In this document: piece by piece, positions 1 through 64,000 of the stretch | Position numbering within the stretch: the stretch's first letter is position 1 | How the letters are laid out: the number at the start of each line of letters is the position of its first letter | NCBI RefSeq assembly: GCF_030056815.1 | Contig: NZ_JASHKR010000017.1 | Span: forward strand, 1-64,000 | Direction: 5' to 3' | DNA: 64,000 nucleotides | From: Rhodococcus sp. IEGM 1379 | Lineage (GTDB): Bacteria; Actinomycetota; Actinomycetes; Mycobacteriales; Mycobacteriaceae | Translations under genes and position numbers: made by a program | The notes under the pieces: generated by a model | Databases searched by the model: none | Told to the model about the DNA's origin: nothing | What the model saw: only the letters and a program-made list of their open reading frames with translations

Positions 1-858
1 CGACTGCGGGGTCACCGTTGGTGACGCCGTTGATCATGAGCTGACCCATGCCGGGAAGGCCGAAGATCTGCTCGATGACTACGGCGCCACCGAGGAGGTA
101 GCCCACTCGCAAGCCCAGAACGGTGAGCGGATTGATCAGCGCGTTACGCAACACGTTTCGGCCGATCACCACGGGGTAGGGCAGACCGCTGCCGATCGCG
201 GTGCGCACGTAGTCCTTGTCCAATTCCTCGACCATGGAGGTGCGGATGATACGAGTGAGTTGGGCAGCGACGGGGAGTGCCAGTGACAGCGCGGGAAGCG
301 CCATGTACCAAAGCCATTCGGTGATGGAGTCGCTCGGATTGACGTAGCCGCCGGTGGGGAACCAGCCGAGCTGGACGGCAAGATACTGAATCATCAGCAG
401 TGCCAACCAGAATGACGGTGCGGCAACACCGCCGAGTGAAATCACTCGAATTACCTGATCGGGCCAGCGATCACGGAACAGTGCGCTGGTAACACCGAAA
501 ATCAACGAGATCACGATGGCAATGACCAGTCCGAGAACCGTGAGCTGGATCGTCAGCGGCAGCGCTGTGGAGATCGAATCCAGCACCGGCGTACCCGAAA
601 TCAGGCTGTTACCCATGTTGCCGCTGACAAGATCGGTCACGAAGTGGACGTACTGCAGTGGCAGTGGGTCGAGCAGGCCGTTCTCTTCTTTGAACTGCTG
701 CAACTGTTCTGCCGTCGGGTTGCCACCGTTGAATGCCGCTGTTGCGGGGTCGGTGGGCGCGAACTGCATCACGATGAAGACGAACGCGATGATGCCGAGA
801 ATCAGGGGGATCAGTATCAGTAATCGCCTGATCAGCATGGGGAGGACTCTTGCCATCG
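1..858 (-). CDS. ABC transporter permease, DppB type (partial, C-terminus beyond window)
   Basis: First permease of a dipeptide/oligopeptide/nickel-family (family 5) ABC importer, an integral inner-membrane protein. The visible 286 residues begin MARVLPMLIRRLLILIPLI, a typical hydrophobic first helix, and include the DppB-like region ending near GYLLGGAVVIEQIFGLPGMG, where the cytoplasmic EAA-type coupling loop lies. The ATG at 858 follows the binding-protein gene by about 40 bases on the same strand, so the two are probably co-transcribed. The second permease and ATPases would lie beyond the left edge. The substrate cannot be read from the permease. The divergent amino-sugar operon suggests a sialic acid or related sugar, by analogy with the family-5 SatABCD-type sialic acid importers. 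That assignment is inference. Confidence 0.88.
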
Positions 859-899
859 GAGGATCTCTCAGTTGTCGGAAATTGCCGCGCGCGCGGGCA

Positions 900-2525
900 T
901 CAGGCGGGCTTCGACTGAAGCAGGTTGACGCCGGGGTACGGCAGTGGTGTGACGTCGGCGATCTTCTTCGGATCCCAGGCCGTTAACAGTTCCTGATGCA
1001 GAACCGGGTAGTAGACGGCATTTTCGGCGATCTGGTTCAGGTACGACTGCACCAGGGTGCTGCGCTTGCCGGGGTCCGTCTCGCGGGTCGCGTCGTCCAT
1101 GGTGGCGTAGATCTTCTGAGCTTCGGGCGTGTCGTCCCACTTGGCGTAGGTCTTGGTCCAGAGCCCGCCCTTGCTGTACGTGTAGCGGACGAGCAGGTCG
1201 ACGTCACTTCCGAAGGCCTGCGGGTTGGACGTGCCGGCTGCAATCTGGAACTTCTGGCCGCTGTTGAGCTTGCTGACCATCGCGCTGGTGTCCTGCGGCT
1301 CGAGGGTGGTGTTGAATCCGACTGCATCCCAGGACTCTTTGATCGTGGGCAGGCAATCCGCGAGCCAGCTGACGTTGGTGGAGAGCAGAGTCAGGTCGAG
1401 TCCACTGACGCCGGCGGCGGAGAGGAGGGACTTCGCCTTTTCCGGATCGTAGGAGTAGACGGTGGAGGCACGCGAGTAATCGGGATTGCGCTCGTACAGG
1501 TAGCTGGTGGCGGGAGCGGCCTTGCCGCCGAGGGCGATCTCGATCATCTTCGGGGTGTTGATCGCGTAGAACATTGCCTGACGAACTCGGACGTCGTCGA
1601 ACGGGGCCTGCGTCGTGTCGAAGAGCAGGTACATGAGATTCATGCCTGGGTTGCCCTCGACGGTGCGCCCACCGGATGTCAGCGTCGGGACGTTCGCGAC
1701 GGGGATGTTGTCGGCGAGCTGAGCGCCGGCGTTGCTTCCCGAGACACGGGCGATCCGTGACGACGTGTCGACGATGGACATCCAGTTCATCGTGGCGAAA
1801 TTCGCGGGCCGTGAGCCGTTGTATGCGGTGAAAGCCTCGAATGCCGTGTTGCTCTTGGGTGTATGGCTGGTCACCTTGTACGGACCGGAGCCGACAACCA
1901 GAGTGCCGGCCTTTGCTTCGTCCCAACGGCCGTCGAAGACATGCTTTGGCATGATCTTGGCGATCGAGAGACGTTGTGCGGCAGCACTGAACGGGTAGTT
2001 GAAGCTCAGCGTCACGGTCTGATCGTCGACCTTGCTGACCGACTGCAGCCACGACGAGAAGAACGAGCGGATCAACACGTTCTGCTGCGGATCGAGAATG
2101 CGGTCGAACGTGAAGACGACGTCGTCGGACGTGACGGGTGTGCCGTCGTGCCAGGTCGCGCCTTCACGGATCTTCATGGTCCAGCTCGACGCGGTGTTGT
2201 CCGTGGGGACGGACTGCGCAAGTGCGGCATATGTCTCGCCGGTGGCGGGATCGTTTTCGAGGAGGCCCTCGTAGACGTGGTTGACCGCGGCCATCAGGAA
2301 GCCCGAGGCCGTCTGCATCGGGTCGAAGCTCTGATCGTTGCCGTATCCGATAGCGGTGGTGAGATCTCCGGTGCTCGAAGATCCGCCTACAACGGAGGTC
2401 GACGACGGGCCACCGCCGCAAGCAGCGAGGGTCGCGGTGATGCCTGCGGCAGCTCCGAGCAGTCCTGTATATCGAAACAGGTCTCGGCGGGTGAACGCGG
2501 AGCTCAGCGGTCGTTCGTTCTTCAA
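900..2525 (-). CDS. ABC transporter substrate-binding lipoprotein, family 5 (SBP_bac_5)
   Basis: Extracytoplasmic solute receptor of the adjacent family-5 importer. The N-terminus carries a twin-arginine motif (TRRDLFRY) followed by a hydrophobic stretch and a lipobox (TLAAC), so a Tat-exported, lipid-anchored protein is predicted. The mature region has the usual family-5 layout, with the GATWHDGTPVTSDDVVF motif near residue 120. I prefer the TTG at 2525 (about 541 residues) because GGAGG lies five bases upstream. An in-frame TTG at 2537 is the alternative and would swallow that site. The gene faces away from the Gfo/Idh/MocA-nan-nag operon across a 260-base gap with matching operators, so both are probably controlled together. 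The ligand is inferred to be a sialic-acid-like or amino-sugar compound; a peptide cannot be excluded. Confidence 0.88.
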   Translation of the reverse strand: MKNERPLSSAFTRRDLFRYTGLLGAAAGITATLAACGGGPSSTSVVGGSSSTGDLTTAIGYGNDQSFDPMQTASGFLMAAVNHVYEGLLENDPATGETYAALAQSVPTDNTASSWTMKIREGATWHDGTPVTSDDVVFTFDRILDPQQNVLIRSFFSSWLQSVSKVDDQTVTLSFNYPFSAAAQRLSIAKIMPKHVFDGRWDEAKAGTLVVGSGPYKVTSHTPKSNTAFEAFTAYNGSRPANFATMNWMSIVDTSSRIARVSGSNAGAQLADNIPVANVPTLTSGGRTVEGNPGMNLMYLLFDTTQAPFDDVRVRQAMFYAINTPKMIEIALGGKAAPATSYLYERNPDYSRASTVYSYDPEKAKSLLSAAGVSGLDLTLLSTNVSWLADCLPTIKESWDAVGFNTTLEPQDTSAMVSKLNSGQKFQIAAGTSNPQAFGSDVDLLVRYTYSKGGLWTKTYAKWDDTPEAQKIYATMDDATRETDPGKRSTLVQSYLNQIAENAVYYPVLHQELLTAWDPKKIADVTPLPYPGVNLLQSKPA

Positions 2526-2571
2526 GGCGGCCTCCAAGGCTGGGAGCGGGACATCTAAGGGGAGTGGATAG

Positions 2572-2600
2572 GGGATGTCCTATGTTCGACGTCCGATGTT
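2572..2600 (-). promoter_or_regulatory. Operator site 1, with an imperfect tandem copy
   Basis: The 15-mer GGGATGTCCTATGTT (2572-2586) is repeated as an exact reverse complement at 2765-2779. A diverged copy, CGACGTCCGATGTT (2587-2600), abuts it, matching 11 of 14 positions. The site is about 47 bases upstream of the binding-protein start, a good position for a repressor. The regulator gene is not in the window; a GntR-family NanR-like protein is a guess from pathway context. Confidence 0.6.
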
Positions 2601-2738
2601 GCGTAACTTACATTGCGGATCAGAACGCGTAAAGAGATTCTCGAGATCTGACGAGGAAAAATTTTGCGCATCAGCTGCTTTTTGGAGACATTTAGCGCTT
2701 CTACCTGCATATATGAAGACTGTGTTACCGATGTCGAA

Positions 2739-2779
2739 TTGACGGCAGATCGCACTGCCTGTACAACATAGGACATCCC
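2739..2779 (+). promoter_or_regulatory. Promoter with overlapping operator site 2
   Basis: A promoter-like pair TTGACG (2739-2744) and TACAAC (2762-2767), spaced 17 bases, precedes the first oxidoreductase gene. The operator AACATAGGACATCCC (2765-2779) overlaps the -10 element and the expected transcription start, and is the exact reverse complement of operator site 1. This layout predicts repression by occlusion. The promoter is called by eye only. Confidence 0.55.
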
Positions 2780-2801
2780 TTATCCAATCTTTGGAGACTT
2801 C

Positions 2802-3851
2802 ATGACCCGATACAAAGTCGGTGTGGTCGGTTGCGGATTCTTCGGTAGTGCTCTCGCTCGCGAGCTTGCTGCCCATCCACGTTTCGAACTCACGATGCTC
2901 TGCGACCGCGACCTGGGGCGGGCAAAGGAAGTCGCTTCAGAGTTCTCGGCTATTCCCACGGACGATCACGACGCGGTTGCTGCTGCCCCACTCGACCTCG
3001 TTGTCGTTGCGACGCCCAATCACGCACACGCGGAACCTGCCATCGCCGCACTCGAACGTGGGAAGGCGGTCTTTGTCGAGAAACCACTTGCTGTCGAACT
3101 CGTCGATGCGCGAAATATGATCGCGAGCGCCGACGCCAATGGCTCATCGTTGATGGTCGGACACATCATGCGGATGATGCCTGGTGTGCGACGCCTCGCG
3201 GAGTCGGTTCGATCCGGAGAGCTCGGGGACGTCAGTGCAATCGAGACGTCGCGCTCGCGGTGGATCGACAGTGACGGCGCGGACCCGAACTGGTGGAAGC
3301 TCGACAAGAGCCGAACCGGCGGCGAACTCACTCACGAAATTCATGAACTGGATCTGCTGTGCTGGCTCGGCGGTGATGTGAGTGCCGTGTCGAGCATTGC
3401 GACAGCCGATGACGGGTTTCGGAACACCGTGGTGAAGTTTGTCAGTGGAGCCGTTGGCAGACATGCCATTTCGACGCGTTCGCACACGTCGACCTGGGAT
3501 CTGACGGTCAACGGCAGTGAAGGTGCGATCCGCGCCGATTTCCACAGCGGTCAGGTCCGTCGGTTGCGAGGCGGTCAGGTTGTCGAGTCCTGGCCGATCT
3601 TCGATATCGAAACCGAGAATCAATCCTTGATCGACTCGGCCGTCAAGACACAGAAGTACAACTCGGGCGGTGGGGCCTCGTCGGTATGGATGCAGGCCGC
3701 GATCCGCTACGAAATCGATGAGATTGCAGCGGTTCTCGACACAGGCTCGGCAGATTCTCCGTTGCTCGAGGCCAGTGATCGCGCCCTGGTAGTCGCAGAA
3801 CAGGTGCGTCTCGGAAATGTCGAGCCCGCCGGCCTGAGGACCGCCCCATGA
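2802..3851 (+). CDS. Gfo/Idh/MocA family oxidoreductase 1
   Basis: NAD(P)-dependent sugar oxidoreductase of the Gfo/Idh/MocA family, 349 residues, cytoplasmic. The Rossmann fold starts at once with VGVVGCGFFGSALA (residues 6-19), and the family EKPLA motif follows near residue 92. The C-terminal substrate domain includes GGELTHEIHELDLLCWLGG, with histidines in the region that normally binds the sugar. The start has GGAG six bases upstream. It is the first gene of a run of overlapping genes (ATGA junction with the next). Members of this family convert unusual sialic acids, for example 2,7-anhydro-Neu5Ac by NanOx/YjhC, and oxidise inositols and sugars. The neighbouring nan and nag genes make a sialoside substrate plausible, but the reaction cannot be assigned from sequence. 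Confidence 0.88.
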   Translation: MTRYKVGVVGCGFFGSALARELAAHPRFELTMLCDRDLGRAKEVASEFSAIPTDDHDAVAAAPLDLVVVATPNHAHAEPAIAALERGKAVFVEKPLAVELVDARNMIASADANGSSLMVGHIMRMMPGVRRLAESVRSGELGDVSAIETSRSRWIDSDGADPNWWKLDKSRTGGELTHEIHELDLLCWLGGDVSAVSSIATADDGFRNTVVKFVSGAVGRHAISTRSHTSTWDLTVNGSEGAIRADFHSGQVRRLRGGQVVESWPIFDIETENQSLIDSAVKTQKYNSGGGASSVWMQAAIRYEIDEIAAVLDTGSADSPLLEASDRALVVAEQVRLGNVEPAGLRTAP

Positions 3852-4849
3852 GTGTCCGCGTCGCTGTAATCGGAAGCGGCGGAATTGCACGCGACCATGT
3901 GAAAGCGCTGGCCGGTCTATCGTCGGTCGAGGTTGTCTGCGTTGTCGGTAGTGATCTCGACCGGTCGGCCTCAGTAGCCGCTCTGGCCCCGGGGGCACAA
4001 GCGTCGACGGATCTCGCACGCGTTCTTGCTGATCCGTCGATCCATGCTGTGAACGTCGTCGGAGCCACACCGGATCATGCACCGGTCACCATCGCCGCAG
4101 GTCGCGCCGGAAAGCATGTGCACGTGGAGAAGCCGGCTGCGTTGACTGTCGCAGACTTCGACGCCATGGTAGCGGCCACCGAAGGAAACGGTACGTCGTT
4201 GATGGTCGGCCAGACGGTGCGTTTCCAGCCGTCGATCAGCTCGATCGGTACTTCGATCGGTCACGGAGCAATCGGTGATCCTCGATTGATCCACCTCAGT
4301 TGGTACACCGGCCACGTGTGGCCGGGTGGTTGGCGCGGCTGGCAGCACGACAAGGAGAAGTCAGGCGGGCATCCGGTACACAACGGGACTCACGCACTGG
4401 ATCTGGTGACCTGGCTCATCGATCGGCGCCCAATCCGAGTCTTCGCCCGCAGCTTCCCGACCTTCGCTGCTGGCATGCCGGTCCACGACAGCTTCCATCT
4501 GACTGTCCGATTCGAGGACGGTTCCCTGGCATTGATCGAATTGGCCTATGCGCTACCGCAATCGGGAAAGATGGTGCGCCGCATCGTCGTATCCGGCACA
4601 CGCGGCACCCTTGCCCACGACACCGGCGACGATCCGGGGTTGATGTCCGACACCACCAATGCACCACCGTCGTCGATCGAGGACGCGATGACGCATCAGA
4701 TGCGTCACTGGATCGACACTCTCGACGGGTCGGCGACACCGATCGTCGAGAACTGGCAGGTACGTGCGGCTCTCGCTACCGCCGTCGCCGCGCAGCAATC
4801 GCTCGATACCGGTCGCGCAGTCACTATCGAACTGGGGGGACAGCGATGA
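3848..4849 (+). CDS. Gfo/Idh/MocA family oxidoreductase 2
   Basis: Second member of the same superfamily, 333 residues, clearly diverged from its neighbours. It shows the dinucleotide-binding motif VAVIGSGGIARDH at residues 5-17, VEKPAAL near residue 95 with the conserved Lys, and GGHPVHNGTHALDLVTWL near residue 178, with the histidine typical of the family active site. The ATG overlaps the stop of the previous gene (ATGA) and its own stop overlaps the next start in the same way, so translation of all three oxidoreductases is probably coupled. The paralogues may act in sequence or form hetero-oligomers on one substrate. This is inferred from arrangement only. Confidence 0.87.
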   Translation: MSVRVAVIGSGGIARDHVKALAGLSSVEVVCVVGSDLDRSASVAALAPGAQASTDLARVLADPSIHAVNVVGATPDHAPVTIAAGRAGKHVHVEKPAALTVADFDAMVAATEGNGTSLMVGQTVRFQPSISSIGTSIGHGAIGDPRLIHLSWYTGHVWPGGWRGWQHDKEKSGGHPVHNGTHALDLVTWLIDRRPIRVFARSFPTFAAGMPVHDSFHLTVRFEDGSLALIELAYALPQSGKMVRRIVVSGTRGTLAHDTGDDPGLMSDTTNAPPSSIEDAMTHQMRHWIDTLDGSATPIVENWQVRAALATAVAAQQSLDTGRAVTIELGGQR

Positions 4850-5901
4850 CTACCACTGATTCGATTCGAGTCGGATTCATCAGCGGCGTACGACATGCCG
4901 GATCCTATGCAGACTTGCTACGAGCAGACCCCCGGGTTCAACTGGTCGGTGTCTCCGACGAATCCTCGGTCCCCGACTGGATCCGCGGCGACGGTATTGC
5001 CATGGCGGCAGCCGCCGGCATCCCGTGGATCGACGAGCTGAGTGAACTCCTCGATCCTGATCGCATCGACCTGGCGATTATCTGTAGTGAGCCGACGCGT
5101 CATGCCCGCCTTGCCATTGCGGCATTGAACGCAGGTCTCGACGCGCTCGTGGATAAGCCGGTAGGCATCGACGAAGCAGAAGCCGCTTCAGTCGAGGAAG
5201 CTGCTCGCGTGAACGGGCGTATCTGCTCAGTAGTCAACCGCACCCATTCGCCGGCACTCCGGAGACTGCGTCGTTGGATCGACGCGGGAAATCTGGGACT
5301 TCCGCGACATGTGGACATCGAGTTCTTGGCCAGTGGAACACATTTCGCTACCTCCGTGGAGAGGCCCGAACTTGTTGTGGACCCGGCGTTGTCCGGCGGG
5401 GGAGAGGTTGTGAACTTCCTGGGATATGCCGCCGACTATCTCCGGTATCTGACCGGACTGGACGTAACCGAGGTTTATGCGGAGACCAGCACGCTCTACG
5501 GCGGTGCACATGAGAAGTACGGTGTCGAAGACACAGCTCTGATCTCACTCGCGCTTGCCCACGGTGTCACGGCGACCGTCACTGTTGGAAGAATCCCGGC
5601 AGCACCAGGTTTCGGTGCCAACACAGCAACAGTTCGTGTTCTCGGGTCACACGGATATGCCAGTTCGGATGACGACAAACCTGCGGTCATGCAGTTCGGA
5701 GCTGCCGGTGGTGTGACAGCACTGTCAATCGGCGGATTCGGATCGGACAACGCGGTCTCGAGCTTCCTGTCGCATCTGCTCGATCGACTTCCGAAACGGA
5801 TCGAACCCGACTACACCGTTGCCGACGCTCGTGCGTCGATGCGGGTCATCGACGCAGCTTATCGGTCCGCCGCGTCTGGACAGCCGGTTTCCGTCAGCTG
5901 A
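4846..5901 (+). CDS. Gfo/Idh/MocA family oxidoreductase 3
   Basis: Third Gfo/Idh/MocA protein, 351 residues, starting at the ATG that overlaps the preceding TGA. The N-terminal motif is atypical (VGFISGVRHAGSYADLL instead of GxGxxG) and the usual EKP is DKPVGID near residue 103. It is therefore the most diverged of the three, and its cofactor binding is less certain. The C-terminal domain has ALSGGGEVVNFLGYAADYL. The reading frame stays open far upstream inside the previous gene, but that extension has no homology-like character and the coupled start is preferred. It precedes the NanA-family gene by about 60 bases. Confidence 0.82.
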   Translation: MTTTDSIRVGFISGVRHAGSYADLLRADPRVQLVGVSDESSVPDWIRGDGIAMAAAAGIPWIDELSELLDPDRIDLAIICSEPTRHARLAIAALNAGLDALVDKPVGIDEAEAASVEEAARVNGRICSVVNRTHSPALRRLRRWIDAGNLGLPRHVDIEFLASGTHFATSVERPELVVDPALSGGGEVVNFLGYAADYLRYLTGLDVTEVYAETSTLYGGAHEKYGVEDTALISLALAHGVTATVTVGRIPAAPGFGANTATVRVLGSHGYASSDDDKPAVMQFGAAGGVTALSIGGFGSDNAVSSFLSHLLDRLPKRIEPDYTVADARASMRVIDAAYRSAASGQPVSVS

Positions 5902-5959
5902 CCTTTCTGTAAGTGCATTACCCCCAATTCAATCCGAGAACAAAATTATGGAGACCCAC

Positions 5960-6889
5960 ATGAGCACGGATGCCACGACCTTCAGCGGAATCGTTCCTCC
6001 GATCGTCACACCCCTGACCCTCGACGGCGACGTCGACACGAAGTCGCTCGAGCGACTGCTGTCGATGCAGATCGAAGCCGGCGTCGACGGGCTGTTCATC
6101 CTCGGTTCCTCGGGTGAGGTCGGCTACCTCACCGACGCCCAGCGCGCGCAGGTTGTTCGGACCGCAATCGGCCACGTCGGCGGCCAGCTGCCCGTGCTGG
6201 TCGGCGTGAACGACATGACCACAAACCGAGTTATCGAGGTGGCGAAGCAGGCATGCGAGGCCGGTGCCGACGCCATCGTCGCGACCGCACCCTTCTACGC
6301 GATCACCAACGCCGAAGAAACAGCGACACACTTCCGCTCCATCCATGCAGCAGTGGATCTTCCGCTGTTCGCGTACGACGTTCCGGTTCGCGTTCACAGC
6401 AAGCTCAACACGGCAATGCTGGTCGAACTCGGCCGAGAAGGCGTCATCGCCGGTGTCAAGGACTCCAGCGGTGACGACGTGAGCTTCCGCATGCTGCTCC
6501 GTCAGTCGGTAGGTCTGGAGAACTTCGCGATCTTCACCGGCCACGAGGTCGTTGTCGACGGATGCCTGCTCATGGGTGCATCGGGCGCAGTTCCCGGCTT
6601 GGCCAACGTCGACCCGCACGGATACGTTCGTCTGTGGCGCGCCGCGCAGGCCGGCGACTGGGCCGCTGCCAAGACCGAGCAGGACCGACTCACGGATCTG
6701 TTTTCCATCGTCGAGGCGCCGACGCCGGGCCGCGTAAGCCCCGGCGCTGCCGGTCTGGGCGCTTTCAAGACGGCTCTGGTTCTGCGCGGTGTCATCACGG
6801 GCAACACGATGTGTGCACCGATGCTCTCGCTCGATGAGTCCGAAGCCGCAACGATCAAGGTCATTCTCGAACGCGCCGGACTGCTCTGA
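5960..6889 (+). CDS. DHDPS/N-acetylneuraminate lyase family aldolase (probable sialic acid lyase)
   Basis: Class I pyruvate-type aldolase of the DapA/NanA family, 309 residues. The Schiff-base Lys167 (GVKDSSGD) and catalytic Tyr139 (FAYDVP) are 28 residues apart, as in both DHDPS and NanA. The carboxylate-binding signature is GSSGE (49-53), between the GTTGE of DHDPS and the GSTGE of sialic acid lyases. The ATG at 5960 has GGAG six bases upstream; an in-frame ATG at 5948 is the weaker choice. Downstream are a ROK kinase, NanE, NagA and NagB, so cleavage of a nonulosonate to pyruvate plus ManNAc is the most coherent role. Residues after the Tyr differ from classical NanA, so a modified sugar acid or a keto-deoxy-sugar substrate remains possible. 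Confidence 0.85.
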   Translation: MSTDATTFSGIVPPIVTPLTLDGDVDTKSLERLLSMQIEAGVDGLFILGSSGEVGYLTDAQRAQVVRTAIGHVGGQLPVLVGVNDMTTNRVIEVAKQACEAGADAIVATAPFYAITNAEETATHFRSIHAAVDLPLFAYDVPVRVHSKLNTAMLVELGREGVIAGVKDSSGDDVSFRMLLRQSVGLENFAIFTGHEVVVDGCLLMGASGAVPGLANVDPHGYVRLWRAAQAGDWAAAKTEQDRLTDLFSIVEAPTPGRVSPGAAGLGAFKTALVLRGVITGNTMCAPMLSLDESEAATIKVILERAGLL

Positions 6890-6891
6890 CC

Positions 6892-7821
6892 ATGACACAC
6901 GGGCATCAGCGTTGGATCGGCGTCGATATCGGCGGCACCAAAGTGGCTGCGGCGGTGATTACTTCCGCTGGTGAGGTGATCGAATCCGTTCGGGCGGAGA
7001 CGCCGGCGGCGGGCAGAGCGGCGGTGCTGGACACGACCGCTGCATTGATCGACAAACTGCGCGCCGAACACGCTGTGTCGGGAATCGGTGTGGGATCACC
7101 GGGAATCGTCGACCGTGCAAGCGGCCGAGTGGTGTTCGCGTCCGACATCCTGCCCGGGTGGAACGGTGCGGAGGTCCGGGAGGAGCTAGAAGCTCATACC
7201 GGACTTCCGGTGACCGTGGACAACGACGTTCGAGTGATGGCACACGGCGAGAACATGATCGGTGCCGGCCACGGCCGAACCTCCGTATTGTTCGTGTCGA
7301 TCGGCACCGGAATCGGTGGAGCGTTGTCGATCGACGGCCGGCTCCGCCACGGCGCTCACGGCACAGCCGGTGAACTGGCGCATCTGCTGGTTCCCGTAAC
7401 CGGTGCCATCGGCTGTGGATGTGGCCGCAAAGACCACCTCGAAGCCGTAGCATCCGGACCAGCGATGGCCGCCGAGTACGCCTCTCGTGCCGGAGTTCCC
7501 GTGCAACCGTTGCAGAGAGTTGTCGCCCTCATGCATTCGGGTGATCCTATCGCTCGCGCAGTGATCTCCGATGCCGGTGAATTACTCGGCCGAGTTCTGG
7601 CCGGCGTGGCAACAGCATTCGATCCTGAGGTCATCGTCATCGGTGGTGGCGCCGCCCAGATCGGAGCCGATCTTCTCTCTCCCCTGGTCTCGGCATTCCG
7701 CGTCGAAGCTATGCCTCCCGTCGCCGACACCGCCATTCTTCCGGCACGTCTGGGAACCGATGCACCGCTGGTTGGTGCCGGACTGCTTGCCGCCGCAACA
7801 CGAACAGAGGTATCACGATGA
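6892..7821 (+). CDS. ROK family sugar kinase (probable N-acetylmannosamine kinase)
   Basis: ATP-dependent sugar kinase of the ROK family, 309 residues. It has the N-terminal phosphate-binding motif IGVDIGGTK, the conserved GTGIGGAL, and the HGTAGELAH segment that holds a zinc-binding His. The zinc motif normally written CxCGxxGCxE reads CGCGRKDHLE here, so the third cysteine is replaced and a nearby His may substitute. It starts two bases after the lyase stop and overlaps the epimerase start by four bases. Between a lyase and NanE the natural job is phosphorylation of ManNAc to ManNAc-6-phosphate. GlcNAc or glucose kinase activity cannot be excluded. Confidence 0.87.
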   Translation: MTHGHQRWIGVDIGGTKVAAAVITSAGEVIESVRAETPAAGRAAVLDTTAALIDKLRAEHAVSGIGVGSPGIVDRASGRVVFASDILPGWNGAEVREELEAHTGLPVTVDNDVRVMAHGENMIGAGHGRTSVLFVSIGTGIGGALSIDGRLRHGAHGTAGELAHLLVPVTGAIGCGCGRKDHLEAVASGPAMAAEYASRAGVPVQPLQRVVALMHSGDPIARAVISDAGELLGRVLAGVATAFDPEVIVIGGGAAQIGADLLSPLVSAFRVEAMPPVADTAILPARLGTDAPLVGAGLLAAATRTEVSR

Positions 7822-8522
7822 CCATCGACGAATTGCTCACGATCATCAGCGGGAAGCTGATCGTCTCGTGCCAGGCAGGCCACGGCCACGCCCTGCGCGA
7901 TACCGCGACGATCGAACGGATGGCCAGGGCGGCCATCGACGGTGGTGCGGCCGCGATTCGCTGTGGTGGAGTCGGTGGTACTCCGGACGTTGCGGCTGTT
8001 GCGGCTGCTGTGCGTGTACCTGTGATCGGACTGACCAAAATCGGTTCCACTGGAGTGTTCATCACTCCGACAAGAGAATCGGCGTTGGATGTCGTCGACG
8101 CCGGTGCGCAGATCGTTGCGGCCGACGCGACGCTGCGTCCACGCCCGGACGGACTGACATTTGCGGACACCGTTGAGGCGGTTCACGCTCGAGGTGCTCT
8201 CGTGATGGCCGACTGCGGCACTCTCGAGGACGGCATCGCGGCCGCCGCTGCCGGGGCCGACATCATCTCGAGTACCCTCGCCGGTTACACCGAGAACAGT
8301 CGACGTCTGAGTGGCCCGGACCTGGAACTGATTTCGGAACTGCGGCAAGCACTTCCGTTTGCAGTGCTCATCGCAGAGGGTCGCTATCACAGTCCGGAAG
8401 CAGCAGCACAGGCGATTTCATTGGGTGCGGATTCAGTTGTCGTCGGTACGGCGATCACCGATCCGGCGTTCATTACCTCGACCTTCGCTGCAGCGGTCGT
8501 GGGTGCGGAAAGGCGGAGTTGA
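7818..8522 (+). CDS. nanE: N-acetylmannosamine-6-phosphate 2-epimerase
   Basis: TIM-barrel enzyme that converts ManNAc-6-phosphate to GlcNAc-6-phosphate, 234 residues, the usual NanE length. Diagnostic segments are KLIVSCQAGHGHAL near the N-terminus, AAIRCGGVGGTPDV, IGLTKIGSTGVFITPT, DATLRPRPDG, MADCGTLEDG and IIAEGRYHSPEAA-type C-terminal phosphate-binding residues. It overlaps the ROK gene by ATGA and the next gene by one base. NanE is the pathway-defining enzyme of this locus, because it is dedicated to ManNAc-6-P and links a sialic-acid-type supply to the NagA/NagB branch. Confidence 0.93.
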   Translation: MTIDELLTIISGKLIVSCQAGHGHALRDTATIERMARAAIDGGAAAIRCGGVGGTPDVAAVAAAVRVPVIGLTKIGSTGVFITPTRESALDVVDAGAQIVAADATLRPRPDGLTFADTVEAVHARGALVMADCGTLEDGIAAAAAGADIISSTLAGYTENSRRLSGPDLELISELRQALPFAVLIAEGRYHSPEAAAQAISLGADSVVVGTAITDPAFITSTFAAAVVGAERRS

Positions 8523-9184
8523 TGACTGCTGAACTCCGAAAAGTCGAAGCATTGCTTAATGATTCGGTGACTCCGATCCGATGGGTATTCACCGGGGATA
8601 GCATCACGCAGGGTCTGGCCCACACCAACGGGCGTCGCAGCTACGTCGAGCACTGTGCCGAACGCATACGGGGGGAACTGTCACTCTTCAACCACGTCGT
8701 CGTCAACACCGGGGTGAGCGGGAACCGTTCTTCCGATATCCGTGACGGATTTTCCCATCGCATCGAGATCTTCGAACCGTCGGTGGTTCTGATCATGCTG
8801 GGAACCAACGACGCGTTGGGCGGCGTTGACGGGCTCGAAGGTTTCCGGGAAGACCTGTCTGACATCATCTTCCGGGCGCGTGGTCTCGGTGCCGTGCCGA
8901 TTCTGCAGACACCGCCGCCCATCGATGTCGAGAACGCTCCCACCCGCGCCGGGCTAGCAGACTATGTCGATATGGTCCGCCAGGTCGCCGCATCGACGCG
9001 TGCGATTCTCGTTGATCACGATGCGCAGTGGATAGCGAATTCGCCTGACGGTCCGCAGTCGGCGCTCCTGGCCGATGCATTCCATCCGAACGAACACGGA
9101 CACTACGTGCTGGCAGACGCAGTACTGCGTGCGCTGGGTATCGCAGATACCGCCAGTCCGGCTGCCGCTGCGGTGATGTCGTGA
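8522..9184 (+). CDS. SGNH/GDSL hydrolase, possible sialoside O-acetylesterase
   Basis: Small serine esterase of the SGNH superfamily, 220 residues from the ATG at 8522, which overlaps the nanE stop. Visible blocks are FTGDSITQG (nucleophile Ser, block I), NTGVSGN (block II Gly), LGTNDAL (block III Asn) and DAFHPNEHGH (catalytic Asp/His, block V). There is no signal peptide, so it acts in the cytoplasm. Lying between nanE and nagA in a coupled operon, it could remove O-acetyl groups from imported sialic acid or from an amino-sugar intermediate. The family also contains lipases and acyl-CoA thioesterases, so the substrate is inference from context. Confidence 0.85.
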   Translation: MTAELRKVEALLNDSVTPIRWVFTGDSITQGLAHTNGRRSYVEHCAERIRGELSLFNHVVVNTGVSGNRSSDIRDGFSHRIEIFEPSVVLIMLGTNDALGGVDGLEGFREDLSDIIFRARGLGAVPILQTPPPIDVENAPTRAGLADYVDMVRQVAASTRAILVDHDAQWIANSPDGPQSALLADAFHPNEHGHYVLADAVLRALGIADTASPAAAAVMS

Positions 9185-10350
9185 TCCTGCGTGGGCGCCT
9201 GATCACCGGAGGTCGACTCCTGCCGGACGGCGTCGTTGAGACCGTGGGTGATCGTGTGGTGTGGGCCGGTCCGGCATCGGAGCGCAAGGATCCGGTTCCC
9301 GAGCCCGCGGAGCCTGGCACCACAATCATCCCCGGTCTCGTCGACGTTCACTGTCACGGCGCCGGCGGATTCGGATTCCCGGAAGCCGATTCAGAAGGCT
9401 CCACCGCGGCAGCCGACCACCATCGGCACAACGGAACCACCTCGGTCGTAGGGTCGTTGGTCTCGGCACCCCCCGAGATCCTGCGTCAGCGCATCGACCT
9501 GCTCGCCAGTCTCGTGGACGACGGCACACTTGCCGGGATTCACCTGGAAGGGCCGTTTCTCTCGGTATTGCGTTGTGGTGCTCAAGATCCCGCGAGTATT
9601 CTCGACGGAGACCCCGCACTGCTCGAGTCGCTGTTGGAATCTGGGCGCGGCCACATCCGGTCGATGACGATCGCACCCGAGACAGCGCACTTCGCGGAAC
9701 TCTCGACGATGCTTCAGACTCACGGCGTCGTGGTTAGTGTGGGTCATACCGACGCATCCAACCCCACAGCAACGCGTTCGATCGCACATTCTGCGCACGC
9801 GCCGCTCAGTGCAACACATCTCTTCAACGGGATGGCGCCGATGCACCACCGTGCGCCGGGTGCTGTGGCCGCTTGCCTGTCAGCCGCAGCTCGCGGGCAG
9901 ATGGTGGTGGAACTAGTTGGTGACGGGGTCCATCTGGCAGACGAAACAGTCTCCACAGTCTTCGATTTGGTGGGTCCGCACCAAATTGCATTAGTCTCCG
10001 ATGCAATGGCAGCGGCCGGTATGCCGGACGGGCGGTATCCGCTTGGGCCGCTGGACGTGGACGTGGTCGCTGGAGTGGCCAGATTGGCGGGACAAGGCGA
10101 CACGGCAATTGCCGGTGGTACCAGTCGGCTGATGGATATCGTTCGTAGAACTGTGATCCATGCCGGCGTAGATCTATTGTCAGCGGTTACTGCCGCAACC
10201 GGTACACCCGCTGCGCTGTTGGGCCTGACCGGCAAGGTCGGTGACCTCACCCCGGGTTGTCGTGCCGATCTTGTTGTCATCGACAAAGAACTCTTTCCCC
10301 GAGCCGTCATGGCTTCGGGTAGCTGGCTCACGAAAACCCTGGAAAGCTGA
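9181..10350 (+). CDS. nagA: N-acetylglucosamine-6-phosphate deacetylase
   Basis: Amidohydrolase-superfamily enzyme that removes acetate from GlcNAc-6-phosphate, 389 residues, GTG start overlapping the previous stop. Metal-site and substrate motifs are DVHCHGAGG (His57/His59), GIHLEGPFLS, VSVGHTDA, ATHLFNGMAPMHHRAPG, ELVGDGVHL and the catalytic Asp in ALVSDAMAAAGMPDG. The product GlcN-6-phosphate is passed to NagB, encoded 13 bases downstream. It also serves general chitin-monomer or peptidoglycan amino-sugar catabolism. Confidence 0.95.
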   Translation: MILRGRLITGGRLLPDGVVETVGDRVVWAGPASERKDPVPEPAEPGTTIIPGLVDVHCHGAGGFGFPEADSEGSTAAADHHRHNGTTSVVGSLVSAPPEILRQRIDLLASLVDDGTLAGIHLEGPFLSVLRCGAQDPASILDGDPALLESLLESGRGHIRSMTIAPETAHFAELSTMLQTHGVVVSVGHTDASNPTATRSIAHSAHAPLSATHLFNGMAPMHHRAPGAVAACLSAAARGQMVVELVGDGVHLADETVSTVFDLVGPHQIALVSDAMAAAGMPDGRYPLGPLDVDVVAGVARLAGQGDTAIAGGTSRLMDIVRRTVIHAGVDLLSAVTAATGTPAALLGLTGKVGDLTPGCRADLVVIDKELFPRAVMASGSWLTKTLES

Positions 10351-10363
10351 GGCAAGGACCCCG

Positions 10364-11143
10364 ATGGAAATTGTTATCGTCAACGACGCGGATTCGGCCG
10401 GTACGGTCGTCGCCGACATCTTCGACCACGCAGTTCGTTCCGGCGCAAGAACTCTGGGCTTGGCCACCGGCTCGTCGCCCCTGTCCGTGTATCGCGATCT
10501 CGCACGGCGTCATCGCGAAGAAGGGTTGAGTTTTGCAGGGCTGCAAGCATTTCTGCTCGACGAGTACGTCGGACTCCCCGACGGCCACCCAGAGTCTTAC
10601 GCTCAGGTGATCCGTACGGAACTGGTCGATCATATCGACCTCGACAGTGCACGCGTCTTCAGCCCGAACGGAACCACCGGAGACCCCTTCGGTGCGGCCG
10701 CGGCTTATGATCGCGCGATCGCCGCAAACGGACCCGTGGACCTGCAACTCCTGGGCATCGGGGCAAACGGCCACATCGGGTTCAATGAACCGACGTCGTC
10801 ACTGACTTCACGCACACGCGTGAAGACTCTGACCGAACAGACCCGCCGCGACAATGCCAGGTTTTTCGAGAGCCTCGAGGACGTTCCGCGGCATGTGATC
10901 ACCCAGGGGCTCGGAACAATCTGCGATGCACGGCACTTGGTAATGATTGCGACCGGCGAGCACAAGGCTGCCGCGATTGCGGCTGCAGTCGAGGGCCCGC
11001 TCGCGGCAGTATGCCCCGCGTCGGTTCTCCAACTGCACCCGCACGCCACTGTCGTGATCGACGAAGCTGCGGCGTCGCAACTCCAACTTACCGAGTTTTA
11101 CAAGACCGTGTCAGCGCACAAACCTCTGGCGCAGCACTACTGA
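10364..11143 (+). CDS. nagB: Glucosamine-6-phosphate deaminase
   Basis: Converts GlcN-6-phosphate to fructose-6-phosphate and ammonia, 259 residues, the last step of the locus. Diagnostic motifs are LATGSSPLSVY, FLLDEYVGL, LLGIGANGHIGFNEP and SRTRVKTLTEQTR. The ATG at 10364 has AAGGA upstream. The frame stays open back into nagA, but that extension is not NagB-like. Its 3' end overlaps the convergent fadD17 by seven bases with no terminator in between, so read-through antisense RNA into either gene is possible. Confidence 0.95.
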   Translation: MEIVIVNDADSAGTVVADIFDHAVRSGARTLGLATGSSPLSVYRDLARRHREEGLSFAGLQAFLLDEYVGLPDGHPESYAQVIRTELVDHIDLDSARVFSPNGTTGDPFGAAAAYDRAIAANGPVDLQLLGIGANGHIGFNEPTSSLTSRTRVKTLTEQTRRDNARFFESLEDVPRHVITQGLGTICDARHLVMIATGEHKAAAIAAAVEGPLAAVCPASVLQLHPHATVVIDEAAASQLQLTEFYKTVSAHKPLAQHY

Positions 11144-12789
11144 ACGTGAACGGGCTGGGCCACATCCTCGCGAATCTTTTCGAGGGTGAGGGCCCGCTCA
11201 GGCGTGAGCAATTGGAAGTCCTTTTCGCCCCGCTGACGGATCCACACCGGATCAGTGGTGTTCCACCGCTCGGCGCTCTGGGTTCGAGTGACTACCTTGA
11301 ACGTCGCGGTTCGCGGGAATTCACTACAGACCCGAATGAGGGTCGGTTTCTGTTTCGGGCCGAGTTCGGGACGCGAATCTATGTAGGCGGCAACCGCTTC
11401 GGGGTCAAAGTTCGAGACATCGCCCACCGGGATCACCGACACCATGACGCGGTCTCCGACATCACTGTCCGGAACGGCGTAGACGGAGACATGCGCAAAC
11501 CCGGGGAATCCGGTTAGCGCACGCTCGATGGGCGCCGCACCGATGTTCTCACCGTCGACGCGCAGCCAACCCGAACTGCGGCCGGCGAAGTAGACGTAGC
11601 CGTCGGCGTCGGCGTACGCGAGGTCGCCACTCCAGTACTTCCCGCCGCGCATGCGCTCGGCGTCGGCTTCGGGATTCTTGTAGTAGCCGGCGAAGGTGCC
11701 CGGTCCGGTGACGTTGACCATTTCGCCGGTTGCCTCGTCGGCGTTGGTGATTCGGCCGTCGGAGTCGAATTGCGCAGGCGGGCAGGGAACTCCGGTATCA
11801 GGATGAAGGATCTTCACACTGTCGGGCAACAGTCCGAGTGTGCCGGCTCGGGGAACCGGCGCTGCACCGATCGAAACGCCGCCTTCGGTGGAACCGAAAC
11901 CGTCGATGACACGCGCATCGAAGCGTCGGACGAATGTAGCGACCGCCGGAGCGGAGCCTTCGTTGCCGTACATGATCCTCAGCGTGTTGTCGTGATCGTC
12001 AGGCTGCTCGGGAGTCGATGCAATGAACGAGAGAGGTTTACCGACGTAGTTGGAAAACGTGATCCCGAACTTGCGGACGTCGGGCAGAAATCCTGAGGCA
12101 GAGAACTTGCGACGCATGCCAATTGCGCACTTGCGGTGAAGTGCGATCGCCCAGGCGGCCATGATCGCATTGGAGTGGAACATGGGCATCGCCATGTAGA
12201 CGACATCGTCCGGCCCGAGTCCGAATCGATCACCGAGCATGATCGCGGGATCTGCGATCTTGTGGTGGGTGCAGCGTACGGCTTTGGGGTCACCACTGGT
12301 TCCGGAGGTGAAGATGAGCATCAGTAGGTCGTCGGGCGCCGCCGCAACAGCGTGCTGCGGCGAGTGGGCAAAGGGTGCCAACAGTTCCTGCCACTCGGGC
12401 GAGTCCACGTTGACAACACGAACGGCGCCGAGGTCGACGCCTTCGAGCAGATGCATCTGGTTGTTCTCGGTGAAGATGATCTGGCAATCGGAGAGCTCGA
12501 CGTCGCGAGCCAGCGCCGGGCCGCGACGGGTGGTGTTGAGACCCGCCGCGACAGTGCCGGAAAATGCTGCGGCACCGAGGAGCAGTGAGAATTCCGGAAT
12601 GTTCTCCATCAACAGCCCGAAGTGTCGTGGGCTGTTGTGATCGAGAAGTGAATCGAGCAGTGCGGCGCGGTCGAACGAGTACTGGATGTGCTCACGCCAA
12701 CTGAGGACCTGATCCTCGAAGCTGATGCCGTACGCGTCGATCTCGCTGACTCCGAGGAGTAGGTCGGAAACAGTGGGGCTCTCACTCAT
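11137..12789 (-). CDS. fadD17: Steroid side-chain acyl-CoA synthetase
   Basis: Adenylate-forming acyl-CoA ligase of 550 residues, cytoplasmic. The P-loop-like motif is LIFTSGTSGDPKAV, the A5-type motif is IDGFGSTEGG, and the A8 region contains YWSGDLAYADADGY. A C-terminal lysine in FPRTATFKVV fits the A10 catalytic Lys. It sits directly upstream in map order of fadE27 and fadE26, in the same order as M. tuberculosis fadE26-fadE27-fadD17 (Rv3504-Rv3506), where FadD17 activates C24 steroid acids. The assignment rests on this synteny. Its start overlaps the upstream start region of fadE27 closely, so it is the last gene of a fadE26-fadE27-fadD17 operon transcribed from the KstR-boxed promoter near 15217. 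Confidence 0.88.
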   Translation of the reverse strand: MSESPTVSDLLLGVSEIDAYGISFEDQVLSWREHIQYSFDRAALLDSLLDHNSPRHFGLLMENIPEFSLLLGAAAFSGTVAAGLNTTRRGPALARDVELSDCQIIFTENNQMHLLEGVDLGAVRVVNVDSPEWQELLAPFAHSPQHAVAAAPDDLLMLIFTSGTSGDPKAVRCTHHKIADPAIMLGDRFGLGPDDVVYMAMPMFHSNAIMAAWAIALHRKCAIGMRRKFSASGFLPDVRKFGITFSNYVGKPLSFIASTPEQPDDHDNTLRIMYGNEGSAPAVATFVRRFDARVIDGFGSTEGGVSIGAAPVPRAGTLGLLPDSVKILHPDTGVPCPPAQFDSDGRITNADEATGEMVNVTGPGTFAGYYKNPEADAERMRGGKYWSGDLAYADADGYVYFAGRSSGWLRVDGENIGAAPIERALTGFPGFAHVSVYAVPDSDVGDRVMVSVIPVGDVSNFDPEAVAAYIDSRPELGPKQKPTLIRVCSEFPRTATFKVVTRTQSAERWNTTDPVWIRQRGEKDFQLLTPERALTLEKIREDVAQPVHVQ

Positions 12790-12849
12790 AACTGCATCAT
12801 CTTCGTTTCTTCGAGGATCAGGTCTGTTGTTTCCACTCGGTGGGACGGA

Positions 12850-13971
12850 TCAAGCGGGAACGCTTGCCAATTCCTTACCGAGAATGCGCAACTGATCGGT
12901 GGCGCTTCCCAGGAAGAATTCGTGGCGCTTGGCAGCGAGGAAGTACCGGTGAACCGGGTGATCCTCGTCCAGCCCGACGCCGCCGTGAACGTGAACAGCG
13001 GTGTGCGCGACTCGATGCCCGGCGTCAGCTGCCCAGAACTTGGCGGTCTGGACGGCCTCAGCGGCTGGTAGGCCTTCACTCAGACGCCAGGCAGCAGCCC
13101 ACAGTGTCAGTCGCACGCCCTTGACGTCGATGTATCCGTCGGCGAGGCGCTGCGCTACAGCCTGGAAACTGCCGATCGGGCGGCCGAACTGCACTCGCTC
13201 GCGTGCGTACTCGGCGGTCAGCTTCAGCGCCTGATCAAGGACGCCGTATTGGTAGGCACTGGAACCGAGTCGCGCGCGTTCGACGATCCAGTCGGCGATC
13301 TCGGTGCCCTGAGCCGGCGAGCCGAGGACTCGGGCGTCGGAAAGCTGGACCGATTCGAAGTCCACCTGCCCGGCACTGCCGAAATCGACTACGGACTCGC
13401 GTGTAATCGAGACTCCGGAATCGCTGGGCTGCACCAGGAACACGACAACGCCGTCGTCGGTCAGAGCCGGTACCAGGAAGAGATCGGCGACCGGTGCGCT
13501 GTCGACGATGATCTTGGATCCCTGGAGGGTCCAACCGTCGACGGTCCGGGAAGCGCGGGTGGTCGGAAGGGCCGGATTATCGTTGAACTCCTCGGCCAAT
13601 GCTGCCGTGAGAATCTTTTCGCCGGAAGCCGCAGTTGCTGCCCACTCGGTGCGTTGTGCGTCGTTGCCGAATTCTGCAATCGCACTGGCAGAAGTCATGA
13701 TTGAGGTCAAGAAGGGCACAGCGGCTACGCCGCGGCCCAACTCGACCAGGATGCTGCACTGCTCCAGGACTCCGAATCCGTCGCCGCCGACAGACTCCGG
13801 TAGTGCGGCGCTGAGTACGCCGGAGGAAGCGAGAGTGGTCCAGAGGGCCAGATCGGTCCGGTCTTCGGCTGCGTCGAGTACCCGCAGGCGATCATTGGTA
13901 ACCAGTTCGCTGACAATTCCGCGGGTGAGGCCGGCCAGATCGTTCTGGGCCTCTGTCAAGGTGAAATCCAT
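12850..13971 (-). CDS. fadE27: Steroid acyl-CoA dehydrogenase, FadE27-like subunit
   Basis: FAD-dependent acyl-CoA dehydrogenase of 373 residues. It begins MDFTLTEAQNDLAG and has QYGVLDQALKLTAEYARERVQFGRPIG-type C-terminal helices and VHVHGGVGLDEDHPVHRYF near the end. Steroid-specific ACADs are alpha2beta2 heterotetramers in which each active site is built from both partners. The adjacent fadE26 supplies the other subunit (ChsE4-ChsE5 in M. tuberculosis, acting on the C5 side chain of 3-oxo-cholest-4-en-26-oyl-CoA). The ATG at 13971 is chosen; the open frame beyond it overlaps fadE26 and is not coding. Confidence 0.88.
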   Translation of the reverse strand: MDFTLTEAQNDLAGLTRGIVSELVTNDRLRVLDAAEDRTDLALWTTLASSGVLSAALPESVGGDGFGVLEQCSILVELGRGVAAVPFLTSIMTSASAIAEFGNDAQRTEWAATAASGEKILTAALAEEFNDNPALPTTRASRTVDGWTLQGSKIIVDSAPVADLFLVPALTDDGVVVFLVQPSDSGVSITRESVVDFGSAGQVDFESVQLSDARVLGSPAQGTEIADWIVERARLGSSAYQYGVLDQALKLTAEYARERVQFGRPIGSFQAVAQRLADGYIDVKGVRLTLWAAAWRLSEGLPAAEAVQTAKFWAADAGHRVAHTAVHVHGGVGLDEDHPVHRYFLAAKRHEFFLGSATDQLRILGKELASVPA

Positions 13972-13985
13972 GTCTCGAACAGTCC

Positions 13986-15167
13986 TTATCGCTTTGAGGG
14001 CGGCAAGCCCAGGGCCGTCATGCCGATGATGTCGCGCTGCACCTCGTTGGTGCCGCCGCCGAATGTCAGGATCAAGGCGGAGCGGTGCATGCGTTCGATT
14101 CGTCCACGCAGAAGTGCGCCGGGGGAGTTCTGCCGGATCACTGCGGAAGATCCGAGGATTTCCATCAGCAACCGGTAAGCCTCGGTAGCGAATTCGGTGC
14201 CGAACACCTTGTTGGCCGACGCTGCCTCCGGTCCAGGCGCGTGATCGGTGGCTGACGCGATTTCCCAGTTCATCAGCTTGAGATACTCGGCCTTGGCGTG
14301 GACACGGGCCAGATTGATCTGCACCCATTCCTGATCGATCATCCGTCGACCGTCGGGCAGTTTGGTGTTCTGAGCCCACTCCCGGACCTCACGCTGAGCG
14401 GTCAGAATCGGACCGGCAGAGGTGAGTGCGACGCGTTCGTGGTTGAGCTGATTGGTAATCAGACCCCAGCCGCCGTGTTCCTGCCCGACGATCGACGACG
14501 CCGGAACACGTACGTCCTGGTAGTAGGTGGCGCTGGTGTCGGGTCCGGCCATCGTGTGGACCGGTGTATACGAGAAGCCTTCTGCCGTAGTCGGGACGAT
14601 CAGCATGCTGATTCCCTTGTGCTTCTTGGCTTCCGGATCTGTACGGCAGGCAAGCCAGATGTAGTCCGCGTACTGGATGAGGCTGGTCCACATCTTCTGG
14701 CCGTTGATGATGTAGTCGTCGCCGTCCTTGACCGCGGAGGTGCGCAGCGAGGCGAGGTCCGTGCCGGCTCCGGGCTCGGAGTATCCGATCGCAAAATGCA
14801 GCTCGCCCCGCGAGATCTTCGGGAGGAAGAATGCCTTCTGCTCGTCGGTGCCGAAATGCATGATTGTCGGTGCCACGGAATTAATCGTCAGGAAGGGAAC
14901 CGGTGCGCCGGCGATCGCTGCTTCGTCCGTGAAGATCAGCTGATCCATCGCGGAGCGTTCCTGTCCGCCGTACTCCTTGGGCCAGCCGAGCGTGAGCCAC
15001 CCGTCCTGGCCCATCTGCGCGACAACCTCGCGGTAGACGTTGCCTTCGCCGTATTCACCCGTGGTTGCGGCGAGAGCTTCGCGGCGAGCCGGTGTCATGA
15101 GTTGGGCGAAGTAGGCACGCAACTCCTCCTGCAGCTCTTGCTGCTCAGGGGTGTAGGTGATGTGCAT
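13986..15167 (-). CDS. fadE26: Steroid acyl-CoA dehydrogenase, FadE26-like subunit
   Basis: Acyl-CoA dehydrogenase of 393 residues, partner of FadE27 in the predicted heterotetramer. It shows the FAD/substrate loop HFAIGYSEPGAGTDLASLRT and the C-terminal FGGGTNEVQRDIIG motif that contacts FAD in this family. The ATG at 15167 is preferred because GGAGAGG lies just upstream. An in-frame ATG at 15209 would extend the protein past the promoter box. It is the first gene of the leftward sterol operon. A KstR-like box at 15204-15217 lies about 40 bases upstream, so derepression by cholesterol metabolites is expected. Confidence 0.9.
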   Translation of the reverse strand: MHITYTPEQQELQEELRAYFAQLMTPARREALAATTGEYGEGNVYREVVAQMGQDGWLTLGWPKEYGGQERSAMDQLIFTDEAAIAGAPVPFLTINSVAPTIMHFGTDEQKAFFLPKISRGELHFAIGYSEPGAGTDLASLRTSAVKDGDDYIINGQKMWTSLIQYADYIWLACRTDPEAKKHKGISMLIVPTTAEGFSYTPVHTMAGPDTSATYYQDVRVPASSIVGQEHGGWGLITNQLNHERVALTSAGPILTAQREVREWAQNTKLPDGRRMIDQEWVQINLARVHAKAEYLKLMNWEIASATDHAPGPEAASANKVFGTEFATEAYRLLMEILGSSAVIRQNSPGALLRGRIERMHRSALILTFGGGTNEVQRDIIGMTALGLPPSKR

Positions 15168-15203
15168 GGTTGCCTCTCCGGTAGAGATACAAATCGTTTG
15201 TTC

Positions 15204-15217
15204 TGACACAAGTTCTA
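15204..15217 (-). promoter_or_regulatory. KstR-like operator for fadE26-fadE27-fadD17
   Basis: TGACACAAGTTCTA fits the KstR half-site pattern TNNAACNNGTTNNA at all but one conserved position when read on the minus strand. It is 37 bases upstream of the fadE26 start. KstR is the TetR repressor of sterol catabolism in rhodococci and mycobacteria. Confidence 0.65.
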
Positions 15218-15289
15218 TCTACAAGGCCAGTGGTGCAGTCTCTAACGTCGACTGATCGAAGGCGTCGATTTCACTACTTTTTCGAATCA

Positions 15290-15318
15290 TTGCACAGGAC
15301 TGGAACAGGTTCTAGTGT
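15290..15318 (+). promoter_or_regulatory. Promoter and KstR box for fdxD
   Basis: TGGAACAGGTTCTA (15301-15314) is a perfect TNNAACNNGTTNNA match. It lies between a TTGCAC (15290-15295) and a TAGTGT (15313-15318) spaced 17 bases, so bound repressor would cover the promoter. The fdxD start is about 95 bases downstream. Confidence 0.7.
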
Positions 15319-15409
15319 TACGGGAGGAACGGTGTGCAGTGCAGCCGCGAAGCGACTGCTCCGGACTTGTGTTCGTACGTGCGTAGATGAGTAGAGAAGA
15401 GGAACGTTC

Positions 15410-15601
15410 ATGGAGGTCAGGGTTGATCTGGACCGTTGTGAGGCCAATGGAGTGTGTGTCGGTATCGCTCCCGATATTTTCGACCTCGACGACAACGAGG
15501 AGCTCGTGATCAGTTCCGTACGTCCGCCGGAGGATCGCTGGGAGGATGTTCGCTCCGCGATCGCACAGTGTCCGCGCGCGGCATTGACCGAACATCCCTG
15601 A
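15410..15601 (+). CDS. fdxD: Small 3Fe-4S-type ferredoxin
   Basis: Sixty-three-residue acidic ferredoxin. Cysteines at 10, 16 and 54 (CEANGVC and QCP) give the CX5C...CP pattern of single-cluster [3Fe-4S] ferredoxins that serve cytochromes P450 in actinomycetes. Position and size match M. tuberculosis Rv3503c. In the sterol regulon it may deliver electrons to a P450 such as CYP125 or CYP142, or to a Rieske oxygenase; neither is encoded in this window. ATG start with a purine-rich leader (GAGGAACGTTC), just downstream of a perfect KstR box. Confidence 0.9.
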   Translation: MEVRVDLDRCEANGVCVGIAPDIFDLDDNEELVISSVRPPEDRWEDVRSAIAQCPRAALTEHP

Positions 15602-15607
15602 GGGCTA

Positions 15608-15636
15608 TTGCCCAAAACAGGAACACGTTCTAAGGT
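15608..15636 (+). promoter_or_regulatory. Promoter and KstR box for hsd4A
   Basis: AGGAACACGTTCTA (15619-15632) matches seven of eight conserved positions of TNNAACNNGTTNNA. It lies between TTGCCC (15608-15613) and TAAGGT (15631-15636), spaced 17, the same geometry as at fdxD and yrbE4A. It starts only seven bases after the fdxD stop, so hsd4A has its own regulated promoter. Confidence 0.65.
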
Positions 15637-15712
15637 TGCGAATCTGTGGGGCCCAGCTACTCAGCCGAGCGGGAACGGGCCCATGACAGCATAGAACCGG
15701 GAGAACGCGTCG

Positions 15713-16630
15713 ATGAATGCCCTGAACAGTCCAGAAACGAGCCTCGAAGGCAAGGTTGCCATCGTGACCGGTGCCGGATCGGGACTCGGAAAGTTCGAGG
15801 CGATCGGCCTGGCCAAGGCCGGTGCATCGGTGGTCGTCAACGATCTGGCGCCCAGTGAAGCCGTCGAGACAACTCTCGAAGAGATTCGGGGGCTCGGTGC
15901 CAAGGTCGAGTTCGTCGCCGGCAATGTCGGTGAACGTTCCACCGCCGACGCTCTCATGGAGAGGGCAGAGGGTCAGTTCGGCAGCGTCGACATCATTGTC
16001 AACAACGCCGGCGTTGTCCGTGACCGGATGCTGTTCAACATGTCCGACGAGGACTGGGATCTGGTACTCGAAGTTCACCTGCGCGGACATTTCCTGTTGT
16101 GCCGCAACGCAGCTACGTACTGGCGGGCAAAATCCAAGGCGGCCGGCGCTCCGGTATACGGGCGGATCATCAATACGTCGTCCGAGGCCGGATTGCTCGG
16201 TCCGGAGGGGCAGCCGAATTACGGTGCGGCCAAGGCCGGAATCACGGCGCTGACGCTCTCCGCTGCTCGCGGACTGTCCCGCTACGGCGTTCGCGCCAAC
16301 GCGATTTGCCCCCGGGCTCGTACGACGATGACCGAAGGCGTATTCGGTGACGCACCGGTCGACGGTATCGATCCGCTCTCGCCCGAACATGTGGCGTCGT
16401 TGGTCTCGTACCTGGCTTCACCGGCGGCAGACGCCATCAACGGGCAGGTCTTTGTCGTTTACGGTCCGATGGTTGCCTTGATGGCAGCTCCGGTCGTGGA
16501 GCAGCGGTTCGATGCGGACGGCGACGCCTGGTCTTCGGAAGCGTTGTCCGCAGCGATGGGTGAGTATTTTGCCGATCGCGATCCGGGCAAGATGTTTTCG
16601 GCTTCGGCCGCGCTTCGCGCGCTGGGCTGA
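15713..16630 (+). CDS. hsd4A: Short-chain dehydrogenase, 17-beta-hydroxysteroid / 3-hydroxyacyl-CoA dehydrogenase
   Basis: NAD-dependent SDR of 305 residues. It has the cofactor motif TGAGSGLG near residue 19, NNAGVVRD near residue 97 and the catalytic Ser...YxxxK triad (NTSSEAG, then NYGAAKAG). It corresponds by order and size to M. tuberculosis Rv3502c, whose relatives act both as 17-beta-hydroxysteroid dehydrogenase and as beta-hydroxyacyl-CoA dehydrogenase in sterol side-chain oxidation. It has its own KstR-boxed promoter about 80 bases upstream and a strong hairpin about 40 bases downstream. It sits between fdxD and the mce4 operon, so the product probably handles the imported sterol. 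Confidence 0.85.
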   Translation: MNALNSPETSLEGKVAIVTGAGSGLGKFEAIGLAKAGASVVVNDLAPSEAVETTLEEIRGLGAKVEFVAGNVGERSTADALMERAEGQFGSVDIIVNNAGVVRDRMLFNMSDEDWDLVLEVHLRGHFLLCRNAATYWRAKSKAAGAPVYGRIINTSSEAGLLGPEGQPNYGAAKAGITALTLSAARGLSRYGVRANAICPRARTTMTEGVFGDAPVDGIDPLSPEHVASLVSYLASPAADAINGQVFVVYGPMVALMAAPVVEQRFDADGDAWSSEALSAAMGEYFADRDPGKMFSASAALRALG

Positions 16631-16668
16631 GTGGTCCGTGCGCTGGGCTGATCTACTTTGCCAACGCT

Positions 16669-16702
16669 TTGCCCGCGACACGAAACTCTTTGTCGCGGGC
16701 AA
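16669..16702 (+). terminator. Hairpin after hsd4A
   Basis: Perfect 12-base inverted repeat TTGCCCGCGACA/TGTCGCGGGCAA with a ten-base loop, 38 bases after the hsd4A stop. No T-run follows, so it is a non-canonical terminator or RNA-stabilising hairpin. Confidence 0.55.
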
Positions 16703-17041
16703 CCGGGCGATTTGACTGATCCTTGGTAGAAATAGCGTGTTCGCGTGTCTGGTTGGCGAGGTTGCTTGCTGACGCGTCCAGTGAGACTCCCGGTCTCGAA
16801 AAAGCTGGACTGTGTTCTATTTTGCACTTTAGATTGTTGTGCTGCGGCGGTCGTGTGGTCGAGTCGCCATTCGGAGGTGACGATTTTCCGACTGTTTGCC
16901 AGATTGCGTCGAGTCCTCCAAAAGTACTAATTTGCAACATATTTCGATGAAATTTTCGGGTATCCAGCACACTTGAGTGCTTGCTGTACACGGAGCACCT
17001 ACCCGAGATTTCAGAAATTCATCTGTTATCTGTCACTTTCT
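16703..17041. other. Non-coding stretch before the mce4 promoter
   Basis: About 340 bases between the hsd4A hairpin and the mce4 promoter. No convincing gene was seen: short open frames exist but lack ribosome sites and protein-like composition. The last part is AT-richer than the flanks, as expected upstream of a promoter. Confidence 0.5.
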
Positions 17042-17070
17042 TTGACAGGTGAACACGTTCTAGTTAATAT
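17042..17070 (+). promoter_or_regulatory. mce4 operon promoter with KstR box
   Basis: TTGACA (17042-17047) and TAATAT (17065-17070), spaced 17 bases, form the best promoter in the window by eye. GTGAACACGTTCTA (17049-17062) fills the spacer and matches seven of eight conserved KstR positions. The yrbE4A start is about 75 bases downstream. Confidence 0.72.
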
Positions 17071-17146
17071 GACCTGAGTCACAAGCTGTCGGGGGCTGGG
17101 CTATGAGAACACACAGTACTGCGGCAACCATGGACGAGGAGGACGA

Positions 17147-17911
17147 ATGGTAGACCTCGTCGAGGTACCGTTGCGAGCGGTCGGTGGCTTCTTTCAGATG
17201 TCAGCCGAAACTTTGCGGGCAGTCTTCTCGCGTCCTTTCCAACGTCAAGAATTTATCGATCAAGCGTGGTTCGTAGCGCGCGTCTCGATGGTGCCGACCG
17301 TGCTGGTCGCCATCCCGTTCACGGTGCTCGTCAGCTTCACCATCAACATCCTGCTTCGCGAGATCGGTGCAGCCGACCTCAGTGGCGCGGGAGCTGCACT
17401 CGGCACCGTCACCCAGGTCGGACCGATCGTGACAGTGCTGATCGTGGCCGGAGCGGGCGCCACCGCGATCTGCGCAGACCTCTCGGCGCGCACCATTCGT
17501 GAAGAGATCGACGCCATGAAGGTGCTCGGCATCAATCCGATCCAGCGGTTGGTCGTTCCCCGAGTGCTCGCGTCCACCGGAGTGGCACTGCTGCTCAACG
17601 GCTTGGTCTGCACCATCGGCATCCTCGGCGGGTTCGTGTTCTCGGTTTTCATCCAGGACGTGAACCCCGGCGCCTTCGTCAACGGCATCACACTGCTCAC
17701 CGGTTTCGGCGAGCTGATGATCTCGATGGTCAAAGCCGGATTGTTCGGCATGATCGCCGGCCTCGTCGCCTCCTACCTCGGACTCAACGTCAAAGGCGGC
17801 GCCAAGAGCGTCGGTGACGCCGTCAATCAAACCGTCGTGTTCGCATTCATGGCGCTGTTCGTCGTCAACGTGCTTATCACCAACATCGGCATCAAGTTGA
17901 CGGCCGGATGA
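17147..17911 (+). CDS. yrbE4A: Mce4 transporter permease YrbE4A
   Basis: MlaE/YrbE-family integral membrane permease, 254 residues, one half of the inner-membrane channel of the Mce4 steroid importer (SupA in rhodococci). It has about five hydrophobic helices and the family segment ICADLSARTIREEIDAMKVLGINP, the coupling region that contacts the ATPase. The ATPase (MceG/Mkl) is usually unlinked and is not in this window. The ATG at 17147 has GAGGAGGACGA just upstream, a strong ribosome site. It is the first gene of the ten-gene operon behind a KstR-boxed promoter. Confidence 0.95.
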   Translation: MVDLVEVPLRAVGGFFQMSAETLRAVFSRPFQRQEFIDQAWFVARVSMVPTVLVAIPFTVLVSFTINILLREIGAADLSGAGAALGTVTQVGPIVTVLIVAGAGATAICADLSARTIREEIDAMKVLGINPIQRLVVPRVLASTGVALLLNGLVCTIGILGGFVFSVFIQDVNPGAFVNGITLLTGFGELMISMVKAGLFGMIAGLVASYLGLNVKGGAKSVGDAVNQTVVFAFMALFVVNVLITNIGIKLTAG

Positions 17912-17969
17912 TGAGGCGCAGAGCGATCGACACCGACACAGCAACTGACGACGGACGGGAGAGGTACTG

Positions 17970-18821
17970 ATGGCACTGGCAGCAGCAGGACGCTTCCCCC
18001 GCAGCCGTCGGCAGATCCGATCTGTCTCACGCGGTATCGACAGCATCGGTGATCAGGCACTGTTCTTCGCGAAGGCACTCGGACACGCACCCAAGGCGCT
18101 GATACGTTACCCGCGTGAGACTTTGCGGTTGATCGCCGAGATCGGCATGGGAACGGGAGCCCTGGCCGTCATCGGCGGCACCGTCGTGATCGTCGGCTTC
18201 CTGACACTCTTCACCGGCGGAACCATCGCCATGCAGGGCTACAGCTCACTCGGCAACATCGGCGTCGAAGCACTGACGGGATTCTTCGCAGCCTTCATCA
18301 ACGTGCGCATCGCCGCGCCTGTCATCGCGGGCATCGGCCTGGCAGCCACCATCGGCGCCGGTTCCACGGCGCAGCTCGGCTCCATGCGCGTCTCGGAAGA
18401 GATCGACGCACTCGAGACCATGGCGATCCCGTCCATCCCGTACCTGGTCAGCACTCGCGTGATGGCCGGCATGATCGCCATCATCCCGCTGTACTCGCTT
18501 GCAGTGATTGCGTCGTTCATCGCCAGCAGGTTCGCGACGGTGTTCCTCTACAATCAGTCCGGCGGCGTGTACGACCACTACTTCACGACGTTCCTGATAC
18601 CCACGGACATATTGTGGTCATTCGCTCAAGCGATAGTCATGGCGCTGGCAATCATGCTCATCCACACCTACTACGGCTTCAATGCAACCGGTGGTCCGGT
18701 GGGTGTCGGCGTCGCTGTCGGTAATGCTGTGCGCGCCTCGCTGATCGCGGTAGTCACAGTTACGCTTCTCATCTCACTCGCCATTTACGGCGGGTCCGGC
18801 AACTTCAACCTGTCGGGATAG
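17970..18821 (+). CDS. yrbE4B: Mce4 transporter permease YrbE4B
   Basis: Second MlaE-family permease, 283 residues, partner of YrbE4A in the membrane complex. The family motif is STAQLGSMRVSEEIDALETMAI, followed by several hydrophobic helices; the N-terminal 70 residues are basic and cytoplasmic. It lies 58 bases after yrbE4A and 12 bases before mce4A. Order and length match M. tuberculosis Rv3500c. Confidence 0.95.
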   Translation: MALAAAGRFPRSRRQIRSVSRGIDSIGDQALFFAKALGHAPKALIRYPRETLRLIAEIGMGTGALAVIGGTVVIVGFLTLFTGGTIAMQGYSSLGNIGVEALTGFFAAFINVRIAAPVIAGIGLAATIGAGSTAQLGSMRVSEEIDALETMAIPSIPYLVSTRVMAGMIAIIPLYSLAVIASFIASRFATVFLYNQSGGVYDHYFTTFLIPTDILWSFAQAIVMALAIMLIHTYYGFNATGGPVGVGVAVGNAVRASLIAVVTVTLLISLAIYGGSGNFNLSG

Positions 18822-18833
18822 GGGGCGAGAGAA

Positions 18834-20015
18834 ATGACTGTTCCCAGCTGGCACAAGAAACTTGCCGCCGCAGGCCTGATCCTCGGACTCGTTGCCATCG
18901 TGGTCGTGGCACTGACCATGTTCTCGGGCGGTTTCACCAAAAGCACGCCCATTACGGTGACGTCGTCGCGAGCCGGTCTTGTCATGGAACCCGACGCCAA
19001 GGTGAAACTGCGCGGAGTCCAGGTGGGCCGGGTCGAATCGATTTCACTCGACGGCGACGAGGCCAACCTCAAGCTGGCGATGAATCCGGGGCAGATGGAG
19101 ATGATTCCGTCCAATGCGCGCGTGGAAATCAAGTCCACCACCGTATTCGGAGCGAAGTACGTCAACATTGTGATTCCGGATGATCCGTCGAGCAAGCCCA
19201 TCCAAGAAGGTGCGGTTATCGAATCCGACAGCGTCACAGTTGAGTTCAACAGCGTATTCGAGCATCTCTCCGAGATGCTCGCCAAGATCGAGCCCGAGAA
19301 GCTCAACGCCACGCTTGGTGCCATCTCGACAGCGCTCAACGGTCGCGGCGAAGCGTTGGGTGAGGTTCTCGAACTCGGTAACACCTACTTGGAGAAGATG
19401 AATCCCACTCTGCCGCAGTTACAAGAGGATCTGGCGAAGGCGTCCGATGTCACCAATCTGTATGCGGATGTTGCGCCTGACCTGCTGCGGATCCTCGACA
19501 ATGCAACCGTCACAAGCGGTTCGATCGTTGCGGAGCAAGCCAATCTGGATCTGTTGCTGCTCAATATTACCGGCCTCGCCGATACCGGCAACGCTTTGTT
19601 GACCGACAACGAGCAGAATCTCACGACTGCCTTGAGCACCCTCACCGAAACCACGACGCTACTCGCGGAGTACTCACCGGGTCTGACGTGCTTCCTCGTC
19701 GGATTGAACGACGGTCGAATTAAATTCGAACCGATGGCCGGCACCGGCGACAAGGCGGCATTGATGCTCAGTGCGAGCTTCATGTGGGGTGCTCAGGCGT
19801 ATACCAACCCGGAATCCCTTCCGAAGGTGGCCGCATCCGGTGGCCCCAATTGTTACGGGCTCCCGAGCTTCGATCCCAAGGTGGACGGGCAGGCTCCGTT
19901 TGCGGTCACCAACACTGGCAACGTTCCTTTCGTGCCTAACACCGAACTCGAGGTGACCGTTCCGACGATCTTCCAGTTCCTCTTCGGGGACTCTTACGAA
20001 CAGGACGGGGAGTGA
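18834..20015 (+). CDS. mce4A: Mce4A substrate-binding protein
   Basis: Mce-family secreted protein of the sterol importer, 393 residues. One N-terminal signal-anchor helix (about residues 9-29) is followed by the MCE/MlaD domain (about 38-115, with VKLRGVQVGRVESI) and a long alpha-helical region. The C-terminus holds two cysteines (LTCFLVG, NCYG). Six different Mce subunits are thought to build a periplasm-spanning hexameric tunnel for cholesterol. GGCGAGAG precedes the ATG. The stop overlaps the mce4B start. Confidence 0.94.
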   Translation: MTVPSWHKKLAAAGLILGLVAIVVVALTMFSGGFTKSTPITVTSSRAGLVMEPDAKVKLRGVQVGRVESISLDGDEANLKLAMNPGQMEMIPSNARVEIKSTTVFGAKYVNIVIPDDPSSKPIQEGAVIESDSVTVEFNSVFEHLSEMLAKIEPEKLNATLGAISTALNGRGEALGEVLELGNTYLEKMNPTLPQLQEDLAKASDVTNLYADVAPDLLRILDNATVTSGSIVAEQANLDLLLLNITGLADTGNALLTDNEQNLTTALSTLTETTTLLAEYSPGLTCFLVGLNDGRIKFEPMAGTGDKAALMLSASFMWGAQAYTNPESLPKVAASGGPNCYGLPSFDPKVDGQAPFAVTNTGNVPFVPNTELEVTVPTIFQFLFGDSYEQDGE

Positions 20016-21034
20016 TGAGACCGACAACAGTAAAACTCTTGATCTTCACTGTCGTCATGTCGGTGATCTTCGCCGGTCTGGCCATCGTTTTCAGCCAGGT
20101 GCGCTTCAGTAGCAGCAATGGTTTTCAGGCGACGTTCACCGACGTGTCCGGACTCAAGTCCGGGGACAAGGTGCGGATCGCGGGTGTTCCGGTCGGATCT
20201 GTGACCGGTGTGTCCATCGACGATTCCAACCAGGCCGAGGTCGACTTCGACGTCGACGCCAAGTACTCCTTGATGAAGAGCACCAAGGCGACGGTCCGAT
20301 ACGAGAACCTTGTCGGTGATCGCTACATGGAATTGATGGAAGGTACGGGTTCCGCGGAAACCCTGGATTCAGGTGGTTCTATCCCGGTCGACCAGACATC
20401 GCCTGCACTGGATCTGGATTTGTTGCTCGGTGGGTTCAAGCCCCTGCTGCGGGCGCTTGATCCGCAGCAGGTCAACGATTTGTCCGGTGCGTTGCTCCAG
20501 GTCTTCCAGGGGCAGGGCGGGACTCTGGTTTCCCTTCTGGGAAACACGAATTCGTTCACCAATACGTTGGCCGACCGAGATCAGTTGATCGGCGACGTGA
20601 TCGGAAACCTCAATGACGTCCTCGGCACGATCAACGACAAGGGCGATCAGTTCTCCACTACGATCGACCAACTCCAGCAGTTGGTCAGCGGTTTAGCGAA
20701 GGACAGTGGGCCGATCGGGAACTCGATCACCGAGATCGCCGGTGCAACAGGAGACCTCGCGTCGTTGCTGCAAGGTACCCGCCCGGACATCCAGACGCTG
20801 ATAACGCAGACCAACAGGGTGTCGACGCAGTTGGATCTGGGCAAGGAAGACATCAACACGTCACTCGAACGCCTACCGTCGGACTATCGGAAGCTGATCC
20901 GGGTCGGAACCTACGGCTCGTTCTTCCAATTCTACCTGTGCGCCAATACCTTCAAGTTCTCCGGACCTGATGGCACCACGATTATCCTGCCCACCGCAGT
21001 ACAGACCACGGGAAGGTGTGCGAAGGTCGAATGA
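20015..21034 (+). CDS. mce4B: Mce4B substrate-binding protein
   Basis: Mce-family subunit, 339 residues from the ATG at 20015 (a GTG one codon earlier is possible but sits on the GGGGAG ribosome site). Signal-anchor helix at about residues 6-26, MCE domain with GDKVRIAGVPVGSVTGVSID near residue 50, then a helical rod with regular Leu/Gln spacing. The C-terminal end has two cysteines (FYLCANTF, GRCAKVE). It overlaps mce4A by one base and mce4C by four, implying coupled translation in the order in which the subunits assemble. Confidence 0.94.
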   Translation: MRPTTVKLLIFTVVMSVIFAGLAIVFSQVRFSSSNGFQATFTDVSGLKSGDKVRIAGVPVGSVTGVSIDDSNQAEVDFDVDAKYSLMKSTKATVRYENLVGDRYMELMEGTGSAETLDSGGSIPVDQTSPALDLDLLLGGFKPLLRALDPQQVNDLSGALLQVFQGQGGTLVSLLGNTNSFTNTLADRDQLIGDVIGNLNDVLGTINDKGDQFSTTIDQLQQLVSGLAKDSGPIGNSITEIAGATGDLASLLQGTRPDIQTLITQTNRVSTQLDLGKEDINTSLERLPSDYRKLIRVGTYGSFFQFYLCANTFKFSGPDGTTIILPTAVQTTGRCAKVE

Positions 21035-22089
21035 GTCCTACCCGTGAACGAAATCCCGTACAGATCGGTGTGATCGGTCTTGTCTTGGCCGTCGCGACCG
21101 TCGGTGCTGCGCTGCAATACGATCAGCTTCAATTCCTCTCCGGTGGAATCCGCTACTCCGCATACTTCAAGGATGCCGGCGGTTTGGTGACAGGAGACAA
21201 TGTGACCCTGGCGGGTGTGAACGTCGGCAAGGTCAGCGATGTCGAACTCGCCGATCAGAGTGTGTTGGTCACATTTACCGTCAAGGACGGTATTGCTCTC
21301 GGTGAGCAGACGGCAGCAGATATCAAGACCAATACGGTGCTCGGCCGCAAATCTCTCGCAGTGCGTTCCGAAGGTTCCGGTCTGCTGCGAACCGGCACGC
21401 CGATCCCACTGGAACGCACCAACTCTCCGTACTCGCTCAACGATGCGCTCGGGGATCTGGGGTCCACGGCGTCCGAACTCGACACGGCGCAGATCAACGA
21501 CTCGCTCAATGCGATCTCGGAAACACTGGCCGATACACCTCCGGAACTGCGTGGTGCCCTCGACGGCATGACCAGGCTCTCGCAGAGCATTAACTCGCGG
21601 GACGAGAGCTTGCTGCAGTTGCTCTCGCGTGCCGAGGATGTTACGAAGATTCTTGCCGATCGGAGCGGTCAGATCGACTCGCTACTGGTGGACGGAAATC
21701 AACTCTTCGCAGAACTCAGCCTACGACGTGATTCGATCAGCCAGTTGATCGTCAATACCTCGGCAGTCTCGCGTCAGCTCTCTGCGTTGGTACAGGAGAA
21801 CGAGGCCCAAATGGGCCCCACTCTCGAAAAGCTCAATGCCGTCACCGCGAATTTGCAGCAGAACAAGGACAATATCTCCGGGGCACTCGACGGACTCGGT
21901 CCGTACATCACGGCGCTCGGTGAGACTGTTGCCAGCGGACCGTTCTTCGACGCCTTCATCATCAATATTCTGCCCAGTAACTGGTGGAAGACGCTGGTGG
22001 ACACCAGCGTTGATCCTGAGCAAGTTCCCTCGGACCTCGAGGACTTCTTTCCCGGGATTCCGCCGACAATCAGGGGGCCCGGAGAATGA
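21031..22089 (+). CDS. mce4C: Mce4C substrate-binding protein
   Basis: Mce-family subunit, 352 residues. The ATG at 21031 overlaps the mce4B stop (ATGA); an in-frame ATG at 21016 lies deeper in mce4B and is less likely. A hydrophobic anchor (about residues 10-28) is followed by the MCE domain with GDNVTLAGVNVGKVSDVEL, and then a long coiled, Leu/Asn/Ser-rich helical domain. It lacks the cysteine pairs seen in Mce4A and Mce4B. Confidence 0.94.
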   Translation: MSPTRERNPVQIGVIGLVLAVATVGAALQYDQLQFLSGGIRYSAYFKDAGGLVTGDNVTLAGVNVGKVSDVELADQSVLVTFTVKDGIALGEQTAADIKTNTVLGRKSLAVRSEGSGLLRTGTPIPLERTNSPYSLNDALGDLGSTASELDTAQINDSLNAISETLADTPPELRGALDGMTRLSQSINSRDESLLQLLSRAEDVTKILADRSGQIDSLLVDGNQLFAELSLRRDSISQLIVNTSAVSRQLSALVQENEAQMGPTLEKLNAVTANLQQNKDNISGALDGLGPYITALGETVASGPFFDAFIINILPSNWWKTLVDTSVDPEQVPSDLEDFFPGIPPTIRGPGE

Positions 22090-23387
22090 CCGACACAACA
22101 GCCTCCACCGATCCGCGTAAGAAGTGGATACTGATCGGCGCCGGCGCCCTCGTCGCGCTGCTTGTCGCCGGCGCTGTATACCTTCTTGTTCCAGGGGTGA
22201 GCAAAAACAAGATTTCGGCGCACTTCGTCTCGACCACCGGTCTGTACGAGGGTGACGTTGTGCGGGTGCTCGGCGTCAACGTCGGCAAGGTGACAAAGAT
22301 CGAGCCTCGTGACCGGGATACCTACGTCGAGATGAAGGTCGATTCCGACGTCGCAATTCCGGCAGATGCCAAGGCGCTTATCGTCGCTCAAAGTTTGGTA
22401 TCGGCGCGGTTCGTCCAGTTGACACCGGTTTTCGACGGTGGTGAAAAGATGCCCAACGGCGGCGAGATTCCGATCGAACGGACCGCCGTGCCTATCGAGT
22501 GGGACGAGATCAAGGCGGAACTCGCCAAACTCTCGGAAGCTCTCGGGCCGGAAGGTGTCGACGACGAAGGCTCTCTCGGGCGGTTCATCAACACCCTCGG
22601 GGACAACCTCGAAGGCAACGGCGAGTCCATTCGGTCGACGCTGCGTGAACTCTCGGCCACCATGCACACATTGTCGGAGGGGCGGACCGATCTCTTCTCG
22701 ACCGTCCGCAACTTACAGGCGTTTGTGACCGCTCTTTCCTCGAGCAACGAGCAGATCGTGCAGTTCAGCGGCAATCTCGCCTCCGTGAGCAGCGTGCTCG
22801 CCAGCAGTTCCGACGAGTTGGGTACGGCGCTCAGCGATCTCGATATCGCGGTCGGAGACGTTCAGCGATTTGTGAAGGATAATCGAGCGGGCCTGAGTGA
22901 ATCGGTTGCGCGCCTGGCCGACGCTACGCAGGTACTGACAGACAAGCGCCCGGAGATCGAGCAGGTGCTGCATTCTGGTCCTACCTCGCTGGCCAACTTC
23001 TATCAGATCTATAAGCCGGCGCAGGGCAGTATGACGGGCGCAATCGCGCTGAGCAACGTCAAGAATCCGATTCAGTGGATTTGTGGTTCTATCCAAGCGA
23101 TCGCCACCGCTGATGCTGAGCGGAGTGCTGACCTGTGCAAGGAGTATCTGGGTCCGGTGCTCAGTACGTTGATCGCCAACTACCCAGGATTCTTGTTGAA
23201 TCCGGTCTCAGGCGTTCAAGCATTCCCGGAGCAGATCGTCTATACAGAGCCAGGTTTGGAGGCGGTGGCTAGTCCAGGTCAGCCCGCTTCGTCGCCGCAG
23301 CCGACATCAGGACCGTTGGACGGTGTACCGATGACGTCTGTTCCCAAGGACCTCACCGATCTCTTCAACATGGGGGGAGGCAACTGA
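22086..23387 (+). CDS. mce4D: Mce4D substrate-binding protein
   Basis: Mce-family subunit, 433 residues. The anchor helix (about 15-36) is followed by the MCE domain with GDVVRVLGVNVGKVTKIEP and a helical rod containing repeated Ser/Asn-Leu segments. The C-terminal 40 residues are Pro/Ser-rich (SPGQPASSPQPTSGPLDG), a likely exposed flexible tail as in other Mce proteins. ATGA overlap with mce4C; the stop shares one base with the mce4E start. Confidence 0.94.
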   Translation: MTDTTASTDPRKKWILIGAGALVALLVAGAVYLLVPGVSKNKISAHFVSTTGLYEGDVVRVLGVNVGKVTKIEPRDRDTYVEMKVDSDVAIPADAKALIVAQSLVSARFVQLTPVFDGGEKMPNGGEIPIERTAVPIEWDEIKAELAKLSEALGPEGVDDEGSLGRFINTLGDNLEGNGESIRSTLRELSATMHTLSEGRTDLFSTVRNLQAFVTALSSSNEQIVQFSGNLASVSSVLASSSDELGTALSDLDIAVGDVQRFVKDNRAGLSESVARLADATQVLTDKRPEIEQVLHSGPTSLANFYQIYKPAQGSMTGAIALSNVKNPIQWICGSIQAIATADAERSADLCKEYLGPVLSTLIANYPGFLLNPVSGVQAFPEQIVYTEPGLEAVASPGQPASSPQPTSGPLDGVPMTSVPKDLTDLFNMGGGN

Positions 23388-24616
23388 TGCGCGCTACCCG
23401 GAAAGCCATTGTAGTAACGGTGGCAGTGGGCGTCGCTCTCGGCGCGAGCGGCTGTGAATGGAACGGACTGAATTCCGTGCCCATGCCCGGCACTCAAGGC
23501 CGGGGTGAAGGTGCCTACGAGGTTCAGATCGAGATGCCCAATGTGACTACCCTGTCGCAGAATTCACCTGTCCGTGTCGATGACGTCGCGGTGGGCAGTG
23601 TCTCGAACATCGAAGTCCAGGGCTGGCATGCCCTGGTGACGGTGTCGCTCAACCCCGATGTTCAATTGCCGGCCAACGCAACTGCGAAGATCGGCCAGAC
23701 AAGCTTGCTGGGTTCCCAGCACATCGAGTTGGCGCCGCCGGTGGAAGAGGAGCCGGAAGGGCGCCTCGAAGCCGGGGACTTGATCCCCATCGAACGGGCG
23801 GGCGCTTTCCCGACCACCGAGCAGACGTTGTCTTCGTTGTCGGTCGTGTTGAACGGCGGTGGACTCGCACAGGTGCAGGACATCACCACCGAGCTCAACG
23901 CGGCGCTCGTCGGACGTGAGGATTCTGTTCGCGATCTCCTGCCGCAACTCGATCAGCTTGTGGGAAGCCTGGACAATCAACGCGGAGAAATCATTTCGGC
24001 GATGGAAGGAATCGACCGCCTGTCGACTACCGTCGAGGCCCAACGCGACACACTGAACAAGGCGCTCGACGGTATCCCGCCGGCGCTCGACATCCTGGTG
24101 GCTCAACGCCAGGACATCACCAATGCGCTGACATCCCTGGGCGGGCTCAGCGACGTCGCCAGTCGCGTCATCGAGGAAAGCGGCGACGATTTTGCAACCA
24201 ATGTCCGGGCATTGTCGCCGACCCTGAAAGCTCTTGCCGATTCCGGTAACGCGCTCACCCAGGTTCTGGGAGTTCTGCTCACGTTCCCGTTCCCCCAGAA
24301 CGGAATCGACAACGTCATTCGAGGTGACTACGCCAACTTGGCGATGACTATCGACGTGACACTGCCCAGGCTCGACGCCAACTTCCTCATGGGCACACCA
24401 CTGGCCGGATCTCTCGGTGGCCCGGAAGGCGTGCTCGGTAAGCAGGCCGGTCTGGCAGGGCAGGTGGGAAATCCGCTGAGCGATCCACTTCGACCGGCCG
24501 CAGCTCCGACAGCTCCCGTGCCGGGAACTTCAGCGGCTGAACCTAATACCTTGACGATCCCGGGACTTCCGCCGATCACCGTTCCGGGACTTCCACAGGG
24601 GGCACCAGCGCCATGA
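23387..24616 (+). CDS. mce4E: Mce4E lipoprotein subunit (LprN-like)
   Basis: Lipid-anchored Mce subunit, 409 residues. A short positive N-terminus and hydrophobic core lead to a lipobox ending GASGC at about residue 23, so this member is a Sec-type lipoprotein, as the E subunit is in all Mce operons. The MCE domain (SPVRVDDVAVGSVSNIEV) follows, then the helical region and a Pro/Thr/Ala-rich tail (LTIPGLPPITVPGLPQ). Its start overlaps the mce4D stop. Confidence 0.94.
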   Translation: MRATRKAIVVTVAVGVALGASGCEWNGLNSVPMPGTQGRGEGAYEVQIEMPNVTTLSQNSPVRVDDVAVGSVSNIEVQGWHALVTVSLNPDVQLPANATAKIGQTSLLGSQHIELAPPVEEEPEGRLEAGDLIPIERAGAFPTTEQTLSSLSVVLNGGGLAQVQDITTELNAALVGREDSVRDLLPQLDQLVGSLDNQRGEIISAMEGIDRLSTTVEAQRDTLNKALDGIPPALDILVAQRQDITNALTSLGGLSDVASRVIEESGDDFATNVRALSPTLKALADSGNALTQVLGVLLTFPFPQNGIDNVIRGDYANLAMTIDVTLPRLDANFLMGTPLAGSLGGPEGVLGKQAGLAGQVGNPLSDPLRPAAAPTAPVPGTSAAEPNTLTIPGLPPITVPGLPQGAPAP

Positions 24617-26010
24617 TGCTCACAAAGTTCGTTCGCATCCAGCTTGTCATCTTCACCGTGCTGACCGTCATCGGCTTGGTCGTGATGGCTACGCAGTACG
24701 TTCGGGTTCCCGCCATGGTCGGGATCGGGCGCTACGACGTCACCGTCGAATTACCTTCCACCGGTGGGCTCTACAAGAACTCAAACGTCACCTTCCGCGG
24801 TCAAACGGTCGGCGTGGTCAAGGCCGTAGAGCTGTCTCCGACAGGGGTCAATGCGCAGTTGTCCTTGGACAGCAGTGTGAAAGTGCCCGCCGACGTCGAC
24901 GCAGCGGTCAAGAGTGTGTCGGCGATCGGTGAGCAGTTTGTCGATTTGATTCCGCACACCGACGGCTCCGGCGCCATCGTCGTGGACGGACACCTGGAGA
25001 ACGGCTCGGTCATTCCGGTCGATCGAACCAGCATTCCTCAGGATGTCGGCGCACTGCTCGATCAGGCCGATATGTTGCTGCAGAGCATTTCAGACACCAA
25101 ACTCAAGACCGTGATCGACGAGTCCTTCAAGGCCTTCAACGGCGCTGGGCCGGACTTGCAGAAGCTCATCGACTCGGCCCGGTTGTTCGTGGAGGAAGCA
25201 AACAACAACTCCGACGCGACCAAGACGCTGATCGAGCAGGCCGGTCCGCTCCTCGACACCCAGATCGTCAGTAGTGACGCTATCCGTTCGTGGACAAGTG
25301 ATCTGGTGACGTTCACGGATCAGCTCCGGGCCAGTGACCCGGACTTGCGGGCGATTATTCAGAAAGGGCCGGCGGCAGCTTCCGAGGCGAATGCTCTGCT
25401 TCAGGAACTTCAGCCGACACTGCCGATTCTGCTGGCAAATCTTGTTTCTGTCGGAGAAGTCGGCGTCATCTACAACAGCGCGATCGAGCAAATCCTGGTG
25501 ATCTATCCGCCGCTCTCAGCGGCGCTCGTCACCATTGCAGGTTCGGGTAACCCCGCAGACGGTGCGCTGGTCGACTTCCATCTCGAAGTGAACGACCCGC
25601 CGCCTTGCACCACAGGCTTCCTACCGGCAGAGGAGTGGCGCAGTCCGGCAGACGAGTCTCCGATCGCCACCCCGTCGGACCTGTTCTGTCGTATTGCCCA
25701 GGACTCGCCGATCGCTGTTCGTGGGGCCAGGAACTTGCCGTGTGCGGAGTTTCCGGGGCGTCGCGCGGCGACGGTCGAACAGTGCAGAACCGGATATGTG
25801 CCCTTGGGTACCAATCCGCAGTCCGGGCCACCCCAACCGATCACCGCGACTCCCAGTTCCTATACGTCGGAACCGGGGGTGAGCGCACGTCGGTACGATC
25901 CGACTACAGGCACATATGTAGGACCCGATGGAAGGACGTACTCGCAGCCGAAACTCGGTGCCGGCGGAGACATCAGTCTCGAAGAGTTCATGAAGGGTCA
26001 GCAAGGTTGA
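24613..26010 (+). CDS. mce4F: Mce4F substrate-binding protein
   Basis: Last Mce subunit, 465 residues. Anchor helix at about residues 8-28, MCE domain with NSNVTFRGQTVGVVKAVEL, helical rod, and a Cys-containing C-terminal domain (DPPPCTTGFLP, LFCRIA, NLPCAEF, VEQCRTG) whose four cysteines may form disulfides outside the membrane. The tail YDPTTGTYVGPDGRTY is typical of actinobacterial Mce F proteins. It overlaps mce4E by four bases and mam4A by one. Confidence 0.94.
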   Translation: MMLTKFVRIQLVIFTVLTVIGLVVMATQYVRVPAMVGIGRYDVTVELPSTGGLYKNSNVTFRGQTVGVVKAVELSPTGVNAQLSLDSSVKVPADVDAAVKSVSAIGEQFVDLIPHTDGSGAIVVDGHLENGSVIPVDRTSIPQDVGALLDQADMLLQSISDTKLKTVIDESFKAFNGAGPDLQKLIDSARLFVEEANNNSDATKTLIEQAGPLLDTQIVSSDAIRSWTSDLVTFTDQLRASDPDLRAIIQKGPAAASEANALLQELQPTLPILLANLVSVGEVGVIYNSAIEQILVIYPPLSAALVTIAGSGNPADGALVDFHLEVNDPPPCTTGFLPAEEWRSPADESPIATPSDLFCRIAQDSPIAVRGARNLPCAEFPGRRAATVEQCRTGYVPLGTNPQSGPPQPITATPSSYTSEPGVSARRYDPTTGTYVGPDGRTYSQPKLGAGGDISLEEFMKGQQG

Positions 26011-26765
26011 TGAACGAAGAAGAATCCAAGGCCGGGCAGCGTATACGTCGCCGAGCGTCTCGGAGCGCCGGTCCGACCGGCGCAGATGTCGATGCAGCGT
26101 CAACAGTAGTTCACGGAGAGAAGGCGCCTCAGAAGCCCACGACACAGATTGATCTGGGCAAACGAGCTCCGGAGAAGGAGGACCAGCCAGTCAGAGCGCA
26201 GGTACCTGTTCCTGCGCCGGTTGCTTCAGTCACACCGGGACCAGCGTCCGAGCCAGGAACACCTGCGGCTAAACCGGCTGTTTCCAAGAAGTTGATCAGC
26301 GGGATCGCTATCGCTTCGATTGTCGCGATTTCGTTCGCGGTGGTGTTGGTGACCCTGTTGGTGGACAGGAGCGCAGCGTCCAACGCTGAGGATGAGCGAG
26401 CCGCATACGTAGCAGGTGCGCGAACCACAGCGCTCAACCTGACTACCCTGCACTCCGAGACCGCAGGTGCGGACCTCGACAAATTCCTGGCCGGCACCAC
26501 CAAGGAATTCCAATCGCAGCTCGACGGCCGTAAGGACTCGTTTGTCAGCGTGCTCGGGCAGGTCGGTGTCCAGACGGACGGCGAGATCCTCGAAGCTGGG
26601 TTGGAGAAGTCCGAGGGTGACTGCGGGACATCGCTTGTCGCGGTGCGGGCGATGCAGAAGAATACTGATCAGCCCGAACCCGAGGAACGCAATTATCGCC
26701 TGCGCATCACTATGTGCGATACCGATGGGCAACTCCTTGCCTCGAATGTGGAGTTCGTGCCATGA
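26010..26765 (+). CDS. mam4A: Mce-associated membrane protein A
   Basis: Accessory protein of the Mce4 importer, 251 residues, equivalent by position to M. tuberculosis Rv3493c. A Pro/Ala/Lys-rich cytoplasmic N-terminus of about 90 residues precedes one membrane helix (LISGIAIASIVAISFAVVLV, about 93-112). An exported domain with two cysteines (GDCGTS, TMCDTD) follows. Mam/Mas proteins stabilise Mce complexes. The start at 26010 shares a base with the mce4F stop; the longer open frame upstream lies inside mce4F and is rejected. Confidence 0.9.
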   Translation: MNEEESKAGQRIRRRASRSAGPTGADVDAASTVVHGEKAPQKPTTQIDLGKRAPEKEDQPVRAQVPVPAPVASVTPGPASEPGTPAAKPAVSKKLISGIAIASIVAISFAVVLVTLLVDRSAASNAEDERAAYVAGARTTALNLTTLHSETAGADLDKFLAGTTKEFQSQLDGRKDSFVSVLGQVGVQTDGEILEAGLEKSEGDCGTSLVAVRAMQKNTDQPEPEERNYRLRITMCDTDGQLLASNVEFVP

Positions 26766-27316
26766 CTCAGGAAACCGTCCGTACTCAACCGGAAGTTGCA
26801 GCCGCGCAACCGAACTCGAGCCGGGTGTCCGCGCCCGCGGTAGTGCTGGCCGTGATCAGCGCAGTCGCCATAGCGCTCGCTGGGGTATCGGCTTGGCTGT
26901 ATTTCGGTCCTGGCGGCGCCCGCGACATCGCGGCGATTGATCAGACCAGAGAAGAAGTAGCACAGGTTTCATCCGACCAGGCCGTCGCGATGTTCCAATA
27001 CGACTACACCAATGTCGACGGTCAGTTGCACTCCGCTGCAGAAGGATTGACCGGCGATTTTCGTGATCAGTTCACCGAGTTGATCGAGTCGGTGATCATT
27101 CCGGGTGCACAGGAGAAGGCGCTGACCGTCCAGGTCGTGGTGCAGGGCGCATCCATTCTCGATGCTGGTCCGGCTACTGCCACGACGATGCTCTTCCTCA
27201 ATCAGATCACCGTGTCGAAGGATGCACCCGAAGCCGTGGCAAGCGGCAGCCGTGTCAAGATAGGTTTGGAGAAGCAGGACGGTCGCTGGCTTGTGAACAG
27301 CGTCCAGCCGTTCTGA
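26762..27316 (+). CDS. mam4B: Mce-associated membrane protein B
   Basis: Second Mce-associated protein, 184 residues, matching the Rv3492c position. One N-terminal membrane helix (about residues 22-45, ending WLYFGPGG) and an extracytoplasmic domain that ends GRWLVNSVQPF, the characteristic close of this NTF2-like family. ATGA overlap with mam4A. It is the last gene of the operon and is followed 14 bases later by a strong bidirectional terminator. Confidence 0.9.
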   Translation: MTQETVRTQPEVAAAQPNSSRVSAPAVVLAVISAVAIALAGVSAWLYFGPGGARDIAAIDQTREEVAQVSSDQAVAMFQYDYTNVDGQLHSAAEGLTGDFRDQFTELIESVIIPGAQEKALTVQVVVQGASILDAGPATATTMLFLNQITVSKDAPEAVASGSRVKIGLEKQDGRWLVNSVQPF

Positions 27317-27330
27317 TCGACATATAAAAG

Positions 27331-27367
27331 AACCCGGCCGAGGTAGTCGCCTCGGCCGGGTTTCTCT
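27331..27367. terminator. Bidirectional terminator between mam4B and otsA
   Basis: Perfect 13-base stem AACCCGGCCGAGG/CCTCGGCCGGGTT with a six-base loop. TTTCTCT follows on the plus strand and CTTTTAT follows on the minus strand, so it can stop both convergent transcripts. Confidence 0.9.
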
Positions 27368-27379
27368 ATGTGTACGAAC

Positions 27380-28927
27380 TCAGTTGTCCTCTTCGAGTTC
27401 GTTGGCCTCGTCCGGTGCGATCAGTGCCGGTCCGGCAGCGCCGCCGTGCGCAAGGGCATCGAGGAACGAGCGGGCCCAGCGGTCCACGTCGTGGGTGAGC
27501 ACCTGACGACGTAGCGCACGCATGTGGCGTCGGCCGTCTTCCTTGGGCTGATTGAGAGCCTTCACCATGGAGTCCTTGACGTCGTCAAGATCATGGGGAT
27601 TGCAGAGGAACGCTTGACGCAGTTCTGCTGCGGCACCGGTGAATTCGCTCAGCAGTAGCGCCCCGCCCAGATCGCTGCGGCAGGCCACGTATTCCTTGGC
27701 AACCAAGTTCATGCCGTCGCGCAGAGGCGTGACGAGCATGAGGTCGGCGGCAACGAAGAATGCGATCAGCTCGTCGCGGTCGACGGGTCGGTGGATGTAG
27801 TGGACGACAGGGCGTCCGACTTCACTGAACTCACCGTTGATGCGGGAGACCATCTGTTCGATGTCACCACGCATCTGGACGTAGCTTTCGACACGCTCAC
27901 GACTGGGAGTCGCCAACTGGATCATGACGGTATCCGCTGGGTCGATCCGGCCATCGATCAAGAGTTCGTGGAGAGCATTCAAGCGGACGTCGATGCCCTT
28001 GGTGTAATCGAGGCGGTCGATACCGAGCATGATGTTCTTGGGGTTGCCGATTTCCTTGCGAATCTGCTTGGCGCGGTCGCGAATTGCCTTGGAGCGTGAC
28101 CGTTCGTCGAGCTTGCCGGAGTCGATGGAGATAGGGAAGGCGCCGACGCGAACCGTGCGGAAACCCACCTGTACGACACCGAGTTTGGAGCGCACGCCGA
28201 CGTTTCCGCGTGAAGTTTGTTGTCCGGCAAGGCGTCTGGCGAGGAACAGGAAGTTCTGGGCGCCGCCGGGGAGGTGGAAGCCGATGAGATCGGCGCCCAG
28301 AAGGCCCTCGATAATCTCGGTGCGCCACGGCATCTGCATGAACAGCTCGACCGGCGGAAACGGAATGTGGAGGAAGAAGCCGATGGTGAGGTCGGGACGC
28401 AGCATTCGCAGCATCTTCGGTACCAGTTGGAGTTGGTAGTCCTGAATCCAGACGGTGGCGCCGTGTGCGGCGGCTTTGGACGTGGCTTCGGCGAAGCGTC
28501 GGTTGATCTCGACGTACGCGTTCCACCACTCGCGGTGATACTCGGGCTTGACGATGACGTCGTGGTACAGCGGCCAGAGCGTGGCGTTGGAGAAGCCCTC
28601 GTAGTACTCGTTGATCTCGGTGGCGCTGAGCGGCACCGGGTAGAGCTCGAGGCCGTCTTCGACGATGGGGTCCATATCGGCGTCGGCAACGCCTGCCCAG
28701 CCCACCCAGGCGCCCTGATTGCTGCGCAGGATCGGTTCCAGTGCAGTCACCAAGCCGCCGGGACTGCGCTTCCACCGGGTAGTGCCGTCGGGGAGTCGCT
28801 CGAGGTCTACGGGCAGGCGGTTCGCAACAACGACGAACTCGGCCTGCCCGGACACGGTCTTCTCCGGGGAAGGTGCACTTACGCTGTCAGAAGGGGTGGG
28901 GCTGGCCGATTCCGGACTGACAGACAC
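27380..28927 (-). CDS. otsA: Trehalose-6-phosphate synthase (GT20)
   Basis: Cytoplasmic glycosyltransferase joining UDP-(or ADP-)glucose and glucose-6-phosphate, 515 residues. Motifs: [12 protein letters not shown] near residue 31, [38 protein letters not shown] (donor-phosphate Arg/Lys), and the C-terminal [19 protein letters not shown]. An acidic extra tail ([10 protein letters not shown]) is present. It follows the mce4 operon as otsA does in M. tuberculosis (Rv3490). No trehalose-phosphatase gene is in the window. Trehalose supports osmoprotection and trehalose-mycolate synthesis. Confidence 0.95.
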
Positions 28928-28972
28928 GTGGTTCCTTCTCGTTGGGGAATTAGGGAAAGACTCGGTCGAGAC

Positions 28973-29155
28973 TCAGTCGACTTTGCTGACCGGGCTGATG
29001 CCGAGCATCGAGAGCAGCATCCTGCACTCGTCGGCATCCTCCGCGTAGGCAGCGACAACACGCTGCGCCATGCGAGCGGTCTCTTCGGCCACGGTCTCGA
29101 TTTCCTCGTCCGCGATCTCGACTTCGGTTTCGACGGTCGTGTTCTCAGACATCAT
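28973..29155 (-). CDS. Small acidic conserved-type protein
   Basis: Sixty-residue protein starting MMSENTTVETEVEIADEEI, strongly acidic in its first half, with a predicted helix (ETARMAQRVVAAYAEDADECRMLLSML). GAGAGGAAC precedes the paired ATGs at 29155/29152. It lies 45 bases upstream of otsA on the same strand and may share its transcript. I do not recognise the family and see no metal site (single Cys). A role next to trehalose synthesis is only positional. Confidence 0.6.
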   Translation of the reverse strand: MMSENTTVETEVEIADEEIETVAEETARMAQRVVAAYAEDADECRMLLSMLGISPVSKVD

Positions 29156-29308
29156 GTTCCTCTCGGGCTTGCCTGCACGTCGCAGGCAATGGTTCTTACT
29201 TGCGACTCTATGAGAACTGGGCACGTCAACGCTAGTTGCTCATGTATTAGGGTCGACTTACTTGATTCGTCGCTCGACGTTCTGGTTCCTGTCAATGCTT
29301 GGAGTTTC

Positions 29309-31060
29309 ATGAGTTCGACCTCCGCCAGTACCTCCGCCGATGCCGGTGAATCCGACACCGGTAAACACAATGGTGCTGCGATCTTACGACGAGTTCTGGT
29401 GCGCAACCGGGGACCGCTGGCCATCGGCACTGTGCTGGTTTGTGTACATCAACTCGCCGAAACCGCGGTGCCGATCTCGATCGGGGTGATCATCGATCGA
29501 GCAATCGAGACTTCGGACACCACTGCTCTCGTTGTCTCGATCTGCGCGCTCGGCGTGCTGTTTCTGATGCTCACCGCGGCCTGGCGGCTCGGTGCGAGGT
29601 TCATCGTGAAGGCGATGGAGGAGGAGTCGCATCGATTACGGCTCGAAGTCGCCCACCGGATTCTCGATCCGCGAGGCGTGCGAACAGACCTCCGCGCCGG
29701 AGAACTGCTGACTGTGTCGACTTCCGACGCCGAGCACACGTCGTGGATCGCCGATATCGTTCCGCGGGCCGTTGCGGCATCGACCGCTGCGGTGGCGTCG
29801 GCAATCGCCTTGCTGTGGATCGACGTCCCCCTAGGGTTGGCCGTACTGATCGGCACTCCCGTCATCCTGGGTTTGCTGCAACGCGCTGCGCCGTTGATCA
29901 CGTCTCGCGCAAAAGGGCAGCAGGAGTCGATTGCACGCGCGTCGGCGACGGCGACGGATTTGGTGAGCGGATTGCGGCCACTTCGGGGAATCGGTGCGGA
30001 GGCATCCGCGTCGGAGCGGTATCGCAAAGTCAGTCGAGATGCGCTCGCCTCGACGATCGATACAGCGCGGGCAACCTCGATCTACACCGGGTTGTCGACG
30101 ACGATCAGCGCCCTGCTCGCGGTCGCGATCGCGGGTCTTGCAGGCTACTTCGCGTTGCAAGGCCGGATCACCGTCGGCGAGTTGATCACTGTCGTCGGAT
30201 TGGCGCAGTTCTTCATCGAACCGCTCGGACTCCTTGCTTCGCTACCCGGCTATTTTGCGGTGGCCCGGGCGTCGTCGGACCGGTTGGCCTTGGTTCTCGA
30301 TGCCGAACCGATATTGAAGGCGGGCTCGGTGACGGACCTCGATGGTACTGATCTGACGCTCGACGGCATCGAATTTCGCACGCTCGCCGGAGTCGATTTA
30401 CACTGCGCGGCAGGTGAATTGTTGGGAATCGTCGCCTACCAGCCGCAGGACGGCGAAGCGTTGGCTGCAGTACTGTCCGGCCAATTGGCGTCGGACGAGT
30501 ATCGAGGTTCGGTGAGCGTCGGAGGAGTGTCGCTGTCCGACATGGACTTGACGCTTTCCCGGCGCACGGTTCTCGTGGAACCGCATATCTCCGATCTCTT
30601 CGGCGGCACTCTCGCATCCAATCTCGAGGCTGGCGGTGCACCGACGGCAGATTTGGCGAAAGCGTTGTCCGCGTCCGCGGCCGCCGACGTCGTCGACTCG
30701 CATCCCGACGGGCTTGAACTCGAGGTCACCGATCGCGGAGCCAGCTTGTCCGGTGGCCAACGCCAGCGGGTTGCGTTGGCGCGGGCTCTGCTCGCTCGGA
30801 CTCCGGTGATGGTGCTGCACGATCCCACGACGGCAGTGGACGCTGTGACGGAGGCGTCGATCGCCGAGGGAATTGCGCAACTGAGGCACGCACACCCGAA
30901 TGGCGGGCGGAGCACCACGATCCTGATCACCAGCAGTCCGGCATTGTTGGCAGTCACGGATCGGGTGATCGTCGTGGACCGCGGAGTTGTGGCCGCGGTG
31001 GGCACTCACAACGAACTTGCCGCCACCGACGAGAACTACCGAGGAGCGGTGCTGCGATGA
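29309..31060 (+). CDS. ABC exporter half-transporter with degenerate nucleotide site
   Basis: Type IV ABC exporter subunit, 583 residues, with six predicted helices in residues 30-330 and a C-terminal ATPase domain. The ATPase is unusual. Where the Walker A lysine loop should be (about 372-382) the sequence reads GIVAYQPQDGE with no GKS/T. The Walker B end is VLHDPTT, so the catalytic Glu is Pro, and the H-loop His is replaced (ILITSSPA). The LSGGQRQR signature is intact. The next gene has the opposite pattern, so the two must form a heterodimer with one working ATP site. The ATG at 29309 has GGAG in place; the open frame upstream overlaps otsA antisense and is rejected. The substrate is unknown. 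Confidence 0.88.
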   Translation: MSSTSASTSADAGESDTGKHNGAAILRRVLVRNRGPLAIGTVLVCVHQLAETAVPISIGVIIDRAIETSDTTALVVSICALGVLFLMLTAAWRLGARFIVKAMEEESHRLRLEVAHRILDPRGVRTDLRAGELLTVSTSDAEHTSWIADIVPRAVAASTAAVASAIALLWIDVPLGLAVLIGTPVILGLLQRAAPLITSRAKGQQESIARASATATDLVSGLRPLRGIGAEASASERYRKVSRDALASTIDTARATSIYTGLSTTISALLAVAIAGLAGYFALQGRITVGELITVVGLAQFFIEPLGLLASLPGYFAVARASSDRLALVLDAEPILKAGSVTDLDGTDLTLDGIEFRTLAGVDLHCAAGELLGIVAYQPQDGEALAAVLSGQLASDEYRGSVSVGGVSLSDMDLTLSRRTVLVEPHISDLFGGTLASNLEAGGAPTADLAKALSASAAADVVDSHPDGLELEVTDRGASLSGGQRQRVALARALLARTPVMVLHDPTTAVDAVTEASIAEGIAQLRHAHPNGGRSTTILITSSPALLAVTDRVIVVDRGVVAAVGTHNELAATDENYRGAVLR

Positions 31061-32814
31061 CCACAACCGAACGTGAACTGCTCCCGATTGCCAGTGGCAG
31101 TGAAACCTGGCGGTGGTTGCGTTCTGCACTCGCCGAAGACCGAACCGCGGCCGTCCTTGCGGTCGCGGCCTCGACGGTGGCGTCGGCGATGGCACTGATT
31201 CCGCTCTACGTATTCGGTGTACTCGTCGACCGGGTCCGTGAAAACGCGCCGACATCGACCATCGTCGGAGTGGTGATCGTCATTGCCGCGGCCGCAATCG
31301 TCGGCGGAATTTTCACCGGCATCGCGGCATATCTGGTCAAACGCCTCGGTGAGACGATTTTGGCAACGCTGCGTGAGCGGGCAGTCGGCCGTGCACTTCG
31401 ACTTCCGGTGCAGACCGTCGAGAAGGTCGGGACCGGAGACCTGCTGTCTCGGGTCGGCGACGACGTGGCAGTGATAGCGAAGGCTGTCGGCGACGTGATC
31501 CCGAGCCTGGTTTCATCACTTCTGCTCGTGACTCTGAGCATGCTCACCATGCTCGGGATCGACTGGCGGTTGGGGCTGGCCGGACTGGTGGCACTACCGA
31601 TGTACGTCCTCGCTCTGAAGTGGTACCTGCCGCGCTCCGCCCCGATCTACGCGGCTCAGCGAGTGGCGATGGGGACACGGGCGCAGGCTTTGATCAGCAG
31701 CGTGCACGGAATTCGCACTGTCCGGGCGTACGGGCTCGAGAAGGAGCATCTGGGCCGGCTCGACGACGCGTCGGGGAAGGCTCGCGATCTGGCAGTAGGG
31801 GTCTTCGGCTTGTTTACCAGGTTTGCCGGCCGCGGCAATCGAGCAGAATTCGTGGGCTTGTCCACCATCCTCGTCGTGGGATTTCTCCTGGTTCGCAGCG
31901 ACATCGTGACCGTCGGCCAGACAACCACTGCGGCTCTATTGTTTCACCGCTTGTTCAATCCGATCGGCGCTCTGTTGTACACCTTCGACGAAGTGCAGTC
32001 CGCCGGTGCGAGCCTTGCGCGTCTGGTTGGTGTTGTCGAGATTCCGGACACCGATCGCACGTTCGGTACGGGCGCATCGCCCGCCGACGGTTCACTGACA
32101 TTGGTCGACGTCCGTCACAGCTACGACGGCCGTGAAGTACTCCACGGCCTCAGTCTCACCGTGGCCGCCGGGGAGCGGGTGGCTCTGGTCGGTTCGACCG
32201 GCGCCGGCAAGACGACGGTTGCAGCCATCGCAGCCGGTTCGATAATTCCGACCTCGGGGAGTGCGTCGATCGGGGGTGTTCCGCTGTCGAGACTCGACGA
32301 TTTACGACGGCACGTCGCCATCGTCAGCCAGGAGGTTCACGTATTCGCCGGACCGCTGATCGAGGACCTGCGCTTGGCAGCCCCCGACGCTTCGGACGAG
32401 GACATGGCGTCGGCGCTGAAAACCGTCGGCGCGGAGCAATGGGTAGCGGCTCTGAGTGAGGGGATCGAGACCGTCGTCGGTGAAGGCGGCCACGAGATCA
32501 CCGCCGCCCAAGCGCAGCAGTTGGCATTGGCGCGGTTGGTGCTGGTGGACCCAGCCGTCGCGGTGCTGGACGAAGCGACTGCGGAAGCGGGTAGCGCCGG
32601 CGCTCGCGAATTGGAATCAGCGGCAGACGCGGCGACGGCCGGACGAACGACTCTGGTTGTTGCACACCGTCTTACGCAGGCAGCGGCAGCCGATCGTGTG
32701 ATCGTCCTCGAACACGGCCGGATCGTGGAGGAAGGTCCGCACCGCGAACTGGTGTCCGCGGGCGGTCGATATTCACAGTTGTGGGCCGCGTGGGAAGGGC
32801 GCGAGACGCGCTAG
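31057..32814 (+). CDS. ABC exporter half-transporter, catalytic partner
   Basis: Second subunit of the exporter, 585 residues, overlapping the first by ATGA. Six helices, then an ATPase with a normal Walker A (GSTGAGKTT, about residue 378), normal Walker B with catalytic Glu (AVLDEAT, about 503) and H-loop (VVAHRL). The signature motif is lost: it reads HEITAAQAQQ instead of LSGGQ (about 481). Pairing with the upstream subunit puts this Walker A/B against the intact LSGGQ, giving one canonical and one dead site, as in TM287/288-type heterodimeric exporters. A multidrug, lipid or peptide substrate is possible. Confidence 0.9.
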   Translation: MTTTERELLPIASGSETWRWLRSALAEDRTAAVLAVAASTVASAMALIPLYVFGVLVDRVRENAPTSTIVGVVIVIAAAAIVGGIFTGIAAYLVKRLGETILATLRERAVGRALRLPVQTVEKVGTGDLLSRVGDDVAVIAKAVGDVIPSLVSSLLLVTLSMLTMLGIDWRLGLAGLVALPMYVLALKWYLPRSAPIYAAQRVAMGTRAQALISSVHGIRTVRAYGLEKEHLGRLDDASGKARDLAVGVFGLFTRFAGRGNRAEFVGLSTILVVGFLLVRSDIVTVGQTTTAALLFHRLFNPIGALLYTFDEVQSAGASLARLVGVVEIPDTDRTFGTGASPADGSLTLVDVRHSYDGREVLHGLSLTVAAGERVALVGSTGAGKTTVAAIAAGSIIPTSGSASIGGVPLSRLDDLRRHVAIVSQEVHVFAGPLIEDLRLAAPDASDEDMASALKTVGAEQWVAALSEGIETVVGEGGHEITAAQAQQLALARLVLVDPAVAVLDEATAEAGSAGARELESAADAATAGRTTLVVAHRLTQAAAADRVIVLEHGRIVEEGPHRELVSAGGRYSQLWAAWEGRETR

Positions 32815-32895
32815 GGTTGCGGCAAGCGGGCGCGCTTCGGTCAACCCACACCAGCATTGCGAATACGGTTTCAGAATATGAGGAGGAAGGCTGAC

Positions 32896-33699
32896 ATGAC
32901 GGTCGCCACAATCAACGGAATCCCGATCAATTACCAGGTCAAGGGTGATGGGGATCTAGTGGTGCTCATCATGGGTACGGGCAGTCCGGGGCGTGTCTGG
33001 GACCTTCATCAGACCCCGGCACTGGTTGCAGCGGGCTACCGCGTCTGCACCTTCGACAACCGCGGAATCGCGCCTTCCGGTGAGAGCACCGGCGGCATCA
33101 CGATGCCGGACATGGTTGCCGACACCGCGGCACTGATCGAGCATTTGGGCGGTGGACCCGCCTTTGTGATCGGTACGTCGATGGGTGCCCGAGTGGCGCA
33201 GGAACTTACGTTGGCTCGTCCTGATCTGGTGCGCAAAGCGGTTTTCCTCGCGGGCCATGCCCGGATGGATCATTTCCAGCAGACCCTGTCTCAGGGAGAG
33301 CGTGAATTGATGGACAGTGGTGTCGAACTGCCCGCAAAGTATCGTGCGGCCGTGACTGCGGTGATGAATTTGTCGCCCGCCACTCTGGCCGATGAACACG
33401 CTGCCCGCGACTGGATGGATATCTTCGAATTCACCGGAGGTTCAACATCACCCGGTGTTCGAGCGCAGCTCGCGATGGACCGCGCCTTCGATCGTCGCCG
33501 GGATTACCGGGCAATCATGCGGCCGTGCTTGTCGGTTGCCTTCGCCGACGACCGGATGATTCCGCCCTACCTCTCGCGTGAGGTTGCGGACTGCATCGCC
33601 ACTGCGGCATACGAGGAAATCCCGGATACCGGCCACTACGGGTACCTGGAGCGTCCGGATGCGGTGAACAAGGTGTTGATCGACTTCTTGGCTTCGTAA
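32896..33699 (+). CDS. Alpha/beta-fold hydrolase
   Basis: Cytoplasmic alpha/beta hydrolase of 267 residues. The nucleophile elbow is GTSMGARVAQ, the acid is in VAFADDRMIPP and the His in DTGHYGYLERPD; the oxyanion region is IMGTGSPG. The ATG at 32896 is chosen because AGGAGGAAGG lies just upstream; the frame continues upstream only for 13 codons. It stands alone between the ABC exporter and a terminator. The family covers esterases, C-C hydrolases and haloperoxidase-like enzymes, so no substrate is assigned. Confidence 0.87.
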   Translation: MTVATINGIPINYQVKGDGDLVVLIMGTGSPGRVWDLHQTPALVAAGYRVCTFDNRGIAPSGESTGGITMPDMVADTAALIEHLGGGPAFVIGTSMGARVAQELTLARPDLVRKAVFLAGHARMDHFQQTLSQGERELMDSGVELPAKYRAAVTAVMNLSPATLADEHAARDWMDIFEFTGGSTSPGVRAQLAMDRAFDRRRDYRAIMRPCLSVAFADDRMIPPYLSREVADCIATAAYEEIPDTGHYGYLERPDAVNKVLIDFLAS

Positions 33700-33707
33700 G
33701 TTATTGT

Positions 33708-33747
33708 GCCGCAGGGCCGGACCCGTGATTCGGCCCTGCGGCGTTTT
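33708..33747 (+). terminator. Terminator after the alpha/beta hydrolase gene
   Basis: Twelve-base stem GCCGCAGGGCCG/CGGCCCTGCGGC with an eleven-base loop, then GTTTTC, nine bases after the stop. It also faces the convergent CstR-like gene ending at 33758. Confidence 0.85.
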
Positions 33748-33757
33748 CAGTCCAGAT

Positions 33758-34098
<341 letters not shown>

Positions 34099-34101
34099 GG
34101 A

Positions 34102-34494
34102 TCAGAGCGCGTCAATGGCTGCGCGGAGTTTGACGGCCGCATCGGCTGCAACGGACTCCAGGCCCGCGTCACCCGAAACCTGCACCATCAGATCCGGGTT
34201 CATGGCCTCGACGAAAAACGAGTTCTCCGTCTCGGTGTCTTCGCGCACGACGACGTTGCAGGGCAGTAGGAGGCCGATCTGTCGGTCGACTGTTACCGCG
34301 CGGTGCGCGAGGGCCGGATTGCAGGCGCCGAGAATGAGGTACTTCTCCATGTCCTCGCCCAGCTTGGCTTTGAGCGTGGCTTGCATGTCGATTTCAGTGA
34401 GGATGCCGAAACCTTGTTCCGCCAGAGCCTGGCGCGTGCGAGTCACGACGTCGTCGAATGTTCCACTGACCTTGGTGCCGATGGCGATGTTCAT
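34102..34494 (-). CDS. DUF302 family protein
   Basis: DUF302 protein of 130 residues, probably cytoplasmic (no signal peptide). It begins MNIAIGTKVSGTFDDVV and contains LTEIDMQATLKAKLGEDMEKYLILGACNPALAH and GLLLPCNVVVRED, the core of this family, with one Cys in each segment. The ATG at 34494 has AGGAGA just upstream. DUF302 genes are commonly found with CsoR-type repressors and thiol/sulfur or metal stress genes; the function is unknown. It is the first gene after the shared operator. Confidence 0.87.
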   Translation of the reverse strand: MNIAIGTKVSGTFDDVVTRTRQALAEQGFGILTEIDMQATLKAKLGEDMEKYLILGACNPALAHRAVTVDRQIGLLLPCNVVVREDTETENSFFVEAMNPDLMVQVSGDAGLESVAADAAVKLRAAIDAL

Positions 34495-34522
34495 GGGAGT
34501 TCTCCTTTGTCGTCTTCTCTCG

Positions 34523-34544
34523 ATCATACCCCGGGGGGTATGAT
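34523..34544. promoter_or_regulatory. CsoR/CstR-type palindromic operator in divergent promoter
   Basis: A 22-base palindrome running from ATCATACCCC to GGTATGAT, ten of eleven base pairs matching. The ATACCCC...GGGGTAT core is the classic CsoR/CstR operator form. It lies between the DUF302-repressor pair and the methyltransferase gene. On the plus side it overlaps a potential ATG (34540) of the methyltransferase, so repression and autoregulation from one site are likely. Confidence 0.8.
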
Positions 34545-34551
34545 TTGCGCT

Positions 34552-35184
34552 ATGGTGCCGGACGTGAAAGCTCCACCGGCGGAGACTTTAAGGGGCAAGA
34601 AATTGGACGCATCGGATTGGGACGAGCGGTACCGGGCCGTGACGGAGCCGTGGGGAATCGACCCGGCAGGAACCGTCGCCACGCGAGTGGCAGGCTTGAA
34701 ACCCGGATCTGCGATCGACCTGGCTTGTGGCGACGGGCGCCATGCTCGCTGGATGGCCCAGAATGGCTGGTCGGTCACGGGCGTCGACTATTCGTCAGTG
34801 GCGATAGACCTCGCGCGATCGAGTGATGCCGAGAAGAGCGTCGACTGGAGGGTTGGCGACGCGACGTCGTGGAAGCCGGAGAACGAAGTCGATCTGGTCT
34901 TGGTCAGTTTTCTGCACATGCCGCTGGCCGATCTCGTCGACACTCTGGCTCGCGTCGGGGGATGGGTCGCTCCCGGCGGGCGAGTTGTGTACCTCGGCCA
35001 TTCCATCGAGAACTATCACCGCGGTGTGGGCGGTCCGCCGGAACCGGAGATTCTGCCCGCCATTTCCGATCTGGCCCGCGCAGCCGAAGGCTCGCGTGTG
35101 TATGCACTCGAACATGTGGTTCGCCCACAAGACGGTGGGTTGGCAATCGACATTCTGCTCGAATTCGGGCCGTGGCAGGACTGA
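34552..35184 (+). CDS. Class I SAM-dependent methyltransferase
   Basis: Methyltransferase of about 210 residues with the SAM-binding motif AIDLACGDGRHARWMA, followed by VTGVDYSS and DLVLVSFLHMPL. The TehB-like/thiol-methyltransferase group is similar in size. The start is uncertain: ATG 34552 is listed, but ATG 34540 lies inside the palindromic operator and GTGs follow, and no good ribosome site is visible, so a leaderless mRNA is possible. Its divergent pairing with the CstR-like repressor suggests methylation of a reactive sulfur, selenium or tellurium species. That is inference. Confidence 0.82.
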   Translation: MVPDVKAPPAETLRGKKLDASDWDERYRAVTEPWGIDPAGTVATRVAGLKPGSAIDLACGDGRHARWMAQNGWSVTGVDYSSVAIDLARSSDAEKSVDWRVGDATSWKPENEVDLVLVSFLHMPLADLVDTLARVGGWVAPGGRVVYLGHSIENYHRGVGGPPEPEILPAISDLARAAEGSRVYALEHVVRPQDGGLAIDILLEFGPWQD

Positions 35185-35416
35185 GCTAGGGGCCACTGGA
35201 CAGTTTTGGGTGAACTGGTGCCCGATCGGTCCGGTTCCGCGTACCGTAACTCGTGACTACCGATTGGCTGTAACGGACAACGTGACAGGCGGTATCTACT
35301 TGCAGAGTGGAATGAAACGGACACGCGGACTGACACCGTCGATTCGGACCCACCAAAGTGACCGGTGCGCTTGCTAGTCTGAGCGCACAAGAAACGTACG
35401 TAACAAGTGAGGCGAG

Positions 35417-35662
35417 ATGAGCACTAATCCTTTCGATGACGAAGACGGACGCTTCTACGTGTTGGTGAACGACGAGGACCAGCATTCGCTGTGGCCCACG
35501 TTCTCCGAGGTCCCCGCGGGCTGGCGCGTCGTATTCGGCGAAGACAGCCGAGCAGCGTGCCTCGAGTACGTAGAAAAGAACTGGACCGATATGCGTCCGA
35601 AGAGTCTGCGCGAAGCAATGGAAGCAGATCAAGCTGCTGCTGGGCGCACAACGGAGAGCTGA
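35417..35662 (+). CDS. MbtH-like protein (orphan)
   Basis: MbtH-family chaperone/activator of NRPS adenylation domains, 81 residues. The hallmark residues are visible: [25 protein letters not shown], and ENWTDMRP-type ending ([11 protein letters not shown]). GAGGCGAG precedes the ATG. No NRPS gene lies in the window and the gene has its own strong terminator, so it is a monocistronic orphan that would act in trans on siderophore or other NRPSs elsewhere. Confidence 0.93.
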
Positions 35663-35680
35663 CCGCTCCACACAACGATC

Positions 35681-35714
35681 GAAGAGCTGGGCACCTACGG
35701 GTGCCCAGCTCTTC
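35681..35714. terminator. Bidirectional terminator after mbtH-like gene
   Basis: Fifteen-base perfect stem GAAGAGCTGGGCACC/GGTGCCCAGCTCTTC with a four-base loop, between convergent genes ending at 35662 and 35729. Confidence 0.88.
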
Positions 35715-35728
35715 GTGTCTTACCGAGA

Positions 35729-37204
35729 CTATTTGCCGTTTACCGGCAGGCGGCGTTTGCGCTTGAGGACCATCGGACGGCGCAGTGAGTCCACTCGAAG
35801 CAGGATGCGCGGGCGGCGGAGCGTACGGGCCACCCATTCCCCGAGCGTGACGCCCGCAGCCAACGCGCAGCCGATGCCGAACGCCGACAACAGCGCAGTC
35901 AGGCCAACCACTACCTGATCGTCCAGTAACGAGTACAGGCCTTTGTACAGCGCCAGGCCGGGAAGCAGCGGAGTGATGCCGGCAACCGCTACGACCAGCG
36001 GCGGTGTCAACGCCCGGCGGGCCATCAAACCGCCGGCGAGTCCGACGACGGTAGCGGCGATTGCCGCAGCGATCACGGGACCGACATCGAGCGTCTGCAC
36101 GAACACGGACACACCACTGCCCGCCGCGCCGCCGAGGAACGCGGCTGTCAGGGCCCTCTTCTCTGCGTAGCAAGCCAAGGCATAGAACACGGACGCAAAA
36201 GCGCCCGAGAACATCAGCACGGGCAGTTGGGTAATCGGGAGAGCTTCGACGTTGATCGGGGGAAGGGTCGAGCCGAGCAATCCGGTGACTCGCAGCGAAA
36301 TGGCGACACCGGCGATGATGCCGCCGGTCATCATCACAACCTCGAAGAAGCGTGCAACCGCGGTGATGGGTGCGCCCATGATGGCGTCCTGTACCGAGCC
36401 CACCAACGACAGCCCCGACAGCAGAACCACCACCCCGGCCGCGATGACCAACGACGGTCTGATGATGATGCCCAACTGTTCCTGGAAGGTATACAGGGTG
36501 GCGGCCGGCGCAGCGGCAATCAAACCGCCCATCACCTGTTGAAAGAAGAACGGCAATCCGAAACGGTTCAGAACTCGATTGACTCGGTCGATCACCATCG
36601 TCGTCAGGAACGCCACCGTGGCAACCAGGAGTCCGCCGCCGAGGAGCACGGATACCGATGCCGCCATGGCTGCCCACGCCAGCGTCGCGGTCCAGCGACT
36701 GTACGGGTGCGGTGCGGTCGTGATCGCAGTCAGGGCGTCGTGCGCCTGGCCGGGGGTGATGGCTTCGCGTCGAATACGGCGGGTCAGACGATCCACTGCA
36801 GCAAGACGAGTGAAGTCCATCGAGCGGTAATGCACGATTCGCATCGTGCTTGCCGGTGGCCGCGTCGGACCGCGATACGCGGACAGGACTATCGAGTTGT
36901 ACGTGACATCGACATCGCATTGGGCCAGGCCGTACGTCGCTGCAATGAACTGGACTTGCTCGGCGGTATCCATTGCCGCAGTTCCGGATGCGAGGAGTAC
37001 CTCACCGACCCGCACCGCCAGATCGAGGACTTCTGCGACGACGGCGTCGTCGGTCAGGTCGATCGGTTGTAGCGGTGCGGGTGCAGAGGTGACAGTGTCG
37101 ACAGTTGCCTGGCGGTGACCGGTCAATCGGGTAAGGGCTTCGGTGAGTTTGGACATCAGGGGCGGCGGACTGCTCGCCGACTCCGGGGGGTGCACATGGG
37201 GCAT
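35729..37204 (-). CDS. thrE: Threonine/serine exporter family protein (ThrE-like)
   Basis: Membrane protein of up to 491 residues, close to the 489 of Corynebacterium ThrE. The N-terminal DUF1212 soluble part (about 45-170, with GTAAMDTAEQVQF, TYNSIVLSAYRGP) is followed by about ten hydrophobic helices, and the C-terminus is highly basic (LRRPMVLKRKRRLPVNGK). It is expected to export threonine and serine using the proton gradient. The ATG at 37204 is listed; an ATG at 37156 (MSKLTEALTRL) is a reasonable alternative. Confidence 0.88.
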   Translation of the reverse strand: MPHVHPPESASSPPPLMSKLTEALTRLTGHRQATVDTVTSAPAPLQPIDLTDDAVVAEVLDLAVRVGEVLLASGTAAMDTAEQVQFIAATYGLAQCDVDVTYNSIVLSAYRGPTRPPASTMRIVHYRSMDFTRLAAVDRLTRRIRREAITPGQAHDALTAITTAPHPYSRWTATLAWAAMAASVSVLLGGGLLVATVAFLTTMVIDRVNRVLNRFGLPFFFQQVMGGLIAAAPAATLYTFQEQLGIIIRPSLVIAAGVVVLLSGLSLVGSVQDAIMGAPITAVARFFEVVMMTGGIIAGVAISLRVTGLLGSTLPPINVEALPITQLPVLMFSGAFASVFYALACYAEKRALTAAFLGGAAGSGVSVFVQTLDVGPVIAAAIAATVVGLAGGLMARRALTPPLVVAVAGITPLLPGLALYKGLYSLLDDQVVVGLTALLSAFGIGCALAAGVTLGEWVARTLRRPRILLRVDSLRRPMVLKRKRRLPVNGK

Positions 37205-37295
37205 ACGGTATCTAATGTGACCCGGGCGCGGCCACTGAGATGGCTTGGATATGATGGCTCCGCAAAGTTAGTTCGCGGCGACGCATCTGATTTTC

Positions 37296-37370
37296 GCCTC
37301 CTTAGCTCAGTGGTAGAGCACTCGCCTTGTAAGCGAAAGGTCGTCGGTTCAATCCCGACAGGAGGCTCCA
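37296..37370 (+). tRNA. tRNA-Thr (anticodon TGT)
   Basis: Cloverleaf with acceptor stem GCCTCCT/AGGAGGC, D-loop AGCTCAGTGGTAGAGC, anticodon loop CTTGTAA (anticodon at 37328-37330, reading ACA), T-arm GTCGGTTCAATCCCGAC and encoded CCA at 37368-37370. The anticodon stem has one mismatch at its outer pair. Confidence 0.93.
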
Positions 37371-37374
37371 GCGA

Positions 37375-37418
37375 AGAGGGCATTCACCCGGCAGTGAGCC
37401 GGGAGGGTGCTCTCTTTT
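37375..37418 (+). terminator. Terminator after tRNA-Thr
   Basis: Interrupted stem AGAGGGCA...CCCGGC/GCCGGG...TGCTCTCT followed by TTTTA, five bases after the tRNA. Confidence 0.75.
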
Positions 37419-37539
37419 ATGTAGGGAGAGTGCGAGGGTCATCGGTTCGAAGGTCCGGATCGCAGAGTGAAAGGCCGCCGGTTGCCTGAGCATCCGACGG
37501 CCTTTCCGAACCCTCTGGAAGGATGATTCGAATCCGATT

Positions 37540-38343
37540 CTAGTTGCCGGCCGGCCGAGAGTCGCGAATTTCGGACCCGGCGTGGCCGACGCCGACAGCG
37601 GCAGCGATGTGCTGCTGCGCAATCACGCGAAGTTTGATGTTGCTCTTCTGTGATTCCTGAATGAGGATCGAGAAGGCATGATCGGCATCGACGTGTCGAG
37701 TGCCCATGATGATGCCCTTGGCTTGATCTATGATTCCGCGGGATTCGAGGGCGAGTTCGAGGTCTGCCACGCGTTTTCCGACCAGAGCCAGACGCTGTGA
37801 ATTGTGCAGGGCGTATGCCGATGCGATGGCGAAGAGTTGGACCAGCGCGACGTCGGTTCCGGTGAATCCGCGGTTGTCGCGGCTGTACAGGTTCAGTGTT
37901 CCGAGGGAGCCGTTATGGCCGGGTAGAGGTACTGACAGGAAGCTCGAGATTCCGAAAGTTCTTGCTGCACTGAAAAATTGTGGCCACCGAATGCTGGCTT
38001 CGTCGGAATGCGCATGCACGACAGCTGTCGAGTTCGCGGATACCAGCGCAGGCCCGGTGCGGAGTTTGAATTGAATTGCGTCAACGGTATGGACGAGGCG
38101 ATCGGTGGCCGCGATGGTGTGGTGAACGGAATCGGATTCGACGACGGTGATACCGGCCATGTGCGCGTCGTCGACCAGCTCGACAGCGTGTTTACAGAGT
38201 TGATCGAGGAAGTGTGCGGGGGGATCGAGTTGCGAATACAGGGACCGCAATGCTTCGGACGTAGCCTCCAACTTGGCTGGGGAAGCGAAATATTTTGTGC
38301 TGAAAGGTATCCCAATGTTTCGACCGGCGTCCTGAGGCATCAT
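37540..38343 (-). CDS. GAF-ANTAR regulator
   Basis: Cytoplasmic regulator of about 267 residues. A GAF-type sensor domain (about 30-185, with AGITVVESDSVHHTIAATD and LNLYSRDNRGFTGTD) is joined to a C-terminal ANTAR RNA-binding domain (LELALESRGIIDQAKGIIMG, then DADHAFSILIQESQKSN). ANTAR proteins bind paired hairpins in nascent mRNA and prevent termination. The start is uncertain: ATGs at 38340/38343 have GGAAAGG about ten bases upstream, while an in-frame ATG at 38394 would add 17 residues. The target is not evident; no obvious double-hairpin lies next to it. Confidence 0.87.
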   Translation of the reverse strand: MMPQDAGRNIGIPFSTKYFASPAKLEATSEALRSLYSQLDPPAHFLDQLCKHAVELVDDAHMAGITVVESDSVHHTIAATDRLVHTVDAIQFKLRTGPALVSANSTAVVHAHSDEASIRWPQFFSAARTFGISSFLSVPLPGHNGSLGTLNLYSRDNRGFTGTDVALVQLFAIASAYALHNSQRLALVGKRVADLELALESRGIIDQAKGIIMGTRHVDADHAFSILIQESQKSNIKLRVIAQQHIAAAVGVGHAGSEIRDSRPAGN

Positions 38344-38394
38344 CGACTGGCTTACCTTTCCTTTCGTCCCGGCACGTGCGGGCCATTTGTCCAT

Positions 38395-38696
38395 TGTGCA
38401 CTGAAATAGCTGTCACGCGGTATGTTTTTCGCGGAAGGGGTGGATTGTGGCCGAATCGGTTTCTATTGTTATCAATCGTCGGCGCTGTATCGCAATTGTT
38501 ATGTTTGGCCGTGCATCACAATGGGTAAGCAGCTTAGCTGTGCTAAATCTGTTGGGCGCCAACATGTGACGGCCAACGATGTGACTGCGGTGCAAGATTT
38601 CTCGGCAACTGCACGAACGTTGCCGATATGGCCTATTCTCAGCGCCAGCGCACAATCTTGTACGTCTAACCCGAAGACAGTAAAGGGGATACGACA
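38395..38696. other. AT-richer non-coding stretch
   Basis: About 300 bases of lower G+C between the GAF-ANTAR gene and the 36-residue peptide gene. No protein-like frame was found. It probably contains both divergent promoters. AAAGGGGAT at its end is the ribosome site for the small peptide. Confidence 0.5.
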
Positions 38697-38807
38697 ATGA
38701 ACGGATTAATTGCCGCTCTGAACAGTGGTTTCACGCTTGGCCTCGCGAACACGATCTTGACTTTCGGTGGAATCATCATCAATCTCAATATCGTGATCAA
38801 CAACTGA
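38697..38807 (+). CDS. 36-residue uncharged hydrophobic peptide
   Basis: Short gene with AAAGGGG seven bases before the ATG. The product runs MNGLIAALNSGFTLGLANTI and then LTFGGIIINLNIVINN. It has no Lys, Arg, His, Asp or Glu, is rich in Ile/Leu/Gly/Asn, and would form one membrane-spanning helix or an assembling strand structure. It may be a small membrane protein, a channel-forming wall peptide (Corynebacteriales have porins of about 45-60 residues) or a toxin-like peptide. I do not recognise a family. The clean ribosome site and biased composition support it as real. Confidence 0.6.
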   Translation: MNGLIAALNSGFTLGLANTILTFGGIIINLNIVINN

Positions 38808-38825
38808 TCTCACGGGTTGGATCTG

Positions 38826-39641
38826 TTATGCGGACTCGATCGGCAGGTCGGTTCCTGGGCGTTCACTCTTTCCCTTGAGCCACCGATTGGGGAGTTTGCT
38901 GGCGAGCTCGCCGAGGGGACCTACTGCCGCGCTGAGTATTTCGACGGTTTCCTGAAGTATCTCGATGCTTGCACTCATGCGTTCGAGGTTGGGTGCCAAT
39001 GAGGTCAAGGTGTCGGAGAGTGCAACGATCTGGTCGAGAGGGCCGCCTTCGGCGATGAGTCGTTCGAATGCGCCGTTCTCGGCGAGCAGGGTCTCGAGAA
39101 TTCCGTTTTCTGCGAGTGCGCGATCGATGACGCCGTCCTTGGCCGTCAAGCGTTCGACCGCGCCGTCTTGCGCAGTCAGTCTCTCGAGTGGTCCGTCTTC
39201 GGCCATCATTCGATCGAGGAGTCCGCCTGGTGCGAGAAGGCGTTCCAACGCTCCGTCCTCGGCGAGTACTCGATCCAGTGGGCCACCGGGCGCGAGAACG
39301 CGTTCGAGTGGACCGCCGGGTGCGAGAAGGCGTTCGAGTGTGCCGTCGGGAGCGGTTAACTTGTCGACCGGACCGCCTGGTGCCAAGAGTCGGTCGAGCG
39401 GTCCACCGGCGGCGAGTGCCTGACCGATCGGCCGATCATCCGCAGTCAGCGAGGACAGTTGCTGAATCATCTGCAGGGGGCCGCTGGGACTGGCCAAAGA
39501 CGCTGCGCCGACCGTGGCCGCACCAGGGTTGGTGACGACCATCCGCATTGTTGTCACCGTAAGTTCGGCAATACCCAGGCTAATTTTTGTAGCAGCGATA
39601 CCCGCCCGTAACGGGAGCGTGAGTATCTCGGCCAGTTTCAT
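38826..39641 (-). CDS. Decapeptide-repeat protein
   Basis: Protein of 271 residues with an amphipathic N-terminus (MKLAEILTLPLRAGIAATK). The centre holds about thirteen tandem ten-residue repeats, consensus G-G/D-x-h-D/E-R-h-h-A-P/E, for example GGPLERVLAP GGPLDRVLAE. A helical C-terminus ends in Lys/Glu-rich residues. Such short-period repeats suggest a solenoid or extended rod. No signal peptide is clear, though the first 60 residues could associate with a membrane. Function is unknown. It converges on the 36-residue peptide gene with 18 bases between stops. Confidence 0.8.
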   Translation of the reverse strand: MKLAEILTLPLRAGIAATKISLGIAELTVTTMRMVVTNPGAATVGAASLASPSGPLQMIQQLSSLTADDRPIGQALAAGGPLDRLLAPGGPVDKLTAPDGTLERLLAPGGPLERVLAPGGPLDRVLAEDGALERLLAPGGLLDRMMAEDGPLERLTAQDGAVERLTAKDGVIDRALAENGILETLLAENGAFERLIAEGGPLDQIVALSDTLTSLAPNLERMSASIEILQETVEILSAAVGPLGELASKLPNRWLKGKSERPGTDLPIESA

Positions 39642-39677
39642 CGATTAACTGTAACCGGTAACACACAAATACTGGAG

Positions 39678-39992
39678 CTAGTGCAGAACCTTCAGTCCGA
39701 CCACTGCGCCGATGATGACGAGGATCAACAGAACCTTCATGATCGAGGACGACTCGGTGCCGGTCAGCATCGCGTAACCGACGGTCAATGAGGCGCCGAT
39801 GCCGACCCAGACGGCATACGCCGTGCCGATCGGCAGCGTGCGCATGGCATATGCGAGTCCGGCCATGCTGACGATGAGACCCAGGACAAACACCACAGTG
39901 GGTGCCAGCTTGCTGAATCCTTCGGACTTTCCCAGTGCGGTCGCCCACACGGCTTCGAACAAACCGGAAATGACGAGAACGATCCAAGCCAT
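39678..39992 (-). CDS. sugE: SMR-family guanidinium exporter (SugE/Gdx)
   Basis: Small multidrug resistance-type protein, 104 residues, four helices. The key membrane Glu (SGLFEAVWATALG) and the Gdx-type signature YAVWVGIGASLTVGYAML are present. SugE/Gdx proteins exchange guanidinium for protons and protect against guanidine stress. The identification is reinforced by the guanidine-III riboswitch directly upstream, with GAGGAG between riboswitch and ATG. Confidence 0.93.
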   Translation of the reverse strand: MAWIVLVISGLFEAVWATALGKSEGFSKLAPTVVFVLGLIVSMAGLAYAMRTLPIGTAYAVWVGIGASLTVGYAMLTGTESSSIMKVLLILVIIGAVVGLKVLH

Positions 39993-40007
39993 GACAAAAA
40001 ACTCCTC

Positions 40008-40049
40008 GGCACCGTCTTTTCGCTGGCCGGGTACGGTGCGCTCGTCCGG
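40008..40049 (-). ncRNA. Guanidine-III riboswitch (ykkC-III)
   Basis: Forty-two bases on the minus strand starting CCGGACGAG, with CCGTACCCGG in the middle and AAAAGACGGTGCC at the end. This is the compact pseudoknot of guanidine-III riboswitches. Stem CCGG pairs with CCGG, and GCACCGT pairs with ACGGTGC, with covarying pairs relative to the Thermobifida fusca example as I recall it. It ends directly before the ribosome site GAGGAG (40002-40007) of sugE, so ligand binding should act on translation initiation. Confidence 0.87.
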
Positions 40050-40198
40050 ATGTCATTCTCGACGTTCCTCCACGATAGCAACAGAGCTTGCCTTGTCAGT
40101 CGATGCAAGTGGTCAGATCGGTCATCCTGGGCTGTGCTCACAGGAACCTCCCAGGGAATGCACAGTGTGAATCCAGTGGGAGGGGAGAAGATGGTCTT

Positions 40199-40906
40199 GT
40201 GACCGACAAGACCGTTGAAGCCAGAATTCTCGTCGTCGACGATGAACCCACCATCGTGGAGTTGCTCTCCGTGAGCCTTCGCTTTCAAGGATTCGAGGTA
40301 GCCACAGCATCGGGTGGCGCCGAGGGGCTCGATGTGGCGCGGGGGTTCCGCCCCGACGCCATAATTCTGGACGTGATGATGCCGGGAATGGACGGCTTCG
40401 GTCTGCTCCGCCGCCTACGCGCGGACGGTGTCGACGCTCCGGTCCTCTTTCTCACGGCGAAGGACGCCCTTGACGACAAGATCACCGGACTCACACTCGG
40501 TGCTGACGACTATGTGACCAAGCCTTTCAGTCTCGAAGAGGTAGTGACCAGACTGCGGGTAATCCTGCGCCGGGCAGGACGGGGCGTCGCGCCGCAGCAG
40601 TCGGCTCGGGTGAAATTCGCAGACATCGAACTCGACGACGATACGCGCGAGGTGTGGAAGAGCGGCGAACTTGTGTCGCTCTCACCGACCGAGTTCACAC
40701 TGCTGCGGTACTTCATGGTCAATGCCGGCACGGTACTGAGCAAGCCGCGCATCCTCGATCATGTCTGGAACTACGACTTCGGTGGTGAGGTCGGTGTGGT
40801 CGAGTCTTACGTTTCCTACCTACGACGAAAAGTCGATACCGGCGAGACTCCGTTGATTCATACCTTGCGCGGCGTCGGTTACGTGATGCGCGAACCTAGG
40901 CAATGA
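40199..40906 (+). CDS. phoP: OmpR-family response regulator PhoP
   Basis: DNA-binding response regulator of 235 residues, GTG start. The receiver domain has DD (VVDDEPTIVELLSVSL), the phospho-Asp in ILDVMMPGMDGFG and the Lys in DDYVTKPFSLEEVV; the C-terminal winged helix contains LSPTEFTLLRYF and ESYVSYLRRKVDTGE. Long stretches read like M. tuberculosis PhoP, a regulator of envelope lipids and acid response. The frame is open upstream, but GGGGAGAAG fits the GTG at 40199 best. It overlaps phoR by ATGA. Confidence 0.93.
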   Translation: MTDKTVEARILVVDDEPTIVELLSVSLRFQGFEVATASGGAEGLDVARGFRPDAIILDVMMPGMDGFGLLRRLRADGVDAPVLFLTAKDALDDKITGLTLGADDYVTKPFSLEEVVTRLRVILRRAGRGVAPQQSARVKFADIELDDDTREVWKSGELVSLSPTEFTLLRYFMVNAGTVLSKPRILDHVWNYDFGGEVGVVESYVSYLRRKVDTGETPLIHTLRGVGYVMREPRQ

Positions 40907-42357
40907 CCACGAACTCGCAATCCGAAAAGTCCTCTTCGAGAAGGCTTTCCCGATTGCATGGGCTATCGCTCCGATTCACGCTCGTAGCCGCCCTGCTGGT
41001 ATTGGCTGGTCTCGGCTTGCTTGCGTCGGGAGTTGCGGTTACGTCGGCGCTCGAGAACTCGTTGACGCAACGCACCGACAAGACGCTGTACGAGGCCATC
41101 GACGGTTGGGCGAGGCCCCATTCGCGAGATGTCCAGCCCCCCAGCGATGTCGGGCCGAATACCAGACCGCCGAGTCCGTTCTTCGTTCGAACGGTAACCG
41201 CTGACGGACGCGTCATCGTTCTCAACGATCAACCGTCGACGCGGACGGAACCCGATTTGTCCGTCGACGCGACAAACGGTCCCGTTACTACCGGGTCGAA
41301 CGACGGTTCCGATGTGCAGTGGCGTGTGCTGACAATCGTGAGAGACGGAACGACCACAACAATTGCGGTACGCCTCACGGATATCGAGCAAACCGTCGAC
41401 GATTTGATCAGACTGCAATTCGGCATCGGCATCGTGGTGTTGCTCGTGCTCGGCGGGGGTGCTTACTTTGTAGTCGGTCGGAGTCTGCGACCGCTTGTGG
41501 AGGTCGAGGAAACTGCCGCAGCTATCGCCGCCGGCGATCTGCATCGTCGCGTTCCAGAATGGGACGATCGTACAGAAGTTGGACGATTGTCCCTGGCGCT
41601 CAACGGAATGCTGACTCAAATCCAGAGCGCATTCTCCTCGACGGAGGCTTCGGAGGAATCAGCGAGACGATCGGAAGAGAGGATGCGTCGTTTTGTCGGT
41701 GATGCCAGCCACGAGCTACGAACCCCGCTGACCACGATTCGCGGATTCGCGGAGTTGTATCGCCAAGGAGCTATGACGGACACGGCAACGCTGATGAATC
41801 GCATCGAAGGTGAGGCGTCGCGGATGGGTCTGCTGGTCGAAGACCTCTTGATGCTCGCCAGGCTCGACGAGCAGCGGCCACTCGCGATGAGGCAGGTGGA
41901 TCTCCTTGCCGTTGCAGCAGATTCGGTTCAGGCTGCCCGAGCGATTGCGCCGGACAGAACGGTCACGTTGCAGATGACCGGAGGCCCAGGCACCCCTGAA
42001 GTGATCGGTGACGAAGCACGACTTCGGCAGATCGTCGCAAACCTTGTCGGCAACGCAATCAAACACACACCACCGGATGCCGAGATCACCATCCGATTGG
42101 GCACAACCGAAAGCAATGCCGTGATCGAAGTTTCGGATACCGGACATGGTTTGAGCGAGGAAGATGCTTCCCGAATCTTCGAGAGATTCTATCGGGCAGA
42201 CACGTCTCGCACACGAGAGACCGGCGGAGCAGGTCTAGGGTTGTCCATCGTGTCGGCGTTGGTTGCGGCTCATCAGGGAACGGTAACCGTGACGAGTAGA
42301 CCCGGAGATGGAGCGACCTTCCGCGTCGAACTGCCACGCGACGGGCATGACGATTGA
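40903..42357 (+). CDS. phoR: Sensor histidine kinase PhoR
   Basis: Membrane sensor kinase, 484 residues. Two helices (about 26-48 and 165-187) flank a periplasmic sensor domain, then HAMP, the H-box DASHELRTPLTTIRGFAELY and an ATPase domain with NLVGNAIKHTP (N), DTGHGL (G1) and GGAGLGLSIV (G2). Coupled to phoP by overlapping start and stop. It should phosphorylate PhoP; the stimulus in rhodococci is not evident from sequence. Confidence 0.93.
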   Translation: MTTNSQSEKSSSRRLSRLHGLSLRFTLVAALLVLAGLGLLASGVAVTSALENSLTQRTDKTLYEAIDGWARPHSRDVQPPSDVGPNTRPPSPFFVRTVTADGRVIVLNDQPSTRTEPDLSVDATNGPVTTGSNDGSDVQWRVLTIVRDGTTTTIAVRLTDIEQTVDDLIRLQFGIGIVVLLVLGGGAYFVVGRSLRPLVEVEETAAAIAAGDLHRRVPEWDDRTEVGRLSLALNGMLTQIQSAFSSTEASEESARRSEERMRRFVGDASHELRTPLTTIRGFAELYRQGAMTDTATLMNRIEGEASRMGLLVEDLLMLARLDEQRPLAMRQVDLLAVAADSVQAARAIAPDRTVTLQMTGGPGTPEVIGDEARLRQIVANLVGNAIKHTPPDAEITIRLGTTESNAVIEVSDTGHGLSEEDASRIFERFYRADTSRTRETGGAGLGLSIVSALVAAHQGTVTVTSRPGDGATFRVELPRDGHDD

Positions 42358-42424
42358 TCAGTTCATCGCCGGAAAGATCGTGGGTTACTTGTCAGTAGTG
42401 CGGCGAACTTCCGGCGACGAAACT

Positions 42425-43060
42425 TCAGGCTGCGTAGGAATCGAGTCGGGTTCGAACAATTGTATCGATGTCGTTGCGGCGCTTGTCCGACACCACACCG
42501 GCAAGAAGCAACGCAAATAGTTCGTCGACGCGTTCGTCGAGGTCTGCTCGTCGGGTCAAGACATTCGAGATTAGTTGCACACCCATGAAAGTTGACGTGA
42601 TGACGCGACCCATCGCTTCCGGAGTGATCTCGGCGCGGATGTCACCTTGGCGTTGAGCGATTTCCGAAAGTCGTTGCAGTTCTCGAATCCAGCTGAGATA
42701 CGGATCGAGTTGCCTGTCAGTCGCGTTGAGTTCCAGAGTGAGTCGAATGCCGGCGCGTACTACAGGATCGGAGGTCAACTGCCGAGCAATTTCGTTGCAG
42801 ACCATGATGACCTGCTCCAATGCCGGCGCTCCCGTGGCGGCCACGTCGGTGAACGATGCGAGAGATATCCGATGCTGCTCTTCGATGATGGCCTGAGCCA
42901 AGTCATCTTTGGAAGAGAAATGAAAGTAGACCGCGCCCTTGGTCATCCGTGATGCCGACACGATGTCGTTCATGCTGGTGCTGCCGTATCCAGTAATTTC
43001 GAACCGGTCAGCCGCACCACGGAGAATCTGTTGGCGACTGATTTTGGCACGTTCCTGCAT
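42425..43060 (-). CDS. TetR-family regulator resembling gamma-butyrolactone receptors
   Basis: TetR-type repressor of 211 residues with an N-terminal helix-turn-helix (SRQQILRGAADRFEITGYGSTSMNDIV...TKGAVYFHFSSKDDLAQAI). The ligand domain carries LTSDPVVRAGIRLTLE, a segment characteristic of ArpA/ScbR-type autoregulator receptors as I know them. This suggests a signalling-molecule ligand instead of a drug. No butenolide synthase (AfsA) gene is in the window. It converges on phoR with 67 bases between. Confidence 0.85.
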   Translation of the reverse strand: MQERAKISRQQILRGAADRFEITGYGSTSMNDIVSASRMTKGAVYFHFSSKDDLAQAIIEEQHRISLASFTDVAATGAPALEQVIMVCNEIARQLTSDPVVRAGIRLTLELNATDRQLDPYLSWIRELQRLSEIAQRQGDIRAEITPEAMGRVITSTFMGVQLISNVLTRRADLDERVDELFALLLAGVVSDKRRNDIDTIVRTRLDSYAA

Positions 43061-43273
43061 TTGGTTCCGTTTCCTCCGAGTGATCCCCGACTGATGTGCC
43101 CGTTGGGCCTTGGGTCCTTCGACCAGTGCCCAACGGTAGCAGCGAAACTCGTTGTTGTGCGACGGCCAAAACGGACTGTTCGGAATGTGGAATAGCAGGT
43201 CAGGGTCGGTGAGCGAGACAAAATGGACCGTCGCGACTTCGGAGAGATTGCGACGGGCGTTCTCAGCTAACCG

Positions 43274-43702
43274 TCAGCGCGTCGAGACTTTGCTCGCGTG
43301 ACCGAGTTCCCCGAGCGCAGCCTTGAGTCGTGATTGTGCGTCTTCGAGCGACTCGGCAGTCGGCGAGGGATCCGCGCCACTGATGTCGAAATTGCCCATG
43401 TCGTAAGCCGGAAAAACATGGACATGCAGATGCGGGACTTCCAACCCGGCGATCAGAAGTCCCGCGCGGGGCGCATCGAAAGCTTTGCGCACGGCCTGCC
43501 CCATCGTGCGGGCAACCGAGGTGACTTTGGCGAAGAGTTCAGGATCGACGTCCTGCCACTGATCAACCTCGGCGCGCGGAACCACCAGTACGTGGCCCTG
43601 CGTGACCGGAGCGATCGTGAGAAAGGCCACGACGTCGTCGTCTTCCCACACGAAACGTCCTGGTAGATCTCCGTTGATTATGGCGCTGAAGACTGAAGGC
43701 AT
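43274..43702 (-). CDS. HIT family nucleotide-binding hydrolase
   Basis: Histidine-triad protein of 142 residues. The catalytic motif is [11 protein letters not shown], and [17 protein letters not shown] is the usual N-terminal substrate loop. The ATG at 43702 ([15 protein letters not shown]) is chosen; a longer frame overlaps the divergent glycosyltransferase. The C-terminal 30 residues are an extension relative to minimal HinT. Hydrolysis of AMP-lysine or dinucleoside polyphosphates is typical of the family. Confidence 0.9.
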
Positions 43703-43791
43703 ACCTCGAAGGTTATCCCGCACAGTGGTTGCCAGGAAACTCCCAGGCTGTATCCAGAGTGGCCGAAGCCTGTCAGTCAATCCTGGGACGC

Positions 43792-45033
43792 ATGACGACT
43801 GAAGCCATGCAGACTGCGGGCAGCACGGACGCCGACGCGGTCGCCGCGAAAACGGTAGTGCTGGACGTGGTCGTTCCGGTATACAACGAGGAAGCCGGGC
43901 TCGAAACATGCGTTCGGCGCCTGCGCCACCATCTCCGCACGCAGGTTCCCTTTCCGGCCCGAATCACGGTCGCCGATAACGCCAGTGTCGACCGGACACT
44001 GGCGATTGCGCAGAAGTTGGCGGACGAATTCGACGACGTTCGCGTCGTGCATCTCGAGGAGAAGGGACGCGGCCGGGCGCTGCGCCAGGTCTGGAGTGCA
44101 TCCGACGCGGACGTCGTCGCCTATATGGATGTGGATCTCTCCACCGACCTCAATGCGCTGATGCCGTTGATCGCGCCCTTGTTGTCCGGCCATTCGGATA
44201 TCGCGATCGGTTCTCGGTTGGCACGTTCGTCTCGGGTGGTCCGTGGCCCCAAGCGTGAGTTCATCTCGCGCAGTTACAATCTCATCTTGCGCAGTGCACT
44301 GCATGCGCGCTTCTCCGACGCTCAGTGTGGTTTCAAAGCCATGCGCGTCGACGTTGCGCGCCAACTACTTCCGTTGGTCGAAGACACCGGCTGGTTTTTC
44401 GACACCGAGTTGTTGGTGTTGGCGGAGCGTGCCGGGATGCGGATTCACGAAGTTCCGGTGGACTGGGTCGACGACCCGGACAGTCGTGTCGACATCGTGG
44501 CCACCGCCGTCGCGGACCTCAAAGGGGTGGTGCGCGTGGGGCGGGCATTGTCGACGGGCTCATTGCCAATGGCGGAGCTTCGGGTGAGCTTCGGCCGTGA
44601 ACCGCTGGTTCCCGGTGTACCTCGCGGGATGGTGGGGCAGCTGGCGAGGTTTGCCGTCGTCGGTGTCATCTCGACGGTGGCTTATGCACTGTTGTACCTG
44701 GCGTTGCATTCGGTCATGGGCGCTCAGTGGGCCAACGCAATTTCGCTGCTCATCACCGCCGTCTTCAATACGGCGGCCAACCGTGCTTTCACCTTCGGTG
44801 TTCGCGGCGTGGAAGGCTCTGCACGACATCAGATGCAGGGACTGCTCGTCTTCGGATTCGGACTTTTCCTCACCAGTGGATCGTTGTTCCTGTTGCATTC
44901 CTTTGCCCCGGGAGCATCCAAGCACGTTGAACTTGCCGTTCTCGTGATCGCCAATCTTGTTGCCACAGTGAGTCGGTTTATCGCACTGCGCTGGGTCTTC
45001 CGTTCCACACAATCTGTAGGAGTCAATCGATGA
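43792..45033 (+). CDS. Polyprenyl-phosphate glycosyltransferase (GT2) with GtrA domain
   Basis: Fusion of 413 residues. The N-terminal GT2 domain (about 25-250) resembles dolichol-phosphate mannose/glucose synthases, with [14 protein letters not shown] and the metal-binding YMDVDLSTD. The C-terminal GtrA-like domain (about 285-405) has four helices. It probably loads a sugar onto a polyprenyl phosphate and helps flip it, feeding the downstream GT39 enzyme, whose start overlaps by four bases. The pair is related in layout to ykcC-ykcB. Confidence 0.9.
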
Positions 45034-47144
45034 CAGCCATTGCCGAGCGGGAAAGCGTCGCCACGCCTGTACCCGAACCGTCGCATTCGGTACGTTGGGA
45101 ACCCTGGGCACTAGGTGTACTTCTTCTCGGTACCGGTGTTGCCTACATCTGGGGCCTCGGAGCTTCCGGTTGGGCAAATTCCTTCTATGCCGCTGCCGTA
45201 CAGGCCGGTTCGGTGTCGTGGAAGGCCTTCTTCTTCGGCTCCTCCGACGCAGCGAATTCGATCACCGTCGACAAGCCGCCGATGTCGCTGTGGCTGATGT
45301 CGTTGTCCGTGAGAATCTTCGGGCTCAACTCCTGGGCGATGCTGGTGCCGCAAGCGCTGCTGGGCGTCGGTTCGGTGGCACTCCTGTGGGCCACTGTTCG
45401 CCGGTACTTCGGTGCTGCGGCCGGGCTGCTGTCTGGTCTCGTTTTGGCGCTCACTCCTGTTGCCGCACTGATGTTCCGGTTCAATAATCCGGATGCGATG
45501 CTGGTTCTCATCATGGTCGCCGCGGTGTGGGCGATGATGCGCGCGGTCCAGGACGGACGTACCCGATGGCTCGTGTTGGTCGGGGTGTTCTGCGGCTTCG
45601 GATTTTTGACCAAACAGTTGCAGGTCATGCTCGTCGTGCCGCCGTTGGCGCTGACCTATCTGATTGCCGGTCCGCCGAAGCTGGGTAAGCGCGTGCTGCA
45701 ATTGTTCGCCGCGCTCGGCGGCATGATCGTCTCCGCCGGCTGGTGGTTGGCGATCGTCGAATTGTGGCCGGCGGATTCGCGTCCCTGGATCGGCGGGTCG
45801 CAGAACAACTCAATCCTCGAATTGACCTTCGGCTACAACGGATTGGGACGATTGAGTGGCAACGAGACCGGCAGTGTCGGTGGCGGCGGAATGCGGACTG
45901 CCGGTGACGCTGCGGGAGCTGCTGCGGGTGGATTCCCCGGGATGGGCGATGTTGCAGGTGGTATGGCTCCAGGTGGTGGGGGTGGCGGTATGTGGGGAAC
46001 TGCCGGTATCAGCCGGATGTTCGAATCTGCACAAGGCGGCCAGATCGCATGGTTGATTCCCGCCGCTCTGATCCTCTTCATTGCTGGAATTATGCTGCGA
46101 GGCAAAGCTCCTCGTGTAGATACGCAACGTGCGTCGTTCATCGTGTGGGGTCTCTGGTTGTTGGTGACGGGACTGACTTTCAGTTTTATGGCCGGCATCT
46201 TCCACGCGTACTACACAGTGGCGCTGGCACCGGCGATTGCCGCACTGGTTGGATCGGGTTCCGTGCTGCTGTGGCGTCACCGCGAAACATTCTGGGTCCG
46301 TATCGTATTGGCACTTTCGCTGGCCGCGACGGTGGCGATGGCCTGGGTGCTGCTCGGACGCACACCTTCGTTTGTCCCGTGGCTGAGGTGGACCGTTCTG
46401 TTAGTCGGCATTATGGCCGCAGTTGCAATGCTGATCCCGAAGGTAACCCGAGGACGAGTCGGGGTAGCGGTGATATTCGCGGCCCTGTTCACCGGGCTGG
46501 CCGGTCCGACCGCCTATGCGATCGACACGATCAACACTTCGCATACCGGTTCGATAGTCTCGGCTGGTCCTAGCGTCGAGGGAGGAATGGGTGGCCGCGG
46601 TGGATTCGGCGGTATGCCAGGCGGTATGCCAGGCGGTATGGCAGACGGCGGTAGCCGTCGAATGGATGGCGGCAGCGCCGGTGCGGCGACGGTTCCGGGA
46701 ATGGGCACAGCACCCACCGGTATAGGCCAGGTACGGGGAACGGTCGCCGAGGGTGCAGGCGGGGCAATGGGCGGCGGTGCCGGGGGTGGCCTACTGCAGG
46801 GCAGTACACCCAGCGCAGAGTTGGTGGCGAAGCTCGAACAAGACGCGGACCAGTTCACCTGGGTAGCAGCAGCAATCGGATCCAACAGTGCATCCGGTTA
46901 TCAGCTTGCCACCCAGTCTCCGGTGATGGCGATCGGAGGATTCAACGGTAGCGATCCGTCGCCGACGCTCGAACAGTTCCAGCAGTACGTTGCCGACGGG
47001 AAGATTCACTTCTTCATTGGCGGCGGCGGGATGGGTGGCGGCATGAACGCCGAGGGAACGGCGACCGCGATATCAACCTGGGTGACCGAGAACTTTACGG
47101 CCACAACGGTGGACGGTGTGACCCTCTACGACCTGACTGCCTGA
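45030..47144 (+). CDS. GT39-family membrane glycosyltransferase (YkcB/ArnT-like)
   Basis: Polytopic membrane transferase of 704 residues. The N-terminal region has the ArnT/PMT-like loop with an acidic residue and VDKPPMSLWLMSL, followed by about ten helices. Two Gly/Met-rich insertions are conspicuous: one near residue 285-325 (GGGGGGMWG) and one near 510-590 (GGFGGMPGGMPGGMADGG), and the C-terminal domain contains IGGGGMGGGMNAEG. These are probably flexible extracytoplasmic linkers. It would transfer the lipid-linked sugar made by the upstream enzyme to a wall glycan or protein. Confidence 0.9.
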   Translation: MTAIAERESVATPVPEPSHSVRWEPWALGVLLLGTGVAYIWGLGASGWANSFYAAAVQAGSVSWKAFFFGSSDAANSITVDKPPMSLWLMSLSVRIFGLNSWAMLVPQALLGVGSVALLWATVRRYFGAAAGLLSGLVLALTPVAALMFRFNNPDAMLVLIMVAAVWAMMRAVQDGRTRWLVLVGVFCGFGFLTKQLQVMLVVPPLALTYLIAGPPKLGKRVLQLFAALGGMIVSAGWWLAIVELWPADSRPWIGGSQNNSILELTFGYNGLGRLSGNETGSVGGGGMRTAGDAAGAAAGGFPGMGDVAGGMAPGGGGGGMWGTAGISRMFESAQGGQIAWLIPAALILFIAGIMLRGKAPRVDTQRASFIVWGLWLLVTGLTFSFMAGIFHAYYTVALAPAIAALVGSGSVLLWRHRETFWVRIVLALSLAATVAMAWVLLGRTPSFVPWLRWTVLLVGIMAAVAMLIPKVTRGRVGVAVIFAALFTGLAGPTAYAIDTINTSHTGSIVSAGPSVEGGMGGRGGFGGMPGGMPGGMADGGSRRMDGGSAGAATVPGMGTAPTGIGQVRGTVAEGAGGAMGGGAGGGLLQGSTPSAELVAKLEQDADQFTWVAAAIGSNSASGYQLATQSPVMAIGGFNGSDPSPTLEQFQQYVADGKIHFFIGGGGMGGGMNAEGTATAISTWVTENFTATTVDGVTLYDLTA

Positions 47145-47149
47145 TCCCG

Positions 47150-47797
47150 CTATGCCCGAATGCCGTCGAGGTCGTGTACCTGCTCGCAGCAGGCCAAGAG
47201 TAGGTCACAATCATGACTGATGAGTAGCACTCCCATGCCGGCTTCGGTGGCTCGACGCTCGATCAATCTCACGAGGGATGCGGTGGTCGCAGCGTCGAGC
47301 ATCGCCGTCGCCTCGTCGCAGATGAGGTACTTGGGTTGCTGCGCCAATGATCTCGCGAGCGCTGCGCGTTGCAGCTGGCCGTCGCTCACCTGATGGGGAC
47401 GACGCGTCAGGAGATCGGGAGTGAGCCCGACTTCTGATGCCAGGGCTTCGATGTCGATGGTTCGCCGTGCAATGTCGGCAGGTTGGCTGATGATGCGAGA
47501 CAATGTGTGACGGGGATCTGTTGCGGCACGGGGAGACTGGAAGAGCATGGAGACGGCGCCCCTCAGCGCACCGGGTACACCGAATTTGGTGCCGGCGACG
47601 GGGGTGCCGTCGATATGAACTTCGCCCGACCACGGGGCGTCCAAGGAGGCGAGAATCCTTGCCAACGTGGATTTTCCGGTACCGGACGGGCCGGTCAAGC
47701 CGATCAATTGTCCGGCCGGGATCTCGAGAGAGACGTTGTCGAGTACCGACCGGCCTCGCTCGTAGCCGAAAATAATGTTGCGTCCGTGCAAGCTCAT
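47150..47797 (-). CDS. ABC importer ATPase, second (OppF/DppF type, short)
   Basis: ATP-binding subunit of the family-5 importer encoded at 47150-52144, 215 residues. It has Walker A GPSGTGKSTLA, signature VSDGQLQRAALARSLA and Walker B YLICDEATAML. It is shorter than typical OppF/DppF and lacks the C-terminal oligopeptide-transporter tail. One base separates it from the upstream ATPase gene. It is the last gene of the operon and converges on the GT39 gene with five bases between. Confidence 0.9.
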   Translation of the reverse strand: MSLHGRNIIFGYERGRSVLDNVSLEIPAGQLIGLTGPSGTGKSTLARILASLDAPWSGEVHIDGTPVAGTKFGVPGALRGAVSMLFQSPRAATDPRHTLSRIISQPADIARRTIDIEALASEVGLTPDLLTRRPHQVSDGQLQRAALARSLAQQPKYLICDEATAMLDAATTASLVRLIERRATEAGMGVLLISHDCDLLLACCEQVHDLDGIRA

Positions 47798-47798
47798 C

Positions 47799-48704
47799 TC
47801 AGATCACCTTTCGCAGTGTGCGGTAGGTGCGTTCGCCGAGCGTGACAAGTTCGGTCGGTCCGCCGGATTGGGTGGACTCCGGTCGACGCAGATAGTAGAC
47901 GCAGTCGTCGGGGAGGTCCGTCAACTGCGGTGGTGATCCGGGAATGGGATTCAGTCCGCGGGACGGCAAGGCGCCGATCAGGTCCTGTGTGTAGTCGTGG
48001 AGTGGATCCTGCAGTACCTGCGCGGCGGGCCCGATTTCCATGATGCGTGAGGCATACATGACGGCCAGGCGATCCGCTATCTTGTTGTGGATCAAGGACG
48101 ACAGGTCATGGGTAATGAGTAGGACGGCTGCGCCTTCGTCGGCACATTCGCGGAGGAGACCGAGGATATGGTCGGTGAGGGTGCGGTCGAGGTTGGCAGT
48201 CGGTTCGTCGGCCACGATCACCGACGGATTTCCGGCCAGTGCGCCGGCGATGGCAACTCGCTGCGCCATACCGCCGGAGAGTTCATGGGGGTAGCAGTCG
48301 AGGGCTGAAGGTTCGAGTCCGACTCGCCTCGCCAACCCGTCGCAGGTGTGATTGCTGCCGAGAGTGCTGATCGTCTCCTGTAGCTGTGATCGCGCGGTCC
48401 GCACGGGGGTGAGATATGTTGCGGCAGATTGAGGAACGAGCGCAGCATGCCGGCCCCGGAACGGAGTGCCGGAGAAGACGTCGATATCTCCGACCGTGAT
48501 ACTGCCTGTTCTTCGTGTATCCGGTGGCAGCATGTTCATCACCGAGGTGGCGATGATGGACTTGCCACAGCCAGACTCGCCGACAAGTGCAGTGATCGTC
48601 CCGTTGTGGACGTCGAGGTCGATATCGCTGGCGGCGTGGACAACCGAGCCGTCGGCCAGTGGTATTCGGACGGTGAGCGAGTTGATATGTAGGCCGGTTG
48701 TCAC
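47799..48704 (-). CDS. ABC importer ATPase, first (OppD/DppD type)
   Basis: ATP-binding subunit of 301 residues, GTG start overlapping the permease stop (GTGA). Walker A is GESGCGKSIIA, signature HELSGGMAQRVAIAGAL, Walker B VIVADEPTANLD, H-loop LITHDLS. The C-terminal tail contains PDDCVYYLRRPE, a shortened oligopeptide-transporter tail without the usual cluster of cysteines. The long open frame upstream of 48704 lies inside the permease gene and is not coding. Confidence 0.9.
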   Translation of the reverse strand: MTTGLHINSLTVRIPLADGSVVHAASDIDLDVHNGTITALVGESGCGKSIIATSVMNMLPPDTRRTGSITVGDIDVFSGTPFRGRHAALVPQSAATYLTPVRTARSQLQETISTLGSNHTCDGLARRVGLEPSALDCYPHELSGGMAQRVAIAGALAGNPSVIVADEPTANLDRTLTDHILGLLRECADEGAAVLLITHDLSSLIHNKIADRLAVMYASRIMEIGPAAQVLQDPLHDYTQDLIGALPSRGLNPIPGSPPQLTDLPDDCVYYLRRPESTQSGGPTELVTLGERTYRTLRKVI

Positions 48705-49522
48705 AGTCTCAGCTCCGATGGTCGCGGGGGTGTGAGCATTGATCGCAGCGCCGAACCAGCGATTGCTACTGCGACGGTTGCGATCACGAGTACGGCAGCC
48801 GGGAATACCAGAGTCCACCAGCCACTGAGCAGTAGGGAGCCTCGAGCTTCTTCGAGAAGTGTTCCCAGACTGGGTTTGTGGGGCGGTAATCCGAATCCGA
48901 GGAACGACAGGGTGGACTCGTGCCACACCGCGTGGGGGAGGAGAAGAACCACAGCGATCAGTGCCTGGGGTGCGGCGGCCGGGACGAGGTGACGCATGAT
49001 CACGTGCCGCCGACTCGCGCCCGCAAGGATGGCCGCGTCGATGTACGGACGCTCGCGCAGGCTCAAGATTTCGCCGCGAATGATGCGCGCCACCTGAGTC
49101 CAGTGAGTGAGCGCGATTGAGAGCACGATGGCCGCGATGCTTCCGCGGAACATTGCGACGATGACGATGCCGAGCAGTAGATGGGGGAGGGCGTTGACAG
49201 CGTCGTTGCTGCGCATGACAATTCGGTCTACCCAGCCGCCGATCAAACCCGCGGTGGTACCGACGGCTACACCGATCACAGTGGTCAATAGGGCACAAGC
49301 GAGGGCGATGAGCAGGGACGTGCGAATGCCGGCGGCAATGCGTACAAACAGGTCTCGGCCGGCCGAGTCCGTGCCGAACGGATGGGCGAGCGACGGCGCC
49401 AACCGTGCTTGGGCGAAATCGGTGACGCGGTCGTCGACATCCGCGATCCATGGCACAAATGCCGCATAGAGCGCGATGAGGATCAGGACACCGACGGCGA
49501 TCTTGAAACGTCTCTCAGCCAT
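48701..49522 (-). CDS. ABC importer permease, DppC type
   Basis: Second permease of the importer, 273 residues, about six helices. It has the DppC-like LAHPFGTDSAGRDLFVRIAAG near residue 45 and the coupling loop EILSLRERPYIDAAILAGAS near residue 152. It overlaps the DppB-type gene by eight bases. Confidence 0.92.
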   Translation of the reverse strand: MAERRFKIAVGVLILIALYAAFVPWIADVDDRVTDFAQARLAPSLAHPFGTDSAGRDLFVRIAAGIRTSLLIALACALLTTVIGVAVGTTAGLIGGWVDRIVMRSNDAVNALPHLLLGIVIVAMFRGSIAAIVLSIALTHWTQVARIIRGEILSLRERPYIDAAILAGASRRHVIMRHLVPAAAPQALIAVVLLLPHAVWHESTLSFLGFGLPPHKPSLGTLLEEARGSLLLSGWWTLVFPAAVLVIATVAVAIAGSALRSMLTPPRPSELRL

Positions 49523-50552
49523 CTGTGTTCACTCTCGGGTCGATTACGGCAACAACGACGTCGGCAAGGAGCGAACCCAGCATGACGGTGAACGTTGTTC
49601 CGACGGTGAGGAATGCGAGCAGTGCCATGTCGAGATCGCGAGCCGACGAGACGATGGCACCGGCGATTCCCGGCCAACTGAACACTTCCTCGACCAGTAC
49701 TGCGCCGACGATCAATTCGGGTAAACGCACCCCGATGATGTTGACGAACGGAGCGAGCGACGTCGGAAGGATATGGCGCTTCGTGATTGTCGGTGCCGGG
49801 ATTCCACGTGCGACGGCGCCAGCTACAAAACCTTCTCCGGCCGCCCCTGCCACGGACTCGCGGACTGCCAGTAGCAGCCACGGCATTTGAGAGATCGCGA
49901 GCACTGCCACCGGAAGTATCAGGTGGCGAATAACCTGTCCAGCGGTGGGATCGGCACCACCGTCCGTCAATCCGGCGACGGGCAACCAACCGAGGGCTAA
50001 CGCGAAGAGCGCAATTGCGCCTAACGACATGACAAACGGAGGAAGTCCCTGAACGACGACGCACAGGCCTGACACGGTTTTGTCCAGGAACCCGCCCTTG
50101 CGAATTCCGGCGAGAACGCCCAGCGTGAGTGAGGCGAGAATCGCGATCATCAGGCTGATACCGACCAGAAGGAGTGTCCACGGCAAACGCTCGGAAATGA
50201 CTTGGGAAACAGGTTGATTGAACGATCGGGAGATTCCCAGATCCCCGGTGAGCACTCCCTGTAGCCACGTCCAGTACGTGCTGTACCAGGGGTTGCCGAA
50301 GCCCATCTGTGAGGCGATCAGAGCCTTGTCTGCCTCGCTGGTCGTCATGTAGCGCGAACCGAGATAGCCCACCAGGGGGTCGAAAGGTGACATCGCCGCG
50401 GCAGCAAACAATCCGGTGGACACGACCACGATTACGGGAACGACGAACAACATCCGCCGAACTGCCATCGTGAGGATGGCGCGTCGGCGAGAGCTGTGGG
50501 TTCCATCCGGATGTGTTGCCGGGGCGCCAGTTCGGACGTCGATGGCTGTCAC
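49515..50552 (-). CDS. ABC importer permease, DppB type
   Basis: First permease of the importer, 345 residues from the GTG at 50552 (GTGA overlap with the binding-protein stop); an ATG at 50594 is possible but lies inside the previous gene. After a 30-residue basic cytoplasmic N-terminus, helix one starts MAVRRMLFVVPVIVVVSTG. The EAA-type loop contains VAGAVARGIPAPTITKRHILP, and VLVEEVFSWPGIAGAI follows. Confidence 0.92.
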   Translation of the reverse strand: MTAIDVRTGAPATHPDGTHSSRRRAILTMAVRRMLFVVPVIVVVSTGLFAAAAMSPFDPLVGYLGSRYMTTSEADKALIASQMGFGNPWYSTYWTWLQGVLTGDLGISRSFNQPVSQVISERLPWTLLLVGISLMIAILASLTLGVLAGIRKGGFLDKTVSGLCVVVQGLPPFVMSLGAIALFALALGWLPVAGLTDGGADPTAGQVIRHLILPVAVLAISQMPWLLLAVRESVAGAAGEGFVAGAVARGIPAPTITKRHILPTSLAPFVNIIGVRLPELIVGAVLVEEVFSWPGIAGAIVSSARDLDMALLAFLTVGTTFTVMLGSLLADVVVAVIDPRVNTDG

Positions 50553-52144
50553 TGTTCTTGTGTCCAGCTCTGCAGGGACCACCACGGACCCCACGTCACA
50601 CCGTGAGCATGAGGTTCGAGCACCGGTCCGGACATCCTCCAGTCGGAATCTTTCGAGACATACGTGTGGTCGAGGAAGACCAGGTACACGTAGCCGGGAT
50701 CGTCGACGTAGGCCTGCTGCACATCTCGGTACGCGGCATCGCGAATGGCTGGGTCGAGGCTGCGTCGGCCGACGTCGAGTCCAGCATCGACAACGGGGTT
50801 CGAGTAGTCACTCGGATTGTTGTAGATGCTCCCCACCCCGGGCGCGATGTACTTCGAATCGAGCGCGTTGTAGGCCTGAGTATCGGGATCGAAGGGCTCG
50901 TCGCCGCCGCCGAGCAGTGTGGAGTCCAGGTTGATTCGTGGGTCGATGCGATCCCACGACAGTGCTTCCAGATCTACTTCGACGCCGATACCGAGTGCGT
51001 CGGAAGCGAAGGCCTGCGCCAGATCTCGACGAACAGTATCCACGGAGTTGTACATGATCGTGAACTGCGCGCGCTGCCCGTTTTTCGAGCGGATGCCATC
51101 GCTGCCTTCGAGCCAGCCGGCTTCGGTGAGTATCTGCGCGGCGCGGTCCGGGTCGTAGGCAAACGTGGCATTCGGGTTGTAGGACGAGCCGTAGACCTCG
51201 GGAATCGGAGTGGCGGCGACGCGGCCGTGTCCGCCGAGAACGTTGTCGATCATGGACTGGCGGTTGGCTGCGAGGTTCAGAGCCATGCGCATCGCCTTGT
51301 CGCCGACCACAGGGTTGTTTGTCGGCAGGGAGACTCCACGCCAGTCTGCCGACTGATGAGCGGTGACCGACATGCCGTCACGATCGGCAAACGTATTGGC
51401 CAGGAGTGGAGGAAGGTTGGTCCCGTCGATCTCGCCGGACATCATGCGCTGGGCTCGGGTGTTGTCGTCGGGGACGTACAAGAGTGTGAGTTTCCTGATC
51501 CGGGGTTCGCCGCCCCAGTAGTTTTTGTTGGCCGCGAACACCGCACGATCCGGTGACAGGTCTACCAATGTGTACGGGCCGGTGCCGATCGGTTGGGTGT
51601 TCAGCGTCGACTCGGCAGCAAGGCCGGGTGTCGCCACGGACTCCGAAGGAACTATGCCGATCAGCATCTTGGTGAGCAGAGGGGCGTAGGAATACGCCAG
51701 ACGGAACTCGACGGTGCGCTCGTCTAGCGCGACGACATCGCTGATCATGTCGAACGACGACTTCGCTTCGGACGCCGATGCCGGATCGAGGATCGCCTTG
51801 TAGGTGGCGGCGACGTCGGCGGCGTCGAAGGTGGAGCCGTCGGAGAACGTGACACCGCTGCGGAGTTCGACGGTCCAGATGGTGGCGTCCGAGTTGGCCG
51901 TCGGAACATTTGCGGCGAGGGCCGGTTCGAAACCGGGCATTCCGGCGCCGCCGGTGAGGCGGACCAGACCGTCGTACATCTTGGCTTCGCCGGCCGCGCC
52001 GAAGCCGGCGACGGGGTTGTATCCGCCCAATTCGTAGCCGTCGGCAAGCACGAGGCCGTCGTCGGAGGGGGCCGAGGGACTACTGCAGGATGCGACCAAC
52101 AGTGCGCCCGCGAGTGTCAGGACGCTGGTTCGGGTCAGATTCAC
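50549..52144 (-). CDS. ABC importer substrate-binding lipoprotein, family 5
   Basis: Extracytoplasmic receptor of 531 residues with a Sec lipoprotein signal (LAGALLVASCSS). The GTG at 52144 is preferred because AAAGGA lies upstream; the in-frame ATG at 52174 lacks such a site. Family-5 features include RSGVTFSDGSTFDAADVAATY and QPIGTGPYTLVDL. It is the first gene of a complete five-gene importer. The ligand could be a peptide, nickel or other metal chelate, or a sugar; nothing in the sequence decides. It is diverged from the binding protein at 900. Confidence 0.9.
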   Translation of the reverse strand: MNLTRTSVLTLAGALLVASCSSPSAPSDDGLVLADGYELGGYNPVAGFGAAGEAKMYDGLVRLTGGAGMPGFEPALAANVPTANSDATIWTVELRSGVTFSDGSTFDAADVAATYKAILDPASASEAKSSFDMISDVVALDERTVEFRLAYSYAPLLTKMLIGIVPSESVATPGLAAESTLNTQPIGTGPYTLVDLSPDRAVFAANKNYWGGEPRIRKLTLLYVPDDNTRAQRMMSGEIDGTNLPPLLANTFADRDGMSVTAHQSADWRGVSLPTNNPVVGDKAMRMALNLAANRQSMIDNVLGGHGRVAATPIPEVYGSSYNPNATFAYDPDRAAQILTEAGWLEGSDGIRSKNGQRAQFTIMYNSVDTVRRDLAQAFASDALGIGVEVDLEALSWDRIDPRINLDSTLLGGGDEPFDPDTQAYNALDSKYIAPGVGSIYNNPSDYSNPVVDAGLDVGRRSLDPAIRDAAYRDVQQAYVDDPGYVYLVFLDHTYVSKDSDWRMSGPVLEPHAHGVTWGPWWSLQSWTQEQ

Positions 52145-52323
52145 TGGTGTCCTTTCGTGACGAACAGACGTCAATTACATCTGTTCACCTATTCAGATAT
52201 TCATATGATGTCATCTCGAACCGGATATTTCGCCCGTCGTTGGAAGTCGGTTCAGGCTGGTGCAAGAAGCCCCAGGTGGAACACACTGACAGCGTGGGCA
52301 ATGCCGGGCCGTAGTCTGTTCAC

Positions 52324-53580
52324 GTGCGCGTACTCGTAATCGGCTCCGGAGCCCGTGAACATGCCCTCCTTCTCTCTCTCGCTCGCGATCCAGGTGTCAC
52401 GGCCCTGATCTGCGCACCTGGCAATGCCGGGATCGCAAAAATCGCCGAGCAACACCCGGTCGACGTCGCTTCAGGTGAAGCCGTCACTGCTTTGGCGCAG
52501 AAAGTCGAAGCCGACCTCGTTGTCATCGGTCCTGAGGTTCCGCTGGTCCTCGGTGTCGCCGACGCAGTGCGCGCCGCTGGTATCGCCTGCTTCGGACCGT
52601 CAGCTGATGCAGCCCGCATCGAAGGATCCAAGGCATTCGCCAAGGACGTGATGGCTGTCGCCGGCGTGAAGACTGCGCACAGCGAGATCGTCGACAACCC
52701 GGCCAAGCTCGACGAAGCTCTCGATCGTTTCGGCCCCAACTGGGTGGTCAAGGACGACGGGCTCGCTGCAGGTAAGGGCGTTGTCGTCACCACGGACCGC
52801 GTCGCAGCCCGCGATCACGCTGCTGAATTGCTCGAACTCGGGCACCCCGTCCTGCTCGAATCCTTCCTCGACGGTCCCGAGGTTTCCCTCTTCTGTCTCG
52901 TTGACGGCGAGACGGTTGTCCCGCTGCTGCCCGCGCAGGATCACAAGCGCGTCGGCGACGGCGACAGCGGCCCCAACACCGGCGGTATGGGCGCTTACAC
53001 GCCGTTGCCGTGGTTGCCCGACGAGATGGTCACGCAGATCGTCGACGACGTCGTGAAGCCTGTCGCCGCAGAGTTGGTTGCGCGCGGAAGTGGATTCTCC
53101 GGACTTCTCTACGCCGGCCTCGCCATGGGCGTCGACGGACCGGCTGTGGTCGAGTTCAACTGCCGATTCGGTGACCCGGAAACTCAGGCTGTTCTGGCCC
53201 TGCTCGAAACACCGCTGGGTGGACTCCTCAATGCGACATCCACCGGCACTCTCGATTCCGTGGGCCCGCTCCAGTGGCGCGACGGTAGTGCGGTCACCGT
53301 CGTGATTGCTGCCGAGAACTACCCGGCAACTCCGCGCACGGGCGACGTGATCACCGGAGCGGACGCCGACGGCGTTCTGCACGCGGGTACCAAGAAGCGT
53401 GAAGACGGTGCCGTCGTCTCTGCCGGCGGGCGTGTGCTGAGTGTTGTCGGAGTAGGTAAAGATCTCACCGAAGCGCGTGACGACGCGTACGCCAAGATCG
53501 CGAATGTGAAGCTTCCCGGTGGACACTTCCGGACCGATATCGGGCTCAGTGCAGTCGAAGGACGTATTGCTCTACCCTGA
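52324..53580 (+). CDS. purD: Phosphoribosylamine-glycine ligase
   Basis: ATP-grasp enzyme of de novo purine synthesis (GAR synthetase), 418 residues, GTG start [20 protein letters not shown]. Conserved segments: [48 protein letters not shown]-type loop, and [15 protein letters not shown] clear terminator follows. The separate purB at 61277 suggests a dispersed purine cluster in this region. Confidence 0.96.
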
Positions 53581-53597
53581 TTCGTTTTCTCGTGCGG

Positions 53598-53631
53598 TGG
53601 CCGGTGAACCTAAGGTTCACCGGCCATTTTT
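53598..53631 (+). terminator. Intrinsic terminator after purD
   Basis: Perfect 13-base stem TGGCCGGTGAACC/GGTTCACCGGCCA with loop TAA followed by TTTTT, 17 bases after the stop. It is the clearest intrinsic terminator in the window. Confidence 0.93.
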
Positions 53632-53639
53632 GTGGAAAA

Positions 53640-53654
53640 TTGACACTTGTTCCA
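53640..53654 (+). promoter_or_regulatory. KstR-like box upstream of the cholesterol oxidase gene
   Basis: TGACACTTGTTCCA (53641-53654) matches seven of eight conserved KstR positions and overlaps a perfect -35 hexamer TTGACA (53640-53645). A matching -10 is not obvious. It lies about 85 bases before the TTG start and directly after the purD terminator. Confidence 0.55.
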
Positions 53655-53670
53655 TATTACCGACCAGTAA

Positions 53671-55395
<1,725 letters not shown>

Positions 55396-55405
55396 CTTTT
55401 GAACG

Positions 55406-55456
55406 CGACGTGCACACCGGGGCAGTCTTCTTCCCCGGTGAGCACGTCGTTGTTTC
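55406..55456 (+). terminator. Terminator after cholesterol oxidase gene
   Basis: Seventeen-base stem (CGACGTGC, one mismatch, CACCGGGG) with a ten-base loop, followed by TTGTTTC, ten bases after the stop. Confidence 0.8.
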
Positions 55457-55480
55457 TACGCCGGAACTCCTCGCAGGCCA

Positions 55481-55522
55481 ATTGTGCAGTCGCAGGCCGA
55501 ACTAGCCGCGCGACTGCACAAT
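55481..55522 (-). terminator. Hairpin at the end of the PAP2 gene
   Basis: Perfect 13-base inverted repeat ATTGTGCAGTCGC/GCGACTGCACAAT with a 16-base loop. One arm touches the PAP2 stop codon (55522-55524), so it probably ends the leftward transcript. Confidence 0.6.
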
Positions 55523-56337
55523 CACCGCGCGGGCTCGACCGTTCTGTCTTCTAGCTGGACGAGTGCGCAACGTTTCGCTTGCGCACGGGTATTCAGAAAA
55601 CGGAAGGCTGCGCCGCCGACAGTGACCGCGAGTGTTGCCAGCACAGCCCCGGCAATGACATCGGTGAGCCAGTGGACGCCCAGATACAACCGGGTGAGGG
55701 CAACGATCACCGTGACAATGACCGCCAGGAGCATGAGAAGTCGTTTGATCGACGGAGTGTGCTGCGTCGCCACAACGAGGACGACGATGCCGATCAAAGC
55801 TGCTGTGCCCGTGACGTGGCCGGAAGGAAAGGAATGGTCGGTCTCGAGGAGAACCTGAGTGGCGGTCGGCGGACGTTCACGCCCGACAATCGCTTTCAAT
55901 ACGGTGCTCGCGACGGCTGCAGCGCCAACGGTGCCGACGACGACGATGCCCGGGATCACCGACTTCGCACGCCACGAGAGCAAGGCGCCGGCCGCGATGC
56001 CGAGGATCGCTGTCGCGACGGGACTACCGATATCGGTGACGGCAACGGCAACCTGGTTGAGTCCGCTGCTCCGATGGGCGACCATCCACTCGGTCACGGG
56101 ACCGTCGAACCTTGTCAGCCACCCGGCCTGCACTACCTGCACCGATAGTGTCACCAGGGCGATCGCCAGTCCGACAACTCGAAAGACCGTCGATCGCACG
56201 TCGGCTGACCGATAAATCGATCCGACTCCGAAAAGCGCGGCAGCAACGAGCATCGCGGTGACGGCGATTTCCGCGGTGGTGCTTTCGGTCAACACTTCGG
56301 TGACCACGGCATGCGGGGACGTGACAGATGCAAGCAT
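55522..56337 (-). CDS. PAP2-family membrane phosphatase
   Basis: Membrane phosphatase of 271 residues with about seven helices. All three PAP2 motifs are present: KAIVGRERPP, HSFPSGHVTGT and TRLYLGVHWLTD. Expected substrates are undecaprenyl pyrophosphate or phosphatidate-type lipids, dephosphorylated at the outer face. The ATG at 56337 is chosen; a longer frame runs through the divergent promoter. It faces away from the response regulator gene and may be its target. Confidence 0.91.
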   Translation of the reverse strand: MLASVTSPHAVVTEVLTESTTAEIAVTAMLVAAALFGVGSIYRSADVRSTVFRVVGLAIALVTLSVQVVQAGWLTRFDGPVTEWMVAHRSSGLNQVAVAVTDIGSPVATAILGIAAGALLSWRAKSVIPGIVVVGTVGAAAVASTVLKAIVGRERPPTATQVLLETDHSFPSGHVTGTAALIGIVVLVVATQHTPSIKRLLMLLAVIVTVIVALTRLYLGVHWLTDVIAGAVLATLAVTVGGAAFRFLNTRAQAKRCALVQLEDRTVEPAR

Positions 56338-56434
56338 GGATCGAAGTCTGCCCAGCCGATGCTGAAGAAACGCTGAATGCACGTTCGGCGACGGTGCGTA
56401 ATCTGTTGTACTGAGTTCGGAAAGGGGGCCTACG

Positions 56435-57121
56435 GTGCGAGTACTGGTAGTTGAGGACGAGGTACGACTGGCGGAGACAATTCGTCGGGGGTTGGTCGCC
56501 GAAGGATTTGTGGTTGCCGTCGAACACAACGGTGACGACGGACTTATTGCCGCCGGCAGCGACGAGTTCGATGTGATTGTTCTCGACATCATGTTGCCGG
56601 GGAAAAGTGGTTACGAGATCGTTCGCGAACTGCGCGCCCGCCGGATCTGGACGCCGATCCTGATGCTGTCAGCGAAGGACGGGGAGTACGACCTGGCCGA
56701 TGCGTTCGATCTCGGTGCCGACGACTATCTGGTCAAACCCTTTTCCTTCGTGGTGCTTCTTGCGCGCCTGCGTGCATTGGTACGACGGGGCGCACCGCAA
56801 CGGCCGACGGTATTGACCGTCGGCGATTTGGCGCTCGATCCTGCGAGGCATCAGGTGACCCGGGGTGCCATCGTGCTGTTGCTGACTCCCCGCGAGTACA
56901 GCGTTCTCGAATTTCTGATGCGCAACAATGGGGTAGTCGTGACCAAGAGCGAAATTGTTCGATCCGTCTGGGACACCAACTACGAGGGTGACGAGAATAT
57001 CGTCGAGGTCTACATCGGCTACCTGAGAAAAAAGGTAGACGCACCGTTCGGGACACACAGCATTGAGACGGTGCGCGGCGTGGGCTACCGATGCAGGTCA
57101 GATTCGAATTCTCAGTCCTGA
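56435..57121 (+). CDS. OmpR-family response regulator
   Basis: Response regulator of 228 residues, GTG start. Receiver: VVEDEVRLAETIRRGL, phospho-Asp in VIVLDIMLPGKSGYE, Lys in DDYLVKPFSF. Winged helix: LTPREYSVLEFLM and VEVYIGYLRKKVDAPFG. It is divergent from the PAP2 gene and convergent with the adjacent histidine kinase, overlapping it by ten bases at the 3' ends, so kinase and regulator are not in one operon. Confidence 0.92.
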   Translation: MRVLVVEDEVRLAETIRRGLVAEGFVVAVEHNGDDGLIAAGSDEFDVIVLDIMLPGKSGYEIVRELRARRIWTPILMLSAKDGEYDLADAFDLGADDYLVKPFSFVVLLARLRALVRRGAPQRPTVLTVGDLALDPARHQVTRGAIVLLLTPREYSVLEFLMRNNGVVVTKSEIVRSVWDTNYEGDENIVEVYIGYLRKKVDAPFGTHSIETVRGVGYRCRSDSNSQS

Positions 57122-58497
57122 TCTGTCGGGATCGCGATGTCGAATCTGCTTCCACCGCTAGCTCTTTCGGTTACTGTGATGGTTCCACCGTGCGTGGCAG
57201 CGATATCCGACGCGATGGCCAACCCGAGTCCGGAGCCTCCGCCCTCTCTTGATCGCGGGGAGTCGAGCCTGACGAAGCGTCCGAAAATTCTTTCCCTCTC
57301 GGATGCCGGGATGCCGGGTCCGTCGTCTTCGATCATGATGTGGGCTGTGCCCCCGGCCTCGGAACAGCTCAGCCACACTTGGTTTTCCGCGTGGCGAACA
57401 GCATTGTCGACGAGGTTGCGTACCAAGCGTGTCAACGAACGCGGGTCCCCGGTGACACGAACCGGCACTATTGCTGCTGTCACGGCGACATCCGAGATTC
57501 CGGAGATCCGCTTCTTCTCGTTGAACAGAATGTCGTCGATATCCACGTCCACGGTGAGTTTCGTTTGCTTGACGTCTCTTTCGTCTACGCGTGCCAAGGT
57601 CAGGAGATCCTCGATCAGTTGCCGCATCCTCCTGGCTTCGGGGAGCAGTGCGCCCTCGATCAATGCGTCATCGAGTAGTTCGGGGCGGCGGTATGCCAGT
57701 TCGAGTGCAGTAGTGATGGTGGACAACGGACTTCGCAGTTCATGGCTGGCGTCACTGATAAATCGCTGCTGAGCCTGTGCGCCTTCGTCGAGGCGAGCCA
57801 ACATGTCGTTCATAGTTGTTGCCAGTCGTGCTATTTCGTCGTTTCCCGACGGTACCGGCACTCGTTCGCCGTGACTGCTGCTCGAAATCGACGCGACTCT
57901 CGTCCGGATACGTTCCACCGGCGCGAGAGCGGAACCTACGAGCCGGTATGTCGCGAATGCCGCCAGCGCGAGAACGAGAGGCCCGACTACCGTCAAAAGT
58001 ATTGCCACGGTGGTCACTACGGTCTCGACAGGTTCACGATCAGCTCCGACGAAGATCGTGACCAGCTCGGTCGGGGTCGCGACACCGCGGCCGATCAACC
58101 AGTAGTCGCTGTTGTCGGACAGTGTGACGCGGCCGAAGGATTCGGAGTGATCAGGTTCGAGAATTCGCTGCGAGAGCAGTCCGTTCTCGGTACCGGGTGA
58201 TTGGGCCAGAACTTGGTGATCAGATCCCACGATCTGAACGATTCCGATCTGGCTGTCCGTCGACAGGAGTGACGGGTCGAGATCGGTAGCACTTTCTCCA
58301 CTGAGTTGTTGAGCGAGTTGCGTGGCTCGTGCATCGGAACTGTCTATCGCCGACAGTTGGAGCGAGTTCGCGAGAACGAATACGAGAGCCACCCCCGCGA
58401 TCACGAGACAGAACGCGATGACCAGCGTCGACGCCACAGTCGAGCGGATACGGACGCTCCACTGGGATGGATGGAGAATCGACGCCGCGAAGTTCAT
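57112..58497 (-). CDS. Sensor histidine kinase
   Basis: Membrane histidine kinase of 461 residues. Two helices (about 17-42 and 150-178) flank a sensor domain. HAMP follows, then the H-box FISDASHELRSPLSTITTALEL, N-box LVRNLVDNAVRHAE, G1 DDGPGIP and G2 GGGSGLGLAIA. It is the likely partner of the convergent response regulator. GCGGCGAAG-type leader; the start is the first Met of a plausible cytoplasmic N-terminus. Confidence 0.92.
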   Translation of the reverse strand: MNFAASILHPSQWSVRIRSTVASTLVIAFCLVIAGVALVFVLANSLQLSAIDSSDARATQLAQQLSGESATDLDPSLLSTDSQIGIVQIVGSDHQVLAQSPGTENGLLSQRILEPDHSESFGRVTLSDNSDYWLIGRGVATPTELVTIFVGADREPVETVVTTVAILLTVVGPLVLALAAFATYRLVGSALAPVERIRTRVASISSSSHGERVPVPSGNDEIARLATTMNDMLARLDEGAQAQQRFISDASHELRSPLSTITTALELAYRRPELLDDALIEGALLPEARRMRQLIEDLLTLARVDERDVKQTKLTVDVDIDDILFNEKKRISGISDVAVTAAIVPVRVTGDPRSLTRLVRNLVDNAVRHAENQVWLSCSEAGGTAHIMIEDDGPGIPASERERIFGRFVRLDSPRSREGGGSGLGLAIASDIAATHGGTITVTERASGGSRFDIAIPTDQD

Positions 58498-58591
58498 GCG
58501 TTCAGTCTCTACTGCATGGGCCGAGAGCGACGAGTGTTCTCAGCTTCCTTTCAACAAGCACCTGCAACTCTGACCCACATGACTCTCACAC

Positions 58592-59379
58592 GTGAGCCGG
58601 CGCAAGGTCTCCGAGGTAACTCTGTATTTCTGGATCATAAAGATTCTGGGTACGAGGGTTGGTGAGACTGCGGCAGATTCGCTCAATGCAGATCTCGGCA
58701 TCGTATTGACCGGGACGGCAGCATTGACGACTGGGCTACTGGTGATCGCCCTGGGATCCAGTTCGCGCGGAAACAGTATGTGCCGTGGGTCTATTGGTTG
58801 GAAGTGGTGCTGATCAGTGTGGTGGGAACGTTGATCACCGACATCCTCACCGACACCTTCGGAGTGTCATTGGAAGTGAGTGCCGGAATCTTCGCGGTTG
58901 CGTTGGCCGTGACATTTGCAGTGTGGTTTGCGAGTGAACGAACTTTGTCCATTCACAGCATCCGGACGCCGAAGCGCGAAGCGTTCTACTGGCTCGCGAT
59001 TCTCTTCACCTTCGCGCTCGGCGCGGCGGCGGGTGACCTGATCGCAGAGCAGGTCAATCTGGGATATGCAAAGTCGGCAATCCTGTTCGGTGCCGTCATT
59101 GCTGTGGTGACCGCGGCTCACTACGGGCTGAAACTCAATGCGGTGCTGGAATTCTGGATCGCGTACATCGTCACCAGGCCGCTGGGTGCGTCGTTCGGTG
59201 ACCTGTTGACTCAGGACCGTGACGAAGGCGGATTGGGATTCGGGCCGACCGTCACGACGTTGGTGTTCACGATCGTGATCGTGGCACTGGTTGCATTCCT
59301 GACGGTCAGCAAGGTCGACGTTCTCCCGGCCAAGGTCTCGGATCTCGAAGCTACTGAACGAGAACCCACTGACGCTTGA
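58592..59379 (+). pseudogene. COG4705-type membrane protein with a frameshift
   Basis: Membrane protein of roughly 260 residues, split in two frames. The first part (GTG 58592) reads KVSEVTLYFWIIKILGTRVGETAADSL... and the second part, in another frame, continues IQFARKQYVPWVYWLEVVLISVVGTLITD... The join is at a GGG run, 58753-58755, where one G appears to be missing (CTGGG-ATC instead of CTGGGGATC). Apart from this single base both halves look intact and fit a COG4705/DUF347-like membrane protein. It is either a fresh pseudogene, a programmed frameshift or a sequencing error. The downstream half could start at ATG 58780. Confidence 0.8.
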
Positions 59380-59405
59380 TTGGCGGTACCGACTACCGTC
59401 GAGGT

Positions 59406-60566
59406 GTGCGCTCAGAATCTCGTCGATCGAACATCCAGACCTTCCACGTCATGGACGTGTGGAAAGCCGCTACCGAACGCCAGCGGACGCATGGCGACGT
59501 CCTCACGTTGGCGGCCGGTCAGCCGTCGACGCCGGCGCCGACCCCGGTATTGCGTGCAACGCAGGAGATCCTGGGTAGAGAACTCCTCGGGTACACCGAG
59601 ACATTCGGGATCTTGGCGCTCCGCGAGGCCATCGCGGGCTACCATTCCGAGCGTTCGGGAATCACCGTCGACGCCGACGACGTTGTCGTGACGACAGGTT
59701 CGTCGGGCGCGTTCACATTGCTCTTCCTGGCTGCATTCGATGAAGGCGATACCGTCGTCGTCGCACGTCCGGGATACCCGGCCTATCGTAATACCCTTGC
59801 GGCGCTGGGTTGCAACGTCGTCGAACTCGATTGCGGACCGGCGACGCGCTATCAGCCGACAGTCGAGATGCTCGAAGCGCTGCCGTCGCCGCCGGCCGGC
59901 TTGATTGTCGCGAGCCCCGCCAATCCCACCGGAACGGTCATCGCACCCGACGAGTTGGCGGCGCTTGCCCATTGGTGTGACGAGCACGGAACTCTCCTGA
60001 TTTCCGACGAGATTTACCACGGCATCGGCTACGGCGATCAGCAGACGTCGAGTGCCTGGGAAACCTCCCGCGAATCGGTTGTCATCGGCTCGGTGTCCAA
60101 GTACTTCTCGATGACGGGCTGGCGACTCGGCTGGATGCTGGTGCCCACTTACTTGCGTCGACCGCTGCAGCGCCTCGCGTCGAACATGACCGTGTGCCCG
60201 CCCGCGATTTCGCAGTACGCCGCGATCGAAGCTTTCTCGGCTGACGCGAAGGTCGAACTGGATGGTCATGTCGAACGCTATGCGCGCAACCGTGAGCTTC
60301 TGCTTACCGGGTTGCCGAGGCTCGGCATCACCGATCTGGCCCCCGCTGACGGCGCGTTCTACGTATACGCCGATATCGGACATCTCTGCGGCGACGAGGG
60401 CGCGACTGCCTGGTGTTCGCGGTTGCTGACCGATACCGGAGTCGCGTTGGCGCCGGGAATCGACTTCGACACCGTGCATGGAAATCGGATGGTTCGGCTC
60501 TCGTTTGCCGGTGCCACAGCGGACATCGAAGAGGCGCTTCGACGCCTCGAATCGTGGCTTGGGTAA
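59406..60566 (+). CDS. PLP-dependent aminotransferase (class I/II)
   Basis: Fold-type I aminotransferase of about 386 residues. It has SPANPTGTVIAPDEL (Asn contacting PLP), LLISDEIYHGIGY (Asp/Tyr) and the PLP lysine in GSVSKYFSMTGWRLGW; the C-terminal Arg lies in NRMVRLSFAG. The start is uncertain: GTG 59406 fits the family N-terminus (RRSNIQTFHVMDVW), while TTG 59376 overlaps the preceding gene. The substrate class is aspartate/alanine-like; the true substrate is unknown. Confidence 0.88.
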   Translation: MRSESRRSNIQTFHVMDVWKAATERQRTHGDVLTLAAGQPSTPAPTPVLRATQEILGRELLGYTETFGILALREAIAGYHSERSGITVDADDVVVTTGSSGAFTLLFLAAFDEGDTVVVARPGYPAYRNTLAALGCNVVELDCGPATRYQPTVEMLEALPSPPAGLIVASPANPTGTVIAPDELAALAHWCDEHGTLLISDEIYHGIGYGDQQTSSAWETSRESVVIGSVSKYFSMTGWRLGWMLVPTYLRRPLQRLASNMTVCPPAISQYAAIEAFSADAKVELDGHVERYARNRELLLTGLPRLGITDLAPADGAFYVYADIGHLCGDEGATAWCSRLLTDTGVALAPGIDFDTVHGNRMVRLSFAGATADIEEALRRLESWLG

Positions 60567-60630
60567 CAAACAGCAAGGTGTTCGCACTGTTTCCCGATGC
60601 ATGTACCTATAAAACTGGCACGATGGAACG

Positions 60631-61242
60631 GTGTCGGGAGCAGCAACACCCAAGGGAGAAAAACGTCGCCAAGCACTGGTGGCGTCCGCTGCTGAGCTTT
60701 TGCTGGAAGGTGGGTTCGACGCGGTCCGCCACCGCGCCGTCGCAACGCGGGCAGGCCTTCCGCTGGCATCGACCACTTACTACTTCGATTCACTCGACGA
60801 CCTCATCGCCTGCGCCGTCGAATTGAACGGCAACGCGGATATGGACGCGGCGCGTGCCCGTGTCGAAGTAGTGACCATGCGTCGACGGGGCTCCGAATCC
60901 ACCGTCGATCTGCTGGTGGACCTGCTGTTCGGTGTGGACGAAAGGCTGGCGGAGAGCCGTGAACGGTTGATCTCGCGGTACGAAAGATCTGTTGCCTGCG
61001 CTCGGCACCCGGCATTACGTGACGTGCAGTTGAGGTTGCGCGCGCAATTGGACGAAGTGCTGACCGAGGCGTTAAAGCGCTCGGGCCGCTCAACTGCCGA
61101 CGGTCAACTGCGACGCCTGGTAGCTATGGTTGATGGCGCGATGATCACGGGATTGGGGGAGTACGACCCCGACCCGCGTGGTTTGGCCCGCGGGATGCTT
61201 CTCGAATCGATCGATGTGATGGCCCCATCTGTGCAGGGGTAA
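60631..61242 (+). CDS. TetR-family transcriptional regulator
   Basis: TetR regulator of 203 residues, GTG start. The HTH is EKRRQALVASAAELLLEGGFDAVRHRAVATRAGLPLASTTYYFDSL, with YYFDS in place of the common YYHF; the C-terminal ligand domain is unremarkable. It lies between the aminotransferase and purB, each probably with separate promoters. The target is unknown. Confidence 0.88.
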   Translation: MSGAATPKGEKRRQALVASAAELLLEGGFDAVRHRAVATRAGLPLASTTYYFDSLDDLIACAVELNGNADMDAARARVEVVTMRRRGSESTVDLLVDLLFGVDERLAESRERLISRYERSVACARHPALRDVQLRLRAQLDEVLTEALKRSGRSTADGQLRRLVAMVDGAMITGLGEYDPDPRGLARGMLLESIDVMAPSVQG

Positions 61243-61276
61243 CGGCCATACTTGCCCACCGTTAGACTGAGGCCTC

Positions 61277-62698
61277 GTGAGCCGCATCCCGAATGTCCTT
61301 GCCAACCGTTACGCCAGCCCGGAGCTTGCCGCTCTGTGGTCGCCTGAGTACAAGATCGTGCTCGAGCGCCAGCTGTGGGTGGCGGTGTTGCGAGCTCAAA
61401 CCGAGCTGGGCATCGACATTCCGGCCGACGCCGTCGCCGATTACGAGCGTGTGATCGACAACGTCGACCTGCAGTCCATCGCCGATCGTGAGCGTGTAAC
61501 CCGCCACGACGTGAAGGCCCGCATCGAGGAGTTCAACGCCCTCGCCGGCCATGAGCAGGTTCACAAGGGCATGACCAGCCGCGACCTCACCGAGAACGTC
61601 GAGCAGTTGCAGATCGTCCGCTCCCTCGAGCACGTCTACAACCACGGCATCGCCGTCGCCGCCCGTCTGGGTGAGCGCGCTGCCGAGTACTCGTCCATCG
61701 TGATGGCCGGCCGCTCGCACAACGTCGCAGCTCAGGCCACAACTTTGGGTAAGCGCTTTGCGTCGGCTGCCGACGAACTGCTGGTTGCACTGACTCGTCT
61801 GCGTCAGCTGATCGACCGCTACCCGCTCCGCGGAATCAAGGGCCCGATGGGCACCGCGCAGGACATGCTCGATCTCTTGGACGGTGACGCAGCCAAGCTG
61901 GATCAGCTCGAGACGAAGGTCGCCGAGCACCTCGGGTTCACCAATGTTCTGACCAGTGTCGGCCAGATCTACCCGCGTTCCCTCGACCACGACGTCATCT
62001 CCGCCCTTGTCCAGGTCGGTGCCGCGCCGTCGTCGTTCGCGCACACCATCCGCCTCATGGCCGGCCACGAACTCGTTACCGAGGGCTTCCAGCCCGGCCA
62101 GGTCGGCAGTTCCGCGATGCCGCACAAGATGAACACCCGCTCCTGCGAGCGCGTCAACGGACTGCAGGTCATCCTGCGCGGCTACGGTTCCATGGCAGCC
62201 GAGATGGCCGGCGCTCAGTGGAACGAAGGCGATGTCTTCTGCTCGGTGATTCGCCGCGTTGCACTGCCTGACGCTTTCTTCGCGATCGATGGAATGTTCG
62301 AGACCTTCTTGACGGTGCTCGCGGAAATGGGCGCCTACCCGGCCGTCATCGAGAAGGAACTGACGCGCTACCTGCCGTTCCTCGCCACCACTCGGGTACT
62401 CATGGCAGCTGTTCGCGCCGGCGTCGGACGCGAGACCGCGCACGAAGCCATCAAGGAAAATGCCGTCGCCGTGGCACTTGCGATGCGCGAAGAGGGCAAG
62501 GAACCTGATCTTCTGGATCGCCTCGCCGCCGACGACCGTCTGCCGCTCGATCGCGCTGCGCTCGATGCAGCCCTCGAGGACAAGGCCGCCTTCATCGGCG
62601 CCGCGTCGGCTCAGGTCGAATCCGTTGTCGCCGAGGTACAGAAGCTTGTCGACGCTAACCCCGAAGCTGCGGCGTACGCGCCGTCGCCGATTTTGTAG
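61277..62698 (+). CDS. purB: Adenylosuccinate lyase
   Basis: Fumarase-superfamily lyase acting twice in purine synthesis, 473 residues, GTG start (MSRIPNVLANRYASPELAALW). Signature GSSAMPHKMNTRSCERVNG near residue 276, the mobile catalytic Ser loop. AGRSHNVAAQATTLGKRFA carries the catalytic His region, and HKGMTSRDLTEN is also conserved. It is followed nine bases later by a long hairpin. Confidence 0.96.
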   Translation: MSRIPNVLANRYASPELAALWSPEYKIVLERQLWVAVLRAQTELGIDIPADAVADYERVIDNVDLQSIADRERVTRHDVKARIEEFNALAGHEQVHKGMTSRDLTENVEQLQIVRSLEHVYNHGIAVAARLGERAAEYSSIVMAGRSHNVAAQATTLGKRFASAADELLVALTRLRQLIDRYPLRGIKGPMGTAQDMLDLLDGDAAKLDQLETKVAEHLGFTNVLTSVGQIYPRSLDHDVISALVQVGAAPSSFAHTIRLMAGHELVTEGFQPGQVGSSAMPHKMNTRSCERVNGLQVILRGYGSMAAEMAGAQWNEGDVFCSVIRRVALPDAFFAIDGMFETFLTVLAEMGAYPAVIEKELTRYLPFLATTRVLMAAVRAGVGRETAHEAIKENAVAVALAMREEGKEPDLLDRLAADDRLPLDRAALDAALEDKAAFIGAASAQVESVVAEVQKLVDANPEAAAYAPSPIL

Positions 62699-62706
62699 GG
62701 GCTACG

Positions 62707-62754
62707 CCCTGTGCGCCTTTCTGGTAGTCACCGCTACCAAAAAGGCGCACAGGG
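62707..62754 (+). terminator. Long two-part hairpin between purB and HIT gene
   Basis: CCCTGTGCGCCTTT pairs perfectly with AAAGGCGCACAGGG, and after one mismatch TGGTAG pairs with CTACCA around a six-base loop. No T-run follows on the plus strand, and the HIT ATG is only nine bases away, so attenuation or translational control is as likely as termination. Confidence 0.75.
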
Positions 62755-62763
62755 CCGAAGGCT

Positions 62764-63177
62764 ATGAACTGCATCTTCTGCTCCATCATCGCCGGCGAGG
62801 CAGCAGCCAGCGTCGTCTACGACGACGCGAATGTTCTTGCCTTCATGGATATTCGGCCGTTCACGTCAGGTCATCTCCTCGTTGTGCCGAAACGTCACGC
62901 CAGTGGATTGTCGACGCTGGATCCCGACGACGGTGCCAGGATCTTCGCGGTTGCGCAGAAAATTGCCACGGCCATGCGCGCTGGGCCACTTCCGATCGAC
63001 GGCGTCAATCTTCATCTCTCCGACGGAGCTGTCGCGGGGCAGGAAGTTTTCCACGTCCACCTGCATGTCATCCCCCGGAATCGTGGCGACGGCTTCGGTG
63101 TGCGCGCTCAGCCCCGTACGCCGCAGCGGGCGGTACTCGACAGCACGGCAGCCGTAATCCGGGAAGCATTGAACTAA
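62764..63177 (+). CDS. HIT family protein, HinT-like
   Basis: Histidine-triad hydrolase of 137 residues. The N-terminal CxxC (MNCIFCSII) is a likely zinc site, PFTSGHLLVVPKRHASGL forms the substrate loop, and HVHLHVIPRN is the catalytic triad. Shorter and clearly different from the HIT protein at 43274. GAAGG sits right after the hairpin and before the ATG, so folding of the hairpin could affect translation. Confidence 0.92.
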   Translation: MNCIFCSIIAGEAAASVVYDDANVLAFMDIRPFTSGHLLVVPKRHASGLSTLDPDDGARIFAVAQKIATAMRAGPLPIDGVNLHLSDGAVAGQEVFHVHLHVIPRNRGDGFGVRAQPRTPQRAVLDSTAAVIREALN

Positions 63178-63355
63178 TGATTCACCGGTAACGGCGATTC
63201 TCGTAGGATTGTTCGGTAACCACCATAACCGTTCGAGGTTCCGAAGGACTCAGATACATTTGCAGTTCGAACGCCGGTCTGACAAGAGCTGCTGGTAATC
63301 GTTTCGGCTCGAGTATCTACCGGTGCCGGGGGAGCCTGATATCGAATGGAGTCGG

Positions 63356-64000
63356 ATGTTAGTGCACTTCCGCCAGTTTCTGCCATCGGAGCAGATATAT
63401 TCGGTTCAGATCAATCGGTTGACCCCGAGTAATCCGGCAATCGCTGCCGTAGTGCTCGGCGTTTTGAGTGTGGTGTGGCTCTTCGGGATTGTGGCCGCAA
63501 AGTTGGCCGGTGACGTCGGAATGAGACTCTTGCATTCGCCGTCGCTGATTATTCAAGCGGTGATGTTCATCGTCATTCTCACGTTTTCCGCTTGTCTACG
63601 TCGCGCATTTCCGATTGGTTCGTTTCTGGTGGCGATGGTCAGCACCGCGGGCCTGACGTTGCTGCTGGACGACCGATCTATGGGTTTGACGCCGCTGTAC
63701 TTTTTTGCGATCGTGACACTGGCGATTCGCACACAGGGAATGAAACTTGTGTTGCTCACTGTGCTGGCAATGGCGACGGACGTGGCTGTGACCGCAGGAC
63801 GCGGATTGGAGCCGACCAATAATCTTGGCGAGGTACAAACGCCTCAGCATTTGATCATCCTGCAGATTGTCAATGTTCTGTTCACCTATGGAATGCTTGT
63901 TGCCTTTGGTCTGGTCATTGCGAAGTTCCGTACGTATTCATCGACCAGTAGTGCTGCCATCGAACAACTTCGGCAGGAACACGAGGCGAAGTTGAATGAT
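63356..64000 (+). CDS. Membrane protein, probable sensor kinase N-terminus (partial)
   Basis: Open frame from ATG 63356 (GGAG five bases upstream) to the window edge, 215 residues and no stop. After a 25-residue leader it has about six hydrophobic helices (VVLGVLSVVWLFGIVAA, LIIQAVMFIVILTFSACL, and others). The last visible residues form a charged coiled-coil start (AAIEQLRQEHEAKLND), as commonly precedes the dimerisation domain of a histidine kinase or diguanylate cyclase. The output domain is outside the window, so the class is a guess. Confidence 0.7.
   Translation, partial: MLVHFRQFLPSEQIYSVQINRLTPSNPAIAAVVLGVLSVVWLFGIVAAKLAGDVGMRLLHSPSLIIQAVMFIVILTFSACLRRAFPIGSFLVAMVSTAGLTLLLDDRSMGLTPLYFFAIVTLAIRTQGMKLVLLTVLAMATDVAVTAGRGLEPTNNLGEVQTPQHLIILQIVNVLFTYGMLVAFGLVIAKFRTYSSTSSAAIEQLRQEHEAKLND

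Follow-up and report, generated by a model that had tools for sequence, protein, structure and literature searches.

The closest described relative of the locus reported here is the canonical actinobacterial nan cluster with an ST3 importer, as in C. glutamicum, in which nanA, nanK and nanE lie within 10 ORFs, an importer with an SBP_bac_5 binding protein is the common type, and a GntR/FadR-type regulator beside the importer, NagA and NagB are also found (PMC8754123). In the same 2022 survey, the nan-positive share of Rhodococcus species was 9.68%. Also related is NanOx/YjhC (NanY), a Gfo/Idh/MocA oxidoreductase that converts 2,7-anhydro-Neu5Ac and Neu5Ac2en; five residues are essential in RgNanOx, including all three histidines of its HHxH motif, and of these the needed His176 has been proposed to serve O7 (PMC7535918). 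In the levoglucosan route LgdA-LgdB1-LgdB2-LgdC several enzymes jointly open an anhydrosugar, with two dehydrogenases working at C3 through keto intermediates and LgdC annotated as Gfo/Idh/MocA, but the substrate is a neutral sugar and two isomerase/epimerase-annotated proteins are required (PMC7676230). The same fold occurs in the oxidoreductive sulfoquinovosidases and other NAD-dependent glycosidases, which provide a precedent for splitting the glycoside of an acidic sugar; they are cited here from PDB titles (8qc3 and 8qc6), and our literature search for the sulfoquinovosidases found no paper.

The locus of the soil actinobacterium Rhodococcus sp. IEGM 1379 analyzed in this study shares the NanA/NanK/NanE row, the SBP_bac_5 importer, the regulator type, NagA and NagB with the canonical nan cluster, and differs from it in having three oxidoreductase genes at its head and an SGNH esterase, and in that no sialidase was found in the genome. 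We read it as a nan locus for catabolism that also carries an accessory set of oxidoreductases acting upstream of NanA, an interpretation to which we give slightly better than even chances; the link of the trio to sialic acid is well supported.

Organization of the locus

The window is the whole 64,000-nucleotide stretch of DNA that was analyzed (GCF_030056815.1, contig NZ_JASHKR010000017.1, positions 1-64,000, forward strand), and its base 1 is the contig end. All genes named in the initial annotation are open frames at their assigned places. Families were assigned with Pfam and NCBIfam, and the predicted features are as follows:

2..856, minus strand: importer permease, DppB type (BPD_transp_1, E 1.2e-25), open at the contig end
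900..2537, minus strand: family-5 solute-binding protein, ST3 type (SBP_bac_5, E 3.5e-68), TTG start
2572..2586, plus strand: operator-like site, copy 1, GGGATGTCCTATGTT, with conserved counterparts in 5 further Rhodococcus loci
2765..2779, minus strand: operator-like site, copy 2, inverted GGGATGTCCTATGTT, 22 bases 5' of the Gfo1 start, likewise conserved
2802..3851, plus strand: Gfo1, NanOx-like oxidoreductase with HExH motif (Pfam, solved-structure match, alignment, tree)
3848..4849, plus strand: Gfo2, oxidoreductase with SGGHxxHNGxH motif (Pfam, solved-structure match, alignment)
4846..5901, plus strand: Gfo3, divergent oxidoreductase with SxVRHA loop, DKP and GGGExxNxxxY
5960..6889, plus strand: N-acetylneuraminate lyase, CgNal type (5c54/5c55, E 3.5e-85); an alternative ATG start is possible at 5948
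6892..7821, plus strand: ROK kinase, NanK by position (ROK, E 9.4e-61)
7818..8522, plus strand: NanE, ManNAc-6-phosphate 2-epimerase (NF002231, 256.1 bits, cut-off 189)
8519..9184, plus strand: SGNH/GDSL esterase (Lipase_GDSL_2, E 8.2e-26)
9181..10350, plus strand: NagA (best model TIGR00221, 199.2 bits, cut-off 225.65)
10364..11143, plus strand: NagB (TIGR00502, 243.5 bits, cut-off 236.9)

The plus-strand operon runs Gfo1-Gfo2-Gfo3-NanA-NanK-NanE-esterase-NagA-NagB, with 4-base overlaps at Gfo1/Gfo2, Gfo2/Gfo3, ROK/NanE, NanE/SGNH and SGNH/NagA, and both the gene coordinates and Pfam bear out the initial view that three diverged, overlapping Gfo/Idh/MocA genes head it. The genes nanA, nanK and nanE are consecutive (5960-8522), with the kinase specificity assigned by position only and no NCBIfam kinase model above cut-off for the ROK protein, and in this core the locus does not depart from the usual actinobacterial nan cluster. 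The family assignments support the claim of a complete path leading from a nonulosonate down to fructose-6-phosphate. What is new here is the oxidoreductases; the accompanying suggestion of a possibly new route in rhodococci does not extend to sialic acid catabolism as such, which was already known there (PMC8754123). The esterase, which had been counted as part of a set for a modified substrate, falls outside the conserved set: it occurs with the trio in Rhodococcus loci only (8 of the 36 loci compared), and is possibly a de-O-acetylase.

The importer is of family 5, as annotated, and has an SBP_bac_5 binding protein, but its genes lie on the minus strand, divergent from the operon. The position of this protein beside nanA/K/E makes the importer a putative sialic acid importer of the ST3 type; the N-terminus of the binding protein appears twin-arginine-like by eye, and its best solved match is 5za4 (E 1.9e-101; among the papers listed by a literature search, none had the codes 5yyb, 5z99 or 5za4). 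The remaining importer genes and the GntR/FadR-type regulator found in the locus of Rhodococcus sp. P-2 have their corresponding DNA on contig C120 here. The divergent promoter contains two exact inverted copies of GGGATGTCCTATGTT, which the initial annotation had not reported and for which a mean of 0.08 matches with up to two mismatches is expected in the window; a GntR-type box, TNGTN(3-6)ACNA, was absent from the promoter in the four sequences searched. One regulator may switch both divergent sides through the two inverted operator copies, the probable candidate being the GntR/FadR-type protein that is encoded with the importer.

Comparison of Gfo1 with NanOx

NanOx/YjhC had been put forward as a precedent for the oxidoreductases, and this holds insofar as one of them is related: the best solved match of Gfo1 is YjhC (E 5.1e-34), followed by RgNanOx (2.3e-27), and Gfo1 retains K93, K163, H175 and H178 of RgNanOx, that is, both active-site lysines (aligned with Lys94 and Lys166 of Gfo1, which are invariant in 9 rows) and two of the three histidines. 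The precedent is not simply transferable, however, because Gfo1 forms its own clade and is missing an essential residue. Glu179 of Gfo1 occupies the position of H176, giving HExH instead of HHxH in the window Gfo1 and in all 15 other Gfo1 rows (12 distinct genomes), and in the tree Gfo1 (10 rows, 96/96) and the NanOx-type proteins (5 rows, 100/100) are separate groups whose sisterhood the tree does not settle. Gfo1 is 29% identical to YjhC over 316 residues, and the canonical NanOx copies of L062, L064 and L067 are 51%, 46% and 45% identical to it, all these values being measured against YjhC whereas the cut-off of PMC7535918 is at least 49% identity to RgNanOx. Gfo1 is tied to the Gfo2-Gfo3 pair: in a hand-picked, non-random set of 30 genomes used for the NanOx and Gfo1 searches, all 10 genomes that gave a strong Gfo1 match had it only near the pair. 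An assignment of Gfo1 as a plain NanOx was rejected because canonical HHxH copies lie beside Gfo1 in one locus in each of two genomes (L062 and L067) and the tree separates both; judged by sequence, Gfo1 resembles NanOx/YjhC without being its orthologue.

An alternative that we consider unlikely is that the trio performs the ordinary NanOx task, the conversion of 2,7-anhydro-Neu5Ac and Neu5Ac2en to Neu5Ac, in which Gfo1 would be a NanOx variant assisted by Gfo2-Gfo3. The nearest solved structures of Gfo1, the four of five essential residues kept, the failure to find a canonical NanOx in the window's own genome and the Streptosporangium locus (L070), where Gfo1 and the pair flank a transporter of the SBP_bac_1 type linked to 2,7-anhydro-Neu5Ac (PMC8754123), all speak for such a role, but it is at odds with the Glu in place of the needed His176 in the window Gfo1 and its 15 orthologues, with the presence of both proteins side by side in two genomes, and with the ability of YjhC to perform both reactions as a single enzyme (PMC7315737), so that no trio is needed.

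The Gfo2-Gfo3 pair in actinobacteria

Both Gfo2 and Gfo3 have the N- and C-terminal Gfo/Idh/MocA Pfam domains above gathering score. Relative to the family pattern (catalytic Lys of EKP, Asp, His/Tyr), the corresponding positions of Gfo2 are Lys95, His178 replacing Asp, and His182, and those of Gfo3 are Lys104 in DKP, Asn190 replacing Asp, and Tyr194; the His of Gfo2 where canonical members carry Asp has a counterpart in H175 of NanOx. Among solved structures, the sequence of Gfo2 matches DgpA best and that of Gfo3 an inositol dehydrogenase, and the best structural matches of Gfo3 are levoglucosan dehydrogenase. Since many sugar dehydrogenases tie within a few Z units in the top rows of the structure comparison for both proteins, singling out no substrate, the specificity of the oxidoreductases is unreadable from the fold.

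Loci with the pair were collected in a contig scan that was queried with the window's own Gfo2 peptides and is biased towards close relatives; of the 80 loci returned, 25 with at least 46% identity were examined and 55 weak ones (up to 39%) were left out. The comparison comprised 36 loci, three of which duplicate genomes already included (L050=L059, L052=L061 and L053=L060), and neighbourhoods were determined by tblastn because the gene caller is rough in G+C-rich DNA. Every locus row in A1-A3 is short of its last codon, and A1 is without L060 and A2 without L060, L078 and L083.

Gfo2 adjoins Gfo3 in all 25 strong named loci, and NanA or a sialidase lies within ~10 kb in 15 of them; the order Gfo1-Gfo2-Gfo3-NanA-ROK-NanE is identical in G101, G442 and Kribbella. 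Twelve loci have no NanA inside, and in a hand-picked set of 11 that were followed up (the 3-kb L082 was excluded) every genome has NanA-family genes elsewhere, at 56% identity or more in nine and only of a ~51% class, common in the genus Streptomyces, in two; a sialidase is likewise present in all 11. A sialidase search of 15 hand-picked genomes found none in G000, two other Rhodococcus genomes and Microterricola. Among 199 genomes of the genus Streptomyces the pair is present in five, and all five belong to the 19 whose NanA is closest (p 4.7e-6), a cut-off that was set after the fact at a modest step in score (333.5 to 323.2 bits) and that leaves G811, with a partial NanA match (62% over 236 residues), outside; with a loose NanA cut-off (122/199 genomes) the co-occurrence is weak (p 0.08). 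The pair is optional, being absent from 14 of those 19 genomes. On these comparisons, Gfo2 and Gfo3 are conserved as a pair across actinobacteria and are linked there to nan genes and sialidases.

It could also be argued, though to us improbably, that the oxidoreductases act downstream of the route or alongside it, using 3-keto-glycoside chemistry as in DgpA on a hexosamine or neutral sugar from the same glycans, and are only co-regulated with nan. Such a role would fit the solved-structure matches of Gfo2 and Gfo3 described above and seven Streptomyces loci that have nothing sialic within 10 kb of the pair, yet where context exists the partners are constantly nan genes, a sialidase and a family-5 importer, and in loci L055-L058 the pair stays together with a sialidase, an importer and a lyase although NanK/NanE matches are missing. 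The operon is, moreover, without an isomerase/epimerase-type lyase of the levoglucosan kind (no Pfam family of this type was found in the operon proteins scanned, NagB having been scanned with NCBIfam only).

Identity of the lyase

The NCBIfam dapA and HpaI models outscore two NanA models for the lyase, with all four below their cut-offs, and by far the closest solved structure is 5c54/5c55, the 'Dihydrodipicolinate synthase/N-acetylneuraminate lyase' CgNal of C. glutamicum; in view of these scores and the strength of the CgNal match, an assignment as DapA was rejected. Tyr139, Lys167 and GSSGE align with Tyr138, Lys166 and GXXGE of CgNal. The lyase is a putative Neu5Ac-cleaving enzyme, with Arg144 at the position of CgNal Ser143, which in E. 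coli DHDPS is taken by the substrate-binding Arg138 (PMC5380162). A role of the locus outside sialic acid metabolism, with the lyase cleaving another 2-keto-3-deoxy acid, could be proposed from this Arg and the dapA-like label, but is very improbable, as NanE, NagA and NagB require N-acetylhexosamine phosphates, CgNal is itself DHDPS-like yet cleaves Neu5Ac (PMC5380162), and the same Arg recurs in lyases of sialidase-bearing clusters such as L065, L069, L071 and L073.

Proposed function of the oxidoreductases

In the reading that we favor, of an accessory module upstream of NanA, the family-5 ABC importer would bring in sialic acid or a derivative, and Gfo1, Gfo2 and Gfo3 would convert a nonulosonate derivative outside the canonical NanOx range, such as another anhydro, 2,3-ene, glycosidic or epimeric form, to Neu5Ac via an NAD-linked keto intermediate. 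Oxidation, bond breakage or epimerisation, and re-reduction would be split among separate active sites, whereas NanOx carries out all steps in one. NanA would then release pyruvate and ManNAc from Neu5Ac, phosphorylation by the ROK kinase would give ManNAc-6-phosphate, NanE would convert this to GlcNAc-6-phosphate, and NagA and NagB would yield fructose-6-phosphate. We infer these activities, substrates and the order of the steps from the families and motifs.

No description of the Gfo1-Gfo2-Gfo3 trio was found in our literature searches, and the recurrence of the pair in many soil actinobacteria, often beside sialic acid genes, suggests a so far undescribed step that would act on a modified sialic acid or sialoside. 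More tentatively, Gfo2-Gfo3, with Gfo1 in some clusters, may constitute a new NAD-linked nonulosonate system that extends across soil actinobacteria and opens a sialic acid derivative beyond the reach of NanOx by multi-enzyme NanOx-like chemistry; equally speculative examples of what it might do are the intracellular oxidoreductive cleavage of imported sialosides and the epimerisation of an unusual sialic acid. There is also a note of caution for annotation, in that a NanOx-like gene in a nan cluster is not automatically NanOx, given that two genomes hold both side by side.

Animals are the usual sources of sialic acid, and soil actinobacteria carry nan clusters nonetheless. A conserved module that is not NanOx would suggest that some soil actinobacteria meet another form of nonulosonate, one for which we know of no route, and the module may serve as a short gene list for finding that substrate.

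Organization of the nan locus

The start of the window is the end of contig C65 of this draft genome (6.1 Mb), where the nan locus consists of two diverging transcription units, the plus-strand unit having five 4-base overlaps:

Minus strand: family-5 solute-binding protein and permease
Plus strand, in this order: three Gfo/Idh/MocA oxidoreductases (Gfo1, Gfo2 and Gfo3), NanA, ROK, NanE, SGNH esterase, NagA and NagB

Contig C120 carries DNA matching the remaining importer as well as the GntR-type gene in the Rhodococcus sp. P-2 locus, and on the P-2 map the ends of C65 and C120 overlap. Proteins of the locus were 78–98% identical to their counterparts in R. globerulus, R. erythropolis and P-2, which suggests a member of the erythropolis/globerulus group. 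An identical gene set was found in five other Rhodococcus genomes, and Gfo3 was present in 6 of 28 Rhodococcus genomes, including this one. With up to two mismatches allowed, GGGATGTCCTATGTT had two copies in the 64-kb window, both exact, inverted and placed one on each side of the divergent promoter. Its 13-base core was identified in 14 of 196 loci, every one a Rhodococcus nan locus, and each time formed this inverted pair, with a variable middle to the surrounding region. The simplest reading is that a single regulator acts on both operons.

Three features elsewhere in the window were also noted:

17147–26010, plus strand: gene run resembling an mce4-type steroid import operon (Mce4_CUP1 match at 20012–21031, E 3.3e-37; other genes of the run judged by eye)
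28217–32814: two neighbouring ABC exporter half-transporters (Pfam)
53737–55395: GMC oxidoreductase C-terminal domain (E 3.8e-51)

The GMC oxidoreductase family includes cholesterol oxidase-like enzymes, a role that for 53737–55395 would suit the nearby mce genes.

The core catabolic route

Among solved structures, the lyase matched 5c54/5c55 best (E 3.5e-85), followed at a wide distance by a dihydrodipicolinate synthase (4.7e-39). The C. glutamicum enzyme CgNal, a lyase of 312 residues, both cleaves and synthesizes Neu5Ac, yet groups with DHDPS (PMC5380162). It shares its length and annotation with 5c54, and we infer that the two are one protein. NanE and NagB scored above curated cut-offs, and the best model for NagA was nagA at slightly under its cut-off. 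The kinase belongs to the ROK proteins but exceeded the cut-off of no model, and its assignment as NanK is based on gene position. Given the established families of these enzymes, a path to fructose-6-phosphate is indicated. According to one survey, ~13% of actinobacterial species have nan clusters, the figure being 9.68% for Rhodococcus species and 8.37% for those of Streptomyces; most of the clusters include an SBP_bac_5 importer and a FadR-type regulator, and nanOx is present in only 5 of 255 (PMC8754123). The main locus thus belongs to a known kind. The nag genes of the operon are not the sole copies in this genome, as further NagA-like (56%) and NagB-like (68%) genes lie on contig C174 and another NagB-like gene (64%) on C83.

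Gfo1 is not NanOx

By sequence, the solved structures closest to Gfo1 were YjhC (E 5.1e-34) and RgNanOx (2.3e-27), the next being at 2.5e-20. In the alignment Gfo1 keeps the equivalents of RgNanOx Lys93, Lys163, His175 and His178 but, unlike that enzyme, has Glu179 in place of His176. Alanine at any of these five RgNanOx positions abolished activity, and His176 is proposed to serve O7 (PMC7535918). The resulting HExH motif was shared by the window's Gfo1 and every one of 15 other Gfo1 rows (12 distinct genomes). The exact YjhC/NanOx motif, SGGHLYHHIHELD, was present in another protein of the Arthrobacter sp. 35W, Microterricola and Microbacterium sp. ASV81 loci, two of which carry Gfo1 as well. 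In a 34-row tree, the Gfo1 group (10 rows, 96/96) was separate from the group with the canonical HHxH motif that includes YjhC and RgNanOx (5 rows, 100/100), the rows of these two enzymes being partial and the branching order between the groups not fixed. Among 30 chosen pair-bearing genomes, canonical NanOx was identified in three, which did not include this one, and strong Gfo1 in ten, always near the Gfo2–Gfo3 pair; it adjoins the pair in nine and in Streptosporangium lies ~3 kb off with a transporter in between.

Gfo2 and Gfo3 form a conserved pair

Gfo2 was used as query across the genomes of 84,980 species. Strong named loci (46–92% identity) numbered 25, and lower matches dropped to 39% or less. 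The hosts were Rhodococcus, Arthrobacter, Kribbella, several Microbacteriaceae, Cellulomonas, Streptosporangium, Saccharopolyspora and Streptomyces, together with an actinobacterial draft bin and a 3-kb contig labelled Bacillota. Gfo3 directly followed Gfo2 in 25/25 strong loci, at a gap of -14 to +47 bases and usually with a 4-base overlap; the two are a pair. Near it were a NanA match in 13 of the 25, a sialidase in 10 and either in 15, a proximity (within 10 kb) seldom expected from random placement. Two loci with neither had Gfo1 with a GntR gene, leaving eight, all from Streptomyces except for the 3-kb contig. In both Subtercola loci a DUF4862 protein lies immediately 3' of Gfo3 (L065:12135–13232 and L073:11972–12964; Pfam E 4.3e-71, run on L065 only).

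Each of 11 genomes without NanA at the pair locus had a sialidase and, elsewhere, a NanA-family gene (nine at 56–62%, two at 51%). The 51% class is common: among 199 genomes from the genus Streptomyces, 122 had a match at E 1e-80. A strict cut-off (E 2.7e-99 or better, 55–59% identity) kept the 19 closest of the 199, a share resembling the nan-positive rate in the literature. The pair was present in five of the 199, all of them among these 19 (p 4.7e-6; 0.08 at the loose cut-off), values to be read with the strict cut-off having been set after the scores were known and with related genomes among the 199 not being independent. Within these limits, the unlinked pair still accompanies nan genes.

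Four loci found via Gfo3 (L055–L058, in genomes G611, G502, G539 and G557) combined the pair with a sialidase, a family-5 importer, a 38–39% lyase, a short-chain dehydrogenase, another Gfo protein and a RidA-like protein (Pfam on L056 only), and their clusters had no match to NanK or NanE. They possibly encode a different, oxidative sialic-acid route.

A proposed role for the three oxidoreductases

No description of Gfo2–Gfo3 or of a NanOx-like HExH enzyme was found in the literature searched, from which subscription journals were mostly outside scope, and the novelty of the trio is claimed within that literature. In the mechanism we propose, the importer would take up sialic acid and a derivative, the trio would convert the derivative to Neu5Ac, and the nan and nag enzymes would complete breakdown from there. 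In NanOx chemistry, C4 oxidation gives an acidic C3 proton, the C2 bond breaks, water adds and the ketone is reduced. Comparable steps in levoglucosan breakdown are split among four proteins, one annotated as Gfo/Idh/MocA (PMC7676230), and the trio may likewise share out such work among its members. The loss of His176 suggests a substrate unlike 2,7-anhydro-Neu5Ac, from which it would differ in leaving group or stereochemistry. We think that the trio divides NanOx-like steps on a substrate other than 2,7-anhydro-Neu5Ac.
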